Source of the DNA: Desulfobulbaceae bacterium
GTDB lineage: Bacteria > Desulfobacterota > Desulfobulbia > Desulfobulbales > Desulfobulbaceae
NCBI GenBank assembly: GCA_015489765.1
Contig: WFZC01000198.1
Location: 1 to 64,000, forward strand
Reading direction: 5' to 3'
Length of the DNA: 64,000 nt
The notes beneath the pieces are model-generated. The model did not search any database and was not told the origin of the DNA. It worked only from the letters and a program-made list of their open reading frames with translations. Both the position numbers and the translations under genes were made by a program. Positions 1-64,000 of this stretch are shown piece by piece (the stretch's first letter is position 1; every line of letters starts with the position of its first letter).

Positions 1-158
1 GCGTCGTAAAAACTTCGATCTACTGCGTCGTGTGTCCTGTGGCGATTCTCGACATACTACATGTATAGTCAAGACCCGCCACAGAACACTACTCCTTGTA
101 TATCTGTGTTTTTACTTAGCCATCTCTGAAAAAAATTAGGACTTTTTACGAGTTCATC
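1..158 (+). repeat. MITE-like element, copy 1 (left end cut by window)
   Basis: This is the first of three copies of a short interspersed element. It matches copy 2 (reverse complement) and copy 3 across its whole length. The visible sequence starts at GCGTCGTAAAAA, so the first four bases (GATG in the other copies) lie outside the window. The right end is TTTTTACGAGTTCATC, which is an imperfect inverted repeat of the left end. The interior holds an inverted pair CTGTGGCG/CGCCACAG around a near-palindromic ACTACATGTATAGT. There is no coding capacity. The element ends about ten bases before the start of the capD-like gene, so it probably supplies that gene's leader. Confidence 0.85.
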
Positions 159-168
159 AAACTTGTGT

Positions 169-2016
169 ATGATAAATATCGTCCGAAAGTTACTGTTCAA
201 TCGCTGGGTTGCATTCCTGCACGATCTGCTCTGGGTGCCAATCTCCCTGGTCCTTGCCTACCTGCTCCGTTTTAATTTTGACGGAATTCCGGCCATTCAT
301 CGTCCGTCATTACATCATCTTCTCCTGTTTGCTCCCTTTGTTCAGGGGATAATTTACTGGTTTTTCGGCCTGTATCGAGGGTTCTGGCGGTTCGCATCCA
401 TTCCGGATCTCATCAGAATTTTACAAGCTGTCGGCCTGGGTGCCTTGGTTATCACGGTTTCCAGTGGACTCTTGACCAGGTTTCAGGGTGTTCCTCGCTC
501 GGTTTTTCTGTTATATCCCCTCATTCTGACCGGTGGGCTATGTGGGTCCCGTCTTCTCTATCGCTGGCTGAAAGATCATCGATTATCTCTGCAAAAGGGA
601 TCAGGAAAAAGAACCCTGATCGTTGGCGCAGGAAGGGCGGGAGAGTTACTTGCCCGTGATCTGTTGCACCGGGTGGAATATGAACCCGTTGCCTTTCTTG
701 ATGATGACAAGAGTTTGCAGAACAGGGAAATACACGGTATTCGGGTTGTTGGGAACACAGAGGATTTGCCGCAAGTCGTTTCCAGTCAGGAGATAGAGCT
801 GGTTATCCTTGCCATCCCTTCAGCTGGTAAAAAGGTGATACGTCATCTGGTGCAACTCTGCCGCGAGGCGAATGTCGTCTGCCAAACCCTGCCGTCAGTG
901 CTTGAGATGAAGGGAATGGATGTCGATGCTGATCGGCTGCGACCTGTAACCGTGGATGATCTTCTTGGTAGAGAGCCGATCCGGATGGATAAAAAGGCCA
1001 TTTCCGGCTACTTGTCAGGAAGAACAGTCCTGGTAACAGGCGGCGGTGGTTCCATTGGATCTGAATTGTGCCGACAGGTCGCCGCACAGCAACCGGGCCG
1101 ATTGATCATTTTTGATCATGGCGAATTTAATATATATTCCATAGATCACGAGCTTCGGGCCGATTTTCCGGATTTGCGGCTTGAAACAGTTCTTGGTGAT
1201 ATAAAAGATCGTGATCGCTTGGACTGGGTATTTTCCTCTTTTCGGCCGGACGTTATTTTTCACGCAGCGGCGTATAAGCATGTTCCCATGGTCGAAGAAA
1301 ATCCTGCTGAAGGGGTCAGGAACAACGTATACGGAACCCAGTGCGTAGCCGATGCGGCCGATCGGTATCAGGCGGAAAAGTTTGTTCTTGTGTCGACCGA
1401 CAAAGCCGTCAATCCGGCAAATGTGATGGGAGCGACCAAAAGAGCGGCGGAATTGTACTGTCAGAACCTGGATCGTAGGTCGGATACCTGTTTTATTACC
1501 ACCCGGTTCGGTAATGTATTAGGTTCTACCGGTTCAGTGGTCCCGCTTTTTCAACGGCAGATTGAAGCGGGTGGGCCAGTCACGGTTACCCATGCTGAGA
1601 TCACACGATATTTTATGACAATTCCCGAATCCGTCAGTCTGATCCTCCAGGCCGGGGCCATGGGGAAGGGCGGAGAGATTTTTGTGTTGGATATGGGAGA
1701 GCCTGTCCTTATAAAAGATCTGGCGGAACAGATGATCAGGCTTTCTGGTCTGGAGCCGGGGAAGGATATCGAGATTGTTTATACCGGATTGCGTCCCGGT
1801 GAAAAACTCTACGAGGAGCTTTTGCACAAGAGTGAGGGCCTGCAACCGACAAGTCATGAAAAATTATTGCTGGCACGAAGTCGGGAAGTGGATTGGGCCT
1901 GGTTGCAAGAGAAAATGATCTGCCTTGAGCAGGCGGCGTCTTCCCGCAAAATAGACAAACTGCGAGCCTGCCTGCAGGATGTCGTTCCTGAATTTAAAAG
2001 CCAAACCAAGGAATGA
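169..2016 (+). CDS. Membrane-anchored nucleotide-sugar epimerase/dehydratase (CapD/PglF/WbpM family)
   Basis: Enzymes of this family convert UDP-GlcNAc-type sugars to 4-keto-6-deoxy intermediates, the entry to deoxyamino sugars of O-antigens and capsules. About four membrane helices occupy residues 10-115. A first Rossmann domain starts near residue 147 (LIVGAGRAGELL) and a catalytic SDR domain near residue 285 (VLVTGGGGSIGSEL). The family signature STDKAVNPANVMGATKR is present; Met replaces the usual SDR tyrosine, as is normal for long members. The length is typical. ATG 169 is preferred to TTG 163, which the track uses; neither has a clear ribosome binding site because the MITE ends just upstream. 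Confidence 0.9.
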   Translation: MINIVRKLLFNRWVAFLHDLLWVPISLVLAYLLRFNFDGIPAIHRPSLHHLLLFAPFVQGIIYWFFGLYRGFWRFASIPDLIRILQAVGLGALVITVSSGLLTRFQGVPRSVFLLYPLILTGGLCGSRLLYRWLKDHRLSLQKGSGKRTLIVGAGRAGELLARDLLHRVEYEPVAFLDDDKSLQNREIHGIRVVGNTEDLPQVVSSQEIELVILAIPSAGKKVIRHLVQLCREANVVCQTLPSVLEMKGMDVDADRLRPVTVDDLLGREPIRMDKKAISGYLSGRTVLVTGGGGSIGSELCRQVAAQQPGRLIIFDHGEFNIYSIDHELRADFPDLRLETVLGDIKDRDRLDWVFSSFRPDVIFHAAAYKHVPMVEENPAEGVRNNVYGTQCVADAADRYQAEKFVLVSTDKAVNPANVMGATKRAAELYCQNLDRRSDTCFITTRFGNVLGSTGSVVPLFQRQIEAGGPVTVTHAEITRYFMTIPESVSLILQAGAMGKGGEIFVLDMGEPVLIKDLAEQMIRLSGLEPGKDIEIVYTGLRPGEKLYEELLHKSEGLQPTSHEKLLLARSREVDWAWLQEKMICLEQAASSRKIDKLRACLQDVVPEFKSQTKE

Positions 2017-2123
2017 TGTATGGATGTTCTTTTTCCTTTAATCACCGATCAGGGCCTTGCAGAGGTTTTTGGATCTCTGTCCGGATGGGTGAGCTGCATT
2101 CATGAAATGGATTTTATCATGCA

Positions 2124-2717
2124 ATGAGAGATCTGGCCCTGTTTGATTTTGATGGTACCGTGACCAGTCGGGACAGTTTTCTCCTGTTTCTTCGTTATAT
2201 AACCGGGCCAACTTTTCTTCTTCGATGTTTCGTGCTTGCGCCCCGGATTTGTTTTTTTCTTCTGGGCAGGTATGGTAATCATTGTCTTAAAGAGAATTTC
2301 CTGAGGCAGTTCCTTGCTGGCAGGTCAATATCCAGGATTGCTCAAACCGCCACCTGTTTTGCCCGGGAAATTATGCCATCCATTCTCAGACAACAGGCCA
2401 TGGAAGCGATCAGGTTGCACCTGCAACTTGGTGACAGGGTGATCGTTGTTACGGCAACCCCTGAAATGATTCTGCAGCCCTGGTGCCGGGACCAGGGGGT
2501 GGAACTGATCGGGACCAGACTTGAAATTGAGAATGAAATGGTAACTGGTCGGATACTGGGTGACAACTGCCGGGGGAAGGAAAAGGTGCGGCGGCTTAAC
2601 GAGCGATTATCCCCTGCGCAGTATGGCACCATCTATGCCTATGGTGATACCGAGGGTGATCAGCCCATGCTCGAATTAGCCCATGTTGCCTGCTTCAAAC
2701 CTTTCAGAGACTCGTAA
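2124..2717 (+). CDS. HAD-superfamily phosphatase (HAD-IB, SerB-like)
   Basis: The N-terminus carries HAD motif I, FDFDGTVTSRDS, with both aspartates. Motif II (VIVVTATPE) lies in the middle, and motif III/IV (YAYGDTEGDQPML) near the C-terminus supplies the metal-binding acids. At 197 residues it fits the HAD-IB family, which contains phosphoserine phosphatase-like and lipid-linked phosphatases. The substrate cannot be told from sequence. Position inside a polysaccharide locus suggests a sugar phosphate or polyprenyl-linked phosphate, which is inference. Its 3' end overlaps the next ORF by about 35 bases. Confidence 0.85.
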   Translation: MRDLALFDFDGTVTSRDSFLLFLRYITGPTFLLRCFVLAPRICFFLLGRYGNHCLKENFLRQFLAGRSISRIAQTATCFAREIMPSILRQQAMEAIRLHLQLGDRVIVVTATPEMILQPWCRDQGVELIGTRLEIENEMVTGRILGDNCRGKEKVRRLNERLSPAQYGTIYAYGDTEGDQPMLELAHVACFKPFRDS

Positions 2718-4119
2718 ACAGCCGTTGACGGACAGAAAACGACAATATACCACCGCTTGCTGGTGCCGACTCTTCGGTCGAAATCGGGTTTCTATGGTTT
2801 TCTGCCTGGTTGCCATGGTACTGGCATGGTTGGCCATCGTATTGATTTCCCTGGATCATCTGGTTCCCTTTTCGCCCTTGTTGTCCCATCTGTCCACCCG
2901 TTTTCTTGGCCTCCTCGGTTGGGGCACAGCCCTTGTCACGATTTTCTGTCTGGGTCGAGGGCATCTGCGTGCAATCGGCAGTGTTGCGCTTCTATTTTTT
3001 CTCCTTGGGCTGGTCATTGGCTCCTACCTGGAACCACCGGCTGACCCGTTGGAACATCTGCGCAGAATCCATGAGGAGAACTGTGGGAAAATGGCGGCTG
3101 AGGTAGCTCCCGTCAACCGGGGGCTCTGGCATTATTCCATGGCAGGGCTGGTTTTATGCGCAGATGCCGCGCGGGTCAAACCGGTACGGATGCTCTGGAA
3201 AATACGAATTGCCAACGGGTTGTTCTGGGCGCTGGCCGGCGCGGTTCTCTTTCTTGCGGCGATTAAAATCGGACTTCCGTACAGATGGGCCTTTTTGTCG
3301 GTCCTTATCTGTTTTTTATTTTTTGGCACTAACCGGTTCAGTTATTTTCGCTATTACAGCCTGGCGCCTACTTTCACATCCATGCTTATCTATTGGCTCT
3401 GGGGAGTTTACCTGGTCATGCAGGAAAACCGGCGCCGTTTTCTCCTGTTGGCCTTTTGCGGTATATTTTTCCTGCCGGTTTTATGGACAAATCATCGGCA
3501 GGAGGGTGTGTTTCTGGTTTTGCTTCTCGGAGCAGCGATTCTTGTGAATGTGGGAATCTCGCTGGCCGCACGAGGCAACGCATGTCACCGGACCGGCACG
3601 GCAACAAAGTTTCGTTGCTGGGGTCCCCTTGCTGCCTATCTCCTGTTCTTGTTTATCCTTTTGGCTCTGCTGCCCCAGTCAGCGGATTTCCGTGCCTGGC
3701 TGGCCGGTGGTTCCATTCGTCATTTGGGGGCCGGGTACTATAAATATACCTGGCATTTCCGGCACGGTCTTTATCTGGGAGGTACCGACCATGCCTTCCG
3801 GGTGCGGGATACTCTGGGCCTTACGGGCCAGGTTCTTGGACCGGTTTTGATCCTCTATTTCTGGCCTGGATTGGTCCGATTTCCAGTCGAGCGCAAGCTG
3901 CGTATTAGTCTACTGGCCATCCTGCCTTTTATTGGTTATTATACCCCTCTTTTGCATCTGATCTGGGCTTCGAATGTTTATGTGGCTGAATACTACCGGC
4001 TCTGCTATGCATCCATGTTCTGGCTTCTTTTTTCCCATTTTCTTTATGGTCTGGAAGAGCCTCTGGTCCGGTCGGTGCGCCGTTTTTGTCAACCACAATC
4101 CATTGTGGGAGGAAAATGA
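2683..4119 (+). CDS. Polytopic membrane protein, GT-C glycosyltransferase-like (possible N-terminal part of a split gene)
   Basis: About ten hydrophobic segments run through the 478 residues. The loop FSYFRYYSLAPTFT and the later loop with IRHLGAGYYKYTW resemble periplasmic loops of polyprenyl-phosphate-dependent GT-C enzymes, but I see no decisive catalytic DD/DE motif. The annotated ATG overlaps the HAD gene; ATG 2794 (MVFCLVAMVLAWL), at the first membrane segment, is an alternative start. The stop sits in an ATGA overlap with the next ORF, whose product looks like the missing last helix and periplasmic tail of such an enzyme. Family assignment is weak. Confidence 0.6.
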   Translation: MLPASNLSETRKQPLTDRKRQYTTACWCRLFGRNRVSMVFCLVAMVLAWLAIVLISLDHLVPFSPLLSHLSTRFLGLLGWGTALVTIFCLGRGHLRAIGSVALLFFLLGLVIGSYLEPPADPLEHLRRIHEENCGKMAAEVAPVNRGLWHYSMAGLVLCADAARVKPVRMLWKIRIANGLFWALAGAVLFLAAIKIGLPYRWAFLSVLICFLFFGTNRFSYFRYYSLAPTFTSMLIYWLWGVYLVMQENRRRFLLLAFCGIFFLPVLWTNHRQEGVFLVLLLGAAILVNVGISLAARGNACHRTGTATKFRCWGPLAAYLLFLFILLALLPQSADFRAWLAGGSIRHLGAGYYKYTWHFRHGLYLGGTDHAFRVRDTLGLTGQVLGPVLILYFWPGLVRFPVERKLRISLLAILPFIGYYTPLLHLIWASNVYVAEYYRLCYASMFWLLFSHFLYGLEEPLVRSVRRFCQPQSIVGGK

Positions 4120-4790
4120 ACTCCTGGTCTCTGTGCGATTGGCTGCAAAGAGGCTATTTCCTCTGCTGTCTGCTGACAGTAGTGGTTCTTGCCTCCATAC
4201 GATCTCAACCGGTGTATGGCAAACTTGATTTTTACCTCCTTGATGGTTGCCCCTGGTGGAAGTCGTGGCGGCCCCTGATCGAGCAGACACTGGCCGACAA
4301 CAGTACCCGTCCCATCCTTTCCGATATGATCACCGATACTGTTTTTCGGGCCGTCTTTGCCCAGCCATCACCTGGATTTAGAAACTATCGCTTATTTTCT
4401 CATATCAGGGTGGAACGATTTGAACAAATGAACCAAATACAGAGCAGGATGGAACCGGTCGGGGCCTTGTTTCTCCTCCTGGGCACTCGGAAGAGCGTGG
4501 TAGGAGGAAAGGGCTACGACTCACCCGGTTCAAGCCGGCAACACCTCCTCACAATCCTTACTGATGCGGCCAGGGAAGCGGCACTGTGGCGGAAAAACGT
4601 GCCCCCCCCTTACCGTTGCATAATCAACTTACATGACTACACGCCGTCCTGGGTGCCGGTTGAAACCCGCCACTGGTCGCCTGACTGGGCCCGCCCGTCT
4701 CTTATCTATACATTCCGGGGAAAACATGGTAAAGAAATGCGGCAGCTGTTGCGCCGGAAGCCGCCGGAAAACTGTAGGGTTTATTTTTAA
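4116..4790 (+). CDS. One-helix periplasmic protein resembling the C-terminal domain of a GT-C enzyme
   Basis: ATG 4116 is chosen over the track start at 4086 because GGAGG lies directly upstream and ATGA overlaps the preceding stop. A single N-terminal helix (FLCCLLTVVVLAS) is followed by about 190 soluble residues. RPILSDMITDTVFRAVFAQ resembles the phrase seen in periplasmic tails of large membrane mannosyl- or arabinosyltransferase-like proteins (ILSDPVTS and similar). I cannot assign a reaction. It could be the C-terminal half of the preceding gene after a frameshift, or a separate coupled subunit. Confidence 0.55.
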   Translation: MNSWSLCDWLQRGYFLCCLLTVVVLASIRSQPVYGKLDFYLLDGCPWWKSWRPLIEQTLADNSTRPILSDMITDTVFRAVFAQPSPGFRNYRLFSHIRVERFEQMNQIQSRMEPVGALFLLLGTRKSVVGGKGYDSPGSSRQHLLTILTDAAREAALWRKNVPPPYRCIINLHDYTPSWVPVETRHWSPDWARPSLIYTFRGKHGKEMRQLLRRKPPENCRVYF

Positions 4791-4997
4791 CTGCCGGATC
4801 GCTACTTGCAATCTACGTCGGTAGGGGAGGCTTCAGCCGCCTTGCGCAAGGCGTTTCCCTGTGCATGATCGTCAGCTCAGGCGAATAAATCAGCCGCTAC
4901 AGCGCATGCTAAAGTGATGTTGCATGCGAAAATATTGAGGCACTTGCTGAAATTATATTTTTTAACAATTTTGATTTGTTACCAGTTTATCAAGGGT
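4791..4997. other. Intergenic stretch without a gene
   Basis: No coding potential is visible between the stop at 4790 and the MITE at 4998. The only structure is the 16-base palindrome listed separately. The last 80 bases are AT-rich (ATTATATTTTTTAAC) and could hold a promoter for the wzm gene that was separated from it by the MITE insertion, but no convincing -35/-10 pair stands out. Confidence 0.5.
4838..4856 (+). terminator. Weak hairpin, possible terminator after the first gene block
   Basis: CGCCTTGCGCAAGGCG is a perfect 16-base palindrome followed by TTT. It could form a six-pair stem with a four-base loop about 50 bases after the stop codon. The T-tract is short, so termination is uncertain. 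Confidence 0.25.
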
Positions 4998-5159
4998 GAT
5001 GAACTCGTAAAAAGTCCAGACAATGCTTAAAGATGGCTAAGTAAAAACACAGATATACAAGGAGTAGTGTTCTGTGGCGGGTCGTGACTATACATGTAGT
5101 ATGTCGAGAATCGCCACAGGACACACGACGTAGTAGATCGAAGTTTTTACGACGCCATC
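4998..5159 (-). repeat. MITE-like element, copy 2, complete with 6-bp target duplication
   Basis: This complete 162-bp copy lies in reverse orientation to copies 1 and 3. Its ends are GATGAACTCGTAAAAA and, on the other strand, GATGGCGTCGTAAAAA, a 16-base terminal inverted repeat with three mismatches. AAGGGT occurs immediately outside both ends (4992-4997 and 5160-5165), a clear target-site duplication. It sits between the first gene block and wzm, ending about 30 bases before the wzm start codon. No ORF is present, so mobility would need a transposase supplied in trans. Confidence 0.88.
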
Positions 5160-5188
5160 AAGGGTTGCAGTAAACTGTTCGGGGTAAG

Positions 5189-5992
5189 ATGATCAGGAAT
5201 TTTTTTTCTACAATGCGTTTGTTGTTAAAAAATCGGCAACTGATTGTCTCCATGGCCGGCCGGGAGGTGCGAACGCAGTATGCTGGCTCCATACTTGGAG
5301 CGGTGTGGGCCTTTGTCCATCCCCTGGTCCTGATCTTTGTCTTTTGGTTTGTCTTCAGTGTCGGTTTCAAGGCCAAGCCCATGCATGATGTCCCCTTTGT
5401 CGTCTGGTTAACCTCCGGCATGATGCCCTGGTTTCTCTTTTCAGACATTATGATGGGATCGGTGGGCATTGTCGTGGCCCACACCAATTTGATAAAAAAA
5501 AGCCTGTTTCCTTCCGAGGTGCTTCCCCAGGTACGTATAGCCGCCTCTCTTGTCACCCATGCGATTTTTTTGCTGTTACTAGCACTCCTGCTGTTGGCAC
5601 AGGGTATCCCGTTTACCTGGTATTGCCTCCAGTTTTTCTACTATGGGTTCTGTCTTTGCCTCTTGTCCCTGGGGCTTGCATGGCTGGTCTCTTCCGTCAA
5701 CGTGTTCGTCCGGGATGTAACCCATATCGTCGCCGTTGCCATGCAGGTCGGCTTCTGGATGACGCCCATTTTCTGGGACCTGAATATTATGCCGCCCAAG
5801 ATTCAGTTCCTGCTGAAATTAAACCCCATGTACTATATCGTTCAGGGCTACCGGGACAGTTTTATTTATGGTATCGGCTTCTGGCGCCATCCCTATCAGA
5901 CTCTCTATTTCCTGAGTATCTGTTCGGCAAGCCTGTTGGTGGGCCTGTTTGTGTTCGAACGCCTCAAACCGCAATTTGCCGATGTCCTTTGA
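5189..5992 (+). CDS. wzm: ABC-2 polysaccharide exporter permease (Wzm-like)
   Basis: The 267-residue protein has about six membrane helices. It begins with the cytoplasmic stretch typical of Wzm/KpsM/TagG (REVRTQYAGSILGAVWAFVHP). VNVFVRDVTHIVAVAMQVGFWMTPIFW and LNPMYYIVQGYRD are hallmark phrases of this family. It would form the inner-membrane channel that exports a finished, lipid-linked polysaccharide to the periplasm. Its 3' end overlaps the start of the ATPase gene, as usual for wzm-wzt pairs. Confidence 0.92.
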   Translation: MIRNFFSTMRLLLKNRQLIVSMAGREVRTQYAGSILGAVWAFVHPLVLIFVFWFVFSVGFKAKPMHDVPFVVWLTSGMMPWFLFSDIMMGSVGIVVAHTNLIKKSLFPSEVLPQVRIAASLVTHAIFLLLLALLLLAQGIPFTWYCLQFFYYGFCLCLLSLGLAWLVSSVNVFVRDVTHIVAVAMQVGFWMTPIFWDLNIMPPKIQFLLKLNPMYYIVQGYRDSFIYGIGFWRHPYQTLYFLSICSASLLVGLFVFERLKPQFADVL

Positions 5993-7310
5993 CAAAACGG
6001 AAAAAGATTGGCCCGGGAGGAAAGATACCGATCCCGTAATCCGACTGGCACGGGTGGGCAAGGTGTACAGGGTATATACCCGTCAGATCGACAGGATTGT
6101 GGCGGCCCTGTTTCCTTCTGTCCGGGTGCGCTGCCAGCAATTTCATGCCTTAACGGACATTTCCCTCGAGGTCTTCCGTGGTGAGACCGTAGGGATAATT
6201 GGCAGAAACGGCAGTGGTAAATCAACCCTTTTGCAGATAATTTGCCGGATTCTGAGACCCAGCCAGGGTGATGTCCAGGTCCAGGGCCGCATTTCAGCCA
6301 TGCTGGAACTTGGGGCCGGGTTTAATCCCGAGTTCACCGGCCGGGAAAATGTCTACCTCAATGGGGCGATTCTGGGATTGAGCAGGGACGAGATAGATGC
6401 CTGTTTTGCAGAGATCGAGGATTTTGCCGGTATTGGCGAGTTTATCGACCGTCCCGTCAAGACCTATTCCAGTGGTATGTATGTGCGACTCGCCTTTGCC
6501 GTGGCAATAAATGTCCGTCCCGATATCCTTATTGTTGATGAGGCATTATCCGTGGGCGACACACTCTTTCAGGCCAAGTGTTTCGCCAAGTTTCGGCAGT
6601 TCCAGGAACAGGGGGTGACCATTCTTTTTGTGACCCATTCCATGGATCTTATAACCAAATACTGTTCTAGGGCGTTTCTGCTGGAGAAGGGCAAACTGGT
6701 CCGGTCTGGTAAGGCCAAGGAGGTCGTTGATCTTTATAATCGGATGCTGGTGGAAGAATCTTCCGGCGAAGATGAGGAGCAGCCGCGAAATGGCCAGGGG
6801 ATGGCAGGGAAATTGCTTGCCCATCAGAAGGCAAGTGAACATTCCTTCACCTTTAATCCCGATGAGAACCGGTACGGCAACGGCAGAGCGGAAATCGTCC
6901 GCGTGGGCATTTTCGACAAGGAGGGCAAGGCCCGCCAGACCCTGCGCCATGGCCAGGTGTATGATATTGTCATTGAGGCGCGGGCCAATAGTGATCTCGA
7001 AAATCCCATCCTGGCCTTTACCATCAAGGATGTGCAGGGCTTTGATTTATGCGGCACCAATACCTTTTTTCATAATATCGAGACGGGACGGGTGCAACCG
7101 GGCGAGGTCGTTCGGGCAATATTCAGGCAGCGTATTCTGCTGAATGCCGGTTCCTACCTGCTCTCTTTTGGCTGTGCCGCCTTTGAACAGGGTGAGTATG
7201 TAGTGTATGACCGCCGTTATGATCTGATGAGTTTTGAGGTGATCTCCGAACGGCAGAGTGTTGGTTTTTTTGACCTTGATTCAACGGTTTTTGTCGAACG
7301 AGGGGAGTAA
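5982..7310 (+). CDS. wzt: ABC polysaccharide exporter ATPase with C-terminal recognition domain (Wzt-like)
   Basis: The ATPase domain shows Walker A GRNGSGKST near residue 75, the signature region YSSGMYVRLAFA near 160 and Walker B ILIVDEALSVGD near 180. Residues 280-440 form an extra beta-rich domain (HGQVYDIVIEARA, CGTNTFFHNIETG) typical of Wzt proteins that recognise the capped end of an O-polysaccharide. ATG 5982 is preferred to the track start at 5949; it overlaps the wzm stop by 11 bases. The extra domain implies that export depends on a terminal modification of the chain, which fits the methyltransferase/kinase-like gene downstream. Confidence 0.92.
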   Translation: MSFDKTEKDWPGRKDTDPVIRLARVGKVYRVYTRQIDRIVAALFPSVRVRCQQFHALTDISLEVFRGETVGIIGRNGSGKSTLLQIICRILRPSQGDVQVQGRISAMLELGAGFNPEFTGRENVYLNGAILGLSRDEIDACFAEIEDFAGIGEFIDRPVKTYSSGMYVRLAFAVAINVRPDILIVDEALSVGDTLFQAKCFAKFRQFQEQGVTILFVTHSMDLITKYCSRAFLLEKGKLVRSGKAKEVVDLYNRMLVEESSGEDEEQPRNGQGMAGKLLAHQKASEHSFTFNPDENRYGNGRAEIVRVGIFDKEGKARQTLRHGQVYDIVIEARANSDLENPILAFTIKDVQGFDLCGTNTFFHNIETGRVQPGEVVRAIFRQRILLNAGSYLLSFGCAAFEQGEYVVYDRRYDLMSFEVISERQSVGFFDLDSTVFVERGE

Positions 7311-7444
7311 GCAGATTCATTGCAGGCCTACTATTGTTCAGACGTTTTTGGGCAATAAAATTCGCCACTGCGGAGTATCTACCGCCATGAAGATTCAAAA
7401 ATACGCCGTTGTCAGCAATTATCAAGAGAGAGCAGTGTCTCCGC

Positions 7445-10400
7445 ATGTCTTCAGACCTTATCAATGTAAATGATCTTGTTGCCCGCCGGGATGGCGTGTA
7501 CACGCTTTCAGCGGCAACAGACAGGTTTTCCTATTCGGACGGCAGTCACGAGGAAGAGTATATAGCTCAGGCACTGCGGCAGGCGGAGGATCTTTCCTCC
7601 CTGTCCAGGGAGTTGCAAAACTATGAACGGGACTGGGCATCGGAGTGCCATCTTTCCCCGACCCGGGCCAACCTGTACCGGGCCTTTGATTTCAGTGGCG
7701 TGGAGCGGGTGCTTGAAATAGGAAGCGGCTGCGGTGCCATCAGTCGTTTTCTTGGTGAGCAATCCCTGCGGCTTGACTGCATCGAAGGCAGTGTCCGCCG
7801 GGCCGGAATTACCCGTCTGCGCTGTCGTGATCTGGACAATGTGTGCGTGGTAGCGGCTCCATTGCAGAGCTTGCAACTGCCCCGGTCATGGTATGATCTT
7901 GTTATTTTGACCGGGGTGATAGAGTATGCCGGCCTCTATTCCGAAGGCCTTGATCCGGACCGTGCTGTGATTTTCATGTTGGAGCGCCTCCTTGAGACCC
8001 TTGCCCCTGGAGGTAGGATTGTCATCGCCATTGAAAACCGGGCCGGTTTCAAATACCTGGCCGGGGCCGGTGAAGACCATTTCGGCCGTCCCTTTGTCGG
8101 CTTGAGCAACTACCCCCTCTGCAAAGAGATCAGCCACCAACCCGGCCGGGAGGGAATTCGCACCTGGGACAGGAATCAGTGGCGGCGCCTGCTTGCCGGT
8201 TTGAGTGGTGATATCGGGTGCTCATGGCTGTATCCCTTTCCGGACTACAAACTGACCACGGTGTTGCTGAGTTCCCATTTTGTGCGGCAACATCCGGATA
8301 GTACAGCTTCCGTACTCAGCCGTATCCATTCCCGTGACTATATTTCACACTGGCAGCCGGTTATCGATGAATCCCTGTTCTGGCAGACAGCGGCAGCAAC
8401 AGGCACCCTGGAGGAATTTGCCAATTCCTTTGTCCTTGTTCTGTATAAATCGGCGGAAAAAAAAGAGGCATCATCACTTGTTCCCTTTGATTTTGTTCAT
8501 TTTTCCGGTTCCGGACGCAGACCGGAATACCGGGTCATGGTCAAGTACCGGACAGGAGAGGAACTGGTACAGAAAAAACGCCTTTTGGAAATGGCGCAGC
8601 CACCACCGCCAGGACTGGTTCAGCAGCATCTGAGCGATGAACCCTTTTTGGAAGGGCGACTTCTGTCAATGTTCTGGACAGATAGGTTGCGGACCTGCCC
8701 GGGTGATGCTGAGATTGTCGACGCCCTGTTTGGTGAATATTACCGTTTTGTCTGTCACTGCTGTGAACAAGGTCGGCCAGAGGAATTGATTGATCTCATA
8801 CCGTTTAATATTCTTGTTGATCAGGCCGGGAAATGGCATTTTTTTGATCAGGAATGGCGGCTGGCCAAGCCCGTTACTCCTCATTTTATATTTTTTCGCG
8901 GTATTTTTTATTTTTTTCTTGAGAATCGTGATCTTTTCAAATCGCTTTGCTCCCGGATCGGTTTAGTAACAGGGGATGATTTTCTTTTCTATGTTCTCGA
9001 ACGTTTTTTGTACAGCTCGGAGTTTGATCTAAAGGAGTTTGTTGCCCTCGAGGAGGAAATACAGGCAGCCATAAGCGGGAGGTCCGCCTCCGGTCCCTTT
9101 CGGGAGGCGCTTGCCGCCGGTTTTGAGGCCGTCGATAACGGTTACCCGCCGGAAAACAGTGTCGGTCTGGCCTGGCAGGGATGTGAGCGTCCTTTATTAC
9201 CGCAGAACATGGTTCCTGTGGATGGCGGTCAGCGATTGCAGTTTGACCTGCCAGTCACTTTCCTGAAATCACCATTTTTTCAGATTCGCCTCAATCTGCC
9301 CAAGCCATGGCATGACAGGGTCTTTGTTTTAGAGGATTTTTCGCTTTGGCTCGTTAGTGATGATGCAACAACATCTGCTCTTTTTCCGGTGGATCAGGAT
9401 AGAGTATTACCCCCATTGATGAATCTGACCGCTCTTGTCGCCGTGGAAGAGTCTGCTGCCGAGCCGGCCTTTATGGTTGTGGACGGCCCTGTACAGGTGT
9501 TTCATCTCGAATCAGTCTGGCATGACAGCAAGGAAATTACCCTGGAGGAGACGAGGGTGTGTTGTTCCTTTTCTCTCCGATTTACCGGGGAAAAGGGGAC
9601 GGAGCTGCGTCTGCGTACCCTGACAGAGGAGCATCAACGGCTTGAAAGCGCGTTGTATGAGAAAAAAATCCGGTTGGCTGCAATGGAACAGTCACGGCTC
9701 TGGAAAGGCGTGACGCTGGTCAGGGAGCTTAAACAATACCTGCTCGCCTTTGTACGGCCAAAAAAGAACACCAGAATTATGGATACTCAGTCTCCGGAAA
9801 GTGGAGACAGGCCGATGATTTCCGTTCTTCTGGTCACTCGTGACCTTGATCCCGGAGAACTCAATGATACCCTTGCGTCACTTCTGGCACAAAGCGGGCC
9901 GTCCTGGGAGTTGATCGTCCTTGATGACGGTTCAACCAACGGAGCTACCCTGGCAGCCTTGAAACGGGTAAAGGACCCTCGGGTAAGAGTTCATTTTCTC
10001 AAGAAAAAACGGGGCATCCCGGCTGCGCTCAATGAAGGTGTTCGGATTGCCAGAGGACAGTGGCTGACCTTCCTAGGCCAGTTCGATCGTTTTCATCCCG
10101 ATACCCTTGCCCGGGCCGCTGGGTATCTCACCGATGAAAACGTGGATGCAATTTTTTTTGATGAAGAGATCATTGATCGAAATTGTACGGTGATACATAC
10201 CCGGCACCGACAGGATTTTGGTCCTGACTATGACGGGCAGGAAGACCCCCTCGGTCCCTCACTCTTTATACGTCGGGAACTTGTCCGCGGGCTTGGCGGG
10301 TTCAATTCCGAGGTGGAAGGCGTGCATCTCTTTGATCTTGCCATGCGGGCCCTGGCGAGTGGGGCGGTGATTCGTCATGGCAGCGAGACCCTGTACCGGT

Positions 10401-10489
10401 TACGATGGTTCGAGGAACCCGAGGCCGGCGAACAGGCCCGGCTGAAGAGTTGCATCAGGCAGGTAGTGGCCGGGAGTAAAGAAGGATAA
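7445..10489 (+). CDS. Methyltransferase + kinase-like domain + coiled coil + GT2: candidate WbdD-type chain capper fused to a glycosyltransferase
   Basis: ATG 7445 (MSSDLINVND) is preferred to the track's TTG 7409. Near residue 95 VLEIGSGCGAISRF is a SAM-binding motif I. Residues 320-500 contain a degenerate kinase-like region: VMVKY could hold the ATP lysine, DLIPFN near 450 resembles the catalytic loop DxxPxN, and FFDQEW the metal-binding loop. Residues about 720-760 are charged and heptad-like. From about 790 a GT2 domain begins (ISVLLVTRD, LIVLDDGST). WbdD of E. coli O9a has methyltransferase, kinase and coiled coil and sits beside wzm/wzt; the same order plus a GT2 appears here. The methyltransferase and GT2 calls are strong, the kinase call moderate. 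Confidence 0.75.
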   Translation: MSSDLINVNDLVARRDGVYTLSAATDRFSYSDGSHEEEYIAQALRQAEDLSSLSRELQNYERDWASECHLSPTRANLYRAFDFSGVERVLEIGSGCGAISRFLGEQSLRLDCIEGSVRRAGITRLRCRDLDNVCVVAAPLQSLQLPRSWYDLVILTGVIEYAGLYSEGLDPDRAVIFMLERLLETLAPGGRIVIAIENRAGFKYLAGAGEDHFGRPFVGLSNYPLCKEISHQPGREGIRTWDRNQWRRLLAGLSGDIGCSWLYPFPDYKLTTVLLSSHFVRQHPDSTASVLSRIHSRDYISHWQPVIDESLFWQTAAATGTLEEFANSFVLVLYKSAEKKEASSLVPFDFVHFSGSGRRPEYRVMVKYRTGEELVQKKRLLEMAQPPPPGLVQQHLSDEPFLEGRLLSMFWTDRLRTCPGDAEIVDALFGEYYRFVCHCCEQGRPEELIDLIPFNILVDQAGKWHFFDQEWRLAKPVTPHFIFFRGIFYFFLENRDLFKSLCSRIGLVTGDDFLFYVLERFLYSSEFDLKEFVALEEEIQAAISGRSASGPFREALAAGFEAVDNGYPPENSVGLAWQGCERPLLPQNMVPVDGGQRLQFDLPVTFLKSPFFQIRLNLPKPWHDRVFVLEDFSLWLVSDDATTSALFPVDQDRVLPPLMNLTALVAVEESAAEPAFMVVDGPVQVFHLESVWHDSKEITLEETRVCCSFSLRFTGEKGTELRLRTLTEEHQRLESALYEKKIRLAAMEQSRLWKGVTLVRELKQYLLAFVRPKKNTRIMDTQSPESGDRPMISVLLVTRDLDPGELNDTLASLLAQSGPSWELIVLDDGSTNGATLAALKRVKDPRVRVHFLKKKRGIPAALNEGVRIARGQWLTFLGQFDRFHPDTLARAAGYLTDENVDAIFFDEEIIDRNCTVIHTRHRQDFGPDYDGQEDPLGPSLFIRRELVRGLGGFNSEVEGVHLFDLAMRALASGAVIRHGSETLYRLRWFEEPEAGEQARLKSCIRQVVAGSKEG

Positions 10490-10643
10490 GGATGAATTAA
10501 GTTGCATATTATTATCTCGTTCAGTACTATTATTTTACAGTGATTTTGGGCTATTTGGTACTAAACAGGAACTTTAGGAACAGATCATTTTCATCTTTTG
10601 TTGTGCCGTTAAGGCATGCCGGTTTATCAATCATTTCACGGGA

Positions 10644-11630
10644 ATGAAAAAATTTACAAAAAGACTGTCCTCGGTAAGCTATAGGCGTTTTGTCCAGGTC
10701 TTTTTTGCTGATGTTTGTATAAGATACGCTTTGGTTGCAGGGCTTCTGCTGGCGAATGTATTGTGTCTGGCAACGGTTGCCAGCGCCTATGAGGTTGTTT
10801 TAGGATTGGGTTCCACTGCCGGTGAGGCGGCAACGGCGGCCATGGGCGATCGCAGCAAGTGGCCAACCGTCGCCGACAACACCTGGGGTGTTCTGGCAAA
10901 TTATTACCCCATTGCTCTGTTACCGGCGAATCAACGGGCCGCCGTGCTGGCCAACCCAAGCAGGAAGCAAGCCATTGTCGAGATTCCCTACGAAGATATC
11001 GCCTGGAACAGTGGCCAGGGGCATATTTCCTCTATCGAAAGTTACGGCTATACAACCCCTTATCTTCTGATTCTCAATGAGGCGCATCAGGACTCGATGA
11101 TGACCAGAAGCGAACTTATCAGGGTAAAAGCACGGTTTCCCAATAAAATAGTCGTGATGAATACCCGGTCATGGGAGAGTGACAGGACACAGGTGCAATC
11201 CCTTGCCGATGTGCTTGACGGTGTCTGTATTGAATATATTCCCACCAATGTTCCTTATAATATCAACAGGCATGTCTCGCCGTTTTTTGAGTGGGCAGTA
11301 AAAAATAACAAGGTCATCATGTTCCTGATGCCGCCGCAACCGACCGATTATATGGGTACGAGGTATATTGACGGCGTCATGACAGCGGTAAAAACCATCT
11401 ATAACTACAACAAAAATCGTTTACCCTTCGGCTGGATGGCAAGCGGTAAGATTTTTTTTATTCCGGCTAATTACACCTACGGCACCAGCCGTATACCCTA
11501 TGTTCCTGAAACCGGGACAAATACGATCCTGGCCACCATGAAAAAACTCATGGAGATGCGGAAGGAACTCGATGCCCTCGGCAACAACGCTCCATCAATA
11601 ACCCCCATGTTACAGTTACTGCTGGACTAA
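10644..11630 (+). CDS. Secreted protein of unknown function
   Basis: A long signal peptide (ALVAGLLLANVLCLATVASA) is followed by a mature protein of about 280 residues. Internal phrases such as YLLILNEAH, DGVCIEYIPTN and VIMFLMPPQ resemble beta strands of a TIM-barrel glycoside-hydrolase-like fold, with acidic residues at strand ends. I recognise no specific family. The C-terminus is MLQLLLD, similar in character to the end of the SGNH protein at 37653 (LELLLLH). Its place after the exporter genes suggests a periplasmic role in polysaccharide handling, which is inference. Confidence 0.65.
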   Translation: MKKFTKRLSSVSYRRFVQVFFADVCIRYALVAGLLLANVLCLATVASAYEVVLGLGSTAGEAATAAMGDRSKWPTVADNTWGVLANYYPIALLPANQRAAVLANPSRKQAIVEIPYEDIAWNSGQGHISSIESYGYTTPYLLILNEAHQDSMMTRSELIRVKARFPNKIVVMNTRSWESDRTQVQSLADVLDGVCIEYIPTNVPYNINRHVSPFFEWAVKNNKVIMFLMPPQPTDYMGTRYIDGVMTAVKTIYNYNKNRLPFGWMASGKIFFIPANYTYGTSRIPYVPETGTNTILATMKKLMEMRKELDALGNNAPSITPMLQLLLD

Positions 11631-11768
11631 GTTTTCTCTGGACAGCAACCCCGGCAACCTCTGTCAAATGCCGTTATATACCCGGTATAATTGCCGGTCG
11701 GCATACTGGAGAACCGCGTAATATCCCTGCGGGCAAACCTTATCAATTTTGTTAATGAACCGTAAAGA

Positions 11769-12704
11769 ATGACCAAAAAAATTCAACCATATCTGCAGAT
11801 TGCCCGGTTTGACCACTGGTTCAAAAATGTGTTTATGCTTCCAGGCATGATCGTGGCCCTGATAGTTCGTCCGGATTTGTTGTCCCTGCCCCTGGCGGTC
11901 AGGATCACTCTTGCCGTTTTTGCGGCCGGCTTGGTGGCTTCAAGCAATTATGTGATCAATGAACTGCTTGATGCCCCCTTTGATGCCCTGCATCCGGTCA
12001 AGAAAAACAGGCCTGTGCCGTCCGGACGTATCAATAAATCCGTTGCCTATGCGCAGTGGTTGCTTTTTGCTGCCGTGGGCTTTGCCATCTCTGCCCTGCT
12101 GGGAAAAATATTTTTCGCCGTGGCCGTGACGCTCTGGATCATGGGATGCGTGTATAATATTCCACCGCTGCGAAGCAAGGATAAACCATATCTTGATGTC
12201 CTGAGTGAATCCGTGAACAACCCGCTTCGTCTGCTCATGGGATGGTATGCCACCGGCATTACTGTTGTGCCGCCGGTTTCGTTGTTGCTGGCCTACTGGA
12301 TGATTGGCGCCTTTTTTATGGCTGTCAAGAGATTTGCCGAATACCGCTATATTGACAGTCCTGAGGTGAGTGGCGCCTATCGTCGTTCCTTTGTCCACTA
12401 TACAGAAGAGCGTCTTCTTATCAGTATTGTCTATTATGCGGTGGCCTTTGGTCTTTTTTTTGGTATTTTTCTGATTCGATATCGTATGGAACTGATTCTG
12501 TCCATTCCTTTGATTGCCGGTTTTGTTGCATGGTATATTCACCTTGGTTTTCTTGACAACAGCCCAGCCCAGTACCCGGAACATCTCTATCGGCAACGGG
12601 GGTTTTTCTGGTACTGCGTTTTCATGTCCGTGGCCATCACCATGTTGTTCTTCGTAGATGTTCCTGTTCTGCACACCATTTTCAAGCCTACTATCTCTCT
12701 CTAA
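11769..12704 (+). CDS. UbiA-family prenyltransferase, decaprenyl-phosphate phosphoribosyltransferase-like
   Basis: About nine membrane helices with two acid-rich loops mark the UbiA superfamily. NELLDAPFDALHPVKKNRP near residue 62 is the first prenyl-diphosphate site, and SKDKPYLDVLSES near 135 the second. The wording, including ARFDHWFKNVFMLPG at the start and LLMGWYATG, is closest to the group that transfers 5-phosphoribose from PRPP to polyprenyl phosphate. The product would be a donor for pentofuranose residues. No DprE1/DprE2 epimerase pair is seen in the window, so the final sugar is open. Confidence 0.8.
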   Translation: MTKKIQPYLQIARFDHWFKNVFMLPGMIVALIVRPDLLSLPLAVRITLAVFAAGLVASSNYVINELLDAPFDALHPVKKNRPVPSGRINKSVAYAQWLLFAAVGFAISALLGKIFFAVAVTLWIMGCVYNIPPLRSKDKPYLDVLSESVNNPLRLLMGWYATGITVVPPVSLLLAYWMIGAFFMAVKRFAEYRYIDSPEVSGAYRRSFVHYTEERLLISIVYYAVAFGLFFGIFLIRYRMELILSIPLIAGFVAWYIHLGFLDNSPAQYPEHLYRQRGFFWYCVFMSVAITMLFFVDVPVLHTIFKPTISL

Positions 12705-12794
12705 TTTTTCCGCAACTACTTTATTTTGTTAATTTTTCTGGCGTGTCAGTGTGCCAGCCTATTATACCGAACCCAGATTATAGACTAAACAATT

Positions 12795-14492
12795 ATGACT
12801 TCAACGCGCCGCTCCTGGTTGAGTAACCAAAAACAATTTGTCCTGTTATTCAGCCTGTCTCTGGTGTTCAGTTTGTGGGTGACGATCATGCTGGGCAATA
12901 GATGTCGTTCAACCCATCTTAATATCACGGTTCAAGCCGATCAGACCGGGCAGGCAAGCCTGCAGATATTTTATGATTTCGGCCAGGGGTTTCAGTCCAT
13001 CGGCCATCAGGTATGCGCCGTGCGCAGTGGGAAAGGTGGTCAACTTGTCCGTTTTTTTGTTCCTGATCAAAAGGTGACGGGAGTACGTCTTGTGGCGGCT
13101 GGTTCCATGGAGATAGAGAACATTCGACTGGTCAATGTCCATAACGCCCTTATACGGGAAATATCTCCACATCTTTTCATTGCCACGGGTGGCAGCCAGG
13201 CGGATGTGGTGCAATCCGAAAAAGGGTTGCGAGTCGAGTCAGTCATGCCGTCCCCGGGAGTTGCCCTTGAGTACAATTCACCTCTTGGTAATCACTATGG
13301 ATTTCGACCTCTGTTCTGCGTTGTTGTGTTGGCGCTTACCTATTTCTGTCTTTGGGTTGTCTCCTCGCTGGCCGGAAAGGTATTAAGAGGGATGGGCATA
13401 CCCTCATGTAAAACCACGCCCGGTTCTGTTTCTCCTGCATTATCTTTCTGGCATTTTTTGCTTCTCTCAACAGGAGCGCTCTGTCTTGCCGGAGGTGTAA
13501 TGCTTTGGATTGCCGAAGGTTGGTATCATTCCGAGTCGAAGCAGCATGATACTGTACTTGAACCATATCTTTTCAAGGCCAATACGGAGCGAATTTCTAT
13601 TATGAGAGAACCCGGCAACCTGTCCCTGGCTGGAACTCTTTACCATCCTTTCCCGGAAACGGAGCAGGGTGATGTGATTCTTTTATTGCATGGTAATTAT
13701 CCGGAAGGAAGCAGTTTCCCCCTGTACAGGGTACTTGCCGCGGAACTGGCCAGGCAGGGGCACCTGGTTCTGACGATTGATTTTCCCGGTTTTGGGATGT
13801 CACCTGATCCGTTTGCCGCCGGAAGCGCGGCAGGTTTGGATCAAACCCATGATGTTCGTGCCGCCCTGCGCTTCCTTGAGGGTTTGCCTGCGGTCGGAAC
13901 CAGGCCCATTCATCTGATTGGTCATTCGATGGGCGCTGAGTCTGCTCTCCGTGTTGGCCTGAAAGAAGAACGGGTAGCTTCAATCGTGTTGATCGGGCCC
14001 CCTCGCCGGGTGTATCAGCGCTTTCATTATCAGCCGGATGTGGATTTATTCTGGAACTGGTTGCTTGATTCCAGAAAGAAGGTATATGCCGACAGTGAAT
14101 TACCCAGCTGGTTCACCAAGGAGTATTGGCGCAGGAAATGTCTTGCCAAGGATATGGTCCATGATCTCCCCGCCCTCGGCGCCTGGAGTCATAAGCCTGT
14201 TTTCTTAATCGAAGGGGAGCGGGAACTGGGTCATGATCGGCGGTACCTGCGTTGGTACTATTGTCGTATTTCCTGGCCCAAGCGTTTTATGACCCTTGTC
14301 GGGGCCGATCACGAGTGCAATGTTAAAAAAGAGAACGGTCGTATCATCTATGATCCCAAGGTGACGGATCAGCTCATGAGGACTCTTGATAGCTGGTTTA
14401 CCCAAGAGAGGGCGCGGCGAACCGGCCTAACGGATAGGGTTTTCAATCTGTTTCGCCGTGGTTTTGCCATTGATATGCTTACCGGCTGTTGA
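12795..14492 (+). CDS. Membrane protein with periplasmic beta-sandwich and C-terminal alpha/beta hydrolase
   Basis: A first helix (VLLFSLSLVFSLWVTIML) leads into about 130 beta-rich residues (LNITVQADQTGQASLQIFYD). Two more helices follow (residues 170-250). From about 270 an alpha/beta hydrolase fold begins, with oxyanion segment LLLHGNYPEG, nucleophile elbow GHSMG near 375 and a likely histidine in VGADHE near the end. An esterase, deacylase or acyltransferase acting on surface glycans is plausible. The gene overlaps the convergent epimerase gene by 14 bases. Confidence 0.72.
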   Translation: MTSTRRSWLSNQKQFVLLFSLSLVFSLWVTIMLGNRCRSTHLNITVQADQTGQASLQIFYDFGQGFQSIGHQVCAVRSGKGGQLVRFFVPDQKVTGVRLVAAGSMEIENIRLVNVHNALIREISPHLFIATGGSQADVVQSEKGLRVESVMPSPGVALEYNSPLGNHYGFRPLFCVVVLALTYFCLWVVSSLAGKVLRGMGIPSCKTTPGSVSPALSFWHFLLLSTGALCLAGGVMLWIAEGWYHSESKQHDTVLEPYLFKANTERISIMREPGNLSLAGTLYHPFPETEQGDVILLLHGNYPEGSSFPLYRVLAAELARQGHLVLTIDFPGFGMSPDPFAAGSAAGLDQTHDVRAALRFLEGLPAVGTRPIHLIGHSMGAESALRVGLKEERVASIVLIGPPRRVYQRFHYQPDVDLFWNWLLDSRKKVYADSELPSWFTKEYWRRKCLAKDMVHDLPALGAWSHKPVFLIEGERELGHDRRYLRWYYCRISWPKRFMTLVGADHECNVKKENGRIIYDPKVTDQLMRTLDSWFTQERARRTGLTDRVFNLFRRGFAIDMLTGC

Positions 14493-15498
14493 GCAATTTT
14501 TTATAATCGGTCAACCCCTGTTCCAGGGTATACCGAGGGGTGAAGGCAAGCAGTTTTTTGGATTTGCTGATATCAAACCCGTTGTCCGTGTTAAAAAATT
14601 CAAGGGTTCTTCGTGAGATAGGTGGTTCCTTACCCAGCGCGGTAAAACATGCCTCGGAAACGGTGGCAATGAGTACGCCCAGGGGATAGGGCAAGGTAAG
14701 TAATGGACCAGGCAATTCCAGGACCCGGGAAAAGGTATTGACCAGTTCCCTGGTGGTGACAATCTCGTCTCCGCCGATGATCATCATTTCGCCCACTGGT
14801 TCATCCCGTGTCATGGCCAGCCGGAAACTCTCCAGCATATCCTTGATATACATGGGATGCCGTTTGTTGAGTCCCTTGCCGATCATGATAAAACGGCGTT
14901 TTTTCAGCATCCGATGGAGTTTGGCCGTACGCGGACATCCGGCGCCATAGATCCAGGCCGGTCGCAAGATGACATATTCCATGTCGCAGGCCTCGCAGAC
15001 GCGTTGTACCTCCTGTTCACCGGCCAGCTTGGTCTCGCCGTAGATGGACTGGGGGTGACAGGGGGTCTGTTCGTCGGCTGGGATAGTTGTCAGCTTGCCG
15101 TACGCCCCCACCGAACTGATATGTATAAAACGGCGTACTCCGGCCTGGTGTGCTTTTTCCAGCAGTGTGCGCAGGCCGTGAACGTTGATATCCCAGTATT
15201 CCTTTTCATCCAGACTGATCTGCAGGTGGGCGCTGGCCAGATGAAAAATTACTGTTTTGCCGGCCAGGGCCCGCTCGGTTTTCTCCCAGTCGCGAAAGTC
15301 ATGGCACAGTTTCGTAAAGCGGGGCACGGAACCGTCTGCTGTGTGTTGCGGGAAATGGACATCCATTCCGTCCACTCTGTGCCCCAGATCATGAAAATAG
15401 TTGGCCACATGATAGCCGAGAAACCCGCCGGCGCCGGTAACCAGAATGTTTTCCTTGTGCTGTTGCATGCTGTCGGCGTTCAGGTTTTCAGACATCAC
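14479..15498 (-). CDS. NAD-dependent epimerase/dehydratase (extended SDR)
   Basis: ILVTGAGGFLGYHVANYF near residue 20 is the NAD-binding motif and YGETKLAGE near 150 holds the YxxxK catalytic pair, with a preceding serine in HISSVGAYG. The 339-residue length fits sugar-nucleotide epimerases or the related 3-beta-hydroxysteroid-dehydrogenase-like branch; RRTLEFFNTDNGFDISKSK near the end leans to the latter. It is the last gene of the minus-strand block and overlaps the upstream methyltransferase gene by 11 bases. The substrate is unknown, possibly a polyprenyl-linked or nucleotide sugar. Confidence 0.82.
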   Translation of the reverse strand: MMSENLNADSMQQHKENILVTGAGGFLGYHVANYFHDLGHRVDGMDVHFPQHTADGSVPRFTKLCHDFRDWEKTERALAGKTVIFHLASAHLQISLDEKEYWDINVHGLRTLLEKAHQAGVRRFIHISSVGAYGKLTTIPADEQTPCHPQSIYGETKLAGEQEVQRVCEACDMEYVILRPAWIYGAGCPRTAKLHRMLKKRRFIMIGKGLNKRHPMYIKDMLESFRLAMTRDEPVGEMMIIGGDEIVTTRELVNTFSRVLELPGPLLTLPYPLGVLIATVSEACFTALGKEPPISRRTLEFFNTDNGFDISKSKKLLAFTPRYTLEQGLTDYKKLLNSR

Positions 15499-16309
15499 GG
15501 CGTCCCTCCATCATGGTCACATATCCTTCACTGCCGACAAGAAGGGTATCGAGAAAGGAAACGGCCTTGAAAAATGGATAGACAAGAGCATACATGCGGT
15601 AGGTTTTTTCCACGGATTTGAGCTGCTCCTCGGTGGCCGGAGCAATGGTGCCTTCCTTGACAGCGGCCTTGCTCTTCTTTGCCAGGACCTTGACATAGAG
15701 AAAGTTGATGGTCAGTTCGACCATTTCAGTGAAGAAACGAGAAAAGGTCACCTTGCGCATTGGGGTGAAGCCGGCGCCGGTCATGATCGGAGTCAGTTCG
15801 GCAATGGTCAGGCCATCCCGCACATGTCCATAGGCTTCCTTGGTCATGCCGACAAGGTTTTTCAGCTTGTTGACCAGCTTTTTCTGATCGCCGCCGGGTA
15901 TGGTAATGATGACCTGCCCGCCAACCTTGCAGATCCTGTGTAATTCCAGGGTAAAGATATTCGGATCTTCAATATGTTCCAGGCAGTCAATGGACACCAC
16001 CCTGTCAAAGGTCTGATCCGGATAATCCAGGTGATCAAAGGAACAGAGTTTTACCTCGTCACCAAGCAGCTGGCGCATCTCTTCAATGGACTGGGTTTCC
16101 AGTTCCGCCCAGGACCATTTCCCGCCCAACTGGCGAAGAAAATAATTCATGGCGCCGTTGTTATCGCCACAGGTGACCAGGAGACATTGTTCCTGTGGCC
16201 CGATGTCGCTCAGGAGATTGCGCAAATGCTTGAGCCGCATCTGTTTTTTAAGTGTTTTGCGAAACATCCTGATCTGCCAGGGCGGTTGTTGGTTTTGTTT
16301 GGTATCCAT
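15488..16309 (-). CDS. Class I SAM-dependent methyltransferase
   Basis: LLVTCGDNNGAMNYFLRQL is a degenerate motif I, followed by FDRVVSIDCLEHIEDPN and a post-motif strand VGGQVIITIPGG, the order of class I enzymes. ATG 16309 (MDTKQNQQPP) is preferred; the track extends to a TTG at 16393 without better support. It probably methylates a sugar or lipid-linked intermediate of the polysaccharide. The start lies downstream of the 107-bp palindrome that separates it from the GlpD-like gene. Confidence 0.78.
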   Translation of the reverse strand: MDTKQNQQPPWQIRMFRKTLKKQMRLKHLRNLLSDIGPQEQCLLVTCGDNNGAMNYFLRQLGGKWSWAELETQSIEEMRQLLGDEVKLCSFDHLDYPDQTFDRVVSIDCLEHIEDPNIFTLELHRICKVGGQVIITIPGGDQKKLVNKLKNLVGMTKEAYGHVRDGLTIAELTPIMTGAGFTPMRKVTFSRFFTEMVELTINFLYVKVLAKKSKAAVKEGTIAPATEEQLKSVEKTYRMYALVYPFFKAVSFLDTLLVGSEGYVTMMEGRRDV

Positions 16310-16464
16310 AGATTTAAAAAGAAAGGTGTTAGGGTAAAGAAGGTCGGCTGTACGGGAAATCATGTGGACGGAGTTTGTCTTGTCCGCAACCAAATCCCAA
16401 GGCAGCCAAAAGATGGTAACTGATCACAGGATTTGTAACCATATGTTTTCATATACCTTAAATG

Positions 16465-16573
16465 TGTAAGTGGTCAGGGGTGCCGTAGATTCGTGCAGGC
16501 GCGACTGGTCGCTATAGCCCACTATGCGGGCAGTCGCGACCGTGCGAAGATGCGGTGCCCCTGACTACTTACA
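16465..16573. repeat. 107-bp near-perfect palindromic element
   Basis: GTAAGTGGTCAGGGGTGCCG at the left is matched in inverted orientation by CGGTGCCCCTGACTACTTAC at the right. The arms continue inward (TTCGTGCAGGCGCGACTG against CAGTCGCGACCGTGCGAA) to a GC-rich centre, so almost the whole element can fold into one long hairpin. It lies between two minus-strand genes in an otherwise empty 290-base gap. It may act as a terminator or RNA-stability element, or be a palindromic repeat of the REP/MITE type. No second copy is seen in the window. Confidence 0.8.
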
Positions 16574-16602
16574 AAAGATGGTATCCTGTTTGTTGACCAG
16601 TG

Positions 16603-18111
16603 TCAATAATGCCTGGAATTCCGCCTCTGAAAATAGTCACGCAGCAGTTCTATTTCCCGCTGTTCACGATCAGTGTTCCAGCCAAAGACCCGGGCCAGCA
16701 CAGGAGCTGTCCGCAGCGCCCTGGCCGGGTTGTCTCCAATGGTGGTGCGCCGCAGGATCAGGTCGTCGAGATGGACGACACTTTGAGCCTGAATGATTGA
16801 TTCGATTTGTTGCCGCCAGCTCCGGTCATGCTCATGGGGTTGCCAGTCCCAGGCAAAACGTCCGGGATGGGTAAAACTGCAGTCGCCCATCTCCCGGTTT
16901 TGAACAGGTTTGTCGTCGGGAAAGATAGTCTTCAGGGTTTTTTGCGCCACCTTGCGGGCGGTGGTAAACTTGATGCCCGAGACGGTGTACAGGCCGCGGG
17001 GTCCGCCGTTTGCGCCATGGTCCTTAATGACTTCCCGAACAGTCAGGGTATTGCCGCCCTGCTTTTTCACCGGCAGCAGGCCGCTGTAGATGTGGAGAAT
17101 GTCATTGGTGGTCAGTTCCAGGCCGGGAACGGCATGGTTGAGATGGTCGAGATAGCGTTGGACGGACTCCTGTTCCGGCATAGGGGTATCGCTGACTCCC
17201 GGCCATGGTTCATGAATGGTGCCGCCCATGATCAGGCCATGCCAGCCATGGAGAAAATACATGCGCGCATCGGGCAGATCCGGTTTTACCGCCAGGGAAT
17301 GGCTGGAAAGTGCAGGCCGGTTAAAGAGGATGTTCCAGGCAATGGAATAGCGAAACAGGGCTGGATCGTCCCGGTCAAAATTTTTGGCCAGTTCCCGGCA
17401 CCAGGGGCCGGCGGCATTGATGACTCGATCGGCTCGGAACCGGTAATGCTGTCCGGATTCCGTGTCCACGGCCTCCACACCGCGGACCATATTGTTTTCC
17501 CTGATCAAGCCGGTGACCCTGGTATAGTTGAGGGCGCTGGCGCCGGCCTGACAGGCCTGGGCCAGCATCTCCATGATAACCAGTTGCGAGGAGGGCATGC
17601 CGCCGTCATACCAGAGCGCTCCCCCCTTAAGCCCCTTGCGGTTGACTGACGGAAAAAGACGAATGACCTCTTCCGGTTTCAGCACCCGCCCGGCCGGCAA
17701 CCGCTGCTCCTGATCTATTCCACGGTTGCGGTGCATGGAGAGGAGATCGTTCAGGGCCAAGGCAATACGGAAAACAGCGGGCCGGTACATTCCATTGCCA
17801 TAAAGCGGCATCAGGCAGGGCAGCGGTGTCACCAGGCCAGGGAACCGTTGCATGAACCAGCGTCGTTCCCCCACGGATTCAAAAAATCGCGGCAAATCCA
17901 TCTTTTGCAGATAGCGGAGCCCGCCATGGACCGTGCGCAGCGAGTTATAGGATGTTGCCCAGCCAAAGTCCTTTTGGTCAATGAGCAGGCAGGAATGGCC
18001 GGCTTCGGCGCTGACCAGGGCCAGGGCAACGCCATATACCCCGGCCCCGATGATGATCAGGTCAAACTGTCGGCTTTCGGCCGCCTGGTGATCTCTATTG
18101 ATGGTTATCAT
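16603..18111 (-). CDS. FAD-dependent glycerol-3-phosphate dehydrogenase-like oxidoreductase (GlpD/GlpA family)
   Basis: The N-terminus has the FAD motif DLIIIGAGVYGVALALVSAEAG with an acidic end of the second strand (LLIDQKDF). The GlpD signature SLRTVHGGLRYLQ follows, and later RVINAAGPWCRELA and SGIKFTTARKVA match the family. Canonical members oxidise glycerol-3-phosphate to dihydroxyacetone phosphate at the membrane. Its place between an asparagine synthase and a methyltransferase in a polysaccharide locus suggests action on a glycerol-phosphate-like or sugar-derived hydroxy acid instead, which is inference. It overlaps the asparagine synthase gene by four bases. Confidence 0.82.
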   Translation of the reverse strand: MITINRDHQAAESRQFDLIIIGAGVYGVALALVSAEAGHSCLLIDQKDFGWATSYNSLRTVHGGLRYLQKMDLPRFFESVGERRWFMQRFPGLVTPLPCLMPLYGNGMYRPAVFRIALALNDLLSMHRNRGIDQEQRLPAGRVLKPEEVIRLFPSVNRKGLKGGALWYDGGMPSSQLVIMEMLAQACQAGASALNYTRVTGLIRENNMVRGVEAVDTESGQHYRFRADRVINAAGPWCRELAKNFDRDDPALFRYSIAWNILFNRPALSSHSLAVKPDLPDARMYFLHGWHGLIMGGTIHEPWPGVSDTPMPEQESVQRYLDHLNHAVPGLELTTNDILHIYSGLLPVKKQGGNTLTVREVIKDHGANGGPRGLYTVSGIKFTTARKVAQKTLKTIFPDDKPVQNREMGDCSFTHPGRFAWDWQPHEHDRSWRQQIESIIQAQSVVHLDDLILRRTTIGDNPARALRTAPVLARVFGWNTDREQREIELLRDYFQRRNSRHY

Positions 18112-19994
18112 GATGCAAGCCAGCGATTCTGCCAGTCGGAAAAGACGATAAGGGCCCAGAGAATATGGCTGTGATTTTCACGGCCGCTGCGATGTTCTTT
18201 AATAAGCCGTTCCACCGTCGGCCATTGAAAGATGCCATCCCGGCGGATGGAGTCTTCCCTGAGGTAGGTGTCCATGATCGGCCGAAACTCTTTGTTGAGC
18301 CACTGCTTGATCGGGATACTGAAGCCCTCTTTGGGCCTGTATACGCATTGACGGGGGATATGGCGGGCTGCCACCCGTTTCAGTATGGCCTTGGTTTGTC
18401 CTTTTTCCAGTTTGAACCGGGCCGGGATTCGAAAGGCAAGGGAGACCATGTCCGGATCCAGGTAGGGCACCCTGGTTTCCAGAGAAACGGCCATTGACAT
18501 GCGGTCTACTTTGGTCAGGATATTGTCACAGAGATAGCTGCGAGTATCCACATAGAGCTGTCGTTGGAGTTCTTCGCGGTTACCGGCCCTGGCAAACAGG
18601 TCTTCGATGTGTCGTGCCGTCGGATCAGTGATGACCTCCCGCGCCTCGCGGGTGAACAGCGCCTCACGCAGCCTGTCACTGACAAACAGCCGCCAGCGGG
18701 CATGTTCCAGTGACCGGAGGAGGGCGGCGCCTTCAACGAATCGTCTTGCCTTGTTGATCAGCCCCTTTTTTTTGCCTGTTGGCGGCAGGGAGGTAACAAG
18801 GGGGCCGATGATATTTCGGCGGAGAAAGCGTGGTAACCGATCGTAGAGCCGGCAGCTCTGCTGGGCCAGATAGGTTTCGTATCCTCCAAAAAGCTCATCG
18901 CCACCGTCACCGCTCAGCGCCACGGTGACGTGTTGGCGCGCGAGCCGGGAAACCAGATAGGTGGGAAAGATGGAAAAATCACCAATGGGATCATCCATGA
19001 ACTGCATCAGGTGGGAGAACAGTTTGTACACGTCGGGACGGATGATCTCGTCGGTATGGTCAACACCGAGATGCTCGGCAACGGTCCTGGCCCAGCCCAG
19101 TTCGTTGTAGGTGGGATCGTCAAAGCCTATGGAAAAGGTCTGCACCCGGCCCATGGCCGCGGTAATAAGTGATGAATCAACCCCGCCGGAGAGAAAGGCG
19201 CCCAGGGGGACGTCACTGATCATCTGCATCCTGGTGGAACGAAAGAGCTGGGCCTCGATCCGTTCTTCCCAGTCACGGCTGCTCAGGTGTATGTCTTCTG
19301 CTGGATCGGGGCGGGGAATATCCCAGTACTGACGTTGAACCATGTTCCCTGTTTCAAGGTCAATACTGGCCATCTCACCCGGCCCCAGTTTGTGAATTCC
19401 GGACAAAAGAGTGGCGTGGCCGGGGATATATTCCCAGGAGAGAAAGGAGGCCAGGGAGTTGATATCAAGCTCGCGCATGATGAGTCCGGATGCCAGCAGG
19501 GCCTTGATTTCCGAGCCGAAGACCAGATAATCCCGGTTGATATAATAGTAGAGCGGCTTGATGCCAAGATGGTCCCTGGCCAGGATAAAACGGTGTTTTT
19601 TGCGGTCATGCAGGCCAATGGCAAACATGCCGTTGAGAATCTCCGGCACCCGGTCTCCATGGGTTTCATAGCCATGGACAATGGTTTCGGTATCCGACTC
19701 GCTGCCAAACCGGTGGCCCTGCTGAATGAGCCGGGTTTTCAGGTCGGGGTAGTTGTAAATTTCGCCGTTGAAAACGGTCCAGATGGTGCGGTCTTCGTTG
19801 TAAATTGGTTGCGACCCACCGTTTAAGTCGATGATCGCCAGCCGCCGCATGCCCATGGCGACTCCGTCGTGCAGGGCCAGTCCTTTTTCATCCGGTCCCC
19901 GGTGATAGAGGGTGGCCACCATGTTCTCCAACCGGTTGCCGTCATCTTCGGCACAGACCCCGCTGAATCGGACAAATCCACAGATACCGCACAT
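18108..19994 (-). CDS. asnB: Glutamine-hydrolysing asparagine synthetase-type amidotransferase (first copy)
   Basis: The mature N-terminus would be Cys2 (MCGICGFVRF), the class II glutaminase nucleophile. The synthetase half has the PP-loop AFLSGGVDSSLITA and SGDGGDELFGGYETY. At 628 residues it is the usual size. Homologues in polysaccharide and exosortase-type loci are thought to amidate uronic or other sugar acids rather than make free asparagine. The stop of the upstream GT4 gene and this start share one base, indicating translational coupling. Confidence 0.9.
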   Translation of the reverse strand: MCGICGFVRFSGVCAEDDGNRLENMVATLYHRGPDEKGLALHDGVAMGMRRLAIIDLNGGSQPIYNEDRTIWTVFNGEIYNYPDLKTRLIQQGHRFGSESDTETIVHGYETHGDRVPEILNGMFAIGLHDRKKHRFILARDHLGIKPLYYYINRDYLVFGSEIKALLASGLIMRELDINSLASFLSWEYIPGHATLLSGIHKLGPGEMASIDLETGNMVQRQYWDIPRPDPAEDIHLSSRDWEERIEAQLFRSTRMQMISDVPLGAFLSGGVDSSLITAAMGRVQTFSIGFDDPTYNELGWARTVAEHLGVDHTDEIIRPDVYKLFSHLMQFMDDPIGDFSIFPTYLVSRLARQHVTVALSGDGGDELFGGYETYLAQQSCRLYDRLPRFLRRNIIGPLVTSLPPTGKKKGLINKARRFVEGAALLRSLEHARWRLFVSDRLREALFTREAREVITDPTARHIEDLFARAGNREELQRQLYVDTRSYLCDNILTKVDRMSMAVSLETRVPYLDPDMVSLAFRIPARFKLEKGQTKAILKRVAARHIPRQCVYRPKEGFSIPIKQWLNKEFRPIMDTYLREDSIRRDGIFQWPTVERLIKEHRSGRENHSHILWALIVFSDWQNRWLAS

Positions 19995-21184
19995 CAGGCC
20001 ACCTGCTCCAGCACCCGCCGCAGTTTTTCCACATAGGCTGTGCGTGAATATTCACGTTGGTAAAGCTTGCCGGCATTGGCGGCTATTTCCGTGGCCCGGC
20101 CATCAGGGTCCAGGGCCTCCATGATGCCATGGGCCATGTCTTCGGGGTCGAGCTGGACGAGAAAGGCCACCTCCGGGGTCAGTACCTGGGTATGAGAATA
20201 AATATCCGTTGCCACCAGGGGAATGCCCGAGGCGAGCTGTTCATAGATTTTAAGCGGGGTGTTGGTGCCGCTGCTGCGGGGAGAAACCAGTACATCGGCC
20301 TGCTCGATATAGGCCCTTGCCTGGTCCTGGGGAATGCGGCCGGTGAAGATAATGGTTTTATCAGCGCCGCACTCGCGGGCAAGGGTACGGTACCGGTCCA
20401 CCTGTTCCGCGGTGCCGCCGACAATGATGCAGCCAATTTGTGGTTCCTTTTTCGAGATTACGCCCATGGCCCGGACCAGCACGTCGATGCCCTGGTAGCT
20501 TTCCAGAGTACCGGCGTATACGACACGTTTTTTAAACGCATCCGGAATCGGGACCGGAAGCTTCTCGTTGCTTTGCTCTTGCCCGGAAGAAGCAGGCGTG
20601 GCCAACCGAACCGGATCAAAAATCGAATTTTCAATAAGAAAATTTTTTTTGTTCCCCGGCAGGGTTTTTTCCACATAATTGTAGAGATCGGGACAGATGG
20701 TAATAATTGCGTCGCTGACGGCCAGACTTTTGTTTTCCAGCCAGGTAAACAGGGTAATCAGCGGCTTGAAACGGGAGTACTCAAAGTTTGCAAGCTGTTG
20801 GGGCAGGCTCGAGTGCATGTCATAAATCAGCTTGAACCGGAAAATGGGCTTGAGGAACAGGGCCATGAAAACCGCCTCCTCATGGGCGTGCACGCAATCA
20901 TAGCGGTTGCGCACAAGCAGGCTGATCATCCTGAGAAAGATGAACATGTCGTGAACGAGTTTTAATGCCGATGGCCCGATTTTGACAGGCCCCAGAAAGC
21001 GGAGAGCCGGGGTCCGGAAGAAACGAACATTGTTGATCAGGACGTCATCGCCCTGGCCATAGGTGAGAAAATCCTGCTCTACCCCCAGTTCCGAGGCAAT
21101 CATGGTTCGATAGTAGACGGAGAAGGGAGTGCCCCGGGGGCTGAAAAAGGGCTGTGGGGCAATGACCAGCGTTTTAAGTTTCAT
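19994..21184 (-). CDS. Glycosyltransferase family 4
   Basis: The N-terminal half begins MKLKTLVIAPQPFFSPRGTPFS, typical of a GT4 acceptor domain. The C-terminal half has KRVVYAGTLESYQGIDVLVRAM and the donor-site motif SPRSSGTNTPLKIYEQLASG with the EX7E-like region. The start at ATG 21184 is preferred; the track begins at a GTG four codons upstream. It would transfer a nucleotide-activated sugar with retention. It is followed without gap by the asparagine synthase gene. Confidence 0.88.
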   Translation of the reverse strand: MKLKTLVIAPQPFFSPRGTPFSVYYRTMIASELGVEQDFLTYGQGDDVLINNVRFFRTPALRFLGPVKIGPSALKLVHDMFIFLRMISLLVRNRYDCVHAHEEAVFMALFLKPIFRFKLIYDMHSSLPQQLANFEYSRFKPLITLFTWLENKSLAVSDAIITICPDLYNYVEKTLPGNKKNFLIENSIFDPVRLATPASSGQEQSNEKLPVPIPDAFKKRVVYAGTLESYQGIDVLVRAMGVISKKEPQIGCIIVGGTAEQVDRYRTLARECGADKTIIFTGRIPQDQARAYIEQADVLVSPRSSGTNTPLKIYEQLASGIPLVATDIYSHTQVLTPEVAFLVQLDPEDMAHGIMEALDPDGRATEIAANAGKLYQREYSRTAYVEKLRRVLEQVA

Positions 21185-21204
21185 GGGAAGCTGCACAATG
21201 CTGT

Positions 21205-22041
21205 TTATCTTGATTTCCGGGAGAGCTGCATGCTGATCTGGTGGTAAAAAAATGGGAAGATACGTTCAGGTGTACCATATGAGCCGATTTCGACGTTCCT
21301 GTCCGAGAGGATGGTGACAAGGGATTGAAATGGCCGCTCCAAATCCACCTTGCCGGGACAGTAAAAGCCAAAGCTGGCCATCTTGTTTTCCTGTCCGGAA
21401 AAGGGCAGGGGATCACTGCCCTGCAGGTTGCGGATCCCCCGGTTGCGGGCCTGGGAAAAAAGCAGACTGCGGGGCCAGAAAAAGGGACGGTTCGCGTTGT
21501 CGCCCAGGAAGAACAGGGGGGATGTGCGACGTTCAATTTCCTGTCTGACATATTTTCCCCGTCTGCCCCACCATTTCCCGGCTCCCCAGGGCAGGACTGC
21601 GGGTATTTTTTTTTCTTCCAGGGTATCCAGCACCTCTGTCAGGGGAAGACCGTCCGCAAAGGCGCCATTCCATCCCAGGGCCAGCACTTCCAACCCTTCC
21701 TTGACCACGATCTGCCGTCCGGCAACGACAAACAGGGGGGAATTGCCCTGACGCTCAACTATACGCTCAACTATAGAAAGAACGTTGTTCTCTTCCGTCT
21801 GCATGATGGTTGCGGAAGAGAGACCAGGAGTATTGTCCTGAAAATGGGCAAACATATCAGTGCCGGCAGACTCGGTCAACAGCAGGAAAGAGCAGGTTTG
21901 GCTGCCTGGTGGCAGGACTTTCCTGTACCTGCGGAAATTTTTAACGGCGACGCGAAAAAAAATATCGGGATCAAAGGCGGGATGAATATGGACATGGGCA
22001 TCTCCCATGATCCAGTTCTGGTGCTGTTCTGTCCGGTTCAT
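21205..22041 (-). CDS. PHP-like metal-dependent phosphoesterase
   Basis: GDAHVHIHPAFD near the N-terminus is an HxH metal motif of the PHP/amidohydrolase type. Further candidate metal or phosphate ligands are in LPWGAGKWWGRRG and FFLGDN. At 278 residues the protein fits PHP-domain hydrolases, although the match is not close. It is the first gene of the minus-strand block, 20 bases upstream of the GT4 gene. It could trim or dephosphorylate a sugar intermediate; the substrate is unknown. Confidence 0.6.
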   Translation of the reverse strand: MNRTEQHQNWIMGDAHVHIHPAFDPDIFFRVAVKNFRRYRKVLPPGSQTCSFLLLTESAGTDMFAHFQDNTPGLSSATIMQTEENNVLSIVERIVERQGNSPLFVVAGRQIVVKEGLEVLALGWNGAFADGLPLTEVLDTLEEKKIPAVLPWGAGKWWGRRGKYVRQEIERRTSPLFFLGDNANRPFFWPRSLLFSQARNRGIRNLQGSDPLPFSGQENKMASFGFYCPGKVDLERPFQSLVTILSDRNVEIGSYGTPERIFPFFYHQISMQLSRKSR

Positions 22042-22452
22042 CGTTCCGCCTTTTGGGTTGCTCTGAAATAAACAAATGCCCGGATATGACAGGGCAAGTC
22101 AACACTATGAACAATGGTAATCTATATGTCAAGATTTTCATTTCTGAAGGTTTCCATAAAGGTCTTTCGCCGGTGGCGCCATGAAAACGGTTACAAGCCG
22201 ATGAATCACCAGTCGTGTGTCATTGGTCAGGAAGTTGCCGCTTGACAGGAAGGTGTACATGGTGCATAGTCTGCGCCATAATAAAGACCAAATAGTTCAC
22301 TTCAGGTTACTTGATCGGCGGCCCGGCGCAGGCACGAGAGACTGTGGTTTCCCGGCGCAACAAAGCCATAAAACAGGGCAATGAATCCGGAGGTTCATCT
22401 ACCCGGATGCCGACGGTGGCAACTGTTCTCGATTTTTATCTCTGTCTTTTGA
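22042..22452. other. Divergent intergenic region
   Basis: About 410 bases separate the minus-strand PHP-like gene from the plus-strand asparagine synthase gene. I see no convincing gene; the 113-residue ORF at 22311 is in the wrong frame and not protein-like. The region should hold promoters in both directions. GGCGCAACAAAGCC near 22354 superficially recalls part of a c-di-GMP-I riboswitch, but the rest of the fold is not convincing. Confidence 0.4.
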
Positions 22453-22522
22453 AAAACCGGCATGACCGCACCAGGTCGGCCGGCCGTAACAAACAATGGA
22501 AATCCCTGGTTTCGGTATGTCG
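22453..22522 (+). repeat. REP-like repeat, diverged copy
   Basis: ACCAGGTCGGCCGGCCGTAA followed by CAAACAATGGAAATC aligns with 53786-53820, where the same order of blocks occurs with a few substitutions. It lies just upstream of the true start of the second asparagine synthase gene, so the first 32 codons of the track ORF are repeat sequence, not protein. Confidence 0.6.
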
Positions 22523-22557
22523 CCTCCATGGAACCCTGGAATTTCCGGATGAAAAAA

Positions 22558-24492
22558 ATGTGTGGAATCTGCGGAATACTTTCACAAAAGCCTGTCCGGG
22601 AAGATCATGTCCGGGTGATGACCGATGCCCTGGTGCACCGTGGACCGGATGATGAAGGGATATATGTCAAAGATGGAGCCGGCCTGGGGCATCGCCGTCT
22701 TTCCATTATAGATCTCTCCACCGGCAGGCAGCCCATTGCCAATGAAGACGAGTCAATATGGATTGTGTTCAACGGGGAAATATATAACTTCCCTGAATTG
22801 AAACAGGAACTGGTGCAGCGGGGCCACCGGTTTCGCACCCACACCGACACCGAGGTCATTGTCCATCTCTATGAGGAGATGGGTGAACGTTGTGTGGAAA
22901 AACTAAGCGGCATGTTTGCCTTTGCCATCTGGGATGAGAAGCGGCATCAGCTGTTGCTTGCCCGGGATCGGATAGGCCAGAAACCGCTTTTTTATACGGA
23001 TAATCATGGTGAATTTCTCTTTGCCTCCGAGGTCAAGGGCATCCTGGCCCATCGGGAAATCCCGCGCGTTCTTGATGTGGAGTCCCTCCATTATTACCTT
23101 TCCCTTCGTTTTATCCCGCCGCCCCATACCATGTTCGAGGGGATCTGCAAATTGCCCCCTGGCCATACCCTGATCCGCCGTGACGGCAAGACAATTCTGC
23201 GGCGTTACTGGGACCTTGATTTTACGAGCAAGCTTGGGCTTTCAGAAGCCGATTTTATCAGCGGCCTGGATGAGGCCCTGCACAAGGCGGTCAGCTCGCA
23301 TCTCATCAGCGATGTGCCGGTGGGGGCCTTTTTAAGCGGCGGCATGGATACCTCGACCGTGGTGGCCTTGATGGCGGACATCCGCAAGGAACCTTTTAAG
23401 ACGTTTGCTATCGGGGTCAAAGAGCAGGATTTTAATGAATTACCCTATGCCCGGGCCGTTGCCGATTATTTCCATACCGATCATGTCGAAGAGGTGGTTT
23501 CCGCCGATCTTGTCGAGTTGATGCCCAGTATTGTCTATCATCTTGATGAACCGTCGGATTCCATTGCCGCCTGTATGTACCAGGCGGCCCGGTTGGCAGG
23601 AAGTCATGTCAAGGTGGTGATGGGGGGGGACGGCGGCGACGAACTGTTTGCCGGCTTTGACCGATATATGGGGGTGGGATATATCAATCACTACGCCCTG
23701 TTGCCCCGATTGATTCGGCATGGTCTGCTGCGCCCGTTTTTTCATCTTCTGCCGGACAGCTTCACCTATAAGAGTTTTGTCCAGAAGCTGCGGTGGATGG
23801 ATCAACTTGCCGACTACAGCGAAGGGGAACGGTATGCGGAGGCGACGGCGTTCTTTCGGTTCAGCCATTCCCAGAAGGGACGGTTGTTTACGCAGGAGTA
23901 TTGGCAACAGCTTCAAAAAATCGATGCCAAACAGATCATTGTCCAGCAGTATAACAAACCCAATGCGGAAGATCCCATTGACCGGATGCTGTACGCCGAT
24001 TTCATGACCAGGCTCTCCGAGCATACCCTGATGCTGACCGACCGGATGAACATGGCTTTCAGTCTGGAGGCCCGTTCTCCGTTCCTTGATCATGAGCTGG
24101 TCGAGTACCTGGCCCGTTTCCCCAGCAATCTCAAGATTCGAGGCCGGGAGCTTAAATATATTCTCCGGCGATATGCCAGGACTATTCTGCCTCCTGAAAT
24201 TACGGCCCGTAAAAAACAGGGTTTTATGTTTCCTGTTGCCTACTGGTTCAGAAACGAGCTGTATCCCTTTGTCAGGCAGACCCTGGCCGATTCATTTTTT
24301 GTCCGCAACGGTATGTTTGACCGTGATTATGTGCTTGGACTCGTAGAGGATCATCGACATAACCGGGATGATCACCATGTCCGTTTGTGGATGCTGCTGA
24401 ATATGGAGGTCTGGCATCAACTTTATATGGAGAACCGTTCTCCGGATGAGGTGGCTTCATCATTTGCCGAGATTCGTCGTCGGGCCGGCTGA
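22558..24492 (+). CDS. asnB: Glutamine-hydrolysing asparagine synthetase-type amidotransferase (second copy)
   Basis: The start is ATG 22558 because Cys2 of MCGICGILSQ must become the N-terminal nucleophile; the track ORF adds 32 codons from a repeat. The PP-loop reads AFLSGGMDTSTVV, with Thr where SGGxDS normally has Ser, and GGDGGDELFAGFDRY follows. Length is about 644 residues. It is only moderately similar to the first copy, so the two probably amidate different sugars or act at different stages. It opens the long plus-strand block. Confidence 0.9.
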   Translation: MCGICGILSQKPVREDHVRVMTDALVHRGPDDEGIYVKDGAGLGHRRLSIIDLSTGRQPIANEDESIWIVFNGEIYNFPELKQELVQRGHRFRTHTDTEVIVHLYEEMGERCVEKLSGMFAFAIWDEKRHQLLLARDRIGQKPLFYTDNHGEFLFASEVKGILAHREIPRVLDVESLHYYLSLRFIPPPHTMFEGICKLPPGHTLIRRDGKTILRRYWDLDFTSKLGLSEADFISGLDEALHKAVSSHLISDVPVGAFLSGGMDTSTVVALMADIRKEPFKTFAIGVKEQDFNELPYARAVADYFHTDHVEEVVSADLVELMPSIVYHLDEPSDSIAACMYQAARLAGSHVKVVMGGDGGDELFAGFDRYMGVGYINHYALLPRLIRHGLLRPFFHLLPDSFTYKSFVQKLRWMDQLADYSEGERYAEATAFFRFSHSQKGRLFTQEYWQQLQKIDAKQIIVQQYNKPNAEDPIDRMLYADFMTRLSEHTLMLTDRMNMAFSLEARSPFLDHELVEYLARFPSNLKIRGRELKYILRRYARTILPPEITARKKQGFMFPVAYWFRNELYPFVRQTLADSFFVRNGMFDRDYVLGLVEDHRHNRDDHHVRLWMLLNMEVWHQLYMENRSPDEVASSFAEIRRRAG

Positions 24493-24597
24493 ATGCTCTT
24501 CTGATACCCCGTAAAAAATTTCCACGTATCCAAGGCCGGCCGTGCCCACAACCTAAGCCCGTAGGCAGCGGCTTTATCCGCCATATTTATAGTTATC

Positions 24598-26055
24598 ATG
24601 GTTTTCAGCTCGACAATATTTCTCTTTCTCTTCCTGCCCCTTGTCTTTGCCGCCTATTTTCTGGTTGGGTCACGGGGACGTAACCTTGTTTTGCTGGCGG
24701 CCAGTCTTGTCTTTTATGCCTGGGGCGAGACAGTCTATGTCCTGCTCATGCTGGCCTCCATCCTTATCAACTACATATTTGGCCTGCTCATCGGGCGGGC
24801 ACGGGAGCGCGGACACCGGGGAAGGCTTGCTCTGGGCTGGGCGGTTGCCCTTAATCTGCTTCTGCTCGGATTTTTCAAGTACGGCAACTTTGTCGTTGAT
24901 AATCTTAATAAAATTCTGGTTTATTTTCATGTAACTCCTGTACATCTGGCTCCGATTCACCTGCCCATCGGCATTTCCTTTTTTACCTTCCAGGCCATGT
25001 CCTATGTGATCGACCTGTACCGCGGTGAAGTGGAGGTGGAGAAAAATCCCGTTGACATAGCCCTGTATATCTCCCTTTTTCCCCAGCTCATCGCCGGGCC
25101 CATTGTCCGTTACCATGACATAGCAAAAAGGTTGCATAAACGGAGTACCGATAGTACTGACCTGGCCATCGGTATCCGCCGTTTTATTATCGGACTGGCA
25201 AAAAAGGCGCTGGTTGCCAATGTGCTGGGCAAGAGCGCGGACTATCTTTTCTCTGTTCCGTCCCATTACCTGCCGGCTACGCTGGCATGGCTCGGGGCCC
25301 TGGCATATACCCTGCAGATTTATTATGACTTTTCCGGGTATTCGGATATGGCCATTGGTCTTGGCCGGATGTTTGGATTTCATTTTCCGGAAAATTTCAA
25401 CTATCCCTATATATCCCAATCCATCAGGGAATTCTGGCGGCGCTGGCATATCTCGCTGTCCACCTGGTTTCGTGATTATCTCTACTTTCCACTTGGCGGC
25501 TCCCGTCGCTCCACGGCCCGCACCTATTTCAATCTGGTCACGGTTTTTTTCCTCTGCGGCCTCTGGCACGGCGCCAGTTGGACCTTTGTGGTCTGGGGCC
25601 TGTACCATGGCCTTTTTCTGATCATCGAGCGAACGAAAATCGGTGCCGGGCTCCTGGAGTGGTTCCCGGCCTTTATCCGGCGGGGGTATGCCCTGTTGAC
25701 CGTTATTCTCGGGTGGGTTATTTTCAGGGCCGATACCTTCCCCCACGCCATTGGCTATATCAAGGCCATGTTTTCTCCCGGCCGGCCCCAATTGTATAAT
25801 TCACAGATTTTTCTCTATATTAACAATGAATTTACCGTCACCTTTATTGCCGCCGTTATCGGGATGACACCGGTCATTCACCACCTGGTTATTTCTCTGG
25901 AAAAGCGGGTTTGGGCCGGAAATGGCGCTGCCTTTACCTGGCCCCGGGTCCTGTTTGGTGGAGTCGAGCTGATGATTTTACTGTTTTTGCTACTCTATTC
26001 CATTGCCGCGATTATGGGTGGCTCTTATAACCCTTTTCTTTATTTTCGTTTCTGA
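24598..26055 (+). CDS. MBOAT-family membrane O-acyltransferase (AlgI-like)
   Basis: The start MVFSSTIFLFLFLPLVFAAYF is typical of AlgI/PatA/DltB-like proteins. WHISLSTWFRDYLYFPLGGS and CGLWHGASWTFVVWG (residues 280-330) contain the conserved arginine and the invariant histidine. About eleven membrane helices span 485 residues. It moves an acyl group, usually acetyl, across the inner membrane for transfer to a periplasmic polysaccharide. The stop overlaps the ATG of its AlgJ-like partner (TGATG). Confidence 0.92.
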   Translation: MVFSSTIFLFLFLPLVFAAYFLVGSRGRNLVLLAASLVFYAWGETVYVLLMLASILINYIFGLLIGRARERGHRGRLALGWAVALNLLLLGFFKYGNFVVDNLNKILVYFHVTPVHLAPIHLPIGISFFTFQAMSYVIDLYRGEVEVEKNPVDIALYISLFPQLIAGPIVRYHDIAKRLHKRSTDSTDLAIGIRRFIIGLAKKALVANVLGKSADYLFSVPSHYLPATLAWLGALAYTLQIYYDFSGYSDMAIGLGRMFGFHFPENFNYPYISQSIREFWRRWHISLSTWFRDYLYFPLGGSRRSTARTYFNLVTVFFLCGLWHGASWTFVVWGLYHGLFLIIERTKIGAGLLEWFPAFIRRGYALLTVILGWVIFRADTFPHAIGYIKAMFSPGRPQLYNSQIFLYINNEFTVTFIAAVIGMTPVIHHLVISLEKRVWAGNGAAFTWPRVLFGGVELMILLFLLLYSIAAIMGGSYNPFLYFRF

Positions 26056-27893
26056 TGAGCTGGTTTCAGGCAGAGAAAAAACGCGTGCCCTGGCAGTACA
26101 TGTGCACCGCCCTGGTGGCGCTCTATCTTACCGGAGCTTCCTGGCATGGTATTGCCGGCGACGTTACCGGCGGCCGTTATGGCAGCCTGGTGACCAGGCT
26201 TGCGCTTGTCGTGATCGTTTCTCTTGTGACCGGCTGGCGTGCCGGCGGTTTTCTTGCCCGGGAACAGCGGCTGCGGCCTGATTATTTGCTGTTGATGACC
26301 TGTTTCTGGGCAATACTGTTTTATCCCATGGTTTCGCATAGTTCGTATATGGGGCGAAGTGTGCGCCAGGTGGTGCGCTATCTTGAGCGGCTGCAACAGA
26401 AAAATCATGGTTCGATGCTCGATGTTGTCCGGGCATTTCCCGGCACCTATGAGAAATACTGGCAGGATAATTCGATCCTGCCCAAGGGGTTTATCTATCT
26501 CAACAGCATGGTCAAGGTCTATCTCCTTCATATCTCACCCAATCCAACCGTGGCCCTGGGGGAAAACGGGTTCTATTTCGAGGGTTATGGGGCCAGGAAG
26601 GTAGAAAAGGGGATTGTGGAATCCTTTGATAATATAGCTGATTACCTTGGCATGATTCCATTTTCCCCCCTTGAGCTCTGGAAGTGGAACCAGACCCTTG
26701 AGGAGCGGAGTTACTGGCTGAAAGAACGCGGGGTTGATTATGTCTTTGTCCTGGCGCCCACCAAGGGGCTGGTCTATCCGGAAAATCTGCCCGCTTCACT
26801 GCGCAGGAGGATTGGCGGGACCAGGAGGTACATGCAGTTGTCACGCTATCTCCGGAACAATACCGATATTCATTTTATCGACCTGTTGCCGCCGCTTCTT
26901 GCCGCCAAGAAAAAAAGTCCCGATCCCCAGCTTTTTTACAAGACGGATTTTCACTGGAATTTTTACGGTTCCTTTGTCGCCTATCAGGCCATGGTCCGTG
27001 CTTTACAACGATTTTTCCCAAAATATCATCTACGTCCTCTCTCTCTTGACGACTTCACGATCAAGGTAAACAAACACTGGGCCCATCACCGTTTCATGAA
27101 TATGATCGGCCTGCCGGAGCGGTTGCACCGGCATGAACACTACCTGACCCTGGTGCCCAAACCGGGCACTCCGCTGTATGGTCTGCGGAATCTGCCCGCA
27201 GACGGGGTTCATGACGTATATCCACCCAAGGGAATCTTGACCAACAACAAGGGTGAATCCATGGCCATTCGTATGGTGCATAATCCCAGGGCCACCATCG
27301 ACTCTATTCTGTTGCTTGGTGATTCGTTCATGGAAAAATGTGTCTACTATTTCAGCGCCCATGCGAAAGAGGTATGGAATTACCGGACCGTGGTCAATTT
27401 TCCCTACAAGATTTTTCTTTATAAGAATCCTACTATTACTATCCAGGAAATTCTGAACATGTTTCTGCTCCGGCCGCCGCCGGAAAATCCACCGGGCATC
27501 CGTCAGGAGTATCTTGCAGCCCAGGCTGCCCGCTTACGCGCAGCCGGAGCTGTAATCATCCCCCTTAAGGCGCATCCGGTTTCCGGTGGCAGGGTGGCCA
27601 GAATCCCTGTTCCTGCCGCGGCATGTAAGGGTCGCCGCTCTATTGTCCGGATAGGGCTTGATGGCGGCGGCAGCAGAAGGATACAGGTCTCGTTTGTGAT
27701 GGCGGGTACGAGTGATGAGAAGAGATGGACAGAGGAACGAATGCATGGTAAGCATACCACCTTTTATGTCTCGCTTCCTCCGGATGGTTCGGTCCGGGCA
27801 TTGCTGCTCCGTTATGCAGGCAAGTCCACGGCTGCCCCGTCCATTTCCGAAACAGTGCTAATAGCTGGCGCGTCAGCTCAGAAAGAGGAGTAA
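26055..27893 (+). CDS. AlgJ/AlgX-like SGNH O-acetyltransferase partner
   Basis: The first 100 residues contain two or three hydrophobic helices, more than AlgJ usually has. The periplasmic part carries the Asp-His pair in YKTDFHWNFYG near residue 297 and the nucleophile serine in LLLGDSFMEK near 421, both in the family order. The last 110 residues (from about 500) are an extra beta-rich domain. Together with the MBOAT protein just upstream it would complete O-acylation of the exported glycan. Confidence 0.82.
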   Translation: MSWFQAEKKRVPWQYMCTALVALYLTGASWHGIAGDVTGGRYGSLVTRLALVVIVSLVTGWRAGGFLAREQRLRPDYLLLMTCFWAILFYPMVSHSSYMGRSVRQVVRYLERLQQKNHGSMLDVVRAFPGTYEKYWQDNSILPKGFIYLNSMVKVYLLHISPNPTVALGENGFYFEGYGARKVEKGIVESFDNIADYLGMIPFSPLELWKWNQTLEERSYWLKERGVDYVFVLAPTKGLVYPENLPASLRRRIGGTRRYMQLSRYLRNNTDIHFIDLLPPLLAAKKKSPDPQLFYKTDFHWNFYGSFVAYQAMVRALQRFFPKYHLRPLSLDDFTIKVNKHWAHHRFMNMIGLPERLHRHEHYLTLVPKPGTPLYGLRNLPADGVHDVYPPKGILTNNKGESMAIRMVHNPRATIDSILLLGDSFMEKCVYYFSAHAKEVWNYRTVVNFPYKIFLYKNPTITIQEILNMFLLRPPPENPPGIRQEYLAAQAARLRAAGAVIIPLKAHPVSGGRVARIPVPAAACKGRRSIVRIGLDGGGSRRIQVSFVMAGTSDEKRWTEERMHGKHTTFYVSLPPDGSVRALLLRYAGKSTAAPSISETVLIAGASAQKEE

Positions 27894-27896
27894 TCC

Positions 27897-28880
27897 ATGT
27901 CTACAGTCGATTATGTTGAGCTGTTTGAACTGGTCAGCAAGGAAAATTTTGATGAACAACGGTATCTGGAGCAAAACCAGGATGTAAAAAGGGCTGTGGC
28001 CGAAGGGGTGATAGAATCGGCCAGGAAGCACTGTCTTCGCCATGGCCTGAAAGAAAAACGGTCCCAGCAGAAAAGGGTGGAAGATTATCTTGACGAGCTG
28101 GTCCGTCTGCGTAAAAGGAAACTCGTCCGGATCAAAAAGAGATTAAAAAAGGGGATTGATGTCCGCATAAATGATCAGATGGTTGTTGATTACACCGGTA
28201 GCGGCCGTAAGGAAAAATTCGGATTTTCAGAAACCGACAACGTTTCATCATTTTTTTATGATGACCTGCCCCTTGAGATCATCAACCGCAATCCGGAGGG
28301 CTTGATACTTGACTGCGGAGCCGGCTTCAGGCCGGTGTATTATGAAAATGTGGTCAATTACGAGATTGTGCCCTATCCGACAACCGATGTTATCGGCTTT
28401 GCCGAGGATCTGCCCTTTGAGGACAATTCCTTTGACGCTGTCTTCTCGTTTGCCGTTTTAGAGCATGTCAAGCTCCCCTTTGAAGCCGCGGCCGAGATGT
28501 GCCGAGTGCTCAAGCCCGGCGGCACCATGGCGGTTTGCACGGCTTTTCTCCAGCCGGTGCACGGTTATCCCCATCATTATTACAACATGACGCATATGGG
28601 GCTTAAGGCCCTGTTCGAAGACGCAATCGACATAGAGCGTCAGTTCGTTAATTCCGGCACCGGCCCGGTCTGGTCCCTGTCCTGGATACTGCGACGCTGG
28701 GCCAAACAGTTGCCGGTCCGGGAAAGAAAGAAATTTCTGAAGATGAAGGTGGCTGATCTGATAGATCATCCCTTTGAATACCTTGACCATGGTTTTGTCA
28801 CCGCCTTGCCGGAAGAGGCAAATTTCGAGCTGGCCTCCGCCACTCTGCTCGTCGGGACAAAGAGGAATCAGCCGGGATGA
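27897..28880 (+). CDS. SAM-dependent methyltransferase with N-terminal NPDV-type module
   Basis: Residues 1-55 (FDEQRYLEQNQDVKRAV, then HGLKEKRSQ) match a short repeat-like module found in many surface-polysaccharide and secreted proteins (YLxxNPDVxxAV ... HGxxEGR). The methyltransferase core follows: LILDCGAGFRPVY, VIGFAEDLPFEDNSFDAVFS and EMCRVLKPGGTMAV. ATGT starts three bases after the preceding stop, with GAGGAG upstream. Likely substrate is a sugar of the growing chain. Confidence 0.8.
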   Translation: MSTVDYVELFELVSKENFDEQRYLEQNQDVKRAVAEGVIESARKHCLRHGLKEKRSQQKRVEDYLDELVRLRKRKLVRIKKRLKKGIDVRINDQMVVDYTGSGRKEKFGFSETDNVSSFFYDDLPLEIINRNPEGLILDCGAGFRPVYYENVVNYEIVPYPTTDVIGFAEDLPFEDNSFDAVFSFAVLEHVKLPFEAAAEMCRVLKPGGTMAVCTAFLQPVHGYPHHYYNMTHMGLKALFEDAIDIERQFVNSGTGPVWSLSWILRRWAKQLPVRERKKFLKMKVADLIDHPFEYLDHGFVTALPEEANFELASATLLVGTKRNQPG

Positions 28881-29101
28881 GACATGGCATATATTCACGC
28901 GTTTTTCCATTAAAATCAGGGAGAGGAGCAGCTTTGAGCCTCCTTGAAAAAAATCTGATACCTGATATATTTATTTTTTGTCCTGTTCAGGTGTTCGGCT
29001 GTAAGAACCTGTTGCAATTCCCTGTTCTGTTATCATCGCGGTTTTCCTTACCGGCACGACCGGATCAGACCATTTCATTACAAGAAACAATCCAACCATG
29101 A
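28877..29101 (+). CDS. Doubtful small ORF filling the gap between a methyltransferase and a GT2 gene
   Basis: This 74-codon ORF starts in an ATGA overlap with the upstream stop and ends in an ATGA overlap with the GT2 start, exactly as coupled genes do elsewhere in the locus. Its product (MRHGIYSRVFPLKSGRG) looks unlike a conserved protein, and the DNA is more AT-rich than its neighbours. It may be chance; the same stretch holds a promoter-like pair. Confidence 0.22.
   Translation: MRHGIYSRVFPLKSGRGAALSLLEKNLIPDIFIFCPVQVFGCKNLLQFPVLLSSRFSLPARPDQTISLQETIQP
28944..28971 (+). promoter_or_regulatory. Sigma-70-like promoter candidate before a GT2 gene
   Basis: TTGAAA and TATATT are separated by 16 bases in an AT-rich stretch about 130 bases upstream of the GT2 start at 29098. 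Confidence 0.28.
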
Positions 29102-30000
29102 CACCAACAGTATCGGTCATCATACCAGCCTATAACCATGAACGGTTTGTCGGCCAGGCCATTGAAAGCGTTTTGCAACAGAGCTGGGAAGATCTGGAAC
29201 TGCTGGTGATTGATGACGGCTCCACGGATAGGACCGGCGAGGTGGCGCAGAGTTACACTGATTCCCGCCTCCAGTATTTTTATCAGGAGAACCAGGATGC
29301 GTTCAATACCCTGAATCGGGGATTGCAGCTCGCCAGGGGCGCCTTTATCTCTATTCTCAACTCCGACGATGTATATGCCACCAATCGGCTGGAACGGCTT
29401 ATTGCCGAGCAGAAGCGCACCGGGGGCCAGTGTCTCTTTACCGATGTCATTCCCATTGACGAGGCAGGCGGGGTCTGGGAGGACCCGGATTTCGGCTGGA
29501 ATCAGTGGCATCGTAAAAACAGGGAGTTTTACTTCTCCCAGGATGATCTTTATACCGGTTTCCTTCATGGCAACTTCATGGTGACGACTTCCAATCTGTT
29601 TTTGACCAGGGAGGCGGTCGATCGCATCGGCGGATTTTGTTCATTGCGCTATCTCCATGATTATGATTATATCTTCCGGGTCATGCTTGCCTGTCCGGAG
29701 CAAGTGGTTTATCTCCATGATGAACAGTTGCTGATGTACCGGATTCACAGTGGTAATACTCTCGGTGAGGCAGCGATTATCGGTCGGGAACAGGACAAGG
29801 AGGTGATCCGAAAATATCTGTTGAAAGGTATTGCGCCGGAATGCCGGCAGCGTGCTGCGGCCGGTGCGGATCGTCTGGCGGAACTGGAGCGGGAACTTTG
29901 CGAGGTACGGACTGCATTGTCCCCTGTGCCGCAGTCCGGAATCAGGGACCACGCACGCGCTTTGAGCAGAGCCATTGTAAAGCGGTTGATCAAGAGATAG
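29098..30000 (+). CDS. Glycosyltransferase family 2
   Basis: The N-terminus VSVIIPAYNHERFVGQAIESVLQQSW and LLVIDDGSTDRT are classic GT2 donor-binding sequences. NSDDVYA supplies the DxD-type metal motif. The C-terminal 40 residues are basic and amphipathic (HARALSRAIVKRLIKR), suggesting membrane association. At 300 residues it is a normal single-domain inverting transferase. Donor and acceptor are unknown. Confidence 0.88.
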   Translation: MTPTVSVIIPAYNHERFVGQAIESVLQQSWEDLELLVIDDGSTDRTGEVAQSYTDSRLQYFYQENQDAFNTLNRGLQLARGAFISILNSDDVYATNRLERLIAEQKRTGGQCLFTDVIPIDEAGGVWEDPDFGWNQWHRKNREFYFSQDDLYTGFLHGNFMVTTSNLFLTREAVDRIGGFCSLRYLHDYDYIFRVMLACPEQVVYLHDEQLLMYRIHSGNTLGEAAIIGREQDKEVIRKYLLKGIAPECRQRAAAGADRLAELERELCEVRTALSPVPQSGIRDHARALSRAIVKRLIKR

Positions 30001-30026
30001 GTTCCCGGCCGGAAACAGGAATTTTC

Positions 30027-30076
30027 GCATAAACCAGCAAGGCTGGACGGTACAACAAACTATGAAAATCAACAGG
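30027..30076 (+). repeat. REP-like repeat copy
   Basis: ATAAACCAGCAAGGCTGGAC followed by ACAACAAACTATGAAAATC aligns with the copies near 53770 and 53680. It lies in the 190-base gap after the GT2 gene. Confidence 0.6.
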
Positions 30077-30109
30077 TTACGCTAAAAAAAACATGCGTAA
30101 CCTTATTTT
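30075..30109 (+). terminator. Probable rho-independent terminator
   Basis: GGTTACGC and GCGTAACC form an eight-pair stem around a 12-base A-rich loop and are followed by TTATTTT. It lies 75 bases after the GT2 stop. Confidence 0.45.
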
Positions 30110-30112
30110 CCT

Positions 30113-30157
30113 ATAAACCAGCATGGCTGGCCAATCTGGTCCAGCCATGCTGGTTCA
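30113..30157. repeat. Perfect 15-bp inverted repeat of the REP-like family
   Basis: AACCAGCATGGCTGG (30116-30130) and CCAGCCATGCTGGTT (30141-30155) are perfect inverted copies with a ten-base spacer. Each arm is itself a CCAGC-ATG-GCTGG mini-hairpin, the core of the repeat family seen at 53680 and 53770. Two unit cores therefore meet head to head here. Confidence 0.7.
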
Positions 30158-30198
30158 TCTGACAAATCTTTAGATTTTCCCGCTTTGGAAGGGTGATA

Positions 30199-32580
30199 AT
30201 GGTACAGATAAGTATCGGCCTGCTCTGCATGGCCTTGACGACATTAATGCTGGAATTGACCATGGTCCGTGTTTTTGATGTGATCTGGTATTCCAATATG
30301 GCCTACATGGTTATTACCCTGGCCATGTTTTGTTTTGGCCTCTCCGGCATATATTCTTCTTTGCGGCCGTTACCAACCGGGATCCGGCCCAATCGCTACC
30401 TTGCCGTGCTTGCCCTGCTGTTTGCCGCTTCGTCCATAGCTATCCTGCCGGTTCTCAACGCGCTTCCCTTTGATTTTAATCTGCTGTACTCGGCGCCGGT
30501 GTCAGGGATTGGTTATTTTTTGATTATGTATCTGGTTCTGGCCCTGCCTTTTTTCCTCTCCGGCCTGATTTTCACCACTGTATTTTCCAGTTATGCCACC
30601 AAAATCCAGGGGTTGTACTGTTGGGACCTGGGCGGCGCCGCCATGGGCTGTCTGCTCCTGGTTCCCTTTCTGCCCCCCATAGGACCAGGAGGTATTCTTT
30701 TTCTGGTTGCGGCCATAGGACTGGTGGCTTCGGGCTGTTTTGCCGCCGAGCGGAAGTGGAGCATCCCGGCTCTGATCCTCGCCTTTGCGGTTGCCCTGGT
30801 TCCCTTTGTCCATCATGGATACTTTGATTTCCGATATCATATCAACAAGCGGGGGGTGAAATCCGCCGAGGACAAGGGTTTTGTCGAGCGGGTCCACTGG
30901 GATCCCATTTCCAAGATCGAGGTGATCGATTTTGGTTCCATGAAGCATATCGCCTATGATGGTGGGTCACAGTCTTCATTTATTTTCCCGTTTGATGGTG
31001 ACTATGTCCGCCTGCGCCAGGATGTATTGCACCATCGGGGCCATCATTTCTATAACAGTAATGTCTGGGTATCCCATGCCCTGAAGCGGGACAGTAATCA
31101 GAATGTCCTGGTGATCGGCGCCGCCGGCGGGTCCGAGACCAAGGCCGCCCTCATGTTCGGGGCCGCCCATGTGGATGCGGTGGAGCTGGTCGGTTATGTT
31201 ATCGATATCGGCAAGACAGTCTATGCCCGGTACAATGGGGGCATTTATAATAATCCCCGGGTCAATGCCCTGCGGGGCGAGGGGCGCAGTTTTTTACGGG
31301 CAAGCGGGAAAAAGTATGACATCATCCAGATGTACAGCAATCATACCAGCTCCAGCATTGCCGCCGGCACCGGGGCCATGGCCACCACATATCTGCAGAC
31401 CGCCGAGGCCTATAAGGAATACTTCACCCACCTTACTAAGGATGGTATCCTGCATATCAATCATCATGTCTATCCGCGCATGGTGGCGACAGCAGCCTTG
31501 GCCTGGCGTGAGCTGGGCCGGAAGGATTTCAGGAAACATGTCATAGTGGTGGAGGCGGTCCGCAAGGGATTTCAGGACAATCTTCCCACCATGCTCATCA
31601 AGATGTCTCCCTGGACCAGGGCTGAGCTGCATGAACTGATGGGGTATTTCCCGCCGGTCATGCAGGCGGTGGTCAATCCATTTGCTCCGGAAAAATGTAT
31701 GCTCAGTGATGAGTTTTTCAGTGGCCACCTGTCAAAAGCGGTCATCGACTCCGTCCCTTTCCGGGTCAATCCAACCACAGACAACCAGCCCTATTTTAAT
31801 TTCCTGCGCAAAAGTTTCAAACGTCTTGACGCCGATCCCGCCCATTATCTGAATTTTTCAACCGCATCTCTACTCAACTCCCAGCTAAAAAACGGCTGGA
31901 TCCCATCCGATGTTATTCATCTGATTGTCACCGGATTTGCTTCGGCTGTCTTTATCGGGGTCTTTATTTTCATCCCCATGTTTTTTTCCAGCACAGGCCG
32001 TACGCCCTGGCCGGGTAAAAAGCTGGCCCTGTTTTATTTTTCCTGTCTTGGCGCCGGATTTATTCTTATCGAGCTGGTCTTTATACAGATATTCATGCAG
32101 CTGGTGGGGTATCCTCTCTACACCTATTCCACTGTGGTTTTTGCGCTTCTGCTCGGGGCCGGCATGGGCAGTGTGGTTTCCGGTAAGATGCATATTTCCC
32201 CGGCCAACAGGTGGATGCTTCCGTTTATCGGCTTGCTGGTCACGGGTTCCCTGTTCCTGTTTATCTATCCGCCGTATTTTCATCTCTTTTTGCGGCAGGC
32301 TGTCGGAATGCGTATCCTTGCAGCCATGGCATTGATTTTTCCGGTGGGCTTTTTCATGGGAATGCCCTTTCCCCTTGGCATACTCACCATTGCTCGGCAG
32401 CCGCAGGGGTCGATTGCCTGGGCCTGGGCCATGAATGGACTGTTTACGGTTGTCGGTGGTCTGGCCAGTGTCTTGCTGTCCATCTATTTTGGTTTCAGGA
32501 TGACTCTGATTGTGGCTCTGGCCATCTATGTCGCCGCATTTTTTTCATATGTCCTGCTCCGCCGGATCGGACAGGCGTAG
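30199..32580 (+). CDS. Large membrane protein with central spermidine-synthase-like domain
   Basis: About six helices at the N-terminus (residues 1-200) and about seven at the C-terminus (570-790) flank a soluble domain. That domain starts near 230 and contains VLVIGAAGGSETKAALMFGA near 306, VDAVELVGYVIDIG and YDIIQMYSNH, the outline of polyamine aminopropyltransferases. The final Asp-Thr-type catalytic signature is not clearly conserved, so spermidine synthesis is doubtful. ATG 30199 (MVQISIG) follows GGAAGGGTG and is preferred to the track start. Role in the glycan locus unknown. Confidence 0.75.
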   Translation: MVQISIGLLCMALTTLMLELTMVRVFDVIWYSNMAYMVITLAMFCFGLSGIYSSLRPLPTGIRPNRYLAVLALLFAASSIAILPVLNALPFDFNLLYSAPVSGIGYFLIMYLVLALPFFLSGLIFTTVFSSYATKIQGLYCWDLGGAAMGCLLLVPFLPPIGPGGILFLVAAIGLVASGCFAAERKWSIPALILAFAVALVPFVHHGYFDFRYHINKRGVKSAEDKGFVERVHWDPISKIEVIDFGSMKHIAYDGGSQSSFIFPFDGDYVRLRQDVLHHRGHHFYNSNVWVSHALKRDSNQNVLVIGAAGGSETKAALMFGAAHVDAVELVGYVIDIGKTVYARYNGGIYNNPRVNALRGEGRSFLRASGKKYDIIQMYSNHTSSSIAAGTGAMATTYLQTAEAYKEYFTHLTKDGILHINHHVYPRMVATAALAWRELGRKDFRKHVIVVEAVRKGFQDNLPTMLIKMSPWTRAELHELMGYFPPVMQAVVNPFAPEKCMLSDEFFSGHLSKAVIDSVPFRVNPTTDNQPYFNFLRKSFKRLDADPAHYLNFSTASLLNSQLKNGWIPSDVIHLIVTGFASAVFIGVFIFIPMFFSSTGRTPWPGKKLALFYFSCLGAGFILIELVFIQIFMQLVGYPLYTYSTVVFALLLGAGMGSVVSGKMHISPANRWMLPFIGLLVTGSLFLFIYPPYFHLFLRQAVGMRILAAMALIFPVGFFMGMPFPLGILTIARQPQGSIAWAWAMNGLFTVVGGLASVLLSIYFGFRMTLIVALAIYVAAFFSYVLLRRIGQA

Positions 32581-32596
32581 AAACCGGATTGGTGGT

Positions 32597-34657
32597 ATGC
32601 GTTGGAAAAAGTTTTATTCCCTGCCATCTTTGATCAAGGCCGGTCGCAAGGCAGCTCGCACCTGCCAGACGGTCAGTTTTGATCTCTTTGATACCCTGAT
32701 CATTCGGAGAATCCATGATCCTGATATGGTTAAACTGCCGGTTGCCCGGTATATATCTTCTCTGGCAGGCAAGCAGGGTATTGTCTGTCCCTGGTATCGG
32801 GTACAGGAGATTCGTGATACGATCGAGCAGGAACATCGGCGCCGCACGGCCCAACACCATCCGGACCATGAGGCATGTTACCCTTTGTTCATGCGGGAGG
32901 CGCTATCGCAGATTTTTGGCCCACATGCCGATCTTGATCACCTCCTGGAGCAGGTAACAGACTTTGAGCTGCACATGGAAAACCGGATGCTGGTTCCCCG
33001 GCGGGAATTGGTCGACTGGCTCAGGGAACTGCATCGGTCAGGTAAACGCATCTTCATCCTTTCCGACGTCTATCTGCCCTCCGACCATCTACGCCGGTTG
33101 ATCCGTCATGCCGGATTTCTTGACAGTGTGGAAGCTGTGCTCTCATCTGCGGATCGGTTTCAGGCCAAGGCATCCGGGCTGGGATTTGACTCTGCCGCCA
33201 CCACCTACGGCCTTGATCCCTCATCTTGGCTGCATGTAGGTGATAATCCCTTTTCCGATGGGCTGCGGCCGGCGGAAAAGGGTATCCGGTCGCTGGTTTT
33301 GCGGGATTTCAGAGAGAAACATCGCAAGGCCGTGATCAAGCGGTATGTGCAGTACAGCGCCGGCAAACCTTTCTGGCGGGGCCGGAGTGTGCAGCAGCTC
33401 ATGTTACCCCTGGAGGCGGAAAATCCAGGCCCATGTTCGCCCCTGTACGCCTATGGCCATAACGTGCTGGCTCCACTGCTCTGCGCCTTTATGCATGCGG
33501 TTGCCCACCAGTGCCTGGCTAACGACATCAAACGGTTGTATTTTTTCTCCCGCGAGGGATGGCTCCTGCAAAAAATCTGGCAGCGGGTTGTGCCGGAACT
33601 CTATCCCCTGGCCGATCTTCCCAAGGCATCCTATCTGTATGTCAGCCGTATGGCGCTGGCCGGCGCCAGCTGCGCTCACCAGGGATTGGTCCGCTCCAGC
33701 GCCGATATTGTTTTTCTGCCGGAAGGTAACCGCGATTTCCGTGATGTATGCCGGGTTTTTTCCCTTGATCCGGAGCCGTTTGCCGCCCATCTCGCCCGCT
33801 ATGAACTGACCCCGGAAACAGTGCTCAGCCCCCTGCACGAGGGCTTTGTTCCCCGCAGCCGGCTTATGTTTACCGGCCTGCTCGATGATGCTGATTTTCA
33901 GGAAGAGGTGCGACGACAGTGCAGGGAACCAGGTCTTGCCGTGGAGGCGTATCTGGAGCAGGAGGAATTTTTCAAATATCCTGATGTGGGCTTGGTGGAT
34001 ATTGGCTGGCTTGGCACCATTCAGCGTTTTTTGTTCGACGCCGTCAAACACCGGGATGACGCACCGGCCTGCCATGGTTTTTTGTTCGCGGCAACCAGGG
34101 GCATAGAGTATCCCACCAGTAAAAGGAATAGAATCTCCGGGGTTATTTATGATCGGCACCGATTTGAGCTGGCGGCCAGCTCCATTCTCCAGGCCCGTGA
34201 TCTCTTTGAGGAGGCATGCCGGGCACCCCATCCAACCCTGTCCGGATATCGGCTGACCGACTCAGAGGTCAATCTTGTCTTCCGTGACAGGGATGATACC
34301 ACGGGCAGTGCTGAACAGGAACAGGATAAATATTTTGAACCATTGCAGCAGGGGATTCTTGATGGCGCTATCCGTTATGGTCCTGCTGTTCAGTTGCTGG
34401 GCCACACTTTTGATGATTTGCGTCCATGGCTGAACTATCTTCTGCTCAGCAGGTTTTCTTTTCCCAAAACAACGGAGGTGACAGATATTAGGTACCTCCA
34501 TCATCTTGATGATTTTCAGGGTCAGGCTGTGCCTGTTCCCGGCCATACCGGTTCACCGACAGGGCCGTGGGAATGCTCCCCGCGGCGGCTCCGCATCGAT
34601 CCCCTGCTGCGTTTGAAATTCTTCCTGTCGATGATTCGGCAGAGATTGCGGGAATAA
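32597..34657 (+). CDS. HAD-superfamily hydrolase-like protein with large C-terminal domain (COG5610-like)
   Basis: ATG 32597 (MRWKKFYSLP) is chosen; the track start lies inside the preceding gene. HAD motif I is SFDLFDTLIIRR near residue 27. Motif II is IFILSDVYLPS, and LHVGDNPFSDGL near 210 is the acidic motif IV. From about 280 a second domain of some 400 residues begins, with LYFFSREGWLLQKIWQ and VGLVDIGWLGTIQ. This architecture occurs in polysaccharide loci of many bacteria; its reaction is not known to me. Confidence 0.72.
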   Translation: MRWKKFYSLPSLIKAGRKAARTCQTVSFDLFDTLIIRRIHDPDMVKLPVARYISSLAGKQGIVCPWYRVQEIRDTIEQEHRRRTAQHHPDHEACYPLFMREALSQIFGPHADLDHLLEQVTDFELHMENRMLVPRRELVDWLRELHRSGKRIFILSDVYLPSDHLRRLIRHAGFLDSVEAVLSSADRFQAKASGLGFDSAATTYGLDPSSWLHVGDNPFSDGLRPAEKGIRSLVLRDFREKHRKAVIKRYVQYSAGKPFWRGRSVQQLMLPLEAENPGPCSPLYAYGHNVLAPLLCAFMHAVAHQCLANDIKRLYFFSREGWLLQKIWQRVVPELYPLADLPKASYLYVSRMALAGASCAHQGLVRSSADIVFLPEGNRDFRDVCRVFSLDPEPFAAHLARYELTPETVLSPLHEGFVPRSRLMFTGLLDDADFQEEVRRQCREPGLAVEAYLEQEEFFKYPDVGLVDIGWLGTIQRFLFDAVKHRDDAPACHGFLFAATRGIEYPTSKRNRISGVIYDRHRFELAASSILQARDLFEEACRAPHPTLSGYRLTDSEVNLVFRDRDDTTGSAEQEQDKYFEPLQQGILDGAIRYGPAVQLLGHTFDDLRPWLNYLLLSRFSFPKTTEVTDIRYLHHLDDFQGQAVPVPGHTGSPTGPWECSPRRLRIDPLLRLKFFLSMIRQRLRE

Positions 34658-34661
34658 CTCT

Positions 34662-34937
34662 ATGAAGAAAGATGTGGTTACAGACATCCATTATGACATC
34701 GGTCGTGGTGAAATTGTGAGAATCAGCCGTCTCAGTCTGCTCAACAAATTTATTCCCCTTGGTCATCTCGGCGGCGGACCGGGCCTTCGCTGTCTCCTGG
34801 TTCTTTTTGTCGTCCACCGGTTTGGTAACCCGTTATTCAGGATTCTCATGCTTCAGGAAGAGCGGCTCACCAGACTTTACGTATGGCTGCGGAGACGGGG
34901 TGGCAAAGAGAGCCCAGCCGGGTCGGGGTCATGCTGA
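34662..34937 (+). CDS. Small protein of unknown function
   Basis: A 91-codon ORF starts four bases after the preceding stop and its end overlaps ATG 34931 of the next gene as ATGCTGA. The product begins MKKDVVTDIHYDIGRGEIVR, has a hydrophobic stretch CLLVLFVVHRFG in the middle and a basic C-terminal third. Tight packing on both sides suggests a real gene, but I recognise no family. It may be a membrane-associated accessory protein. Confidence 0.5.
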   Translation: MKKDVVTDIHYDIGRGEIVRISRLSLLNKFIPLGHLGGGPGLRCLLVLFVVHRFGNPLFRILMLQEERLTRLYVWLRRRGGKESPAGSGSC

Positions 34938-36802
34938 AAGAAACAGTTCCGCGTCATCACCAGTGGCTGGTCTTTCTTCTGGTTGGGGTCTCCCTGGCCC
35001 TGCTCTATCATAATCTGGTGCAACGGCGTGCCGTGATAGATCTGGTTCTTGATACCGATACCCGCACCATCCTGAAAGTTTACTGGCCCATGGACGATGG
35101 CCGCTATACGGAACAGCGCATGGCCAGGGTAACCATATCTCCAAACAGGCATCGGTACAGTTTTCATATTTGCGATCTGAAAGGATTGACGATGCTCCGT
35201 CTTGACCCGGCTGAACGTCCGGCCCGAATTCTGCTCCGTTCGTTGACTATCAGGCAGCAAGGATATCCGGAATTGCATTTTGACGTCACAAGCGGTCGAG
35301 ACAGGCTCTATCCACTTGCAGGTGTCAATAAATTTGTTCGGTCGCCGGACGGGTGGCTGATACTATCTGCCGGCAGTGATCCTCAGCTTGGTCTCAAACT
35401 GCCCACAATAACGTTTCAGTCGACGTTGCAGGACGAGGCGGCGCGTATTGCTGTGATTCTCTTGCTGGTTTTCCTGGCAGGGTCGCAGCTTAAACCCCTT
35501 GGCCGTGGCAGCAGGTATGTTTCCTGTCTGGCCGCGGTGGCCTTTGGTCTGATCATGGTCATGGCCGTCGTGAGTACCTACAATCATCATCCGGATGAAT
35601 ATGTGCATGTCAATGCGGCCAGGTATTATGTCGCCCATTTCATGCCGCCCAGGATCGAGGCACCAGAGATACGGCATACCTACAGTGTTTACGGGGTGTC
35701 ACGTCTTCATTCCGGAGAAATCGTTTATCTTCTGGCGGGCAAATTTCTATGGTTGCTGCAGCCCTTACGGCTGCCGCCCTATCTGGCGCTGCGGTTTTTT
35801 AATGTCAGCCTTTTTCTGTTCCTGGTTCTTTGTGCGGTCAGGCGTCCGGGATTCCGGATTATTCTGCTGCCGGTTCTGGTGTCGGCCCAGATATGGTATG
35901 TTTTCAGTTACTTTAACTCCGACGCCTTTGCGGTGTTTATTACCCTTCTTGCCGGCTATCAGATGGCGGTTCCTTCCTCGGCGTTCAATCGGTTTCTAAA
36001 GCAGGGGATGGGACGTACAACCTGGTGGCTTCCCCTCATGGTCGGCGGGTTGTTTGCGCTTCTCCTTCTGCTGAAAAAGAACTTTTATTTTTTTTACGTC
36101 TTTCTATTTTTCTATACTCTCTGGCGTATCAGGTATGGCGACTGGACTCTTTCCAGATCCTTTGCCCGCCGCTTTGTTGCCGTTCTCGTCATCGCCTGCT
36201 GCCTGGCTGGATTCTATAAAGGGACGGATTACTGGGTAAACGGTGCGGATAGAAACGACAAACTTTTTCAGGCCCGGCGGCATCTTGCTACCCGTCTCTA
36301 CAATCCTGACACGCCCCTTGCCCGTCGGCATCCCTATCTGGAGATGAAAGCGCGCGGCGTGCCCCTTGGTGATCTCCTGACCCGGCTGCGCTGGGGCGAG
36401 AAGTCTTTTCGCAGCGCTTTTGGGGTCTACGATTATCTCTCTATTTCCGGCCCGTTTGTGTTTTATGACTATGTCAGGATCACAGGGCTTCTTCTTCTGC
36501 TGGTGATGATCGTGCCTGTTCTTTTTCGGGGTGGAGTAGAAGGGATAACTCTTCTTGGAATTACCATGTCGGTTACCCTGGCCTTACTCGGTATGGCGTT
36601 GTATCATGCCTGGACAGTGGATTTTCAGGCCCAGGGGAGATATTTTTTCCCGATTTGGGCTATGTTTTCACTTTATCTCTACCATGAAAGACGTTATCTT
36701 ATAAATTTTTATTTTTCGACACTGGCTTGTGCAATGTATCTGCTTGCTTTATACAGTTTTCTTTGGGTCGGTATCTTGCATATTGCCAAAATTTCCCTGT
36801 GA
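34931..36802 (+). CDS. GT-C-like membrane protein (DUF2142-like) with N-terminal beta-sandwich
   Basis: A first helix (WLVFLLVGVSLALLY) is followed by about 120 beta-rich residues (YSFHICDLKGLTMLRLDP), then about ten helices. The loop NHHPDEYVHVNAARYY near residue 219 has the acidic and histidine residues typical of GT-C and DUF2142 proteins, and AQGRYFFPIW near 566 matches the QGRY motif of that family. ATG 34931 is preferred to the track start 34883. It may use a polyprenyl-phosphate sugar at the periplasmic face. Confidence 0.7.
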   Translation: MLKETVPRHHQWLVFLLVGVSLALLYHNLVQRRAVIDLVLDTDTRTILKVYWPMDDGRYTEQRMARVTISPNRHRYSFHICDLKGLTMLRLDPAERPARILLRSLTIRQQGYPELHFDVTSGRDRLYPLAGVNKFVRSPDGWLILSAGSDPQLGLKLPTITFQSTLQDEAARIAVILLLVFLAGSQLKPLGRGSRYVSCLAAVAFGLIMVMAVVSTYNHHPDEYVHVNAARYYVAHFMPPRIEAPEIRHTYSVYGVSRLHSGEIVYLLAGKFLWLLQPLRLPPYLALRFFNVSLFLFLVLCAVRRPGFRIILLPVLVSAQIWYVFSYFNSDAFAVFITLLAGYQMAVPSSAFNRFLKQGMGRTTWWLPLMVGGLFALLLLLKKNFYFFYVFLFFYTLWRIRYGDWTLSRSFARRFVAVLVIACCLAGFYKGTDYWVNGADRNDKLFQARRHLATRLYNPDTPLARRHPYLEMKARGVPLGDLLTRLRWGEKSFRSAFGVYDYLSISGPFVFYDYVRITGLLLLLVMIVPVLFRGGVEGITLLGITMSVTLALLGMALYHAWTVDFQAQGRYFFPIWAMFSLYLYHERRYLINFYFSTLACAMYLLALYSFLWVGILHIAKISL

Positions 36803-36853
36803 GGCTACACGGATCAGGGCTGTTGTTGAATTATTGCAGTCGGGAGAAAACCG

Positions 36854-37666
36854 ATGAACAGTAGAATAGATAAGAAGAAAACAGGTATGCTGGCTGTCAT
36901 CTCCGGCCTTGTTTTGTTGTCCGGTGTTTTCTGCAGCAGGGCCAGTGCTGGCGGGGTTGATGCCGAAGTGGTCTGGGCCCAGTCTGATGGGCTCCGTTAT
37001 GAGTTGTATAAGGCAACGCATCGGGATGGAACCTGGAGTGGCCCTGAAAAATTGACCGATGATAATGCTGATAATCTGCATCCCTGCATCGATACTGGAC
37101 CGAATGGGAAAAAATGGTTGGTCTGGACTGCTATGGAACAGGGCGGTTACGAAATTCGTTACACATTTACCAATACGGATGGTCAGTGGCATGAACCCAT
37201 GCGGTTCCCATCACCCCTGCCTTCCAATATTGCCCCCTCCCTGATTGTTGATAACGCCAATGTGCCCTGGCTGGTCTGGTCAGGGAACGACGGTGTTCAT
37301 AATGATGAGATCTTTTTTTCCAGGTATTTGCATGGTAAATGGCAGAAACCGGCCCTGGTGAACAAGGCAAATAACGTTCCTGATATCCTTCCTTTTATCT
37401 CCCTGACCTGTGATGGCGGCTATGAAGTCACCTGGCAGGGATACCGCTCAGATAAATATATTACTCTTTCTTCCCGGTGGCAGGGAAATCATTGGGGAAA
37501 AGAGCATCCCGTATCAGGAAAGCGGCCGGACGACCAGGTATGTGAAGAGCGATTGAAACAGAAAATGGGACCAAAGGTGGAGTTACCGTCTTTTGTCCCT
37601 GGTAACAGGCAGTCTTTTCTGCGTGTTTACTCTCCAAATGCCGTGGGGCAGTATGAAAGAAAATGA
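36854..37666 (+). CDS. Secreted beta-propeller-like protein
   Basis: A signal peptide (MLAVISGLVLLSGVFCSRASA) precedes about 235 residues of repeated phrases such as LVWTAMEQGGYEIRYTFT and LVWSGNDGVHNDEIFFSRY. The spacing of about 50 residues suggests blades of a sialidase/exo-alpha-like or PQQ-like propeller, but an enzymatic active site is not evident. RBS GGGAG lies at 36842. The 3' end overlaps the SGNH gene start. Confidence 0.6.
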   Translation: MNSRIDKKKTGMLAVISGLVLLSGVFCSRASAGGVDAEVVWAQSDGLRYELYKATHRDGTWSGPEKLTDDNADNLHPCIDTGPNGKKWLVWTAMEQGGYEIRYTFTNTDGQWHEPMRFPSPLPSNIAPSLIVDNANVPWLVWSGNDGVHNDEIFFSRYLHGKWQKPALVNKANNVPDILPFISLTCDGGYEVTWQGYRSDKYITLSSRWQGNHWGKEHPVSGKRPDDQVCEERLKQKMGPKVELPSFVPGNRQSFLRVYSPNAVGQYERK

Positions 37667-38498
37667 ATATCCTGCCAGGCAGATTGCCGTGGAGATGAAC
37701 AGACGACAAACTGATGGTGAATTTGCCTGGAGTTGCCATGTAACCGGCTTTTTAGGCATCATTAGAATTTATATACTGTTCCTGTTTGTTGCCATGGTTT
37801 CCTGTTCCGTAACAGGAACAGCCAAGGCAAAAGAACTCTCAGTACTGGCCTTTGGTGACAGTATCACTCAGGGTTACAAAAGCAATGGCCAGGGCGCCTC
37901 CTGGGGGATTACCAGTCCGCCCCATGGAGCGCGGGTCGGGGGGTATGAACCCTATCTGGAAACATGTTTTCAAAATGACAGCCGGGCATTGGGTAATACC
38001 GCCCTGGTGTATAACTGGGGCTATGGTGGCGAACAGACCTACCAGGGAACCGGCCGCCTGCAGAGCATACTTGCCTCCAGGGCCGGGATCTATGATTACT
38101 GTCTGTTGATGGAAGGTGCCAATGATCTGTATGCCGGTGTATCGGCAAATACAACGGCCTTTAACCTGGGACTGATGGTGGATTATTGTCGCAGCGCCGG
38201 GGCCGTGCCAATTCTTGCCACCATTACTAAAAATTGGAACACACCGGCGGGCCACCTTATCCCTGAACAATATAATCCGGCTATTGTTGCCAAGGCTACC
38301 GAAAAACAGGTGCTTCTTGCCGACCAGTATGCCATGAGCCAGCAGTACTGGTATTCGGTTTTCACGCCGGACCACCTACATATGAACGATCTTGGCGATC
38401 AGAAAATGGCTGGCGTCTGGTTTGAAACCTTGCTTCAAGATGACCGTTTTAAGGTTCGAGTTCCTGTCGGCGCCCTGGAACTGCTCTTGTTGCATTGA
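37653..38498 (+). CDS. Secreted SGNH/GDSL hydrolase (first copy)
   Basis: Block I is LAFGDSITQGYKSNG near residue 67 with the nucleophile serine, block III GANDLY near 154 and block V TPDHLHMNDLG near 239 with Asp and His. A helix-like signal region (IRIYILFLFVAMVSCSVTG) precedes the catalytic domain. ATG 37653 is used; the gene overlaps the preceding stop by 14 bases. Substrates of such secreted esterases are often acetylated or acylated glycans. The protein ends LELLLLH, and the third MITE copy is inserted directly after its stop codon. Confidence 0.8.
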   Translation: MKENEYPARQIAVEMNRRQTDGEFAWSCHVTGFLGIIRIYILFLFVAMVSCSVTGTAKAKELSVLAFGDSITQGYKSNGQGASWGITSPPHGARVGGYEPYLETCFQNDSRALGNTALVYNWGYGGEQTYQGTGRLQSILASRAGIYDYCLLMEGANDLYAGVSANTTAFNLGLMVDYCRSAGAVPILATITKNWNTPAGHLIPEQYNPAIVAKATEKQVLLADQYAMSQQYWYSVFTPDHLHMNDLGDQKMAGVWFETLLQDDRFKVRVPVGALELLLLH

Positions 38499-38503
38499 AC
38501 TAT

Positions 38504-38693
38504 GATGGCGTCGTAAAAACTTCGATCTACTGCATCGTGTGTCCTGTGGCGATTTGTGGGCATACTACATGTATAGTTAAGACCCGCCACAGATCACTAT
38601 TCCTCGGAGTCTACGCTTCGCTCCGCTTATCTCTATATCTATGTTTTTACTTAGCCATCTTGAAGCATTGTCTGGATTTTTTAAGAGTTTGTC
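38504..38693 (+). repeat. MITE-like element, copy 3, with 6-bp target duplication
   Basis: This 190-bp copy lies in the same orientation as copy 1. It starts GATGGCGTCGTAAAAA and its right end AAGAGTTTGTC is a diverged version of the other right ends. AACTAT lies immediately outside both ends (38498-38503 and 38694-38699) as a target-site duplication. It is longer than copy 2 because of an extra block around CGGAGTCTACGCTTCGCTCC in the right half. The left duplication overlaps the stop codon of the first SGNH gene. Confidence 0.85.
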
Positions 38694-38768
38694 AACTATT
38701 GAATCAACGGACTCTTCGATTAAAGAGTTAATCCATGCAATAGCTCATAAAGAAGGGAGAAATACGTC

Positions 38769-39821
38769 ATGATACCCGGGCGGCTGTGGTTTCGGCAAAA
38801 CAGTACAGACCTAAACAACAAAATAGTAATCAGCTCCAGCTTTCTCATGGTTTCTGTTGTAATACTGGCCTGTTGGCTGTTGGTCGATGTCGGCGTTGGT
38901 TTTGCCGATACGGTCGTTGCCTTTGGAGATTCCATCACCGAGGGGCACGGGGTAACACCATATTCAGCCTATCTGCAGAATATGATCGGCGGAGCCGCCA
39001 CCGTAGTCAATCAGGGGGTAGGTGGAGAAACTACCATGCAGGGGGCCAGGCGAATCGGAGGAGTTCTCCAGACGTATAAACCCAATTTTATATTGATCAT
39101 GGAAGGAGCAAACGACGCCATCCTTGGCATCTCCTATACGACCACCAAGTTCAACCTTTCCGTGATGCTTGATCAGTGCGGTGGAACAACACCTATTCTT
39201 TCCACTATTACTCCCAATATCCGAGAGTCCGGCCTGGGCAACAGTATTCCCAATCTGTACAACAATGCCATCGGTTCCCTGGCCGCCAGTCGTGGAGTTC
39301 GGCTTGTCGATTCTTATTCCTACGTGGCTCCCAGTTGGAGCTCCCTGACAACAGATGGTGTTCATCCCAATGAGCAGGGCGCCCAGATCCTGGCCAGAGG
39401 ATTTGCCGCTGCCTTACCTTATGGCGCTTCCGGTTCCGCTGGAAATGGCAGCGGAGGAGGTGGTGGTGGAGGTGGCGGCGGTGGCGGTTGTTTTATTGCC
39501 ACAGCGGCATTTGGCAGTCCCTTTCAGTCCCAGGTCATGCTGTTGAAAAGATTTCGGGACCAGTGTCTGTTGCCGAACTCGCCGGGCCGTCTTTTTGTTC
39601 GACTTTATTATCGTTATTCACCTCCCATCGCCCGGATTATCGCCCGTCATGATATTCTGCGCCGTTTGGTCCGGGCGGGCTTATGCCCTTTGATAGGTCT
39701 TTCCTTCTTTCTGGTTGATCTTCCTTCCGGAAGCGCCATTCTACTGTTTATGATAGCCTTGTGTGGCATGTTGATTCTTGTCATGGCCAGAATGACTGCA
39801 GGAAGTGGAACCGGTGATTGA
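38769..39821 (+). CDS. Secreted SGNH/GDSL hydrolase with glycine linker and CFI-box C-terminal anchor (second copy)
   Basis: A leader region ends near [18 protein letters not shown], which is block I with the catalytic serine near residue 53. GANDAI near 112 and DGVHPNEQG near 195 are blocks III and V. A run of about 12 glycines (residues 226-239) links this domain to [15 protein letters not shown], the start of a C-terminal region with an R-rich segment and two hydrophobic helices. That tail matches the CFI-box-CTERM type of putative sorting or anchoring domain. GGGAG precedes the ATG. Confidence 0.85.
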
Positions 39822-39920
39822 ATTTTCCGGCCTTTTTCAATTGTTGGTAGAAAAATCGCAACATTGTCTACCCCTGTCCCTGCTTCAAGGATCAGAACGA
39901 AAAACGGTCGGGGTAATTGT

Positions 39921-41288
39921 ATGAGACCTTCTATACTGACGCAACGGCGTTTTTCCTGTGTGGACAGCATCTGTTATGACCAGGAAAAATTTCCGGTTTT
40001 ATGGGCCTGGATGGGCGTTCTGCTGCTTGTCTTTTTCTGCCTGCTGAGGTCCTGGCAGACCCTCAAGGCGCCCGGCCTGTATATGGAGGATTCACTGCTC
40101 TTCAGTTATTATTATGGTCATTTTCGACCCTTTTCCTCTCTTTTTGTCAGCCATGTTGGGCAGAATTACCTGACCGTTCCTCCTTATTTTGCTGCCTGGG
40201 TTTTTTCCTGGTTTGATGTGCGCTTGCAGCCGTACCTGTACCAGTGGTGGGGATTTTCCTGGTCTGTTGCCGCCTGCTCGGTGCCTTTTTTTTCCCGATT
40301 GTTCCGTAATCGTTTTATTCTGCTTCTCGGACCAACGGTGCTGGGGCTTGTTGGCCTTAACGACATATATTACTGGAATACTCTTATTTATTCCATGTAC
40401 ACGGGGTTGCTGGTACTGTTTTCCCTCCTGTTTTACCCTCCGCCGAAAACATGGCCTGGTACTGCTGCCCTGGTTCTGCTTTTTATTGTTTTGCCCTGGT
40501 CCGGTCCCTATTGTGTGCTTTTGCTGCCAGCCGGCATTATTTATCTTGTGTTTTTCGGCAGGAACAGAAAAACACTACCCATAGTGGCCGGCATTTGCTC
40601 CACCATTGTATATTTCATGACCGTGCAGAGCCACACAACCCGGCTGGATCAACTCAAACCAATGGTGGTGACCCGTTATCTGCAGGTGCTTGTCGATAAG
40701 GTGCTGTTCTTGCAGCTTACTGATGGGATGCCCCTCTACTGGCTTGTTGCCGTGATGTTGCTGCTTGTATTCTCATGGTATTGTTTCCGTGCAGATCCCT
40801 GCTTTGTAAAAAATATCACCATTATGCTGTGTTTTGTTTTTAGTTCACTTTCCCTGTTTTTCCTCAGTGTCAAGTATCCCATGTATGGACATACATTGGC
40901 CTGCCACCGGCTGATTTCCACTTTTTTCTGGCTCATTCTGCTCCTTTATATCAGTGACAGGTATCTTGTCCAGTATACTCCACCATGGCCCGTGTCCTTT
41001 GCCCTGTTGTTGGGTTTTGCCTCTCTTGTTGTGTTCCTTAATATTCGTTATCCATCCCTGGGCCGGGTGTCAGCCATCCAGCGGCTGGATGATTTCACCC
41101 ATGGTATTGCCTGGTGTGAACAGGTTGTTGGCCGGCAAAAGAACACCTATATAATTTTTCGTCGTCCGACTTCTGTGCCGGTTATGCAGCTTCGGGTGCG
41201 TATCGGCAGCAACAGACCCGATGCCGTCTGCATCGGCTCCGATAATTTGCCCCGGGCTACCTGGAAACGGTTTGCAACCTGCCAATGA
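39921..41288 (+). CDS. Polytopic membrane protein, GT-C-like
   Basis: ATG 39921 (MRPSILTQRR) follows CGGGG and is preferred to the track start. About eleven helices follow. The first periplasmic loop, APGLYMEDSLLFSYYYG, contains the acidic pair expected of GT-C transferases or related O-antigen enzymes. VLGLVGLNDIYYW and the C-terminal soluble tail of about 70 residues fit this view, but no family is certain. An O-antigen polymerase is an alternative. The stop overlaps the acyltransferase start (ATGA). Confidence 0.6.
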   Translation: MRPSILTQRRFSCVDSICYDQEKFPVLWAWMGVLLLVFFCLLRSWQTLKAPGLYMEDSLLFSYYYGHFRPFSSLFVSHVGQNYLTVPPYFAAWVFSWFDVRLQPYLYQWWGFSWSVAACSVPFFSRLFRNRFILLLGPTVLGLVGLNDIYYWNTLIYSMYTGLLVLFSLLFYPPPKTWPGTAALVLLFIVLPWSGPYCVLLLPAGIIYLVFFGRNRKTLPIVAGICSTIVYFMTVQSHTTRLDQLKPMVVTRYLQVLVDKVLFLQLTDGMPLYWLVAVMLLLVFSWYCFRADPCFVKNITIMLCFVFSSLSLFFLSVKYPMYGHTLACHRLISTFFWLILLLYISDRYLVQYTPPWPVSFALLLGFASLVVFLNIRYPSLGRVSAIQRLDDFTHGIAWCEQVVGRQKNTYIIFRRPTSVPVMQLRVRIGSNRPDAVCIGSDNLPRATWKRFATCQ

Positions 41289-42046
41289 AATCCCGGTCCG
41301 AATCTAAGATGAAAAAAACCCATAACACTGTGACCGGGCAGGGTTCGGCCTTTAGCCGGTACCGTCGGGTGATCTTCGGGCCAGGCAGCCTGGCGCGTTT
41401 TTTCTATTATGAATGGTGTCAGTTGCTTGCCCCGGTTCCCGGTGCTCTGGGCATGGTTTTGCGTAAGATTTTCTGGCCCTTTATGTTTGCCTCCTGCGGT
41501 CGGGGCGCCCTGTTCGGAACCGGGGTTGTGGTCCGCCATCCCGGCCGGATTCAGATCGGCAGTCGGGTGGTTATCAGTGAAAACTGCATCCTTGACGGGC
41601 GAAGTGCCGTCAAGGATGAAACCATAACCTTGGGGGATAATGTTATTCTCTCCAATAATGTCATGCTGTCCTGCAAGGAAGGGCGTATCAATATTGGTGC
41701 GCGGACCGGTATCAATGCCCAGTCCATAATCCAATCCACCAATGACTGTCCAGTCATCATCGGGCCGGATTGTATCATTGGCCAGCAGTGTTTTATCGTT
41801 GGCGGTGGCAGTTATAATCTGGAGCGGTGTGATATTCCTATTTGCGAACAGGGGATACGACCTGACGGCGGGGTGGTTCTCAAAGAAGATGTCTGGCTGG
41901 GCGGTCGAGTGACAGTGTTGGGCGGTGTGACCATGGGACCGGGATCTGTTGCCGCTGCCGGAGCAGTTGTGACAAAATCGGTACCTGCGTTTTCGGTATG
42001 TATGGGGGTCCCGGCCCGGGTCATCCGTAATCGGGCCGATGCATGA
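41285..42046 (+). CDS. Left-handed beta-helix (hexapeptide) O-acyltransferase
   Basis: Imperfect hexapeptide repeats run from about residue 90 to 230 (IQIGSRVVISENCILDGRS, ITLGDNVILSNNVML, VWLGGRVTVLGGVTMG). The final MGVPARVIRNR is the usual end of WbbJ/maltose-acetyltransferase-like enzymes. The canonical catalytic histidine inside the beta-helix is not obvious. It probably acetylates a sugar from acetyl-CoA in the cytoplasm. ATGA overlaps link it to both neighbours. Confidence 0.85.
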   Translation: MKSRSESKMKKTHNTVTGQGSAFSRYRRVIFGPGSLARFFYYEWCQLLAPVPGALGMVLRKIFWPFMFASCGRGALFGTGVVVRHPGRIQIGSRVVISENCILDGRSAVKDETITLGDNVILSNNVMLSCKEGRINIGARTGINAQSIIQSTNDCPVIIGPDCIIGQQCFIVGGGSYNLERCDIPICEQGIRPDGGVVLKEDVWLGGRVTVLGGVTMGPGSVAAAGAVVTKSVPAFSVCMGVPARVIRNRADA

Positions 42047-43053
42047 AAGGACGATGGACAGGGATGAAAATGCACAAAGGGCTTGCTGTTGTTCTCAAGT
42101 TGATCTTCAGCGGTCTGCTTCTTTTTTTTCTCTATCAGTCAACCCCGGTTGCAGAGATTATCACGCTGTTTGCAGGCATTGATCTTCGCTACCTTCCATT
42201 TATTTTTGCGCTTCTGTTCTGCAATACGGTCCTCAGTGCCCTGAAATGGCAGATCCTCCTGCGGGCTGATTCCATACATATATCCCTGTTCGATTTGACG
42301 GTTTCCTATCTCACCGGCACTTTTTTCAATATTTTTTTACCGTCAAGCATCGGAGGTGACTCGTATCGGATTTACGATGTCGCCCGGAGATCAAGGGAAG
42401 CGGCCCGTTCAGCGGCCTCGGTGCTTGCGGATCGACTTTCCGGATTTCTGGCGCTCATTTTGCTCAGTCTGTTGTCTTCCATCCCTGTCGCCCACCGGAT
42501 TGGACAGCCCGGTTTTTTTCTGCTACCCCTTGTTCTGGCTCTGGGGCTGTCCCTGGTGTTGTGGGGGCTTTTCCTGAAGACTCCGGCTATCCGCCTGCTG
42601 GCCCTGCTGCATCTTGATCGGTACGAAGCAGTTACCGGTTTTGTCGATCGCTTTTTTTCTGCCTGGCAGCAGTATCATCGTCGTCCACGGATACTTGCCC
42701 TGGTTATGCTTCTTTCCTTTACCTTCCAGCTTTCGGTGATACTGACTGTGTATCTCATGGCCTGTGCTCTGGGCGCCTCGGTCTCCCCGGTTTATTTTGC
42801 CGCCTTTGTGCCGGTGATCAACCTGATGGAGGCCCTGCCCATTTCCATATACGGCCTGGGGGTTCGCGATGCGGGGTATGTTTTGTTCTTTGGTCTTGCT
42901 GGAATGACCGATATCCAGACCCGTTCCCTGTCCATGTTTTTTCTTGCTGTCACCGTCTGTTACTCCCTTTTTGGAGGCCTGGTTTTTTTCCTGCGAAATC
43001 TAATAACGAAATACCGGCAATCCGGCACCGGGGAGCAAGGGCAGGGTGGTTGA
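42043..43053 (+). CDS. UPF0104/AglD-type integral membrane protein (lysylphosphatidylglycerol synthetase membrane-domain family)
   Basis: About eight helices with FNIFLPSSIGGDSYRIYDVARR and SVLADRLSGFLAL match the conserved core of this family. PISIYGLGVRDAGYVLFF is the second hallmark. Members occur in glycolipid and polysaccharide loci and may move lipid-linked intermediates across the membrane, but function is not firmly known. It starts in an ATGA overlap with the acyltransferase gene and is followed by a second, longer member. Confidence 0.82.
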   Translation: MKGRWTGMKMHKGLAVVLKLIFSGLLLFFLYQSTPVAEIITLFAGIDLRYLPFIFALLFCNTVLSALKWQILLRADSIHISLFDLTVSYLTGTFFNIFLPSSIGGDSYRIYDVARRSREAARSAASVLADRLSGFLALILLSLLSSIPVAHRIGQPGFFLLPLVLALGLSLVLWGLFLKTPAIRLLALLHLDRYEAVTGFVDRFFSAWQQYHRRPRILALVMLLSFTFQLSVILTVYLMACALGASVSPVYFAAFVPVINLMEALPISIYGLGVRDAGYVLFFGLAGMTDIQTRSLSMFFLAVTVCYSLFGGLVFFLRNLITKYRQSGTGEQGQGG

Positions 43054-43071
43054 TCAGGGGCGCTGTGAATA

Positions 43072-45165
43072 GTGAATCGTTTTTCTGACTTCGATAAGCG
43101 GTACCTGCTTCCCCGTGTCCTGCTGTCCCTGGCTACCTCCGCTCTTATCCTGGGTCTGCTCCTTCGCTATGTGACCCATGCGACCGGTCCCGGTCAATTG
43201 CCGGACCTGTTTTCAATTCTGACGCATCTGTCAATGGCGCCGGTGACGGCCTATGTCGTGTTCAACCTGGCCGGGGCTTTGGTCAGGACCATGCGCTATT
43301 CCCTTTTACTGGTCGGAGCAGGAGAGGGAAGGGTTTCCTTTTCTTCTCTTTTTCTGGCAACTGTTGCCCGTAACATGTTTGTCGACATGTTACCGGCCAG
43401 AATGGGTGAGTTGAGTTTTGTCGCTCTTTTGAACCGGAGCGACGGGGTTAGGGTTGACAGTGGTATCTCGGCGCTGGCTGTCAGTTTTGTCTTTGATCTG
43501 TTGGCCCTGGCCTGGCTGACCGTCATACTTGGTCTTTACCTCGTTCTTACAGCAACGATGCCAGGGTGGCTTTTCTGGTCTGTGGCGCTGCTGCTCATTC
43601 TCGGCATTGGTTCCCTGCTGGTGTTGTTTGTTCTTTTCCCCTGGCTGGCCCGCCTCCTGTCTTCTTCCTGTACCGGCCATGGGCTTGCGCAACGAGCAAT
43701 ACGAAAACTGGCCCGGTTCGCCACCTTGCTTGATCAGATACGCGGCGCCGGTATAACTCTGCCCGTTGCCTTCCAGTCTGTCCTGGTCAGGTTAATGAAA
43801 TATGGAGGGTTATACTGCCTTTATCTTGCCGTTCTCAATGCCGGCTTTCCGACCGTAACCAGGGATGTGGCCATTGTGGTGACGGCCCTGATCGGCGCGG
43901 AGGCGGCGGCAGCTATGCCCGTGCCGGCCTTCATGGGCTTTGGAGTATATGAAATGGGCGGGGCGGCAGCCCTTGCCTTGCTTGGCGTAGATCGGGGCGC
44001 TGCCGTACTTCTGATGTTGGCCCTGCATATCATCAGTCAGGTTGTGGATTACAGCCTTGGCTTACTGGCCATGATCGGATTCATTCATACGGCGCCGCCA
44101 TTGGAGGGAAAGCGATCTGGAAAAGATACTCTGGGGCGTTTTCCTCTTTTCCGCAAACTGTTTCTGGTTGGGATACTGTGTCTTTCCCTTGGTTTTTTGG
44201 GATTGCAGGTGCATGGCTGGATGAAAATGGGTCACCTGACCAGGCCGGCAACCGGACACCGGGTGGAAAACAGGGGAGTGAAAAGAACTCCGGAAGATAT
44301 TGTTGCCGGCCTGCACGGATTTGTGGTCTGGAGCAGTAATCGGTTTGGCAATCATGACATTTTGAAGCTCAGTCTACCGGACAGAAAACTGACGCGTCTT
44401 ACCCATCATCCCCATACGGAATATTTTCCCCGGATTTCTCCCGACGGGCGAAAGATTGTCTTTGCCCGCTCACGGGCCCCCTGGGTACCGCAGCGAAATT
44501 ATTATGCCTGGGATGTGTATCTGCTGGATCTGGAAACCGGCAGGGAACAGCTTGTGGCCGAGCATGGTAATGTGCCCACCTGGTCTAAGAATGGCAAGGC
44601 TGTCTTCTTTCAGCGTAACGGTAATCTTTTTGTCCGGCATGATCTGGATAACGGCAGGGAGCTGGTTGTTGCCTCTCCTGGTTCCGTTCCCGGATTGCCA
44701 CGGAAGATTATTTTTGAAACTCCGTCCTGGAGCCTTCAAAATCAGGCCATGGCCGTAACCCTGCGGGGAGGGATGCGGGAAACGGCAATCATCGATGCAA
44801 GGGGAAACATCCGACGGGTGGGAGACGGTTGTCAACTGACCTGGAGTCCCGATGGTTCTTTTCTCTATCAGGTTGATCATGGGGGCAATGTCCTTAATGC
44901 CATTTACCGGGTTAACGCCAAAACACTGACCAGAACTCTCTGGTTTGACGCTCCGGGCAGGTGGAGCCATGAATACTTTCCAAAGCTTTCCAATTGTGGT
45001 AAAGTCCTCGTCTTCGGGGCGAGTCAAGGTGGTCATGAGCATGATAGCGCTGATTACGAAATTTTTCTCTGGCCCGTCAACCGTCCGGTTTCCGAAGTCG
45101 TCCGGCTGACCTATCATACCGGCAATGACTGCTGGCCCGATATTTTTCTACGGCCCGGATCATGA
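43072..45165 (+). CDS. UPF0104-type membrane domain fused to TolB-like beta-propeller
   Basis: Residues 1-345 repeat the membrane family of the gene upstream (MFVDMLPARMGELSFVALL, FMGFGVYEMGGAAAL). After one more helix (FLVGILCLSLGFLG), residues 410-690 form WD40/PD40-type blades: GFVVWSSNRFGNHDILKL, PRISPDGRKIVFARSR and QLTWSPDGSFLYQVD. The propeller is predicted to be periplasmic. I know TolB-like domains as separate proteins; attached to this membrane family they are unusual. The start codon is GTG. Confidence 0.8.
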   Translation: MNRFSDFDKRYLLPRVLLSLATSALILGLLLRYVTHATGPGQLPDLFSILTHLSMAPVTAYVVFNLAGALVRTMRYSLLLVGAGEGRVSFSSLFLATVARNMFVDMLPARMGELSFVALLNRSDGVRVDSGISALAVSFVFDLLALAWLTVILGLYLVLTATMPGWLFWSVALLLILGIGSLLVLFVLFPWLARLLSSSCTGHGLAQRAIRKLARFATLLDQIRGAGITLPVAFQSVLVRLMKYGGLYCLYLAVLNAGFPTVTRDVAIVVTALIGAEAAAAMPVPAFMGFGVYEMGGAAALALLGVDRGAAVLLMLALHIISQVVDYSLGLLAMIGFIHTAPPLEGKRSGKDTLGRFPLFRKLFLVGILCLSLGFLGLQVHGWMKMGHLTRPATGHRVENRGVKRTPEDIVAGLHGFVVWSSNRFGNHDILKLSLPDRKLTRLTHHPHTEYFPRISPDGRKIVFARSRAPWVPQRNYYAWDVYLLDLETGREQLVAEHGNVPTWSKNGKAVFFQRNGNLFVRHDLDNGRELVVASPGSVPGLPRKIIFETPSWSLQNQAMAVTLRGGMRETAIIDARGNIRRVGDGCQLTWSPDGSFLYQVDHGGNVLNAIYRVNAKTLTRTLWFDAPGRWSHEYFPKLSNCGKVLVFGASQGGHEHDSADYEIFLWPVNRPVSEVVRLTYHTGNDCWPDIFLRPGS

Positions 45166-45278
45166 TGTCTTGTTGGCATGTGTTATTGTCGTCATAAAGG
45201 TCCTCAATTCCGGTAGGTCCGGGTTTGATATTTTTCCGGTTTCGGATTGATGAAAGTAATAAAGGAGAGGAGTGTGTC

Positions 45279-46238
45279 TTGAAGATTTCGGTCGTCATTC
45301 CCATATACAATGAGGAAGAAAATATAGAGGCCTTGTACCGGGAACTTGCCGAAGTGGTCCATGATCTGCCCCAGGAAACCGAGATCGTGTTTGTGGATGA
45401 CGGGTCTTCAGACCGGAGCCTGCAGATACTTGAAGAGATCCAGGCCAGGGAACCTGGCGTGATTGTGGTAAGTTTCCGTCGTAATTTTGGTCAGACAGCG
45501 GCTCTGTCCGCGGGGTTCGATTATGCGGACGGCGATATTATTATTACCATGGACGGGGATCTGCAGAATGATCCCCATGATATACCGGCCCTGATCCGGG
45601 AAATCGAGGCCGGTTATGATGTGGTAACGGGCTGGCGATTCAAGCGAAAGGACCCTTTCCTGTCCCGTCGTCTGCCGTCCATGATTGCCAACCGGATCAT
45701 ATCCTGGATCACCGGGGTGCGGCTGCATGACTATGGATGCACGCTCAAGGCGTTCCGGCGTGAGGTAACCAGTAACATCAGACTCTATGGCGAGATGCAT
45801 CGGTTTATTCCCGCCATTGCCTCAGGCATGGGAATCTCGTTTACCGAAATCAAAGTGAACCACCGACCGCGCATTCATGGAACGTCCAAATATGGTATTA
45901 CCAGGACCTTGCGGGTTATCCTGGATTTGATGACCGTCAAATTTATGCTCAGCTACGCCACCCGGCCGTTGCATGTTTTCGGATCGGTCGGTTTTGTCGC
46001 AACCAGCATAGGTTTTTTCCTGGCCCTGTACATGACCGTGCAGCGACAGTTTTTTGCCGTTCCCATGGCCAATCGGCCCTTGTTGCTCCTGGCGGTGCTG
46101 CTCATTTTCATCGGTATCCAGTTTGTCACCATTGGTCTTCTTGCCGAGTTGGTGGTCAGGACCTATCACGAATCCCAGCGAAAGCCTATTTATTATGTTC
46201 GTCGCGTCGTGGGCCGACCGGATACTCCGCCAAGCTGA
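45279..46238 (+). CDS. GT2 polyprenyl-phosphate glycosyltransferase (DPM1/GtrB-like) with two C-terminal helices
   Basis: TTG 45279 is the likely start: AAGGAGAGG lies nine bases upstream and the family's KISVVIPIYNEEENI begins at codon 2; the track ORF starts upstream in unrelated sequence. VFVDDGSSD and TMDGDLQNDP are donor and metal motifs, and SFRRNFGQTAALSAGFDYA is typical of the GtrB branch. Two C-terminal helices anchor it. It would make a polyprenyl-phosphate sugar that the GT-C enzymes use. Confidence 0.88.
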   Translation: MKISVVIPIYNEEENIEALYRELAEVVHDLPQETEIVFVDDGSSDRSLQILEEIQAREPGVIVVSFRRNFGQTAALSAGFDYADGDIIITMDGDLQNDPHDIPALIREIEAGYDVVTGWRFKRKDPFLSRRLPSMIANRIISWITGVRLHDYGCTLKAFRREVTSNIRLYGEMHRFIPAIASGMGISFTEIKVNHRPRIHGTSKYGITRTLRVILDLMTVKFMLSYATRPLHVFGSVGFVATSIGFFLALYMTVQRQFFAVPMANRPLLLLAVLLIFIGIQFVTIGLLAELVVRTYHESQRKPIYYVRRVVGRPDTPPS

Positions 46239-47275
46239 TGTCTTCGGTTCAGGTCGATATTGTTATTCCCCATTTTAACGGTCTGACCCTGCTTCAGGCA
46301 TGTCTGTCGTCTTTGGCCCGTCAACAGCACGTGTCCTGCCGGATAGTGGTTGTTGATAACGGCTCAACCGATGGCTCGGTGGACTGGCTTGAAGAGAATG
46401 GTGATGTGGATGCGGTTTTTCTGGAGGAAAATACCGGCTTTGCCGCAGCCGTCAATGCGGGCATCAGACATTGCTCCGCCCCCCTTGTCCTTTTGCTCAA
46501 TAATGATACAGAACTTGCCCCGGATACACTGTTCCTGCTTATCCAGGCGGCCGGTTCCAGGCCCGGGTATGGCTTTTATGTGCCAAAGATGCTCAATCTG
46601 CAGAGGCCCCAGATTCTTGATGGCGCCGGAGATGCCTATCTGCGGGGTGGGGCGGGCTACCGGCTTGGCACCATGGAGCCGGACTGTGATTTTTACAATA
46701 GACCGGGCCCGGTGTTCGGCGGTTGTGGCGGAGCCACCCTGTTTCGGCGGGAAATCTTTGCCCGCACGGGACTCTTTGACGAGGATTTTTTTGCCTATCT
46801 CGAGGATGTGGATTTAAATCTGCGCATGAACAGGATGGGGATAGGCGGCTATTACGTGCCCGCGGCCCGGGTTTATCATGTGGGCAGCGCCACCAGTGGT
46901 TCAAGGATCAACAGCTTTACAGTACGTTTGTCGACCAGGAATTCCCTGTATATTTTAGCCAAGCACTATTGTGTATCCCTTTTGATCAGGTTGTTGCCGG
47001 TTATTTGTATCTATCAGTTATGCTGGCTGTTTTTTTGTATCAAGAGAGGCCAGGGCCGGGCATGGCTGCAGGGCGTGGTCCAGGCCCTGGTTCATCTGCC
47101 TGCCCAGCGTCGAAAGCATCGCCTGCTTAGCAAGCACGATACCCTGGCCGGGTCTGAATTTGCCGACCTGATCAAAAAGGCGGAAGGGGAGGTCGTGACC
47201 TCAATTATGCACCGGAGAGAGGGGCAGGGAAAGGGAGTGTCCCTGCTGCGTCTGTACAGGTTTTTGTTTCTGTAA
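46238..47275 (+). CDS. Glycosyltransferase family 2 (rhamnosyltransferase-like)
   Basis: VDIVIPHFNGLTLLQACLSSL, VDNGSTDGSVDWL and LLNNDTELAPD are GT2 landmarks, and GGCGGATLFRREIFARTGLFDEDFFAYLEDVDL is the acceptor-site block of the WcaA/rhamnosyl branch. The C-terminal 90 residues contain a hydrophobic stretch (LLIRLLPVICIYQLCWLFF) and a basic tail. TGATG links it to the preceding gene. Confidence 0.88.
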   Translation: MSSVQVDIVIPHFNGLTLLQACLSSLARQQHVSCRIVVVDNGSTDGSVDWLEENGDVDAVFLEENTGFAAAVNAGIRHCSAPLVLLLNNDTELAPDTLFLLIQAAGSRPGYGFYVPKMLNLQRPQILDGAGDAYLRGGAGYRLGTMEPDCDFYNRPGPVFGGCGGATLFRREIFARTGLFDEDFFAYLEDVDLNLRMNRMGIGGYYVPAARVYHVGSATSGSRINSFTVRLSTRNSLYILAKHYCVSLLIRLLPVICIYQLCWLFFCIKRGQGRAWLQGVVQALVHLPAQRRKHRLLSKHDTLAGSEFADLIKKAEGEVVTSIMHRREGQGKGVSLLRLYRFLFL

Positions 47276-47287
47276 ATTTTCCCGGTT

Positions 47288-48112
47288 ATGAGTGGAATAT
47301 CGGTTATAATCGTCACCCATAATTCAGCGAAAGTTATTGGACGTTGCATGGATGCGCTGGCCCGGCAGCAGCACCCGCCGGACGAGATTGTTCTGGTCGA
47401 TTCCGGCTCGGACGATCCCTCCTACCTGGAGCAATATTTAGGTCATAAAGGTGTCCGTCTCCTGCTTCTTCAAGAGAATGTGGGTTTTGCCAGGGCCAAC
47501 AATATCGGCTACAGACAGTGCGCCAGAGACAGTGAATATATCCTGTATCTCAATCCGGATGCCTTTCCCCAGGAAACGACACTTAAGTTGTCCCGCCAAT
47601 GTTTGATTGAAAATCAGGACTGTGGTGTTGTCGGCGGGCGTTTGCTTGGCTGGGATCTGAAGGCAGGCAAGGCAAGTGGCCTGCTTGATTCCACGGGTAT
47701 CTTCAGAAAGTGGTATGGCCGCTGGGTTGATCGGGGCCAGGGCGAGAGGGATCATGGACAATTTTTCAGGAAGGAGAGCGTACCGGCCCTGTGCGGCGCT
47801 TTTCTTTTTTGTCGCAGGTTGGCCCTGGAAAGGATGCGTCTGGCCGAGGGTGTGATTTTTGATCCGGATTTTTTTTTGTACAAGGAAGACATTGAACTCA
47901 GTATTCGTATGCGCAAATACGGGTATGGGTTACTTTATAATCCGGACATACGGGTGTTTCATTGCCGGGGCTGGCGGGCAAGGAAGGAGATGGAGTTTAG
48001 GCAACGTATTTTGGCGGCAAAAAGTGAACTGCTTTTGTACCGTAAACATCCCTCACCCTATATCTGCTGGGCTTTGTTCAAATACTTGCTGGTGAGATGC
48101 CTGCGTCTATGA
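47288..48112 (+). CDS. Glycosyltransferase family 2
   Basis: The N-terminus ISVIIVTHNSAKVIGRCMDAL and VDSGSDDPSYLEQY show the donor fold. LNPDAFPQ replaces the usual DxD-containing loop, and LCGAFLFCRRLALERM with FDPDFFLYKEDIEL is the acceptor block with catalytic acid. At 274 residues it is compact. It lies 12 bases after the previous GT2 gene and overlaps the next, so the three form a coupled series. Confidence 0.87.
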   Translation: MSGISVIIVTHNSAKVIGRCMDALARQQHPPDEIVLVDSGSDDPSYLEQYLGHKGVRLLLLQENVGFARANNIGYRQCARDSEYILYLNPDAFPQETTLKLSRQCLIENQDCGVVGGRLLGWDLKAGKASGLLDSTGIFRKWYGRWVDRGQGERDHGQFFRKESVPALCGAFLFCRRLALERMRLAEGVIFDPDFFLYKEDIELSIRMRKYGYGLLYNPDIRVFHCRGWRARKEMEFRQRILAAKSELLLYRKHPSPYICWALFKYLLVRCLRL

Positions 48113-49050
48113 GTGGAAACGATTCCAGTAGAGGTAGCGTCACAGTTATTATACCTACTCTGAACGGAGCTTTCTGGTTAGAAGATGTTTTTACCATGCT
48201 TGCCGCCCAGACCCTCTGTCCTGCGGAAGTCCTTGTGGTTGATTCAGGCTCCACGGACGGCACCATTGCCATTGCCCGCAGGTATGGCGCCCGGATAGTT
48301 GAAATTCCGAGGGAAGATTTTGATCATGGCGCCACGAGAAGCATGGCCGCCAGGATGGCAACAACGGAGATCCTTGTCTTCATGACCCAGGATGCCGTCC
48401 CCGCCGATGAGAATGCGCTTGCCCGTCTTGTGGCCCCCCTTGGGAAAAACCGGGTGGCGGCATCCTATGGAAGACAGCTTCCCCGCCGCGATGCAACGGT
48501 GTTTGGCAGGCATCTCCGCTTGTTTAATTACCCGGCAGAGTCCCATGTCTTTTGTTTTGAATCCCGGCAAAGGCATGGGTTTAAAACCATTTTTATCTCC
48601 AACTCCTTTGCCGCCTATCAGCGGGATGTCCTGCTGGCCCAAGGGTGTTTTGACGAACATTTGCTTTTTGGCGAGGACACGCTTGCGGTGGCAAAAATGC
48701 TTGGAAACGGGTATTGTGTAGCCTATGTCAGTGAGGCAATGGTCTATCATTCCCATGACTATTCCATTGTACAGGATTGTAAGAGATACTTTGATATCGG
48801 AGCATTTCATGCCTGCCAGCAGGAGCATCTTGCCGCCTATGGTGGTCCCGGCGGTACGGGCAGGGCATATGTTCTTTCTCTGTTAACGATGTTGATTCAG
48901 GACAGAAAACTACATCTGCTGTTTGAGGCCATTCTCCGGGTAGCTGGAAAGTTCATCAGCTACCAGTTGGGAAAAAGGTATGCATGGCTGCCAACATCCC
49001 TTGCCCGGAGGCTGAGCATGAATTCCGATTGGTGGACACGGGAGGCCTGA
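48109..49050 (+). CDS. Glycosyltransferase family 2
   Basis: ATG 48109 (MSGNDSSRGS) makes an ATGA overlap with the previous stop and has GGTGAG upstream; the track begins four codons earlier. VTVIIPTLNGAFWLEDVFTML, VVDSGSTDGTIAIA and FMTQDAVPADE are the donor and metal motifs, typical of the rhamnosyltransferase-like RfbN branch. SNSFAAYQRDVLL and FGEDTLAVAKML are acceptor-side blocks. Confidence 0.87.
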   Translation: MSGNDSSRGSVTVIIPTLNGAFWLEDVFTMLAAQTLCPAEVLVVDSGSTDGTIAIARRYGARIVEIPREDFDHGATRSMAARMATTEILVFMTQDAVPADENALARLVAPLGKNRVAASYGRQLPRRDATVFGRHLRLFNYPAESHVFCFESRQRHGFKTIFISNSFAAYQRDVLLAQGCFDEHLLFGEDTLAVAKMLGNGYCVAYVSEAMVYHSHDYSIVQDCKRYFDIGAFHACQQEHLAAYGGPGGTGRAYVLSLLTMLIQDRKLHLLFEAILRVAGKFISYQLGKRYAWLPTSLARRLSMNSDWWTREA

Positions 49051-49052
49051 CG

Positions 49053-49154
49053 ATGACAAGATTGTCTATCGCGTCTTTAGACCCGGTGTTTCTCCTGTGT
49101 GTTTTCTCATTTTCCGCCTGTTGTTTTTCCGGTTCCCTTGAACCGTTTAAATAA
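49053..49154 (+). CDS. Possible very short hydrophobic peptide
   Basis: A 33-codon ORF starts two bases after the GT2 stop and ends just before the WbaP gene. The product is hydrophobic and cysteine-rich (VFLLCVFSFSACCFSGS), like a lipoprotein leader or a membrane micropeptide. It is too short for the ORF track. No ribosome binding site is clear, so chance is likely. Confidence 0.2.
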   Translation: MTRLSIASLDPVFLLCVFSFSACCFSGSLEPFK

Positions 49155-49162
49155 GAACCCTT

Positions 49163-50593
49163 ATGTCACCTGTTTTATCCTGGAACCTGCGTGAGCGCAG
49201 TTCGCTAATTTACCGGATTCTCCACATACTGGACTGTTCCCTTGTCTGTGCTTTTCTCTGGCTCCTTGTCCATTTGTATAGGGTGCCATGGAATCCGTAT
49301 TACAACTGGCTTGAGCTGGTTGTGTTTATCGTTTCTTTTATCAGCTTCCAGTATTTCCAGCTCTATCGCTCCTGGCGCGGCTGGAAATTCTACCGGGAGT
49401 TTTTCGTTATTGTCCGGGCCTGGGCCGTTGTTATCGGATGTGTTTTGTTTTATTTTTTCATCTTTAAAATATCCGAGGCCTATTCCCGGGTGGTCTTTAT
49501 AATCTGGTCGTTTTCAACGCCTTTTCTTATCTTTTCAGCCCATCTTGTTGTCCGTAAACTGTTGCGCCATTACAGAGCTCAGGGCAAGAATATCCGGCAT
49601 GCGGTCATTGTCGGGGCCGGAGACCTTGGAACCCGTATGGCGGCCTATCTGGAACAGATTCCCTGGGCCGGGATTGAAGTTGTGGGATTTTTTGATGATA
49701 AGGTAGAACTACGGCAGGAGTTGGATAGAATTGACAAGCCTCTTCTCGGCAAAATAGCGGACGTGCGCGGATACCTGGAAAACAACGATATCGATTATGT
49801 CTATATCGCCCTGCCCATGCGGGCGGAGAGGAAAATTTTCCAGATATTACGGGAATGCCGGGACCTGGGCGCCCAGATATTTCTGGTGCCGGACCTCTAC
49901 ATATTCGGCCTGCATCATGCGGAAATTCAATCCCTGGGCGATATGCTGGTGTTGAGTTTTAATCCTACCTCGGACTGGAAACGGACCTTTGATGTCATCT
50001 TTTCCTCTCTTGTCCTCATCTTTGGTAGCCCTCTTCTGTTGCTGATCGCCCTGGCCATCAAGCTCGACAGTCGGGGACCGGTTCTCTATCGGCACAAAAG
50101 AATCATGGCCACCGGTCGTGAGTTTGACTGCCTGAAGTTTAGAACCATGGTTGTGGATGCCGACAAACAACTGGAAAAATTGTTGCAAGAAGATTCGAAG
50201 CTGGCAGCGGAATGGAAGAAAAATTACAAATTAAAGCATGACCCCCGTATAACCCGGGTGGGGCGTTTTTTACGCAAAACCAGCCTGGATGAGTTGCCCC
50301 AGTTCATCAACGTCCTGAAAGGAGAAATGAGCGTGGTCGGGGCCCGTCCCATTGTCGGCCGTGAGCTGGAAAAATATTACAAGGGAAACGGCGACAAGAG
50401 CGCCGGTCGTTATGTGTCCATGAAGCCGGGCATCACCGGTCCCTGGCAGGTGATGAAGCGCAATGACATGAACGATTATCAGGAGCGGGTGGATCTGGAC
50501 GACTGGTATGTTCTTAATTACTCCCTGCGAACCGACCTGAAAATCATATTTAAGACCATTGTCTGTATGTTTAGCGGCAAGGGCGCGTATTGA
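49163..50593 (+). CDS. Polyprenyl glycosylphosphotransferase (WbaP/WcaJ-type priming enzyme)
   Basis: Four or five N-terminal helices and a central Rossmann-like domain ([18 protein letters not shown]) precede the catalytic half. That half starts near residue 272 with [18 protein letters not shown] and contains [23 protein letters not shown] and the [21 protein letters not shown] signature. It transfers a sugar-1-phosphate to undecaprenyl phosphate and so starts repeat-unit synthesis. It is the last gene of the polysaccharide block and converges with the CooC-like gene. Confidence 0.93.
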
Positions 50594-50629
50594 ATACAGG
50601 AATCCGGGAGCGAAACAGGCGGTCTTTTG

Positions 50630-51391
50630 TTACTTTTTGTCCTGGAATATTTTGAGCAATATTTGTTGCGGCGCTCCTTCCAGCTCACTCTCTATTTCAG
50701 TAATGGCCGTTTCTTTGCGCTCAGCATTCCGTATTTCACGAGAATCAGGAAAAAAGGCGATTGGTGCCTCTGGCAGGGCCGTCATGAGAAACTCTCTGTC
50801 GTCTTCATCCCGGACCAGGTTGGCGATGAATGAAATATTGGGAATGCGGACATCATCGGCCATTTTTTTGATTTTCAGGGCCGTGCGGATGGATGAGCGT
50901 GAGGGAATAACCACAATGAGCAGGTGGTCCACACCTGCCACTGTGCCCCGGCCGAGGTGTTCAACTCCGGCTTCCATATCGAGAAGCACGACCTCATTGG
51001 GGGCAAGGAGCATTTTTTTCAACATTTTTTTCAAGACATGGTTTTCCGGGCAGGCGCAGCCCCCCTCGGCCACCTGAACAGCGCCCAGCACCATGAGCCG
51101 CAGTCCGTCATGCTCAATCATGAAGTCCCTGAGCAGATCATTGACCTCGGGATTGAGGTTGTAGAACGGCGATCCCTCCGTTTTACCAGCCCGCTCGGCG
51201 AGCAGTCTGGTCATGTCGGCAATGGGCCGGGCCTTTTCCGCGTCTTTAAACCCCAGAGTCTCGGCCATGTGTGGGCTTGGATCGGCATCGATCACCAGCA
51301 CTTCCCGCCCCTGTTTCCTGAGTTCCCCGGCCAGCAGGGCCATAATGGTAGTCTTGCCGACTCCGCCTTTACCGCTTATTGCAATTTTCAT
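50630..51391 (-). CDS. cooC: CooC-type nickel-insertion P-loop ATPase
   Basis: KIAISGKGGVGKTTIMALLA is the deviant Walker A of the SIMIBI/MinD class, and VLVIDADPSPHMAETLGF follows. EGGCACPENHVLKK near residue 110 holds the CxC pair that in CooC binds metal at the dimer interface. CooC proteins help insert nickel into carbon monoxide dehydrogenase. No CODH gene is present in the window, so this is an orphan copy here; its client may lie elsewhere. It is transcribed away from the polysaccharide locus. Confidence 0.85.
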   Translation of the reverse strand: MKIAISGKGGVGKTTIMALLAGELRKQGREVLVIDADPSPHMAETLGFKDAEKARPIADMTRLLAERAGKTEGSPFYNLNPEVNDLLRDFMIEHDGLRLMVLGAVQVAEGGCACPENHVLKKMLKKMLLAPNEVVLLDMEAGVEHLGRGTVAGVDHLLIVVIPSRSSIRTALKIKKMADDVRIPNISFIANLVRDEDDREFLMTALPEAPIAFFPDSREIRNAERKETAITEIESELEGAPQQILLKIFQDKK

Positions 51392-51509
51392 TTTTTCATT
51401 TTTTTTTAGTTTTTTATCCTGTTTTGCTGCCTGGTCAGTATGTCGAGAGATTATCCGGGCAGGGAGATCATGGTTCGCAATTTTACCATGCCATGTGATT
51501 ATGTTTGGG

Positions 51510-51537
51510 TTGCCTTCCGGAATAGATTGATTACAAT
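51510..51537 (+). promoter_or_regulatory. Sigma-70-like promoter candidate for the Bax-inhibitor-1 gene
   Basis: TTGCCT and TACAAT are separated by 16 bases, about 115 bases upstream of ATG 51653 in the 260-base divergent gap. Confidence 0.38.
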
Positions 51538-51652
51538 ATAAGACAATCGGCCCCTGTTTGCCACTGGAGAAGACAGCAGGGGGAAGTTCAATTTCCGGTC
51601 AGGAGTGGAATATGCCGGGCCGGTGACGTTTTTTTCTTTGAGGAGAGTTTTT

Positions 51653-52366
51653 ATGGAAGCACAATATGAGAGCACGCCGGTAACCATTACCCGGGCCCGC
51701 CAGGAGGCATCCACCATTTTTCTGGCTAAGGTGTTTAACTGGATGGCCATAGGTCTTGGCCTGACCGGAATCATAGCCTTTTTTACCGCCAGTACCGGTC
51801 TGGCCCTGACCATTGCCGCCAGCCCCCTGTTCATGGTTCTGATGCTGGTCGAACTTGGCCTGGTTTTTTACCTTTCCGCCCGCATCGAAAAAATCCAGGC
51901 CGGTACCGCGACCGGTCTGTTTCTTGGGTACTCCATCTTAAACGGCCTGACCCTGTCGACTGTTTTTCTTGCCTATACCCGGGCCTCCATCGGCGGCACC
52001 TTTCTTATCACCGCCGGCATGTTCGGGGCAATGGCCGTGTACGGCATGGTAACCAGACGTGACCTGTCCGGAATGGGCTCATTTATGTTCATGGGCCTGA
52101 TCGGTATACTCATTGCCTCGGTGGTGAATTTTTTCCTGAAGAGTTCCAGCCTCTACTGGGCAATTTCCGTGATCGGGGTTTTGGTCTTCGTCGGATTGAC
52201 CGCCTGGGATGTCCAGAAAATCAAACAGATGGGCGAGCAGGGAATTATGCAGCAGGGCGAGGGAGCCATCAGGAAAGGGGCGATTATCGGCGCCCTGGCC
52301 CTTTATCTGGATTTTATCAATCTCTTCCTTATGCTGCTGCGCTTCTTTGGCGGTAATCGGGATTAA
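51653..52366 (+). CDS. Bax-inhibitor-1/YccA family membrane protein
   Basis: ATG 51653 follows GAGGAGAG and is preferred to the track start 51605. About seven helices run from NWMAIGLGLTGIIAFF to the end. SILNGLTLSTVFLAYT and the late DVQKIKQM and ALYLDFINLFLMLLRFFG blocks are hallmarks of the family, the last with the conserved acidic residue. Bacterial members may act as pH-sensitive calcium leak channels or modulators of FtsH. It stands as a single gene with its own promoter candidate. Confidence 0.88.
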   Translation: MEAQYESTPVTITRARQEASTIFLAKVFNWMAIGLGLTGIIAFFTASTGLALTIAASPLFMVLMLVELGLVFYLSARIEKIQAGTATGLFLGYSILNGLTLSTVFLAYTRASIGGTFLITAGMFGAMAVYGMVTRRDLSGMGSFMFMGLIGILIASVVNFFLKSSSLYWAISVIGVLVFVGLTAWDVQKIKQMGEQGIMQQGEGAIRKGAIIGALALYLDFINLFLMLLRFFGGNRD

Positions 52367-52458
52367 CAGACAACAAACAGAGATTTTTTCAATTCCAAGG
52401 GAAGCATGGATTTTCTCGGGGACAGGAATGGCAGGGGAGCCCATCGGGCCTTGCTTGC

Positions 52459-53529
52459 CTATCCCTGATGCAGAGAGCCGACTCCGACCACGGGAGTGTC
52501 GGCTCTCTTCCATTTCATCCCTGGTTCCTTTGCCAGGTCGCTTCCGCTTATCTTTGTTTTGGCCGGGTACTTCTCGAGTAACCCGTAAAGGGTGTCGAGA
52601 TATCGTTCTTTATAAATCAGCTGGTCCGAATGTTCGATTTCATCGATGGTACGTGGGATCAGCGGACGCAGATCAATACCGTATCGGTTGTTTCCCTCTT
52701 TGTTGGCATCATCGACCAACAGAATGGAGTAGTAGTTGACCAGCAGACGTGAACGTGAGTCCCGACGAAAGAGGTAGGAGCGGCCGCTTATGGAGTTGAG
52801 GAAAAAACCGGCATACTGGTAAAGCTGATCAATGGATACGCGCAGGGAAAATTCGGGTTCGTCACATTCCGGCCCTGTCGTCCACTGGTACAGATCGGCG
52901 GCAATATCTTCCACAGTGGCCCTCTCTCGATCAAGAATGGTCTTGATAATGGTGATGTTCCTGCCGCCGATCACCCTGAAAAAATGGGCCATGTTTTTCA
53001 GCATGGTGTAGAGATCGTCTGTTTCCCGGGAAACAACAGGTGGATTGTTGAGCAGTTTTTTTGCCAGTTCGAGAAAATATTGCTGCGCGGGTAGTCCCAC
53101 ATGGAATTGCTGAAAATATTCTTTCCTGTCCAGGAGACTGAAGAAGCCGTGCAGTCTCGCTGCCAGTGCCTTGCATCCCTGGTCTTTGTCTTTGGCTGCC
53201 TCCATTGCTGATCCTGTCTTGCCGGTTGGTAATTTTTGGTTGTTGATTGTTGGGGATGAGGCAAGGTTGCCGGTTGCCTGCTCCTTGTCTGGAGAATTTG
53301 CCTGTTGGGCAGGCAGGGAGGAGGCGGTTGTTTCGCCCGTGGTCTGGACCGTCTGTTGCCGTTGTTTGTGCCTGGTAGCCCGATTTTTTAAAGGGCTGGA
53401 TGGCGCCAGGAAGAGCCACAGACAGGCAAGAGCGGTGCAGAGGATAAGGCTGATCAGGGTAATCGGGACCAGAGAGCTTTTTTGGGCGCGATTGGCAGGT
53501 TCCGGCTCGGGCCGTTCCAGGTCGATCAT
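52459..53529 (-). CDS. Membrane-anchored protein of unknown function
   Basis: One N-terminal helix (LVPITLISLILCTALACLWLFL) is followed by about 60 low-complexity residues rich in Q, T, S and P. A predicted alpha-helical domain of about 240 residues starts near GCKALAARLHGFFSLLD. Conserved-looking phrases include FFRVIGGRNITIIKTIL and SFLFRRD-like FRRDSRSRLLVNYYSILLVDD. I do not recognise the family. It probably lies in the periplasm, tethered to the inner membrane. Its 3' end carries a hairpin that could stop transcription from both sides. Confidence 0.7.
   Translation of the reverse strand: MIDLERPEPEPANRAQKSSLVPITLISLILCTALACLWLFLAPSSPLKNRATRHKQRQQTVQTTGETTASSLPAQQANSPDKEQATGNLASSPTINNQKLPTGKTGSAMEAAKDKDQGCKALAARLHGFFSLLDRKEYFQQFHVGLPAQQYFLELAKKLLNNPPVVSRETDDLYTMLKNMAHFFRVIGGRNITIIKTILDRERATVEDIAADLYQWTTGPECDEPEFSLRVSIDQLYQYAGFFLNSISGRSYLFRRDSRSRLLVNYYSILLVDDANKEGNNRYGIDLRPLIPRTIDEIEHSDQLIYKERYLDTLYGLLEKYPAKTKISGSDLAKEPGMKWKRADTPVVGVGSLHQG
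52473..52507. terminator. Hairpin inside the 3' end of the 52459 gene, possible shared terminator
   Basis: GAGAGCCGAC and GTCGGCTCTC form a perfect ten-pair stem with a 15-base loop, 107 bases after the stop of the Bax-inhibitor-1 gene. It is coding for the last residues of the convergent gene. A T-tract is weak (TTCC), so function is uncertain. Confidence 0.35.
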
Positions 53530-53673
53530 AAACTGTGTACAGAAATCAGTATGGGGTGGACAGGTACTAAAACGGCAATGAAAGAGACAAAATCACCGAG
53601 TTCCATGTATATCATGGTATTCTAATGTACCAGAAAGCGGTGGTAATGAAAAAAGAAAAATGAATATTTGCAG

Positions 53674-53745
53674 AAAAATCAGCATGGCTGGACCATAATT
53701 TACCGTCCCAGCCACAACTAATGATGAAAATATCCTGAAAGGACA
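53674..53745 (+). repeat. REP-like repeat copy
   Basis: AAATCAGCATGGCTGGACCA followed by CCCAGCCACAACTAATGATGAAAATAT aligns block by block with the next copy 90 bases downstream and with 30027. Confidence 0.6.
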
Positions 53746-53760
53746 CAGCTACGCTGGCTA

Positions 53761-53840
53761 TTTTCGGATAAACCAGCATGGCTGGACCAGATTGGCCGGC
53801 CACAACAAACAATGAAAATCTCCGACTTCGGCATGGGCAA
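53761..53840 (+). repeat. REP-like repeat copy, best-preserved
   Basis: GGATAAACCAGCATGGCTGG, then ACCAGATTGGCCGGCCACAA and CAAACAATGAAAATC form the longest unit seen. CCAGC-ATG-GCTGG can make a small hairpin and GGCCGGCC is a second palindrome. The start (ATTTTCGGATAAAC) recurs once more at 53862, truncated. Confidence 0.65.
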
Positions 53841-53949
53841 CCATGTCTTCCGGGGGTGATTTTCGGATAAACAGATGGGCAGGTAATCATTGTTCTTTAA
53901 TATCTTGTTAAGATTAACTTATCCTAATGATCTTCTCATCGTTTTCTCC

Positions 53950-53978
53950 TTGACGCTCCGTGAGGAACGAGCTAAAGT
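53950..53978 (+). promoter_or_regulatory. Sigma-70-like promoter of the pyrophosphatase gene
   Basis: TTGACG and TAAAGT are separated by 17 bases, about 100 bases upstream of the start codon. Confidence 0.42.
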
Positions 53979-54078
53979 TTTGACGTTTTACTCAATATCG
54001 GGCTTCCCGAGTTACTATTGTAAGGATGACCGCACCCCCACTGCAGTCTATAACAACCGATTTAAGGAGGAGTAACCA

Positions 54079-55002
54079 ATGTCTGTTTATGTAACTGGCC
54101 ACAAAAATCCGGATACTGATTCTGTAACCGCTGCCATCGCCTATGCCGCCCTGCTGAAGGCCCAGGGAGAAGACGCGATTCCTGCCATGCAGGGTGAGAT
54201 GAATCCCGAGACCGTTACGGTCCTGGAGCGTTTTGGCGTCAGCGCCCCTGAAATTATGACCGATGCAACCGGCAAGACAATCGCCTTGGTTGATCACAGT
54301 GATCTGAACCAGGCCCCGGATAACCTTGATGCCAATAATGTGGTTGCTATTATCGACCATCATAAAATTGGTGATGTAACGACCAACAATCCGATTTTCT
54401 GCTGTGTCAAACCGGTTGGCTGTACGGGAACAGTCCTCAAGCAGTTGTATGATATTTCCGGTGTAAGCATAGACGGCAAAGTCGCCGGCCTGATGCTGTC
54501 CGCTATCTTGAGCGATACGGTTAACTTCAAGTCGCCCACCTGTACCGATGAAGACAAGAAAGCCGTGGCCGAACTCAAGGAGATCGCCGGGGTCAGCGAT
54601 ACCGACGAGCTGTTTATGGATATGCTGAAGGCAAAAAGCTCTGTTGATGGTGTACCTGCCAAGGACCTGCTCAATCGTGATTATAAGGATTTCGATATGA
54701 ACGGCAACAAGGTTGGTTGCGGGCAGCTGGAGCTGGCAACTCTGGAGCAGGTTGCCGATATTCGTGATGATCTGCTGAATGCCATGAAAGAGCAGAAAGC
54801 AGCCGGTGGCCATCACACCATTTTGTTAATGCTGACAGATGTCGTCAAAGAGGGTACCGACCTGCTGGTTCTTTCCGATGATCCGTCCATCATCGAAGGT
54901 GCATTTGGTGCAAAAATGGACGGTGATTCCATGTGGGTTCCCGGCATGATGAGCCGGAAAAAACAGGTTGTACCGAATCTGCAAAAGGCTTTTGGCTGCT
55001 GA
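54079..55002 (+). CDS. ppaC: Manganese-dependent inorganic pyrophosphatase (family II)
   Basis: The protein begins with VTGHKNPDTDSVTAAIAYA, which supplies the metal ligands His and two Asp. LVDHSD and IIDHHKIGD give the DHH signature, and the C-terminal half has the substrate loop AAGGHHTILLMLTD and the basic SRKKQV. At 307 residues it is the short form without CBS domains. It hydrolyses pyrophosphate from biosynthesis and drives reactions such as nucleotide-sugar synthesis. A strong ribosome binding site and its own terminator make it a single-gene unit. Confidence 0.93.
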   Translation: MSVYVTGHKNPDTDSVTAAIAYAALLKAQGEDAIPAMQGEMNPETVTVLERFGVSAPEIMTDATGKTIALVDHSDLNQAPDNLDANNVVAIIDHHKIGDVTTNNPIFCCVKPVGCTGTVLKQLYDISGVSIDGKVAGLMLSAILSDTVNFKSPTCTDEDKKAVAELKEIAGVSDTDELFMDMLKAKSSVDGVPAKDLLNRDYKDFDMNGNKVGCGQLELATLEQVADIRDDLLNAMKEQKAAGGHHTILLMLTDVVKEGTDLLVLSDDPSIIEGAFGAKMDGDSMWVPGMMSRKKQVVPNLQKAFGC

Positions 55003-55026
55003 TAGTCGTAGCAGTTATTTATTTGC

Positions 55027-55065
55027 AAAAAAGGATGGCCTGCAAGTGGGTCATCCTTTTTTTTG
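55027..55065 (+). terminator. Rho-independent terminator of ppaC
   Basis: AAAAAAGGATG and CATCCTTTTTT form an 11-pair stem followed by more T residues, 25 bases after the ppaC stop. The A-tract on the other side could serve the minus-strand cytochrome gene as well. Confidence 0.75.
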
Positions 55066-55126
55066 TTTGCCCGGCATGGCGAGTTAACCGGCTGGACATC
55101 TGATTTTATCAGTTTTTCTTGTGAAG

Positions 55127-56710
55127 TTAAAATGTTTGTCCCTTTTTTGGGTGTGGCATTGCAGACAGGTGCTTGCATTCGGTTTTCCGGGGCACTCTGC
55201 TTTCCGGAGCCTGGGAATGCTGCCGGGCCGGGCCATGACAGGTTTCACAACCGACACCCCGTAGTCGTGGGGGAATAGTTGTAAGCAGCGCCTCCTGACT
55301 GGTCAGACTGGGACCATAATTCGGCAAGGTGACGTGACAGGATATGCAATCGGGATTATACTGTTGATCTTTTTCGACCAGCGTCTGCCATGCCTTGGCA
55401 TGATCGGTCTGCAGGTAAAAGGCAACCTGGATGGGATGACATTTTTGACAGATTCGACTGCCTGCCATATCGGCAAAAGGGGCTGGCTGGTGTGCGTTGT
55501 TTGCTGATTGCCGCTGTTTTTCCCACCTTTGCCGCAGTTTCTGCTGCTCTTTCCTGTTAATTATATTGACCTCACGTCTGGTCCGGTCAACAATGGCCTT
55601 TACCTCCTTGTCTTCCGGAATGGAGGTTTCCACCGCGATGAAGGTGTTGTGGAACCGACAGGCTGTCCCCGCGCTATCGTCTTGTAGGGTGAGTTTTTTT
55701 AGTTTACGTTCAAGTTCTTCCGCTCCCCTGACCAGCCGTTGATACTGGAGGTTATTTCGGAGTTCCTCTTGCGGGTGACGTTTTTCCATCCTGCCTATCT
55801 GCCAGCGTATTCGATCAAGACGGTTTTGAGTCTTTATCAACTGATCCGTATCATTATCACTCCAGGTTTTTGTCCCGCCCCAGTCGACCTTGAGAATGCC
55901 GAGCGATTTTCCCCGGCTTGCGGTCCGGCAGAGCAGGGTATTGTTGATATTGAGCGGCGGCTGGTTGCCACCTCCCTGTCCGGCCTGGAATATGATGTGT
56001 ATGTTTTTGAATTTTTGAGCTATTTCTCTGTTGGTCTGCGGCGAAGCGCTGGAGAGAAGGATGATAAGGTCCGCCCTGTTGTTGATTTTTTTCAGCACTG
56101 CCGGCAGCGCCTCCTGCCAGGGAAGGACATGGTACTGGTGTTGCTGCCGGTTTCCGGATAGTGGTCCTGTCAGGCCAATGCAGCCAATTGTCATACTGCC
56201 GGCTTTTATCATGCGATATGGTGGAAAAATTGGCGTATTTTCCTTGTCTTCGTAAAGATTAGCAGAGAGAAGAGAGAGGTCATTTTTTTTTGCCAGGCGG
56301 ACAAGAAAATCCGATCCCGCGGCCAGGTCATAGGGAGAGACACCGATGGCCCTGATCTGCATCGCCGCCATTGCCTGGCCGATGCCTTTGGCGATGCGTC
56401 TGGCTGGTTTCAACTGGATGGGGGAAAGATAGGGGCGGGCAAAAAACATGGCCCCGCCGTCGATTGCAATCACCGGTTGTTTATCTGTGTGGCGCAGCTG
56501 CTGTTTGATAAGGTATGCTTTTCTGGACAGACCGCCCAGTTGATGACGGCTTCAGCCGCAGGGCTCAAGCTCGCCCCGGATATCATTGCCGTAGAGTATG
56601 GTTATTTTCTGTTCAGCGGCCCGGCTGCCGGCCGAAGCGGCAGGAATGACCAGGAAAAATCCAAGAAAAATAAGGAAGAGAGTAATAAATTTGCTATGCT
56701 GGTTTTGCAT
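55127..56710 (-). CDS. Candidate selenoprotein: secreted UshA-like metallophosphatase domain fused to multihaem cytochrome c, UGA at codon 53
   Basis: The track reports only 55127-56473. In the same frame upstream the gene continues to ATG 56710: a signal peptide (FLIFLGFFLVIPAASA), then YGNDIRGELEPCG, an in-frame TGA at 56554-56552, and SRHQLGGLSRKAYLIKQ. Related 5'-nucleotidase/UshA-like proteins have Cys at this place (EPCGC), so UGA most simply encodes selenocysteine. A SECIS-like hairpin follows at 18 nt. The C-terminal part has haem motifs CQKCH (about residue 420), CISCH (455) and CETCH (488). A fourth, CLQCH, is in the +1 frame and would extend the protein to 55084. It overlaps the rarA end by 17 bases. 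Confidence 0.8.
56523..56539 (-). promoter_or_regulatory. SECIS-like hairpin downstream of the in-frame UGA
   Basis: On the minus strand CTGGGC, loop GGTCT and GTCCAG form a six-pair stem (one G-U). The loop begins 18 bases after the UGA, the same spacing and the same GGUCU loop as the E. coli fdhF SECIS that binds SelB. Confidence 0.75.
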
Positions 56711-58025
56711 TGGCTTGTGCTCGTTTTGCTAATATTTTCCGCCACTTGATTAGGCGGTCCCGAATGATGGCCTCAAAGCCGCGGTTTGTCGGCTGGTAAT
56801 ATCTTGTGCCCGCAAGTTCGGCGGGCAGGTGTTCCTGGTCGACCAGGCCGTCTTCCTGGTCATGGGCATACCGGTATCCCCTGCCATAGCCGATGGATTT
56901 CATCATTTTGGTGGGAGCATTGCGCAGATGCATGGGCACCGGAAGGGAACCCGTGGCTCTTATGTCCTTGTCTATATGATGTTCCATCCGATAGAGGGCA
57001 TTGCTCTTGGGGGCGGTGGCAAGGTAGGTAACGGCCTGCATGAGCGCCAGGTCACCTTCGGGCGAACCCAGCATCTGATAGGCGTCCCTGGCGGCAAGGG
57101 CGACCGTCAGTCCTTGCGGATCGGCAATGCCCACATCTTCACTGGCAAAACGTATCAGGCGGCGGGCAATATAGAGCGGGTCCTCACCGCTTTTCAGCAG
57201 CCTGCGCAACCAGTAGGCCGCACCGTCCGGATCGCTGTCCCGCATGCTTTTATGAAGCGCTGATATGAGATTGTAATGCTCCTCGCCCATGTTGTCAAAG
57301 CGCAGTGCCTGTTGCTGTGCCGCTATCCGGAGAATGCCGGTGGTGATTTCACCATGTCCGTTGCCCTTGTTGACAAGGGTGGCCGCGGTTTCCAGGCAAT
57401 TCAATGCCCGGCGACAATCACCGTCGGCTGACCTGGCCAAGGCTTCCAGGGCCTCCCGATCTATTGTCAGTTTCTGTTTGCCCAGGCCGTTTTCAGGGTC
57501 ATCGATGGCCCGTTTGATGATGGTTTGAATGTCCGTACTGGCCAGCGGCTTGAGGACCAGGAGTTGGGTTCTTGAAAGAAGCGGCGCAATAACATGAAAG
57601 GAAGGGTTTTCCGTTGTTGCTCCGATAAGCGTCAACAGGCCGCTTTCAACATGGGGGAGAAAACCATCCTGCTGTCCTTTGTTGAAGCGGTGGATCTCGT
57701 CAACAAAGAGAATGGTGGGTTTGTCGCTTTGGCCTCTTTTGGCTTCCGCTTCGGCGACAATACGTCTGACATCCTTGACACCGGAGAGAACAGCGGAAAA
57801 AAAGATAAAATCAGCCGACAGGCTGTGGGCAAGAATAGTCGCCAGGGTGGTCTTACCCGATCCCGGTGGTCCCCAGAGCAAGAGCGACGGTATCCTGCCC
57901 TGCTCGATGAACCTGTTGAGCAGGCGGCCCTCTCCTGTGAGATGCTCCTGACCGACAAAATGGGCCATTGTCCTGGGCCGCATCCGTTCGGCAAGGGGTG
58001 TGTTGTGCTGATGTTGTTTCTGCAT
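56694..58025 (-). CDS. rarA: Replication-associated recombination protein A (AAA+ ATPase)
   Basis: [15 protein letters not shown] near residue 50 is Walker A and [12 protein letters not shown] near 100 Walker [16 protein letters not shown] at the N-terminus and the C-terminal tetramerisation region ([24 protein letters not shown]) are diagnostic of RarA/MgsA/WRNIP1. ATG 58025 ([10 protein letters not shown]) is preferred to the track's 58136, which adds an unusual 37-residue leader. The protein acts at stalled replication forks. The selenoprotein gene starts inside its last codons, suggesting coupling. Confidence 0.92.
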
Positions 58026-58353
58026 GGGGCCTTTATGGGATACCGGGAGGGATAAATGCTTTGTCTGCTTGATCTTTCCTTTTGGTTTTTCCGCGGGAAA
58101 ACAGGGGCATGTCTTTGGGTGGAAATCTCTTGTCATGCTTTGGAGCCGGGACAGTATCCGGCCTGTTCCCTGATAATTTTTTCACAAATGTATTATCAAA
58201 CGAATCAGGGTGTTCGTCAAGGGTATGATTTTGTCTCCGGCTGCCGCATCATTGCCTTGCGAGCTCTATGGTGGTAAGATGTCGCAAAAGTCTCGGAAGC
58301 GGTCTTGTAGAGATTTTCCCGGGGAAGATTAGAAGTAGGCAGGCGGTGTCTTG
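58026..58353. other. Intergenic region upstream of rarA
   Basis: About 330 bases lie between the rarA start and the PilZ gene end (both minus strand). I see no gene apart from a possible rarA N-terminal extension up to 58136. Part of it should hold the rarA promoter. Confidence 0.4.
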
Positions 58354-58797
58354 TCAGGCGCTGTCGGAAATGGTATGGGAGCTCCACCAGTCGCCCCGTT
58401 TTTTTTGCTGCTGTTCCATCGCCTTTCTCAGGTGTTTTATCTGTTCGTCCCCGGGGCTGGTGAGAAATTCGATTCCCATCTTGAAGGCCCGGATTTTATC
58501 GCGGCGAAACAGGTCCAGCCAGACGGGATGGGCGGTAATGGAAAAGGGGATGTTTTTCGGTGGAACATTAATGGTGAGCTGCAATACCCGAGAATCGTCT
58601 TCACGGGTTGAGTGAAAGACATGATAGGCATTCTGCATTACCTGGGTCATGAGCAGGCAGGCGCCATGTTCGGAGATATCAATGATACGCCCGGAAAACG
58701 GTCCTGCAAGACGTTGTCCGGTTGTCTTATTTTTTGCATTGACCAGAATGGGAAGATAATCGGTGACGCGTTTTGATCGTCTCAGCTCGGTGATCAT
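58354..58797 (-). CDS. PilZ-domain protein (c-di-GMP receptor candidate)
   Basis: LRRSKRVTDYLPILVNA at the N-terminus supplies the RxxxR motif, and GRIIDISEHGACLLM the (D/N)xSxxG motif of PilZ. The rest (FSITAHPVWLDLFRRDK, FKMGIEFL) completes the small barrel. It would bind cyclic di-GMP and could link second-messenger levels to polysaccharide output or motility; that link is inference. No partner domain is attached. Confidence 0.85.
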   Translation of the reverse strand: MITELRRSKRVTDYLPILVNAKNKTTGQRLAGPFSGRIIDISEHGACLLMTQVMQNAYHVFHSTREDDSRVLQLTINVPPKNIPFSITAHPVWLDLFRRDKIRAFKMGIEFLTSPGDEQIKHLRKAMEQQQKKRGDWWSSHTISDSA

Positions 58798-58944
58798 GGG
58801 ACTTCCAGGTAAAAGAAACAGGAAATGATTAATTTTCTTTTAGCATATTTTACCAATTTCATAAATAAAAAAGAACGGTCCTGCCAGATGATAGCTCTGT
58901 TTTGTTAATCGAGCCGCAGGAACAAGATAGTGATGGGAGTAATT

Positions 58945-60420
58945 ATGGAACTGCACAACAGGAAGCTGTTTCGTCAGCAATGCCTCAGTAATGGCCAATG
59001 GATTTCTTCGTCGTCCGGAGATGTGATGGCAGTGTATAATCCTGCGACCGGAGAACGTATAGGTACGGTCCCAGCCCTTGGCGCAGGGGAAACAGCGGCA
59101 ACGATTGCCGCCGCCGATCATGCCTGGCAGGGTTGGCGCTCGATGACGGCCCATGAACGGTCGCGGATTATCCGCCGCTGGTATGACCTGATCGTTGCCC
59201 ACCAGGATGACCTGGCTGTTATTATGACAACAGAGCAGGGCAAGCCGCTGGCCGAGGCACGGGGCGAGGTCCTGTACGGGGCCGCCTTTGTTGAATGGTT
59301 TGCCGAAGAGGCCAAACGGGTGTATGGCGACACCATACCCATGGCCCAGCCCGGTAAGCGGATTGTTGTTATCAAGCAACCGGTCGGTGTCTGTGCGGCC
59401 ATTACTCCATGGAATTTTCCCTCGGCCATGATAACCCGCAAGGCTGCGCCGGCCCTGGCCGCCGGATGTCCGGTGGTCATCAAGCCAGCGGCCCAGACTC
59501 CGTTTTCCGCCCTGGCCCTTGCCGAACTGGCAATGGAGGCAGGGATCCCGGCTGGGGTGTTCAATGTCCTGACCGGTCCGGCATCAGAAATAGGCGGAGA
59601 GTTAACGGCAAATCCCATTGTCAGAAAGCTCAGTTTTACCGGATCGACGGCGGTCGGCAAGATGTTGATGCGGCAATGTGCTGACACGGTGAAAAAGATT
59701 TCCCTGGAACTGGGCGGCCATGCGCCATTTCTTGTTTTTGGTGATGCAGACCTTGATGCCGCCGTTGACGGGGCGCTTGCCTCCAAGTACAGGAATGCCG
59801 GCCAGACCTGTGTCTGCGCCAACAGGTTCCTTGTCCACCACCAGGTTTATGACGCATTTGCCGACAAACTGATAGCAAAGGTGCAGAGTCAGCTCAACGT
59901 GGGTAACGGCTTTGATGATACCGTTAATCAGGGGCCGCTCATTGATTTAAATGCCGTTATCAAGGTCGAAGAACAGATAAAGGACGCCCTTGACAAGGGT
60001 GCTCGTCTTGGTTGCGGTGGCCACCGCATTGGAGATTCCGGTTTCTTTTTTGAGCCCACCATTTTGCTGGATGTAACCCCGGAGATGCGCATTGCCCATG
60101 AGGAGACCTTTGGCCCTGTGGCCCCGCTTTTTTCCTTTGCAACCGAGGAAGAGGCCATCCGCTTGGCCAATGATACCCCATACGGGCTGGCCTCCTATTT
60201 TTACAGTCGTGACATCGGCCGTGTCTGGCGGGTGGCCGAACAGCTTGAATACGGGATGGTCGGGATCAATACTGGCATCATGTCGACCGAATCCGCCCCC
60301 TTTGGCGGCATAAAGGAATCTGGCATCGGCCGGGAAGGATCAAGATATGGCATGGACGAGTACCTGGAGATGAAATACCTCTGCCTCGGTGGTCTGGATC
60401 TGCCCGATTCAGGGCGATAG
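58945..60420 (+). CDS. gabD: NAD(P)-dependent succinate-semialdehyde dehydrogenase
   Basis: The aldehyde dehydrogenase fold is clear: cofactor segment ITPWNFPSAMITRKAAPALAAG, catalytic Glu in SLELGGHAPF and catalytic Cys in AGQTCVCANRF. SFTGSTAVGK and the C-terminal GGIKESGIGREGSRYGMDEYLE are typical of the GabD subgroup. ATG 58945 (MELHNRKLF) follows GGGAG and is preferred to 58930. It oxidises succinate semialdehyde or a similar aldehyde. It converges with folE2 and overlaps it by 12 bases. Confidence 0.88.
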   Translation: MELHNRKLFRQQCLSNGQWISSSSGDVMAVYNPATGERIGTVPALGAGETAATIAAADHAWQGWRSMTAHERSRIIRRWYDLIVAHQDDLAVIMTTEQGKPLAEARGEVLYGAAFVEWFAEEAKRVYGDTIPMAQPGKRIVVIKQPVGVCAAITPWNFPSAMITRKAAPALAAGCPVVIKPAAQTPFSALALAELAMEAGIPAGVFNVLTGPASEIGGELTANPIVRKLSFTGSTAVGKMLMRQCADTVKKISLELGGHAPFLVFGDADLDAAVDGALASKYRNAGQTCVCANRFLVHHQVYDAFADKLIAKVQSQLNVGNGFDDTVNQGPLIDLNAVIKVEEQIKDALDKGARLGCGGHRIGDSGFFFEPTILLDVTPEMRIAHEETFGPVAPLFSFATEEEAIRLANDTPYGLASYFYSRDIGRVWRVAEQLEYGMVGINTGIMSTESAPFGGIKESGIGREGSRYGMDEYLEMKYLCLGGLDLPDSGR

Positions 60421-61164
60421 TGATTGAATATCCCGGCTGTCCACATAGGCATAGGCGGAATGTTTGTGGATGGATTCAAAACTTTCCACCCCGATGGAGA
60501 ACCAGCCGATATCGGGGTGGGCCAAGGCCTTCTGGGCCGCCATTCTGACAACGTCTTCGACAAACATGGGGTTGTTGTAGGCGGTCTCGGTGACAAATTT
60601 TTCATCGGGCCGCTTGAGCAGGGCAAACAGGCGGCAGGAACCACAGCTCTCGACCAGCTCGATCAGCTCTTCCAGCCAGATAAACCTGTTGTTCTTCGGT
60701 TCCACCAGCAGACATACCTCGGCCCGTTGATTATGGGCGCCGGCCGCACTTATTTCTTTGGAACAGGGACAAAGGGTGGTCACCGGTACCTCGACCTTGA
60801 GCAGGAGTTGCCGGCTTGGCGCGGTTGATCCGCGAAAGGAGCACTGATATTCCATTAGACTGGCGGTGCCGGTGACCGGTGCCTTCCGGGTCAGGAAATA
60901 GGGAAACCGCATTTCCATTCCCGCCTGTTCGGCCTGGAGTTGTCTCCGGAGGTTTGCCAACAGTTCCGGAAACACCCTGGCATGTATGTCCCGGCTGTAC
61001 ATGGTCAGGATATCGGTAAAGACCGACACACATGACCCTCTCAGGCGGCGGGGCATCCTGGCCTTAAGTGAAATAGTGGCAATGGTCTGCTGGCGGGCCC
61101 CTGTTTTTTCCCGGATGCTGACCGGACAGGTGAAGTTGTTGATACCTACAGCGTCAAGTTTCAT
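60409..61164 (-). CDS. folE2: GTP cyclohydrolase I type 2 (FolE2/MptA family)
   Basis: GINNFTCPVSIRE near the start and VPVTTLCPCSKEISAAGAHNQRA in the middle, with the conserved Cys and His, are signatures of COG1469. Residues near the end (MFVEDVVRMAA, SFESIHKHSAYAYV) complete the tunnel fold. It opens GTP to give 7,8-dihydroneopterin triphosphate for folate, and is metal-flexible compared with FolE. The length of 251 is normal. Confidence 0.9.
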   Translation of the reverse strand: MKLDAVGINNFTCPVSIREKTGARQQTIATISLKARMPRRLRGSCVSVFTDILTMYSRDIHARVFPELLANLRRQLQAEQAGMEMRFPYFLTRKAPVTGTASLMEYQCSFRGSTAPSRQLLLKVEVPVTTLCPCSKEISAAGAHNQRAEVCLLVEPKNNRFIWLEELIELVESCGSCRLFALLKRPDEKFVTETAYNNPMFVEDVVRMAAQKALAHPDIGWFSIGVESFESIHKHSAYAYVDSRDIQSLSP

Positions 61165-61276
61165 GGCCTTCCATTACCGTATTTTGATGCCATGCTCAAG
61201 AAAAGAAGTCGACCGGTAAAGGAAAAAATGATCGGTGATGGCCCGGTACAGCTTTATTTGAAGGCAGTGATAAAAT

Positions 61277-61720
61277 ATGGTAGGTTGCATTCTCATGCAG
61301 AATGTGGCAGGGGAAAGAGCAACAGGAGTTGAGGTGGCCGGGGACAAGGTTCGCATAGATAAATGGCTATGGGCGGCCCGATTTTTCAAGACCCGCTCTC
61401 TGGCTGCAAGGGCCGTGACCGGGGGACATGTCCATATTAACGGCGCCCGGGTCAAGGCGGCGCGTCCGGTGCAGCCGGGTGATAGGGTGCACATCAGGCG
61501 AGGCGAAGAGGAATTTACCGTTACAGTGCAAGCCCTGAGCGGGAAAAGGGGGCCGGCAAAGGTGGCTGTGACCTTGTATGAGGAGACGGAAGAATCCATT
61601 GCCGCCCGGGAGATCGCCCGGGAAGAGAGACGTTTGATCCGGGCCCGGGCGCCGCGTCCCGACCGGCGGCCGGATAAACGGGAACGCAGGCGGATCAGGA
61701 AATTTTTACGTAAAGATTAA
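61277..61720 (+). CDS. hslR: Hsp15/RqcP-like S4-domain RNA-binding protein
   Basis: The S4 core is DKVRIDKWLWAARFFKTRSLAARAVTGGHVHINGARV, typical of heat-shock protein 15, which binds stalled 50S subunits carrying peptidyl-tRNA. The C-terminal third is very basic (RAPRPDRRPDKRERRRIRKFLRKD), as in HslR. The first 18 residues are variable; ATG 61295 is an alternative start. The stop is 16 bases before the IMP cyclohydrolase gene, so they are likely cotranscribed. Confidence 0.85.
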   Translation: MVGCILMQNVAGERATGVEVAGDKVRIDKWLWAARFFKTRSLAARAVTGGHVHINGARVKAARPVQPGDRVHIRRGEEEFTVTVQALSGKRGPAKVAVTLYEETEESIAAREIAREERRLIRARAPRPDRRPDKRERRRIRKFLRKD

Positions 61721-61735
61721 CAGTTGAGGGAAATT

Positions 61736-62359
61736 ATGAAAAAGGTGGAACGGGCATTGATCAGCTTGACGGATAAATCCGGAATCGAGGGGTTTGCCAG
61801 GGCATTGACCGAGCTTGGCGTGGAAATTCTTTCCACCGGCGGCACGGCGAAAAAGATGCGTGATGCCGGGGTTGAAGTAACGGATGTGGCGGATTTCACT
61901 GGATTTCCCGAGATGCTCGATGGCCGGGTCAAAACCCTGCATCCCCTGGTCCATGGCGGCATCCTCAACCAACGGGACAATCCGGACCATCAGAAACAGT
62001 GCCAGGAGCATGGCATTCGCGATATCGATATTGTTGCGGTCAACCTGTATGCCTTTGAAAAAACCGTGGCGGATCCCAACTGCAGCCTGGCCGATGCCAT
62101 TGAAAATATAGATATTGGCGGGCCGACCCTGCTGCGGGCCTCGGCGAAAAATTTTCGGGATGTGACGGTGATCGTTGATCCTGCCGATTATGATCAGGTC
62201 CTTGCCGAGATTAGAAAGACCGGCAACACGACGTTAAAGACCAGGTTTCGGCTGGCGGTCAAGGTTTTTCAACTGACATCCTCCTATGACACCACTATTG
62301 CCGACTGGCTTGCCCGGATAGATGTGGATACCAACCCCTATTTTGCAGGAGAAGAATAG
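61736..62359 (+). CDS. purH: Stand-alone IMP cyclohydrolase (PurH N-terminal domain)
   Basis: [36 protein letters not shown] and [22 protein letters not shown] are the MGS-like IMP cyclohydrolase half of PurH. The protein ends after 208 residues, so the AICAR formyltransferase half is absent; it must be encoded elsewhere. ATG 61736 follows GAGGG. It closes the last ring of purine synthesis. It is followed four bases later by a PurN-like gene. Confidence 0.9.
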
Positions 62360-62362
62360 AAA

Positions 62363-62938
62363 ATGTTGAAAATGGCGGTGTTGTTGTCTGGCAGCGGCAG
62401 GACTCTGGACAATTTTCATGAGCGTATTCAGGCAGGGAGCCTGCAGGCGGAAATACAGGTGGTTGTCTCCAGCGCGGCTGATGCCCTTGGGCTGGAGAAG
62501 GCCCGTGGCTATGGCTATCCGGCCTTCCATGCTGTCGGCAATCCCGCCGTAAACGAGATCCTTGGCCGTTATGACATCGAGTTAATTGCGCTTGCAGGTT
62601 ATCTCAAGTTGTATCAACCGCCGCCGCACCTGTCCAGGGCGGTCCTCAATATTCATCCTTCGTTGATTCCAGCCTTCTGCGGACACGGGTTTTATGGCCA
62701 TCATGTCCATGAAGCTGTCAAGGCGAGGGGGTGCAAGGTCAGCGGTTGCACGGTCCATTTTGCCAATGAGGTCTATGACGAGGGGCCGATTGTTGTTCAG
62801 AAATGTGTGGCCCTGGAGGATACCGATACCCCCGATGATATTGCCGACAAGGTTTTTGCCAGGGAGTGCGAGGCCTTTCCCGAAGCCATCAACATGGTTG
62901 ATTACAAGGGGATCGATTATTTTTGGGACCGGGCCTGA
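62363..62938 (+). CDS. purN: Phosphoribosylglycinamide formyltransferase (PurN-like)
   Basis: KMAVLLSGSGRTLDNFHERI is the nucleotide-binding start. LNIHPSLIPAFCGHGFYG holds the catalytic Asn and His, and FANEVYDEGPIVVQKCVAL the catalytic Asp. The 191-residue length is normal. The motif SGRTLDNF differs from the usual SGSNLQ, so the exact substrate (GAR or a related amine) is slightly uncertain. It lies four bases after the purH-like gene. Confidence 0.82.
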   Translation: MLKMAVLLSGSGRTLDNFHERIQAGSLQAEIQVVVSSAADALGLEKARGYGYPAFHAVGNPAVNEILGRYDIELIALAGYLKLYQPPPHLSRAVLNIHPSLIPAFCGHGFYGHHVHEAVKARGCKVSGCTVHFANEVYDEGPIVVQKCVALEDTDTPDDIADKVFARECEAFPEAINMVDYKGIDYFWDRA

Positions 62939-63019
62939 AATTTTTTATCTTCATTCAACAGGGAATTGCTCCCAAGCCACAACGAGGCCTCCTCTTTACT
63001 GGTGCACAAGGTGACCGCA

Positions 63020-63559
63020 ATGACAACCCAGACCATAATGACCGCCCGCGACATAGACCGCAGCCTTGACCGGATCAGTCTTGAGATACTGGAAAAAAAT
63101 CATGGTATCGATGAGTTGGCCATCGTTGGTATTCATACCGGTGGTGTCTTTCTCGCTGAACGGATTCATCGAAAAATTCTTGTCCGTGAACAGGGTGACA
63201 TGCCGCTTGGCGCCCTTGATATCACCCTGTACCGGGACGACTGGAGTCTGGTTTCCCAGAATCCCATTGTGCGGACAACGGATATCGGATTTAATGTGGA
63301 TAACCGCCGGGTGGTGCTGGTGGATGATGTCATTTTTACCGGTCGAACAATTCGGGCGGCCATGGATGCGATCATGGATTACGGCCGCCCGCTTTCCATT
63401 CAGCTGGCGGTACTGATTGATCGCGGCGGCAGGGAACTGCCCATTGGACCCGATTACGTCGGCTTGTACGTCAGCGCCGAGGATGGTGAGCAGGTGGATG
63501 TCCTGCTCGATGAAAAGGGCGGCCGTGACGAAGTTGTCCTGCATGGGCCCGAAGCCTGA
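63020..63559 (+). CDS. pyrR: PyrR-type pyrimidine operon regulator / uracil phosphoribosyltransferase
   Basis: ATG 63020 (MTTQTIMTARD) follows AAGGTGA; the track start at 62966 is upstream. LAIVGIHTGGVFLAERI and RRVVLVDDVIFTGRTIRAAMDA are the phosphoribosyltransferase motifs, the latter the PRPP loop. LGALDITLYRDDWS and VAVLIDRGGRELPI-like QLAVLIDRGGRELPI mark PyrR. It converts uracil to UMP and may bind pyrimidine mRNA. It follows purine genes, not pyr genes. Confidence 0.9.
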   Translation: MTTQTIMTARDIDRSLDRISLEILEKNHGIDELAIVGIHTGGVFLAERIHRKILVREQGDMPLGALDITLYRDDWSLVSQNPIVRTTDIGFNVDNRRVVLVDDVIFTGRTIRAAMDAIMDYGRPLSIQLAVLIDRGGRELPIGPDYVGLYVSAEDGEQVDVLLDEKGGRDEVVLHGPEA

Positions 63560-63560
63560 C

Positions 63561-64000
63561 ATGGCTGCGACAACCGCCTCTTCCCGGCCCAGGGACCTGG
63601 CCGCTGTCTGCCGCCGGGTGCGGGAAAAGTCGGAAAGTTACGAAAAATACAATTTCAGCAGTAAGTTCAATGAGTTTTTAAAGGCATTTTTTGATCTGGC
63701 CCAGGAGTTTGATTCCCTCGAGGATTTTTACCGGATCTGTGTGGCCGTGCCGCTGGAGATGACGGAGCTGGCAAGCGCTCTGTATCTCAGGCAAAAGGGC
63801 GAACAATCGCTGTTGCTTGCCTGTGACAGTGAACATGGGATCCCGGCCGAGCCGGTGGTTGCCGATCAGGCGATCCGTCTGCAGGATTTTCCATACGAAA
63901 CCGGGGACAAGTATGTTGTCCCTATCTGCAGCAAACAGCCACAATCCGTTGTCCTGAAGGCAGCAGCGGATGATGGAGAACAGGGCGTGGAGTCCCTGCC
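63561..64000 (+). CDS. Partial gene with GAF-like start (runs off window)
   Basis: The ORF opens at ATG 63561, one base after the pyrR stop, and stays open to the window end (146 codons), so it is absent from the ORF track. The start MAATTASSRPRDLAAVCRRV leads to a helix (KFNEFLKAFFDLAQEF) and then DFYRICVAVPLEMTELASAL and QSLLLACDSEHG, which look like a GAF-type sensor module. A signalling protein (histidine kinase or diguanylate cyclase) is possible but unproven. Confidence 0.6.
   Translation, partial: MAATTASSRPRDLAAVCRRVREKSESYEKYNFSSKFNEFLKAFFDLAQEFDSLEDFYRICVAVPLEMTELASALYLRQKGEQSLLLACDSEHGIPAEPVVADQAIRLQDFPYETGDKYVVPICSKQPQSVVLKAAADDGEQGVESL

Follow-up and report, generated by a model that had tools for sequence, protein, structure and literature searches.

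The length of polysaccharide chains that are exported by ABC transporters depends on the coupling between the polymerase and the chain terminator. In the stretch of DNA analysed here (64,000 nucleotides from a Desulfobulbaceae bacterium, contig WFZC01000198.1, positions 1 to 64,000; hereafter the window), a gene located directly downstream of wzm and wzt encodes, on one chain, a methyltransferase, a kinase fold, a beta-sandwich, a short coiled coil and a glycosyltransferase (GT2) fold. This locus raises the question to which type of terminator the protein belongs and what a polymerase-like module contributes to it. A sequence-only reading had described the protein as a WbdD-like methyltransferase-kinase-coiled coil fused to a GT2 domain, of which the architecture and the linkage to the exporter genes hold up, while membership of the WbdD family does not.

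The gene product and its catalytic domains

The gene (7445-10489, forward strand) is an open frame of 1014 amino acids that starts with an ATG at 7445 and of which the stop codon ends at 10489; an in-frame TTG is also present upstream, at 7409. A full-length copy with 91% identity is found in another genome of the same genus (L022, hereafter the congener), so the frame is real and not a chance frame. In the whole protein, Pfam matched only the methyltransferase (residues 90-192) and the GT2 (residues 805-921), no Pfam match was obtained for residues 200-790, and among 64 relatives no family was matched consistently by Pfam. Directly downstream, a 328-aa protein with a signal-peptide-like start and no Pfam match is encoded at 10644-11630, and the congener has it too.

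The SAM-dependent methyltransferase and its N-terminal extension comprise residues 1-330 (7445-8434). The match to Methyltransf_12 (E 4.5e-6) is just below the gathering score, and residues Y30, G93, G95, E114 and Y161 are conserved among the 81 proteins compared. At one SAM-site position, the window protein has a cysteine (C68) where most relatives have a tyrosine.

The kinase-fold domain has been assigned to residues 331-547 (8435-9085) using AlphaFold, Foldseek and a profile match to choline kinase. An AlphaFold model of residues 330-552, built from a 64-member alignment, has a mean pLDDT of 92.7 over residues about 330-552, and the best 50 PDB matches listed by Foldseek are all kinase-like (CurKC, RIO, PRPK, WbdD, APH, AceK and others), with weak to modest E-values (best 7.5e-3). 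A structure prediction lacking a kinase fold in this region would have counted against the sequence-only reading, which thus passes this check, and the WbdD structures 4ax8 (probability 0.82) and 4azs appear as the fifth and tenth matches, respectively. Among the matches listed in PDB searches with the single sequence and with small profiles, no kinase was present for the middle region; the 64-sequence profile had choline kinase as its best match, aligned on the catalytic loop, with an E-value of 0.011. As the sequence searches gave just this match, the kinase fold of the middle region is supported by the model.

The putative kinase active site, D450-x-x-P453-x-N455 ... D468-x-E470-W471 (8792-8857), was earlier regarded as degenerate. 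However, the catalytic Asp450, Asn455 and the metal-binding Asp468 are intact and shared by about 75 of the 81 relatives, P453, E470, W471 and R485 are likewise kept in nearly all of them, and it is the GT2 motifs of the protein that are degenerate. The column of the N-lobe lysine varies between K, R and Q across the family, which counts against the kinase reading.

Relation to ORF6-O7, WbdD and WbbB

The family of O7-type terminators was described in 2024 (PMC11231755). Its characterised member, ORF6 of Klebsiella pneumoniae O7, consists of a methyltransferase, an unannotated kinase of 223 residues, an Ig-like CBM, a coiled coil and two GT2 modules, and it ends the chain with a 3-O-methyl-phosphate, a cap that was made both in vitro and in vivo (PMC11231755). 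The D441A variant of ORF6-O7 lost kinase activity in vitro and export was blocked in vivo, and its reported SAM-site residues are Y28, Y66, G91, G93, E112 and Y158 (PMC11231755). A relative on a plasmid of Pseudomonas asturiensis has these same six residues under the same numbers and D443 for D441. D450 of the window protein aligns with this D443 and corresponds by its number to the D441 published for ORF6-O7, and of its SAM-site set (Y30, C68, G93, G95, E114, Y161) five of the six residues are kept compared to ORF6-O7, with one tyrosine replaced by cysteine.

The beta-sandwich domain (residues 548-717, 9086-9595) occupies the place that the Ig-like CBM has in ORF6-O7. It was modelled by AlphaFold with a pLDDT of 76.5, and its Foldseek matches are weak and mostly to Ig-like or other beta-sandwiches. 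It is followed by a candidate coiled coil at residues 718-749 (9596-9691). The heptad-rich segment noticed earlier is thus present, but it is short: AlphaFold and a heptad scan show a single helix of 32 residues. When the window is compared with the congener, the coiled coil and linker have an omega of 1.3 (p 0.54), indicating no detectable constraint.

The window protein resembles ORF6-O7 in its domain order, in the correspondence of the catalytic Asp and SAM-site residues, and in its association with an ABC-transporter O-antigen pathway. It differs in having one GT2 instead of two, with the DXD motif and the catalytic Asp lost (two of the three corresponding Asp residues are replaced), in its short coiled coil, and in belonging to another bacterium and another glycan. 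Placed by architecture and by residue correspondences that are bridged via relatives, its nearest characterised relative is ORF6-O7 and not WbdD.

With WbdD of Escherichia coli O9a (PMC3482155; PDB 4azs, 4ax8), the window protein shares the methyltransferase, the kinase fold and the coiled coil, the location beside wzm and a wzt with Wzt_C, the same presumed cap and a short match around the catalytic loop of WbdD at D351. Unlike WbdD, it has an extra beta-sandwich and a fused GT2, and where WbdD has a long coiled-coil ruler with a polymerase-recruiting amphipathic helix at the C-terminus, it has a helix of ~32 residues followed by the GT2 fold. A true WbdD orthologue that gained a GT2 would explain the shared order of methyltransferase, kinase and coiled coil and the presence of WbdD among the best structural matches. 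This origin is nevertheless extremely improbable, since there is no significant sequence match, the beta-sandwich is additional, and ORF6-O7 appears to fit every domain. Between the kinases of WbdD and the window protein, hhalign aligns 25 columns only, with a probability of 4.5%, and WbdD is absent among the matches listed in PDB sequence searches with the terminator or its profiles. The two proteins would thus share a working mode but belong, by sequence, to different families.

WbbB terminates its chain by means of a glycosyltransferase (Kdo). Like WbbB of Klebsiella O12 (described in PMC11231755), the window protein unites a terminator with a coiled coil and GT modules in a single polypeptide; unlike it, the terminator is a methyltransferase-kinase, and the C-terminal GTs of WbbB are active.

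By analogy with the biochemistry of ORF6-O7, a methyl-phosphate is most likely the product and chain termination most likely the role of the window protein. We consider it likely that it is an O7 ORF6-type chain terminator of the Wzm-Wzt pathway in which the clade to which it belongs has kept the GT2 fold as a non-catalytic module. In this mechanism, the kinase domain would phosphorylate the non-reducing end of the lipid-linked glycan, after which the methyltransferase would methylate that phosphate. The methyl-phosphate cap would stop elongation and be recognised by the C-terminal domain of Wzt for export. Of the remaining parts, the beta-sandwich is the probable holder of the glycan, and the distance to the membrane-side machinery may be set by the coiled coil. 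The earlier idea of an export-coupled chain terminator is therewith probably right.

A cap made in a single step has also been considered, in which the protein solely methylates, as O8-serotype WbdD does, or solely phosphorylates. C68, which replaces the conserved tyrosine of the SAM site, would fit with this, and some relatives from Arenicella are without a kinase, so such caps probably exist in the family. However, the SAM motif and the kinase triad are intact in the window protein and both domains are constrained (omega of 0.17 for the methyltransferase and 0.25 for the kinase, from the pair of window and congener), which makes a single-step cap unlikely. The Arenicella relatives in question (L048, L051, L053 and L054) have kept the methyltransferase but neither the kinase nor most of the other parts, are about 415 aa long and are encoded right after wzt. 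By analogy with O8 WbdD, they are possibly methyl-only terminators.

Exporter linkage and distribution of the family

Directly upstream of the terminator gene, wzm (5189-5992, forward strand; Pfam ABC2_membrane 1.1e-15) encodes the ABC-2 permease of the polysaccharide exporter and wzt (5949-7310, forward strand; ABC_tran 3.7e-23) encodes its ATPase. It had been noted before that this Wzt carries the extra C-terminal domain that reads caps, and the match to Wzt_C (PF14524; about 6864-7277) with an E-value of 1.9e-37 confirms this. Wzt_C was also found in all five neighbouring Wzt proteins tested.

In a family survey with one genome per species, relatives of the terminator were found in many phyla (276 confirmed stretches, 80 of which were kept). 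Relatives are also present in 22 of the 258 genomes of the order. For 67 loci, 2.6 kb or more of upstream sequence was available. In 27 of these, which include many close relatives, wzt precedes the terminator on the same strand by no more than 400 bp, and in 35 it is present anywhere in the locus. The other 40 have no adjacent wzt, indicating that the family is not tied solely to the Wzm-Wzt exporter. The association between terminator and wzt is strong but not universal. O7-type terminators thus occur in many phyla, not only in the alpha- and gammaproteobacteria and cyanobacteria of the published survey, and often lie beside a wzt that bears Wzt_C.

The many relatives without an adjacent wzt would also fit with a kinase-like protein that acts on another substrate, a protein or a lipid, and that lies close to wzm-wzt for other reasons. 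This is very unlikely, given the biochemistry of ORF6-O7 and the recurrence of the order wzm-wzt-terminator in distant taxa. Both plasmid-borne relatives also have wzt adjacent upstream, and on the Citrobacter braakii plasmid pF217-3 (L129 8923-10872) this order is accompanied by rhamnose genes, as rmlBACD-wzm-wzt-terminator-GTs. Two further loci (L027 and L030) share the order of the window: flaA1-like, membrane protein, wzm, wzt, terminator.

Several variations on the architecture were observed. In the kinase of the C. braakii terminator, the second metal-binding Asp is a Glu (E464). By eye, a second methyltransferase-like domain is present after the kinase in L035 (1-2496) and L039 (4641-6932), replacing the coiled coil and the GT2. 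In the Nitrospirales (L063, L066 and L071), the core lies within frames of about 3000-3500 aa that have several GT2-like segments, and there is no wzt in the locus. The terminators of L030 and L035 are without a GT2, and a separate GT2 gene is found directly downstream (L030) or one gene further (L035), indicating that the GT2 module is sometimes fused and sometimes stands alone.

The GT2 fold and the search for a polymerase

The GT2-fold domain of the window protein comprises residues 788-1002 (9806-10450), and the Pfam match within it has an E-value of 2.3e-19. Most family members with a fused GT2 have the residues of an active chain-building module, and the motifs D-x-D-D and Q-D are nearly invariant among the fused and neighbouring GT2 domains of O7-type terminators. 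In the window protein, D-x-D-D is replaced by G878-Q-F880-D881 (10076-10087), and L962 (10328-10330) is found in place of the D of the QD motif of active relatives. The same type of change, G-x-F/Y-D combined with HL, HF or EY, is present in four proteins: the window protein, the congener, Candidatus Desulfobulbus rimicarensis (L023) and a Desulfocapsa (L024). All four have non-ligands (G, F/Y) at both metal-ligand positions and L, F or Y for the catalytic Asp, and the domain is therefore predicted to be catalytically dead. Partial changes of the GT2 motifs are seen in a few other members (L087, L045 and a neighbour gene in L057).

When a tree was built from the methyltransferase-kinase core, leaving out the GT2, these four proteins formed one clade (support 98/97), and its neighbour in the tree, L046, has intact GT2 motifs. 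One loss in a common ancestor is therefore the simplest reading of the sequences. The tree of the GT2 domains also groups the four, but on long branches, for which the program gave a warning. For the pair of window and congener, the GT2 has an omega of 0.18 (Fisher p = 6e-11 against neutrality). As this constraint is similar to that of the methyltransferase and the kinase, the domain does not appear to be decaying and probably has a function other than catalysis in this clade.

The sequence-only reading suggested that the GT2 domain could couple the last sugar addition to capping. For this, the GT2 would still have to be active, either independently of metal or through other residues. Purifying selection on the domain and the retained first nucleotide-binding motif, VLDDGST, speak for such activity. 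In addition, the GT2 modules of ORF6-O7, with D975/D977/D978 and N1230/D1232, are both active, and as the second works with N-x-D instead of D-x-D, the motif is not absolute (PMC11231755). On the other hand, both the metal site and the catalytic Asp are lost in all four proteins, their GT2 domains are on long branches, and replacement of the three corresponding Asp residues of ORF6-O7 by alanine abolished transfer (PMC11231755). An active GT2 is therefore rather improbable, and, given the lost motifs, the coupling is not supported in the form in which it was suggested.

Under the favoured reading, an O7-type terminator with a non-catalytic GT2, the loss of metal binding and of the catalytic base means that elongation must fall to other GTs, and the fold may have been kept for docking, glycan holding or nucleotide sensing. 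A fused polymerase module seems to have turned into a non-catalytic scaffold. More specifically, a conserved pseudo-glycosyltransferase could recruit or gate a separate polymerase or hold the growing chain, which would make the clade an intermediate between the fused O7-type and the two-protein WbdD-type machines; we give this proposal an even chance. The O7-type terminator family was already known, and the conserved, apparently inactivated polymerase module is the new part; searching the literature on inactive GT2 domains turned up no relevant work. A terminator clade that has the fold of a polymerase without its chemistry separates the physical role of this fold from its catalytic role.

Among the candidate GTs examined, none could be identified with confidence as the polymerase for this glycan. 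A stand-alone GT2 with intact motifs at 29005-29997 (forward strand; Pfam GT2 4.4e-30) is a possible separate chain builder. It shares 65% identity with the GT2 that is encoded immediately downstream of the terminator in L024 and is present in all four genomes of the clade, but as it is also found in 80 of the 258 genomes of the order, its link to the terminator is weak and it was not retained as a dedicated partner. Another active GT2, of 571 aa and encoded on a different contig (L128), was rejected as well: two of the four genomes of the clade have no match to it, and its match in G123 is that genome's own terminator GT2. The other GTs in the window are a GT4 at 19997-21196 and GT2s at 47276-48109 and 48046-49047.

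The wzm-wzt-terminator genes are flanked by a HAD phosphatase (2124-2717), a polytopic membrane protein (2683-4119) and a UbiA prenyltransferase (11769-12704). The membrane protein (478 aa) has no Pfam match above threshold, and L027 and L030 have homologues at the corresponding position. This set recalls the three-component pentofuranose systems, which consist of a UbiA-HAD polyprenyl-phosphoribose synthase, a flippase and a GT-C (PMC11127046). Near the UbiA gene, an epimerase/dehydratase (14479-15498) and a FAD oxidoreductase (16603-18111) are encoded, which by analogy are possibly a pair like DprE2/DprE1 for arabinofuranose. Further downstream, two asparagine-synthase-like genes and an MBOAT-like membrane protein were recognised by eye (18108-19994, 22462-24492 and 24598-26055), and this region looks, also by eye, like a mixed exopolysaccharide cluster.
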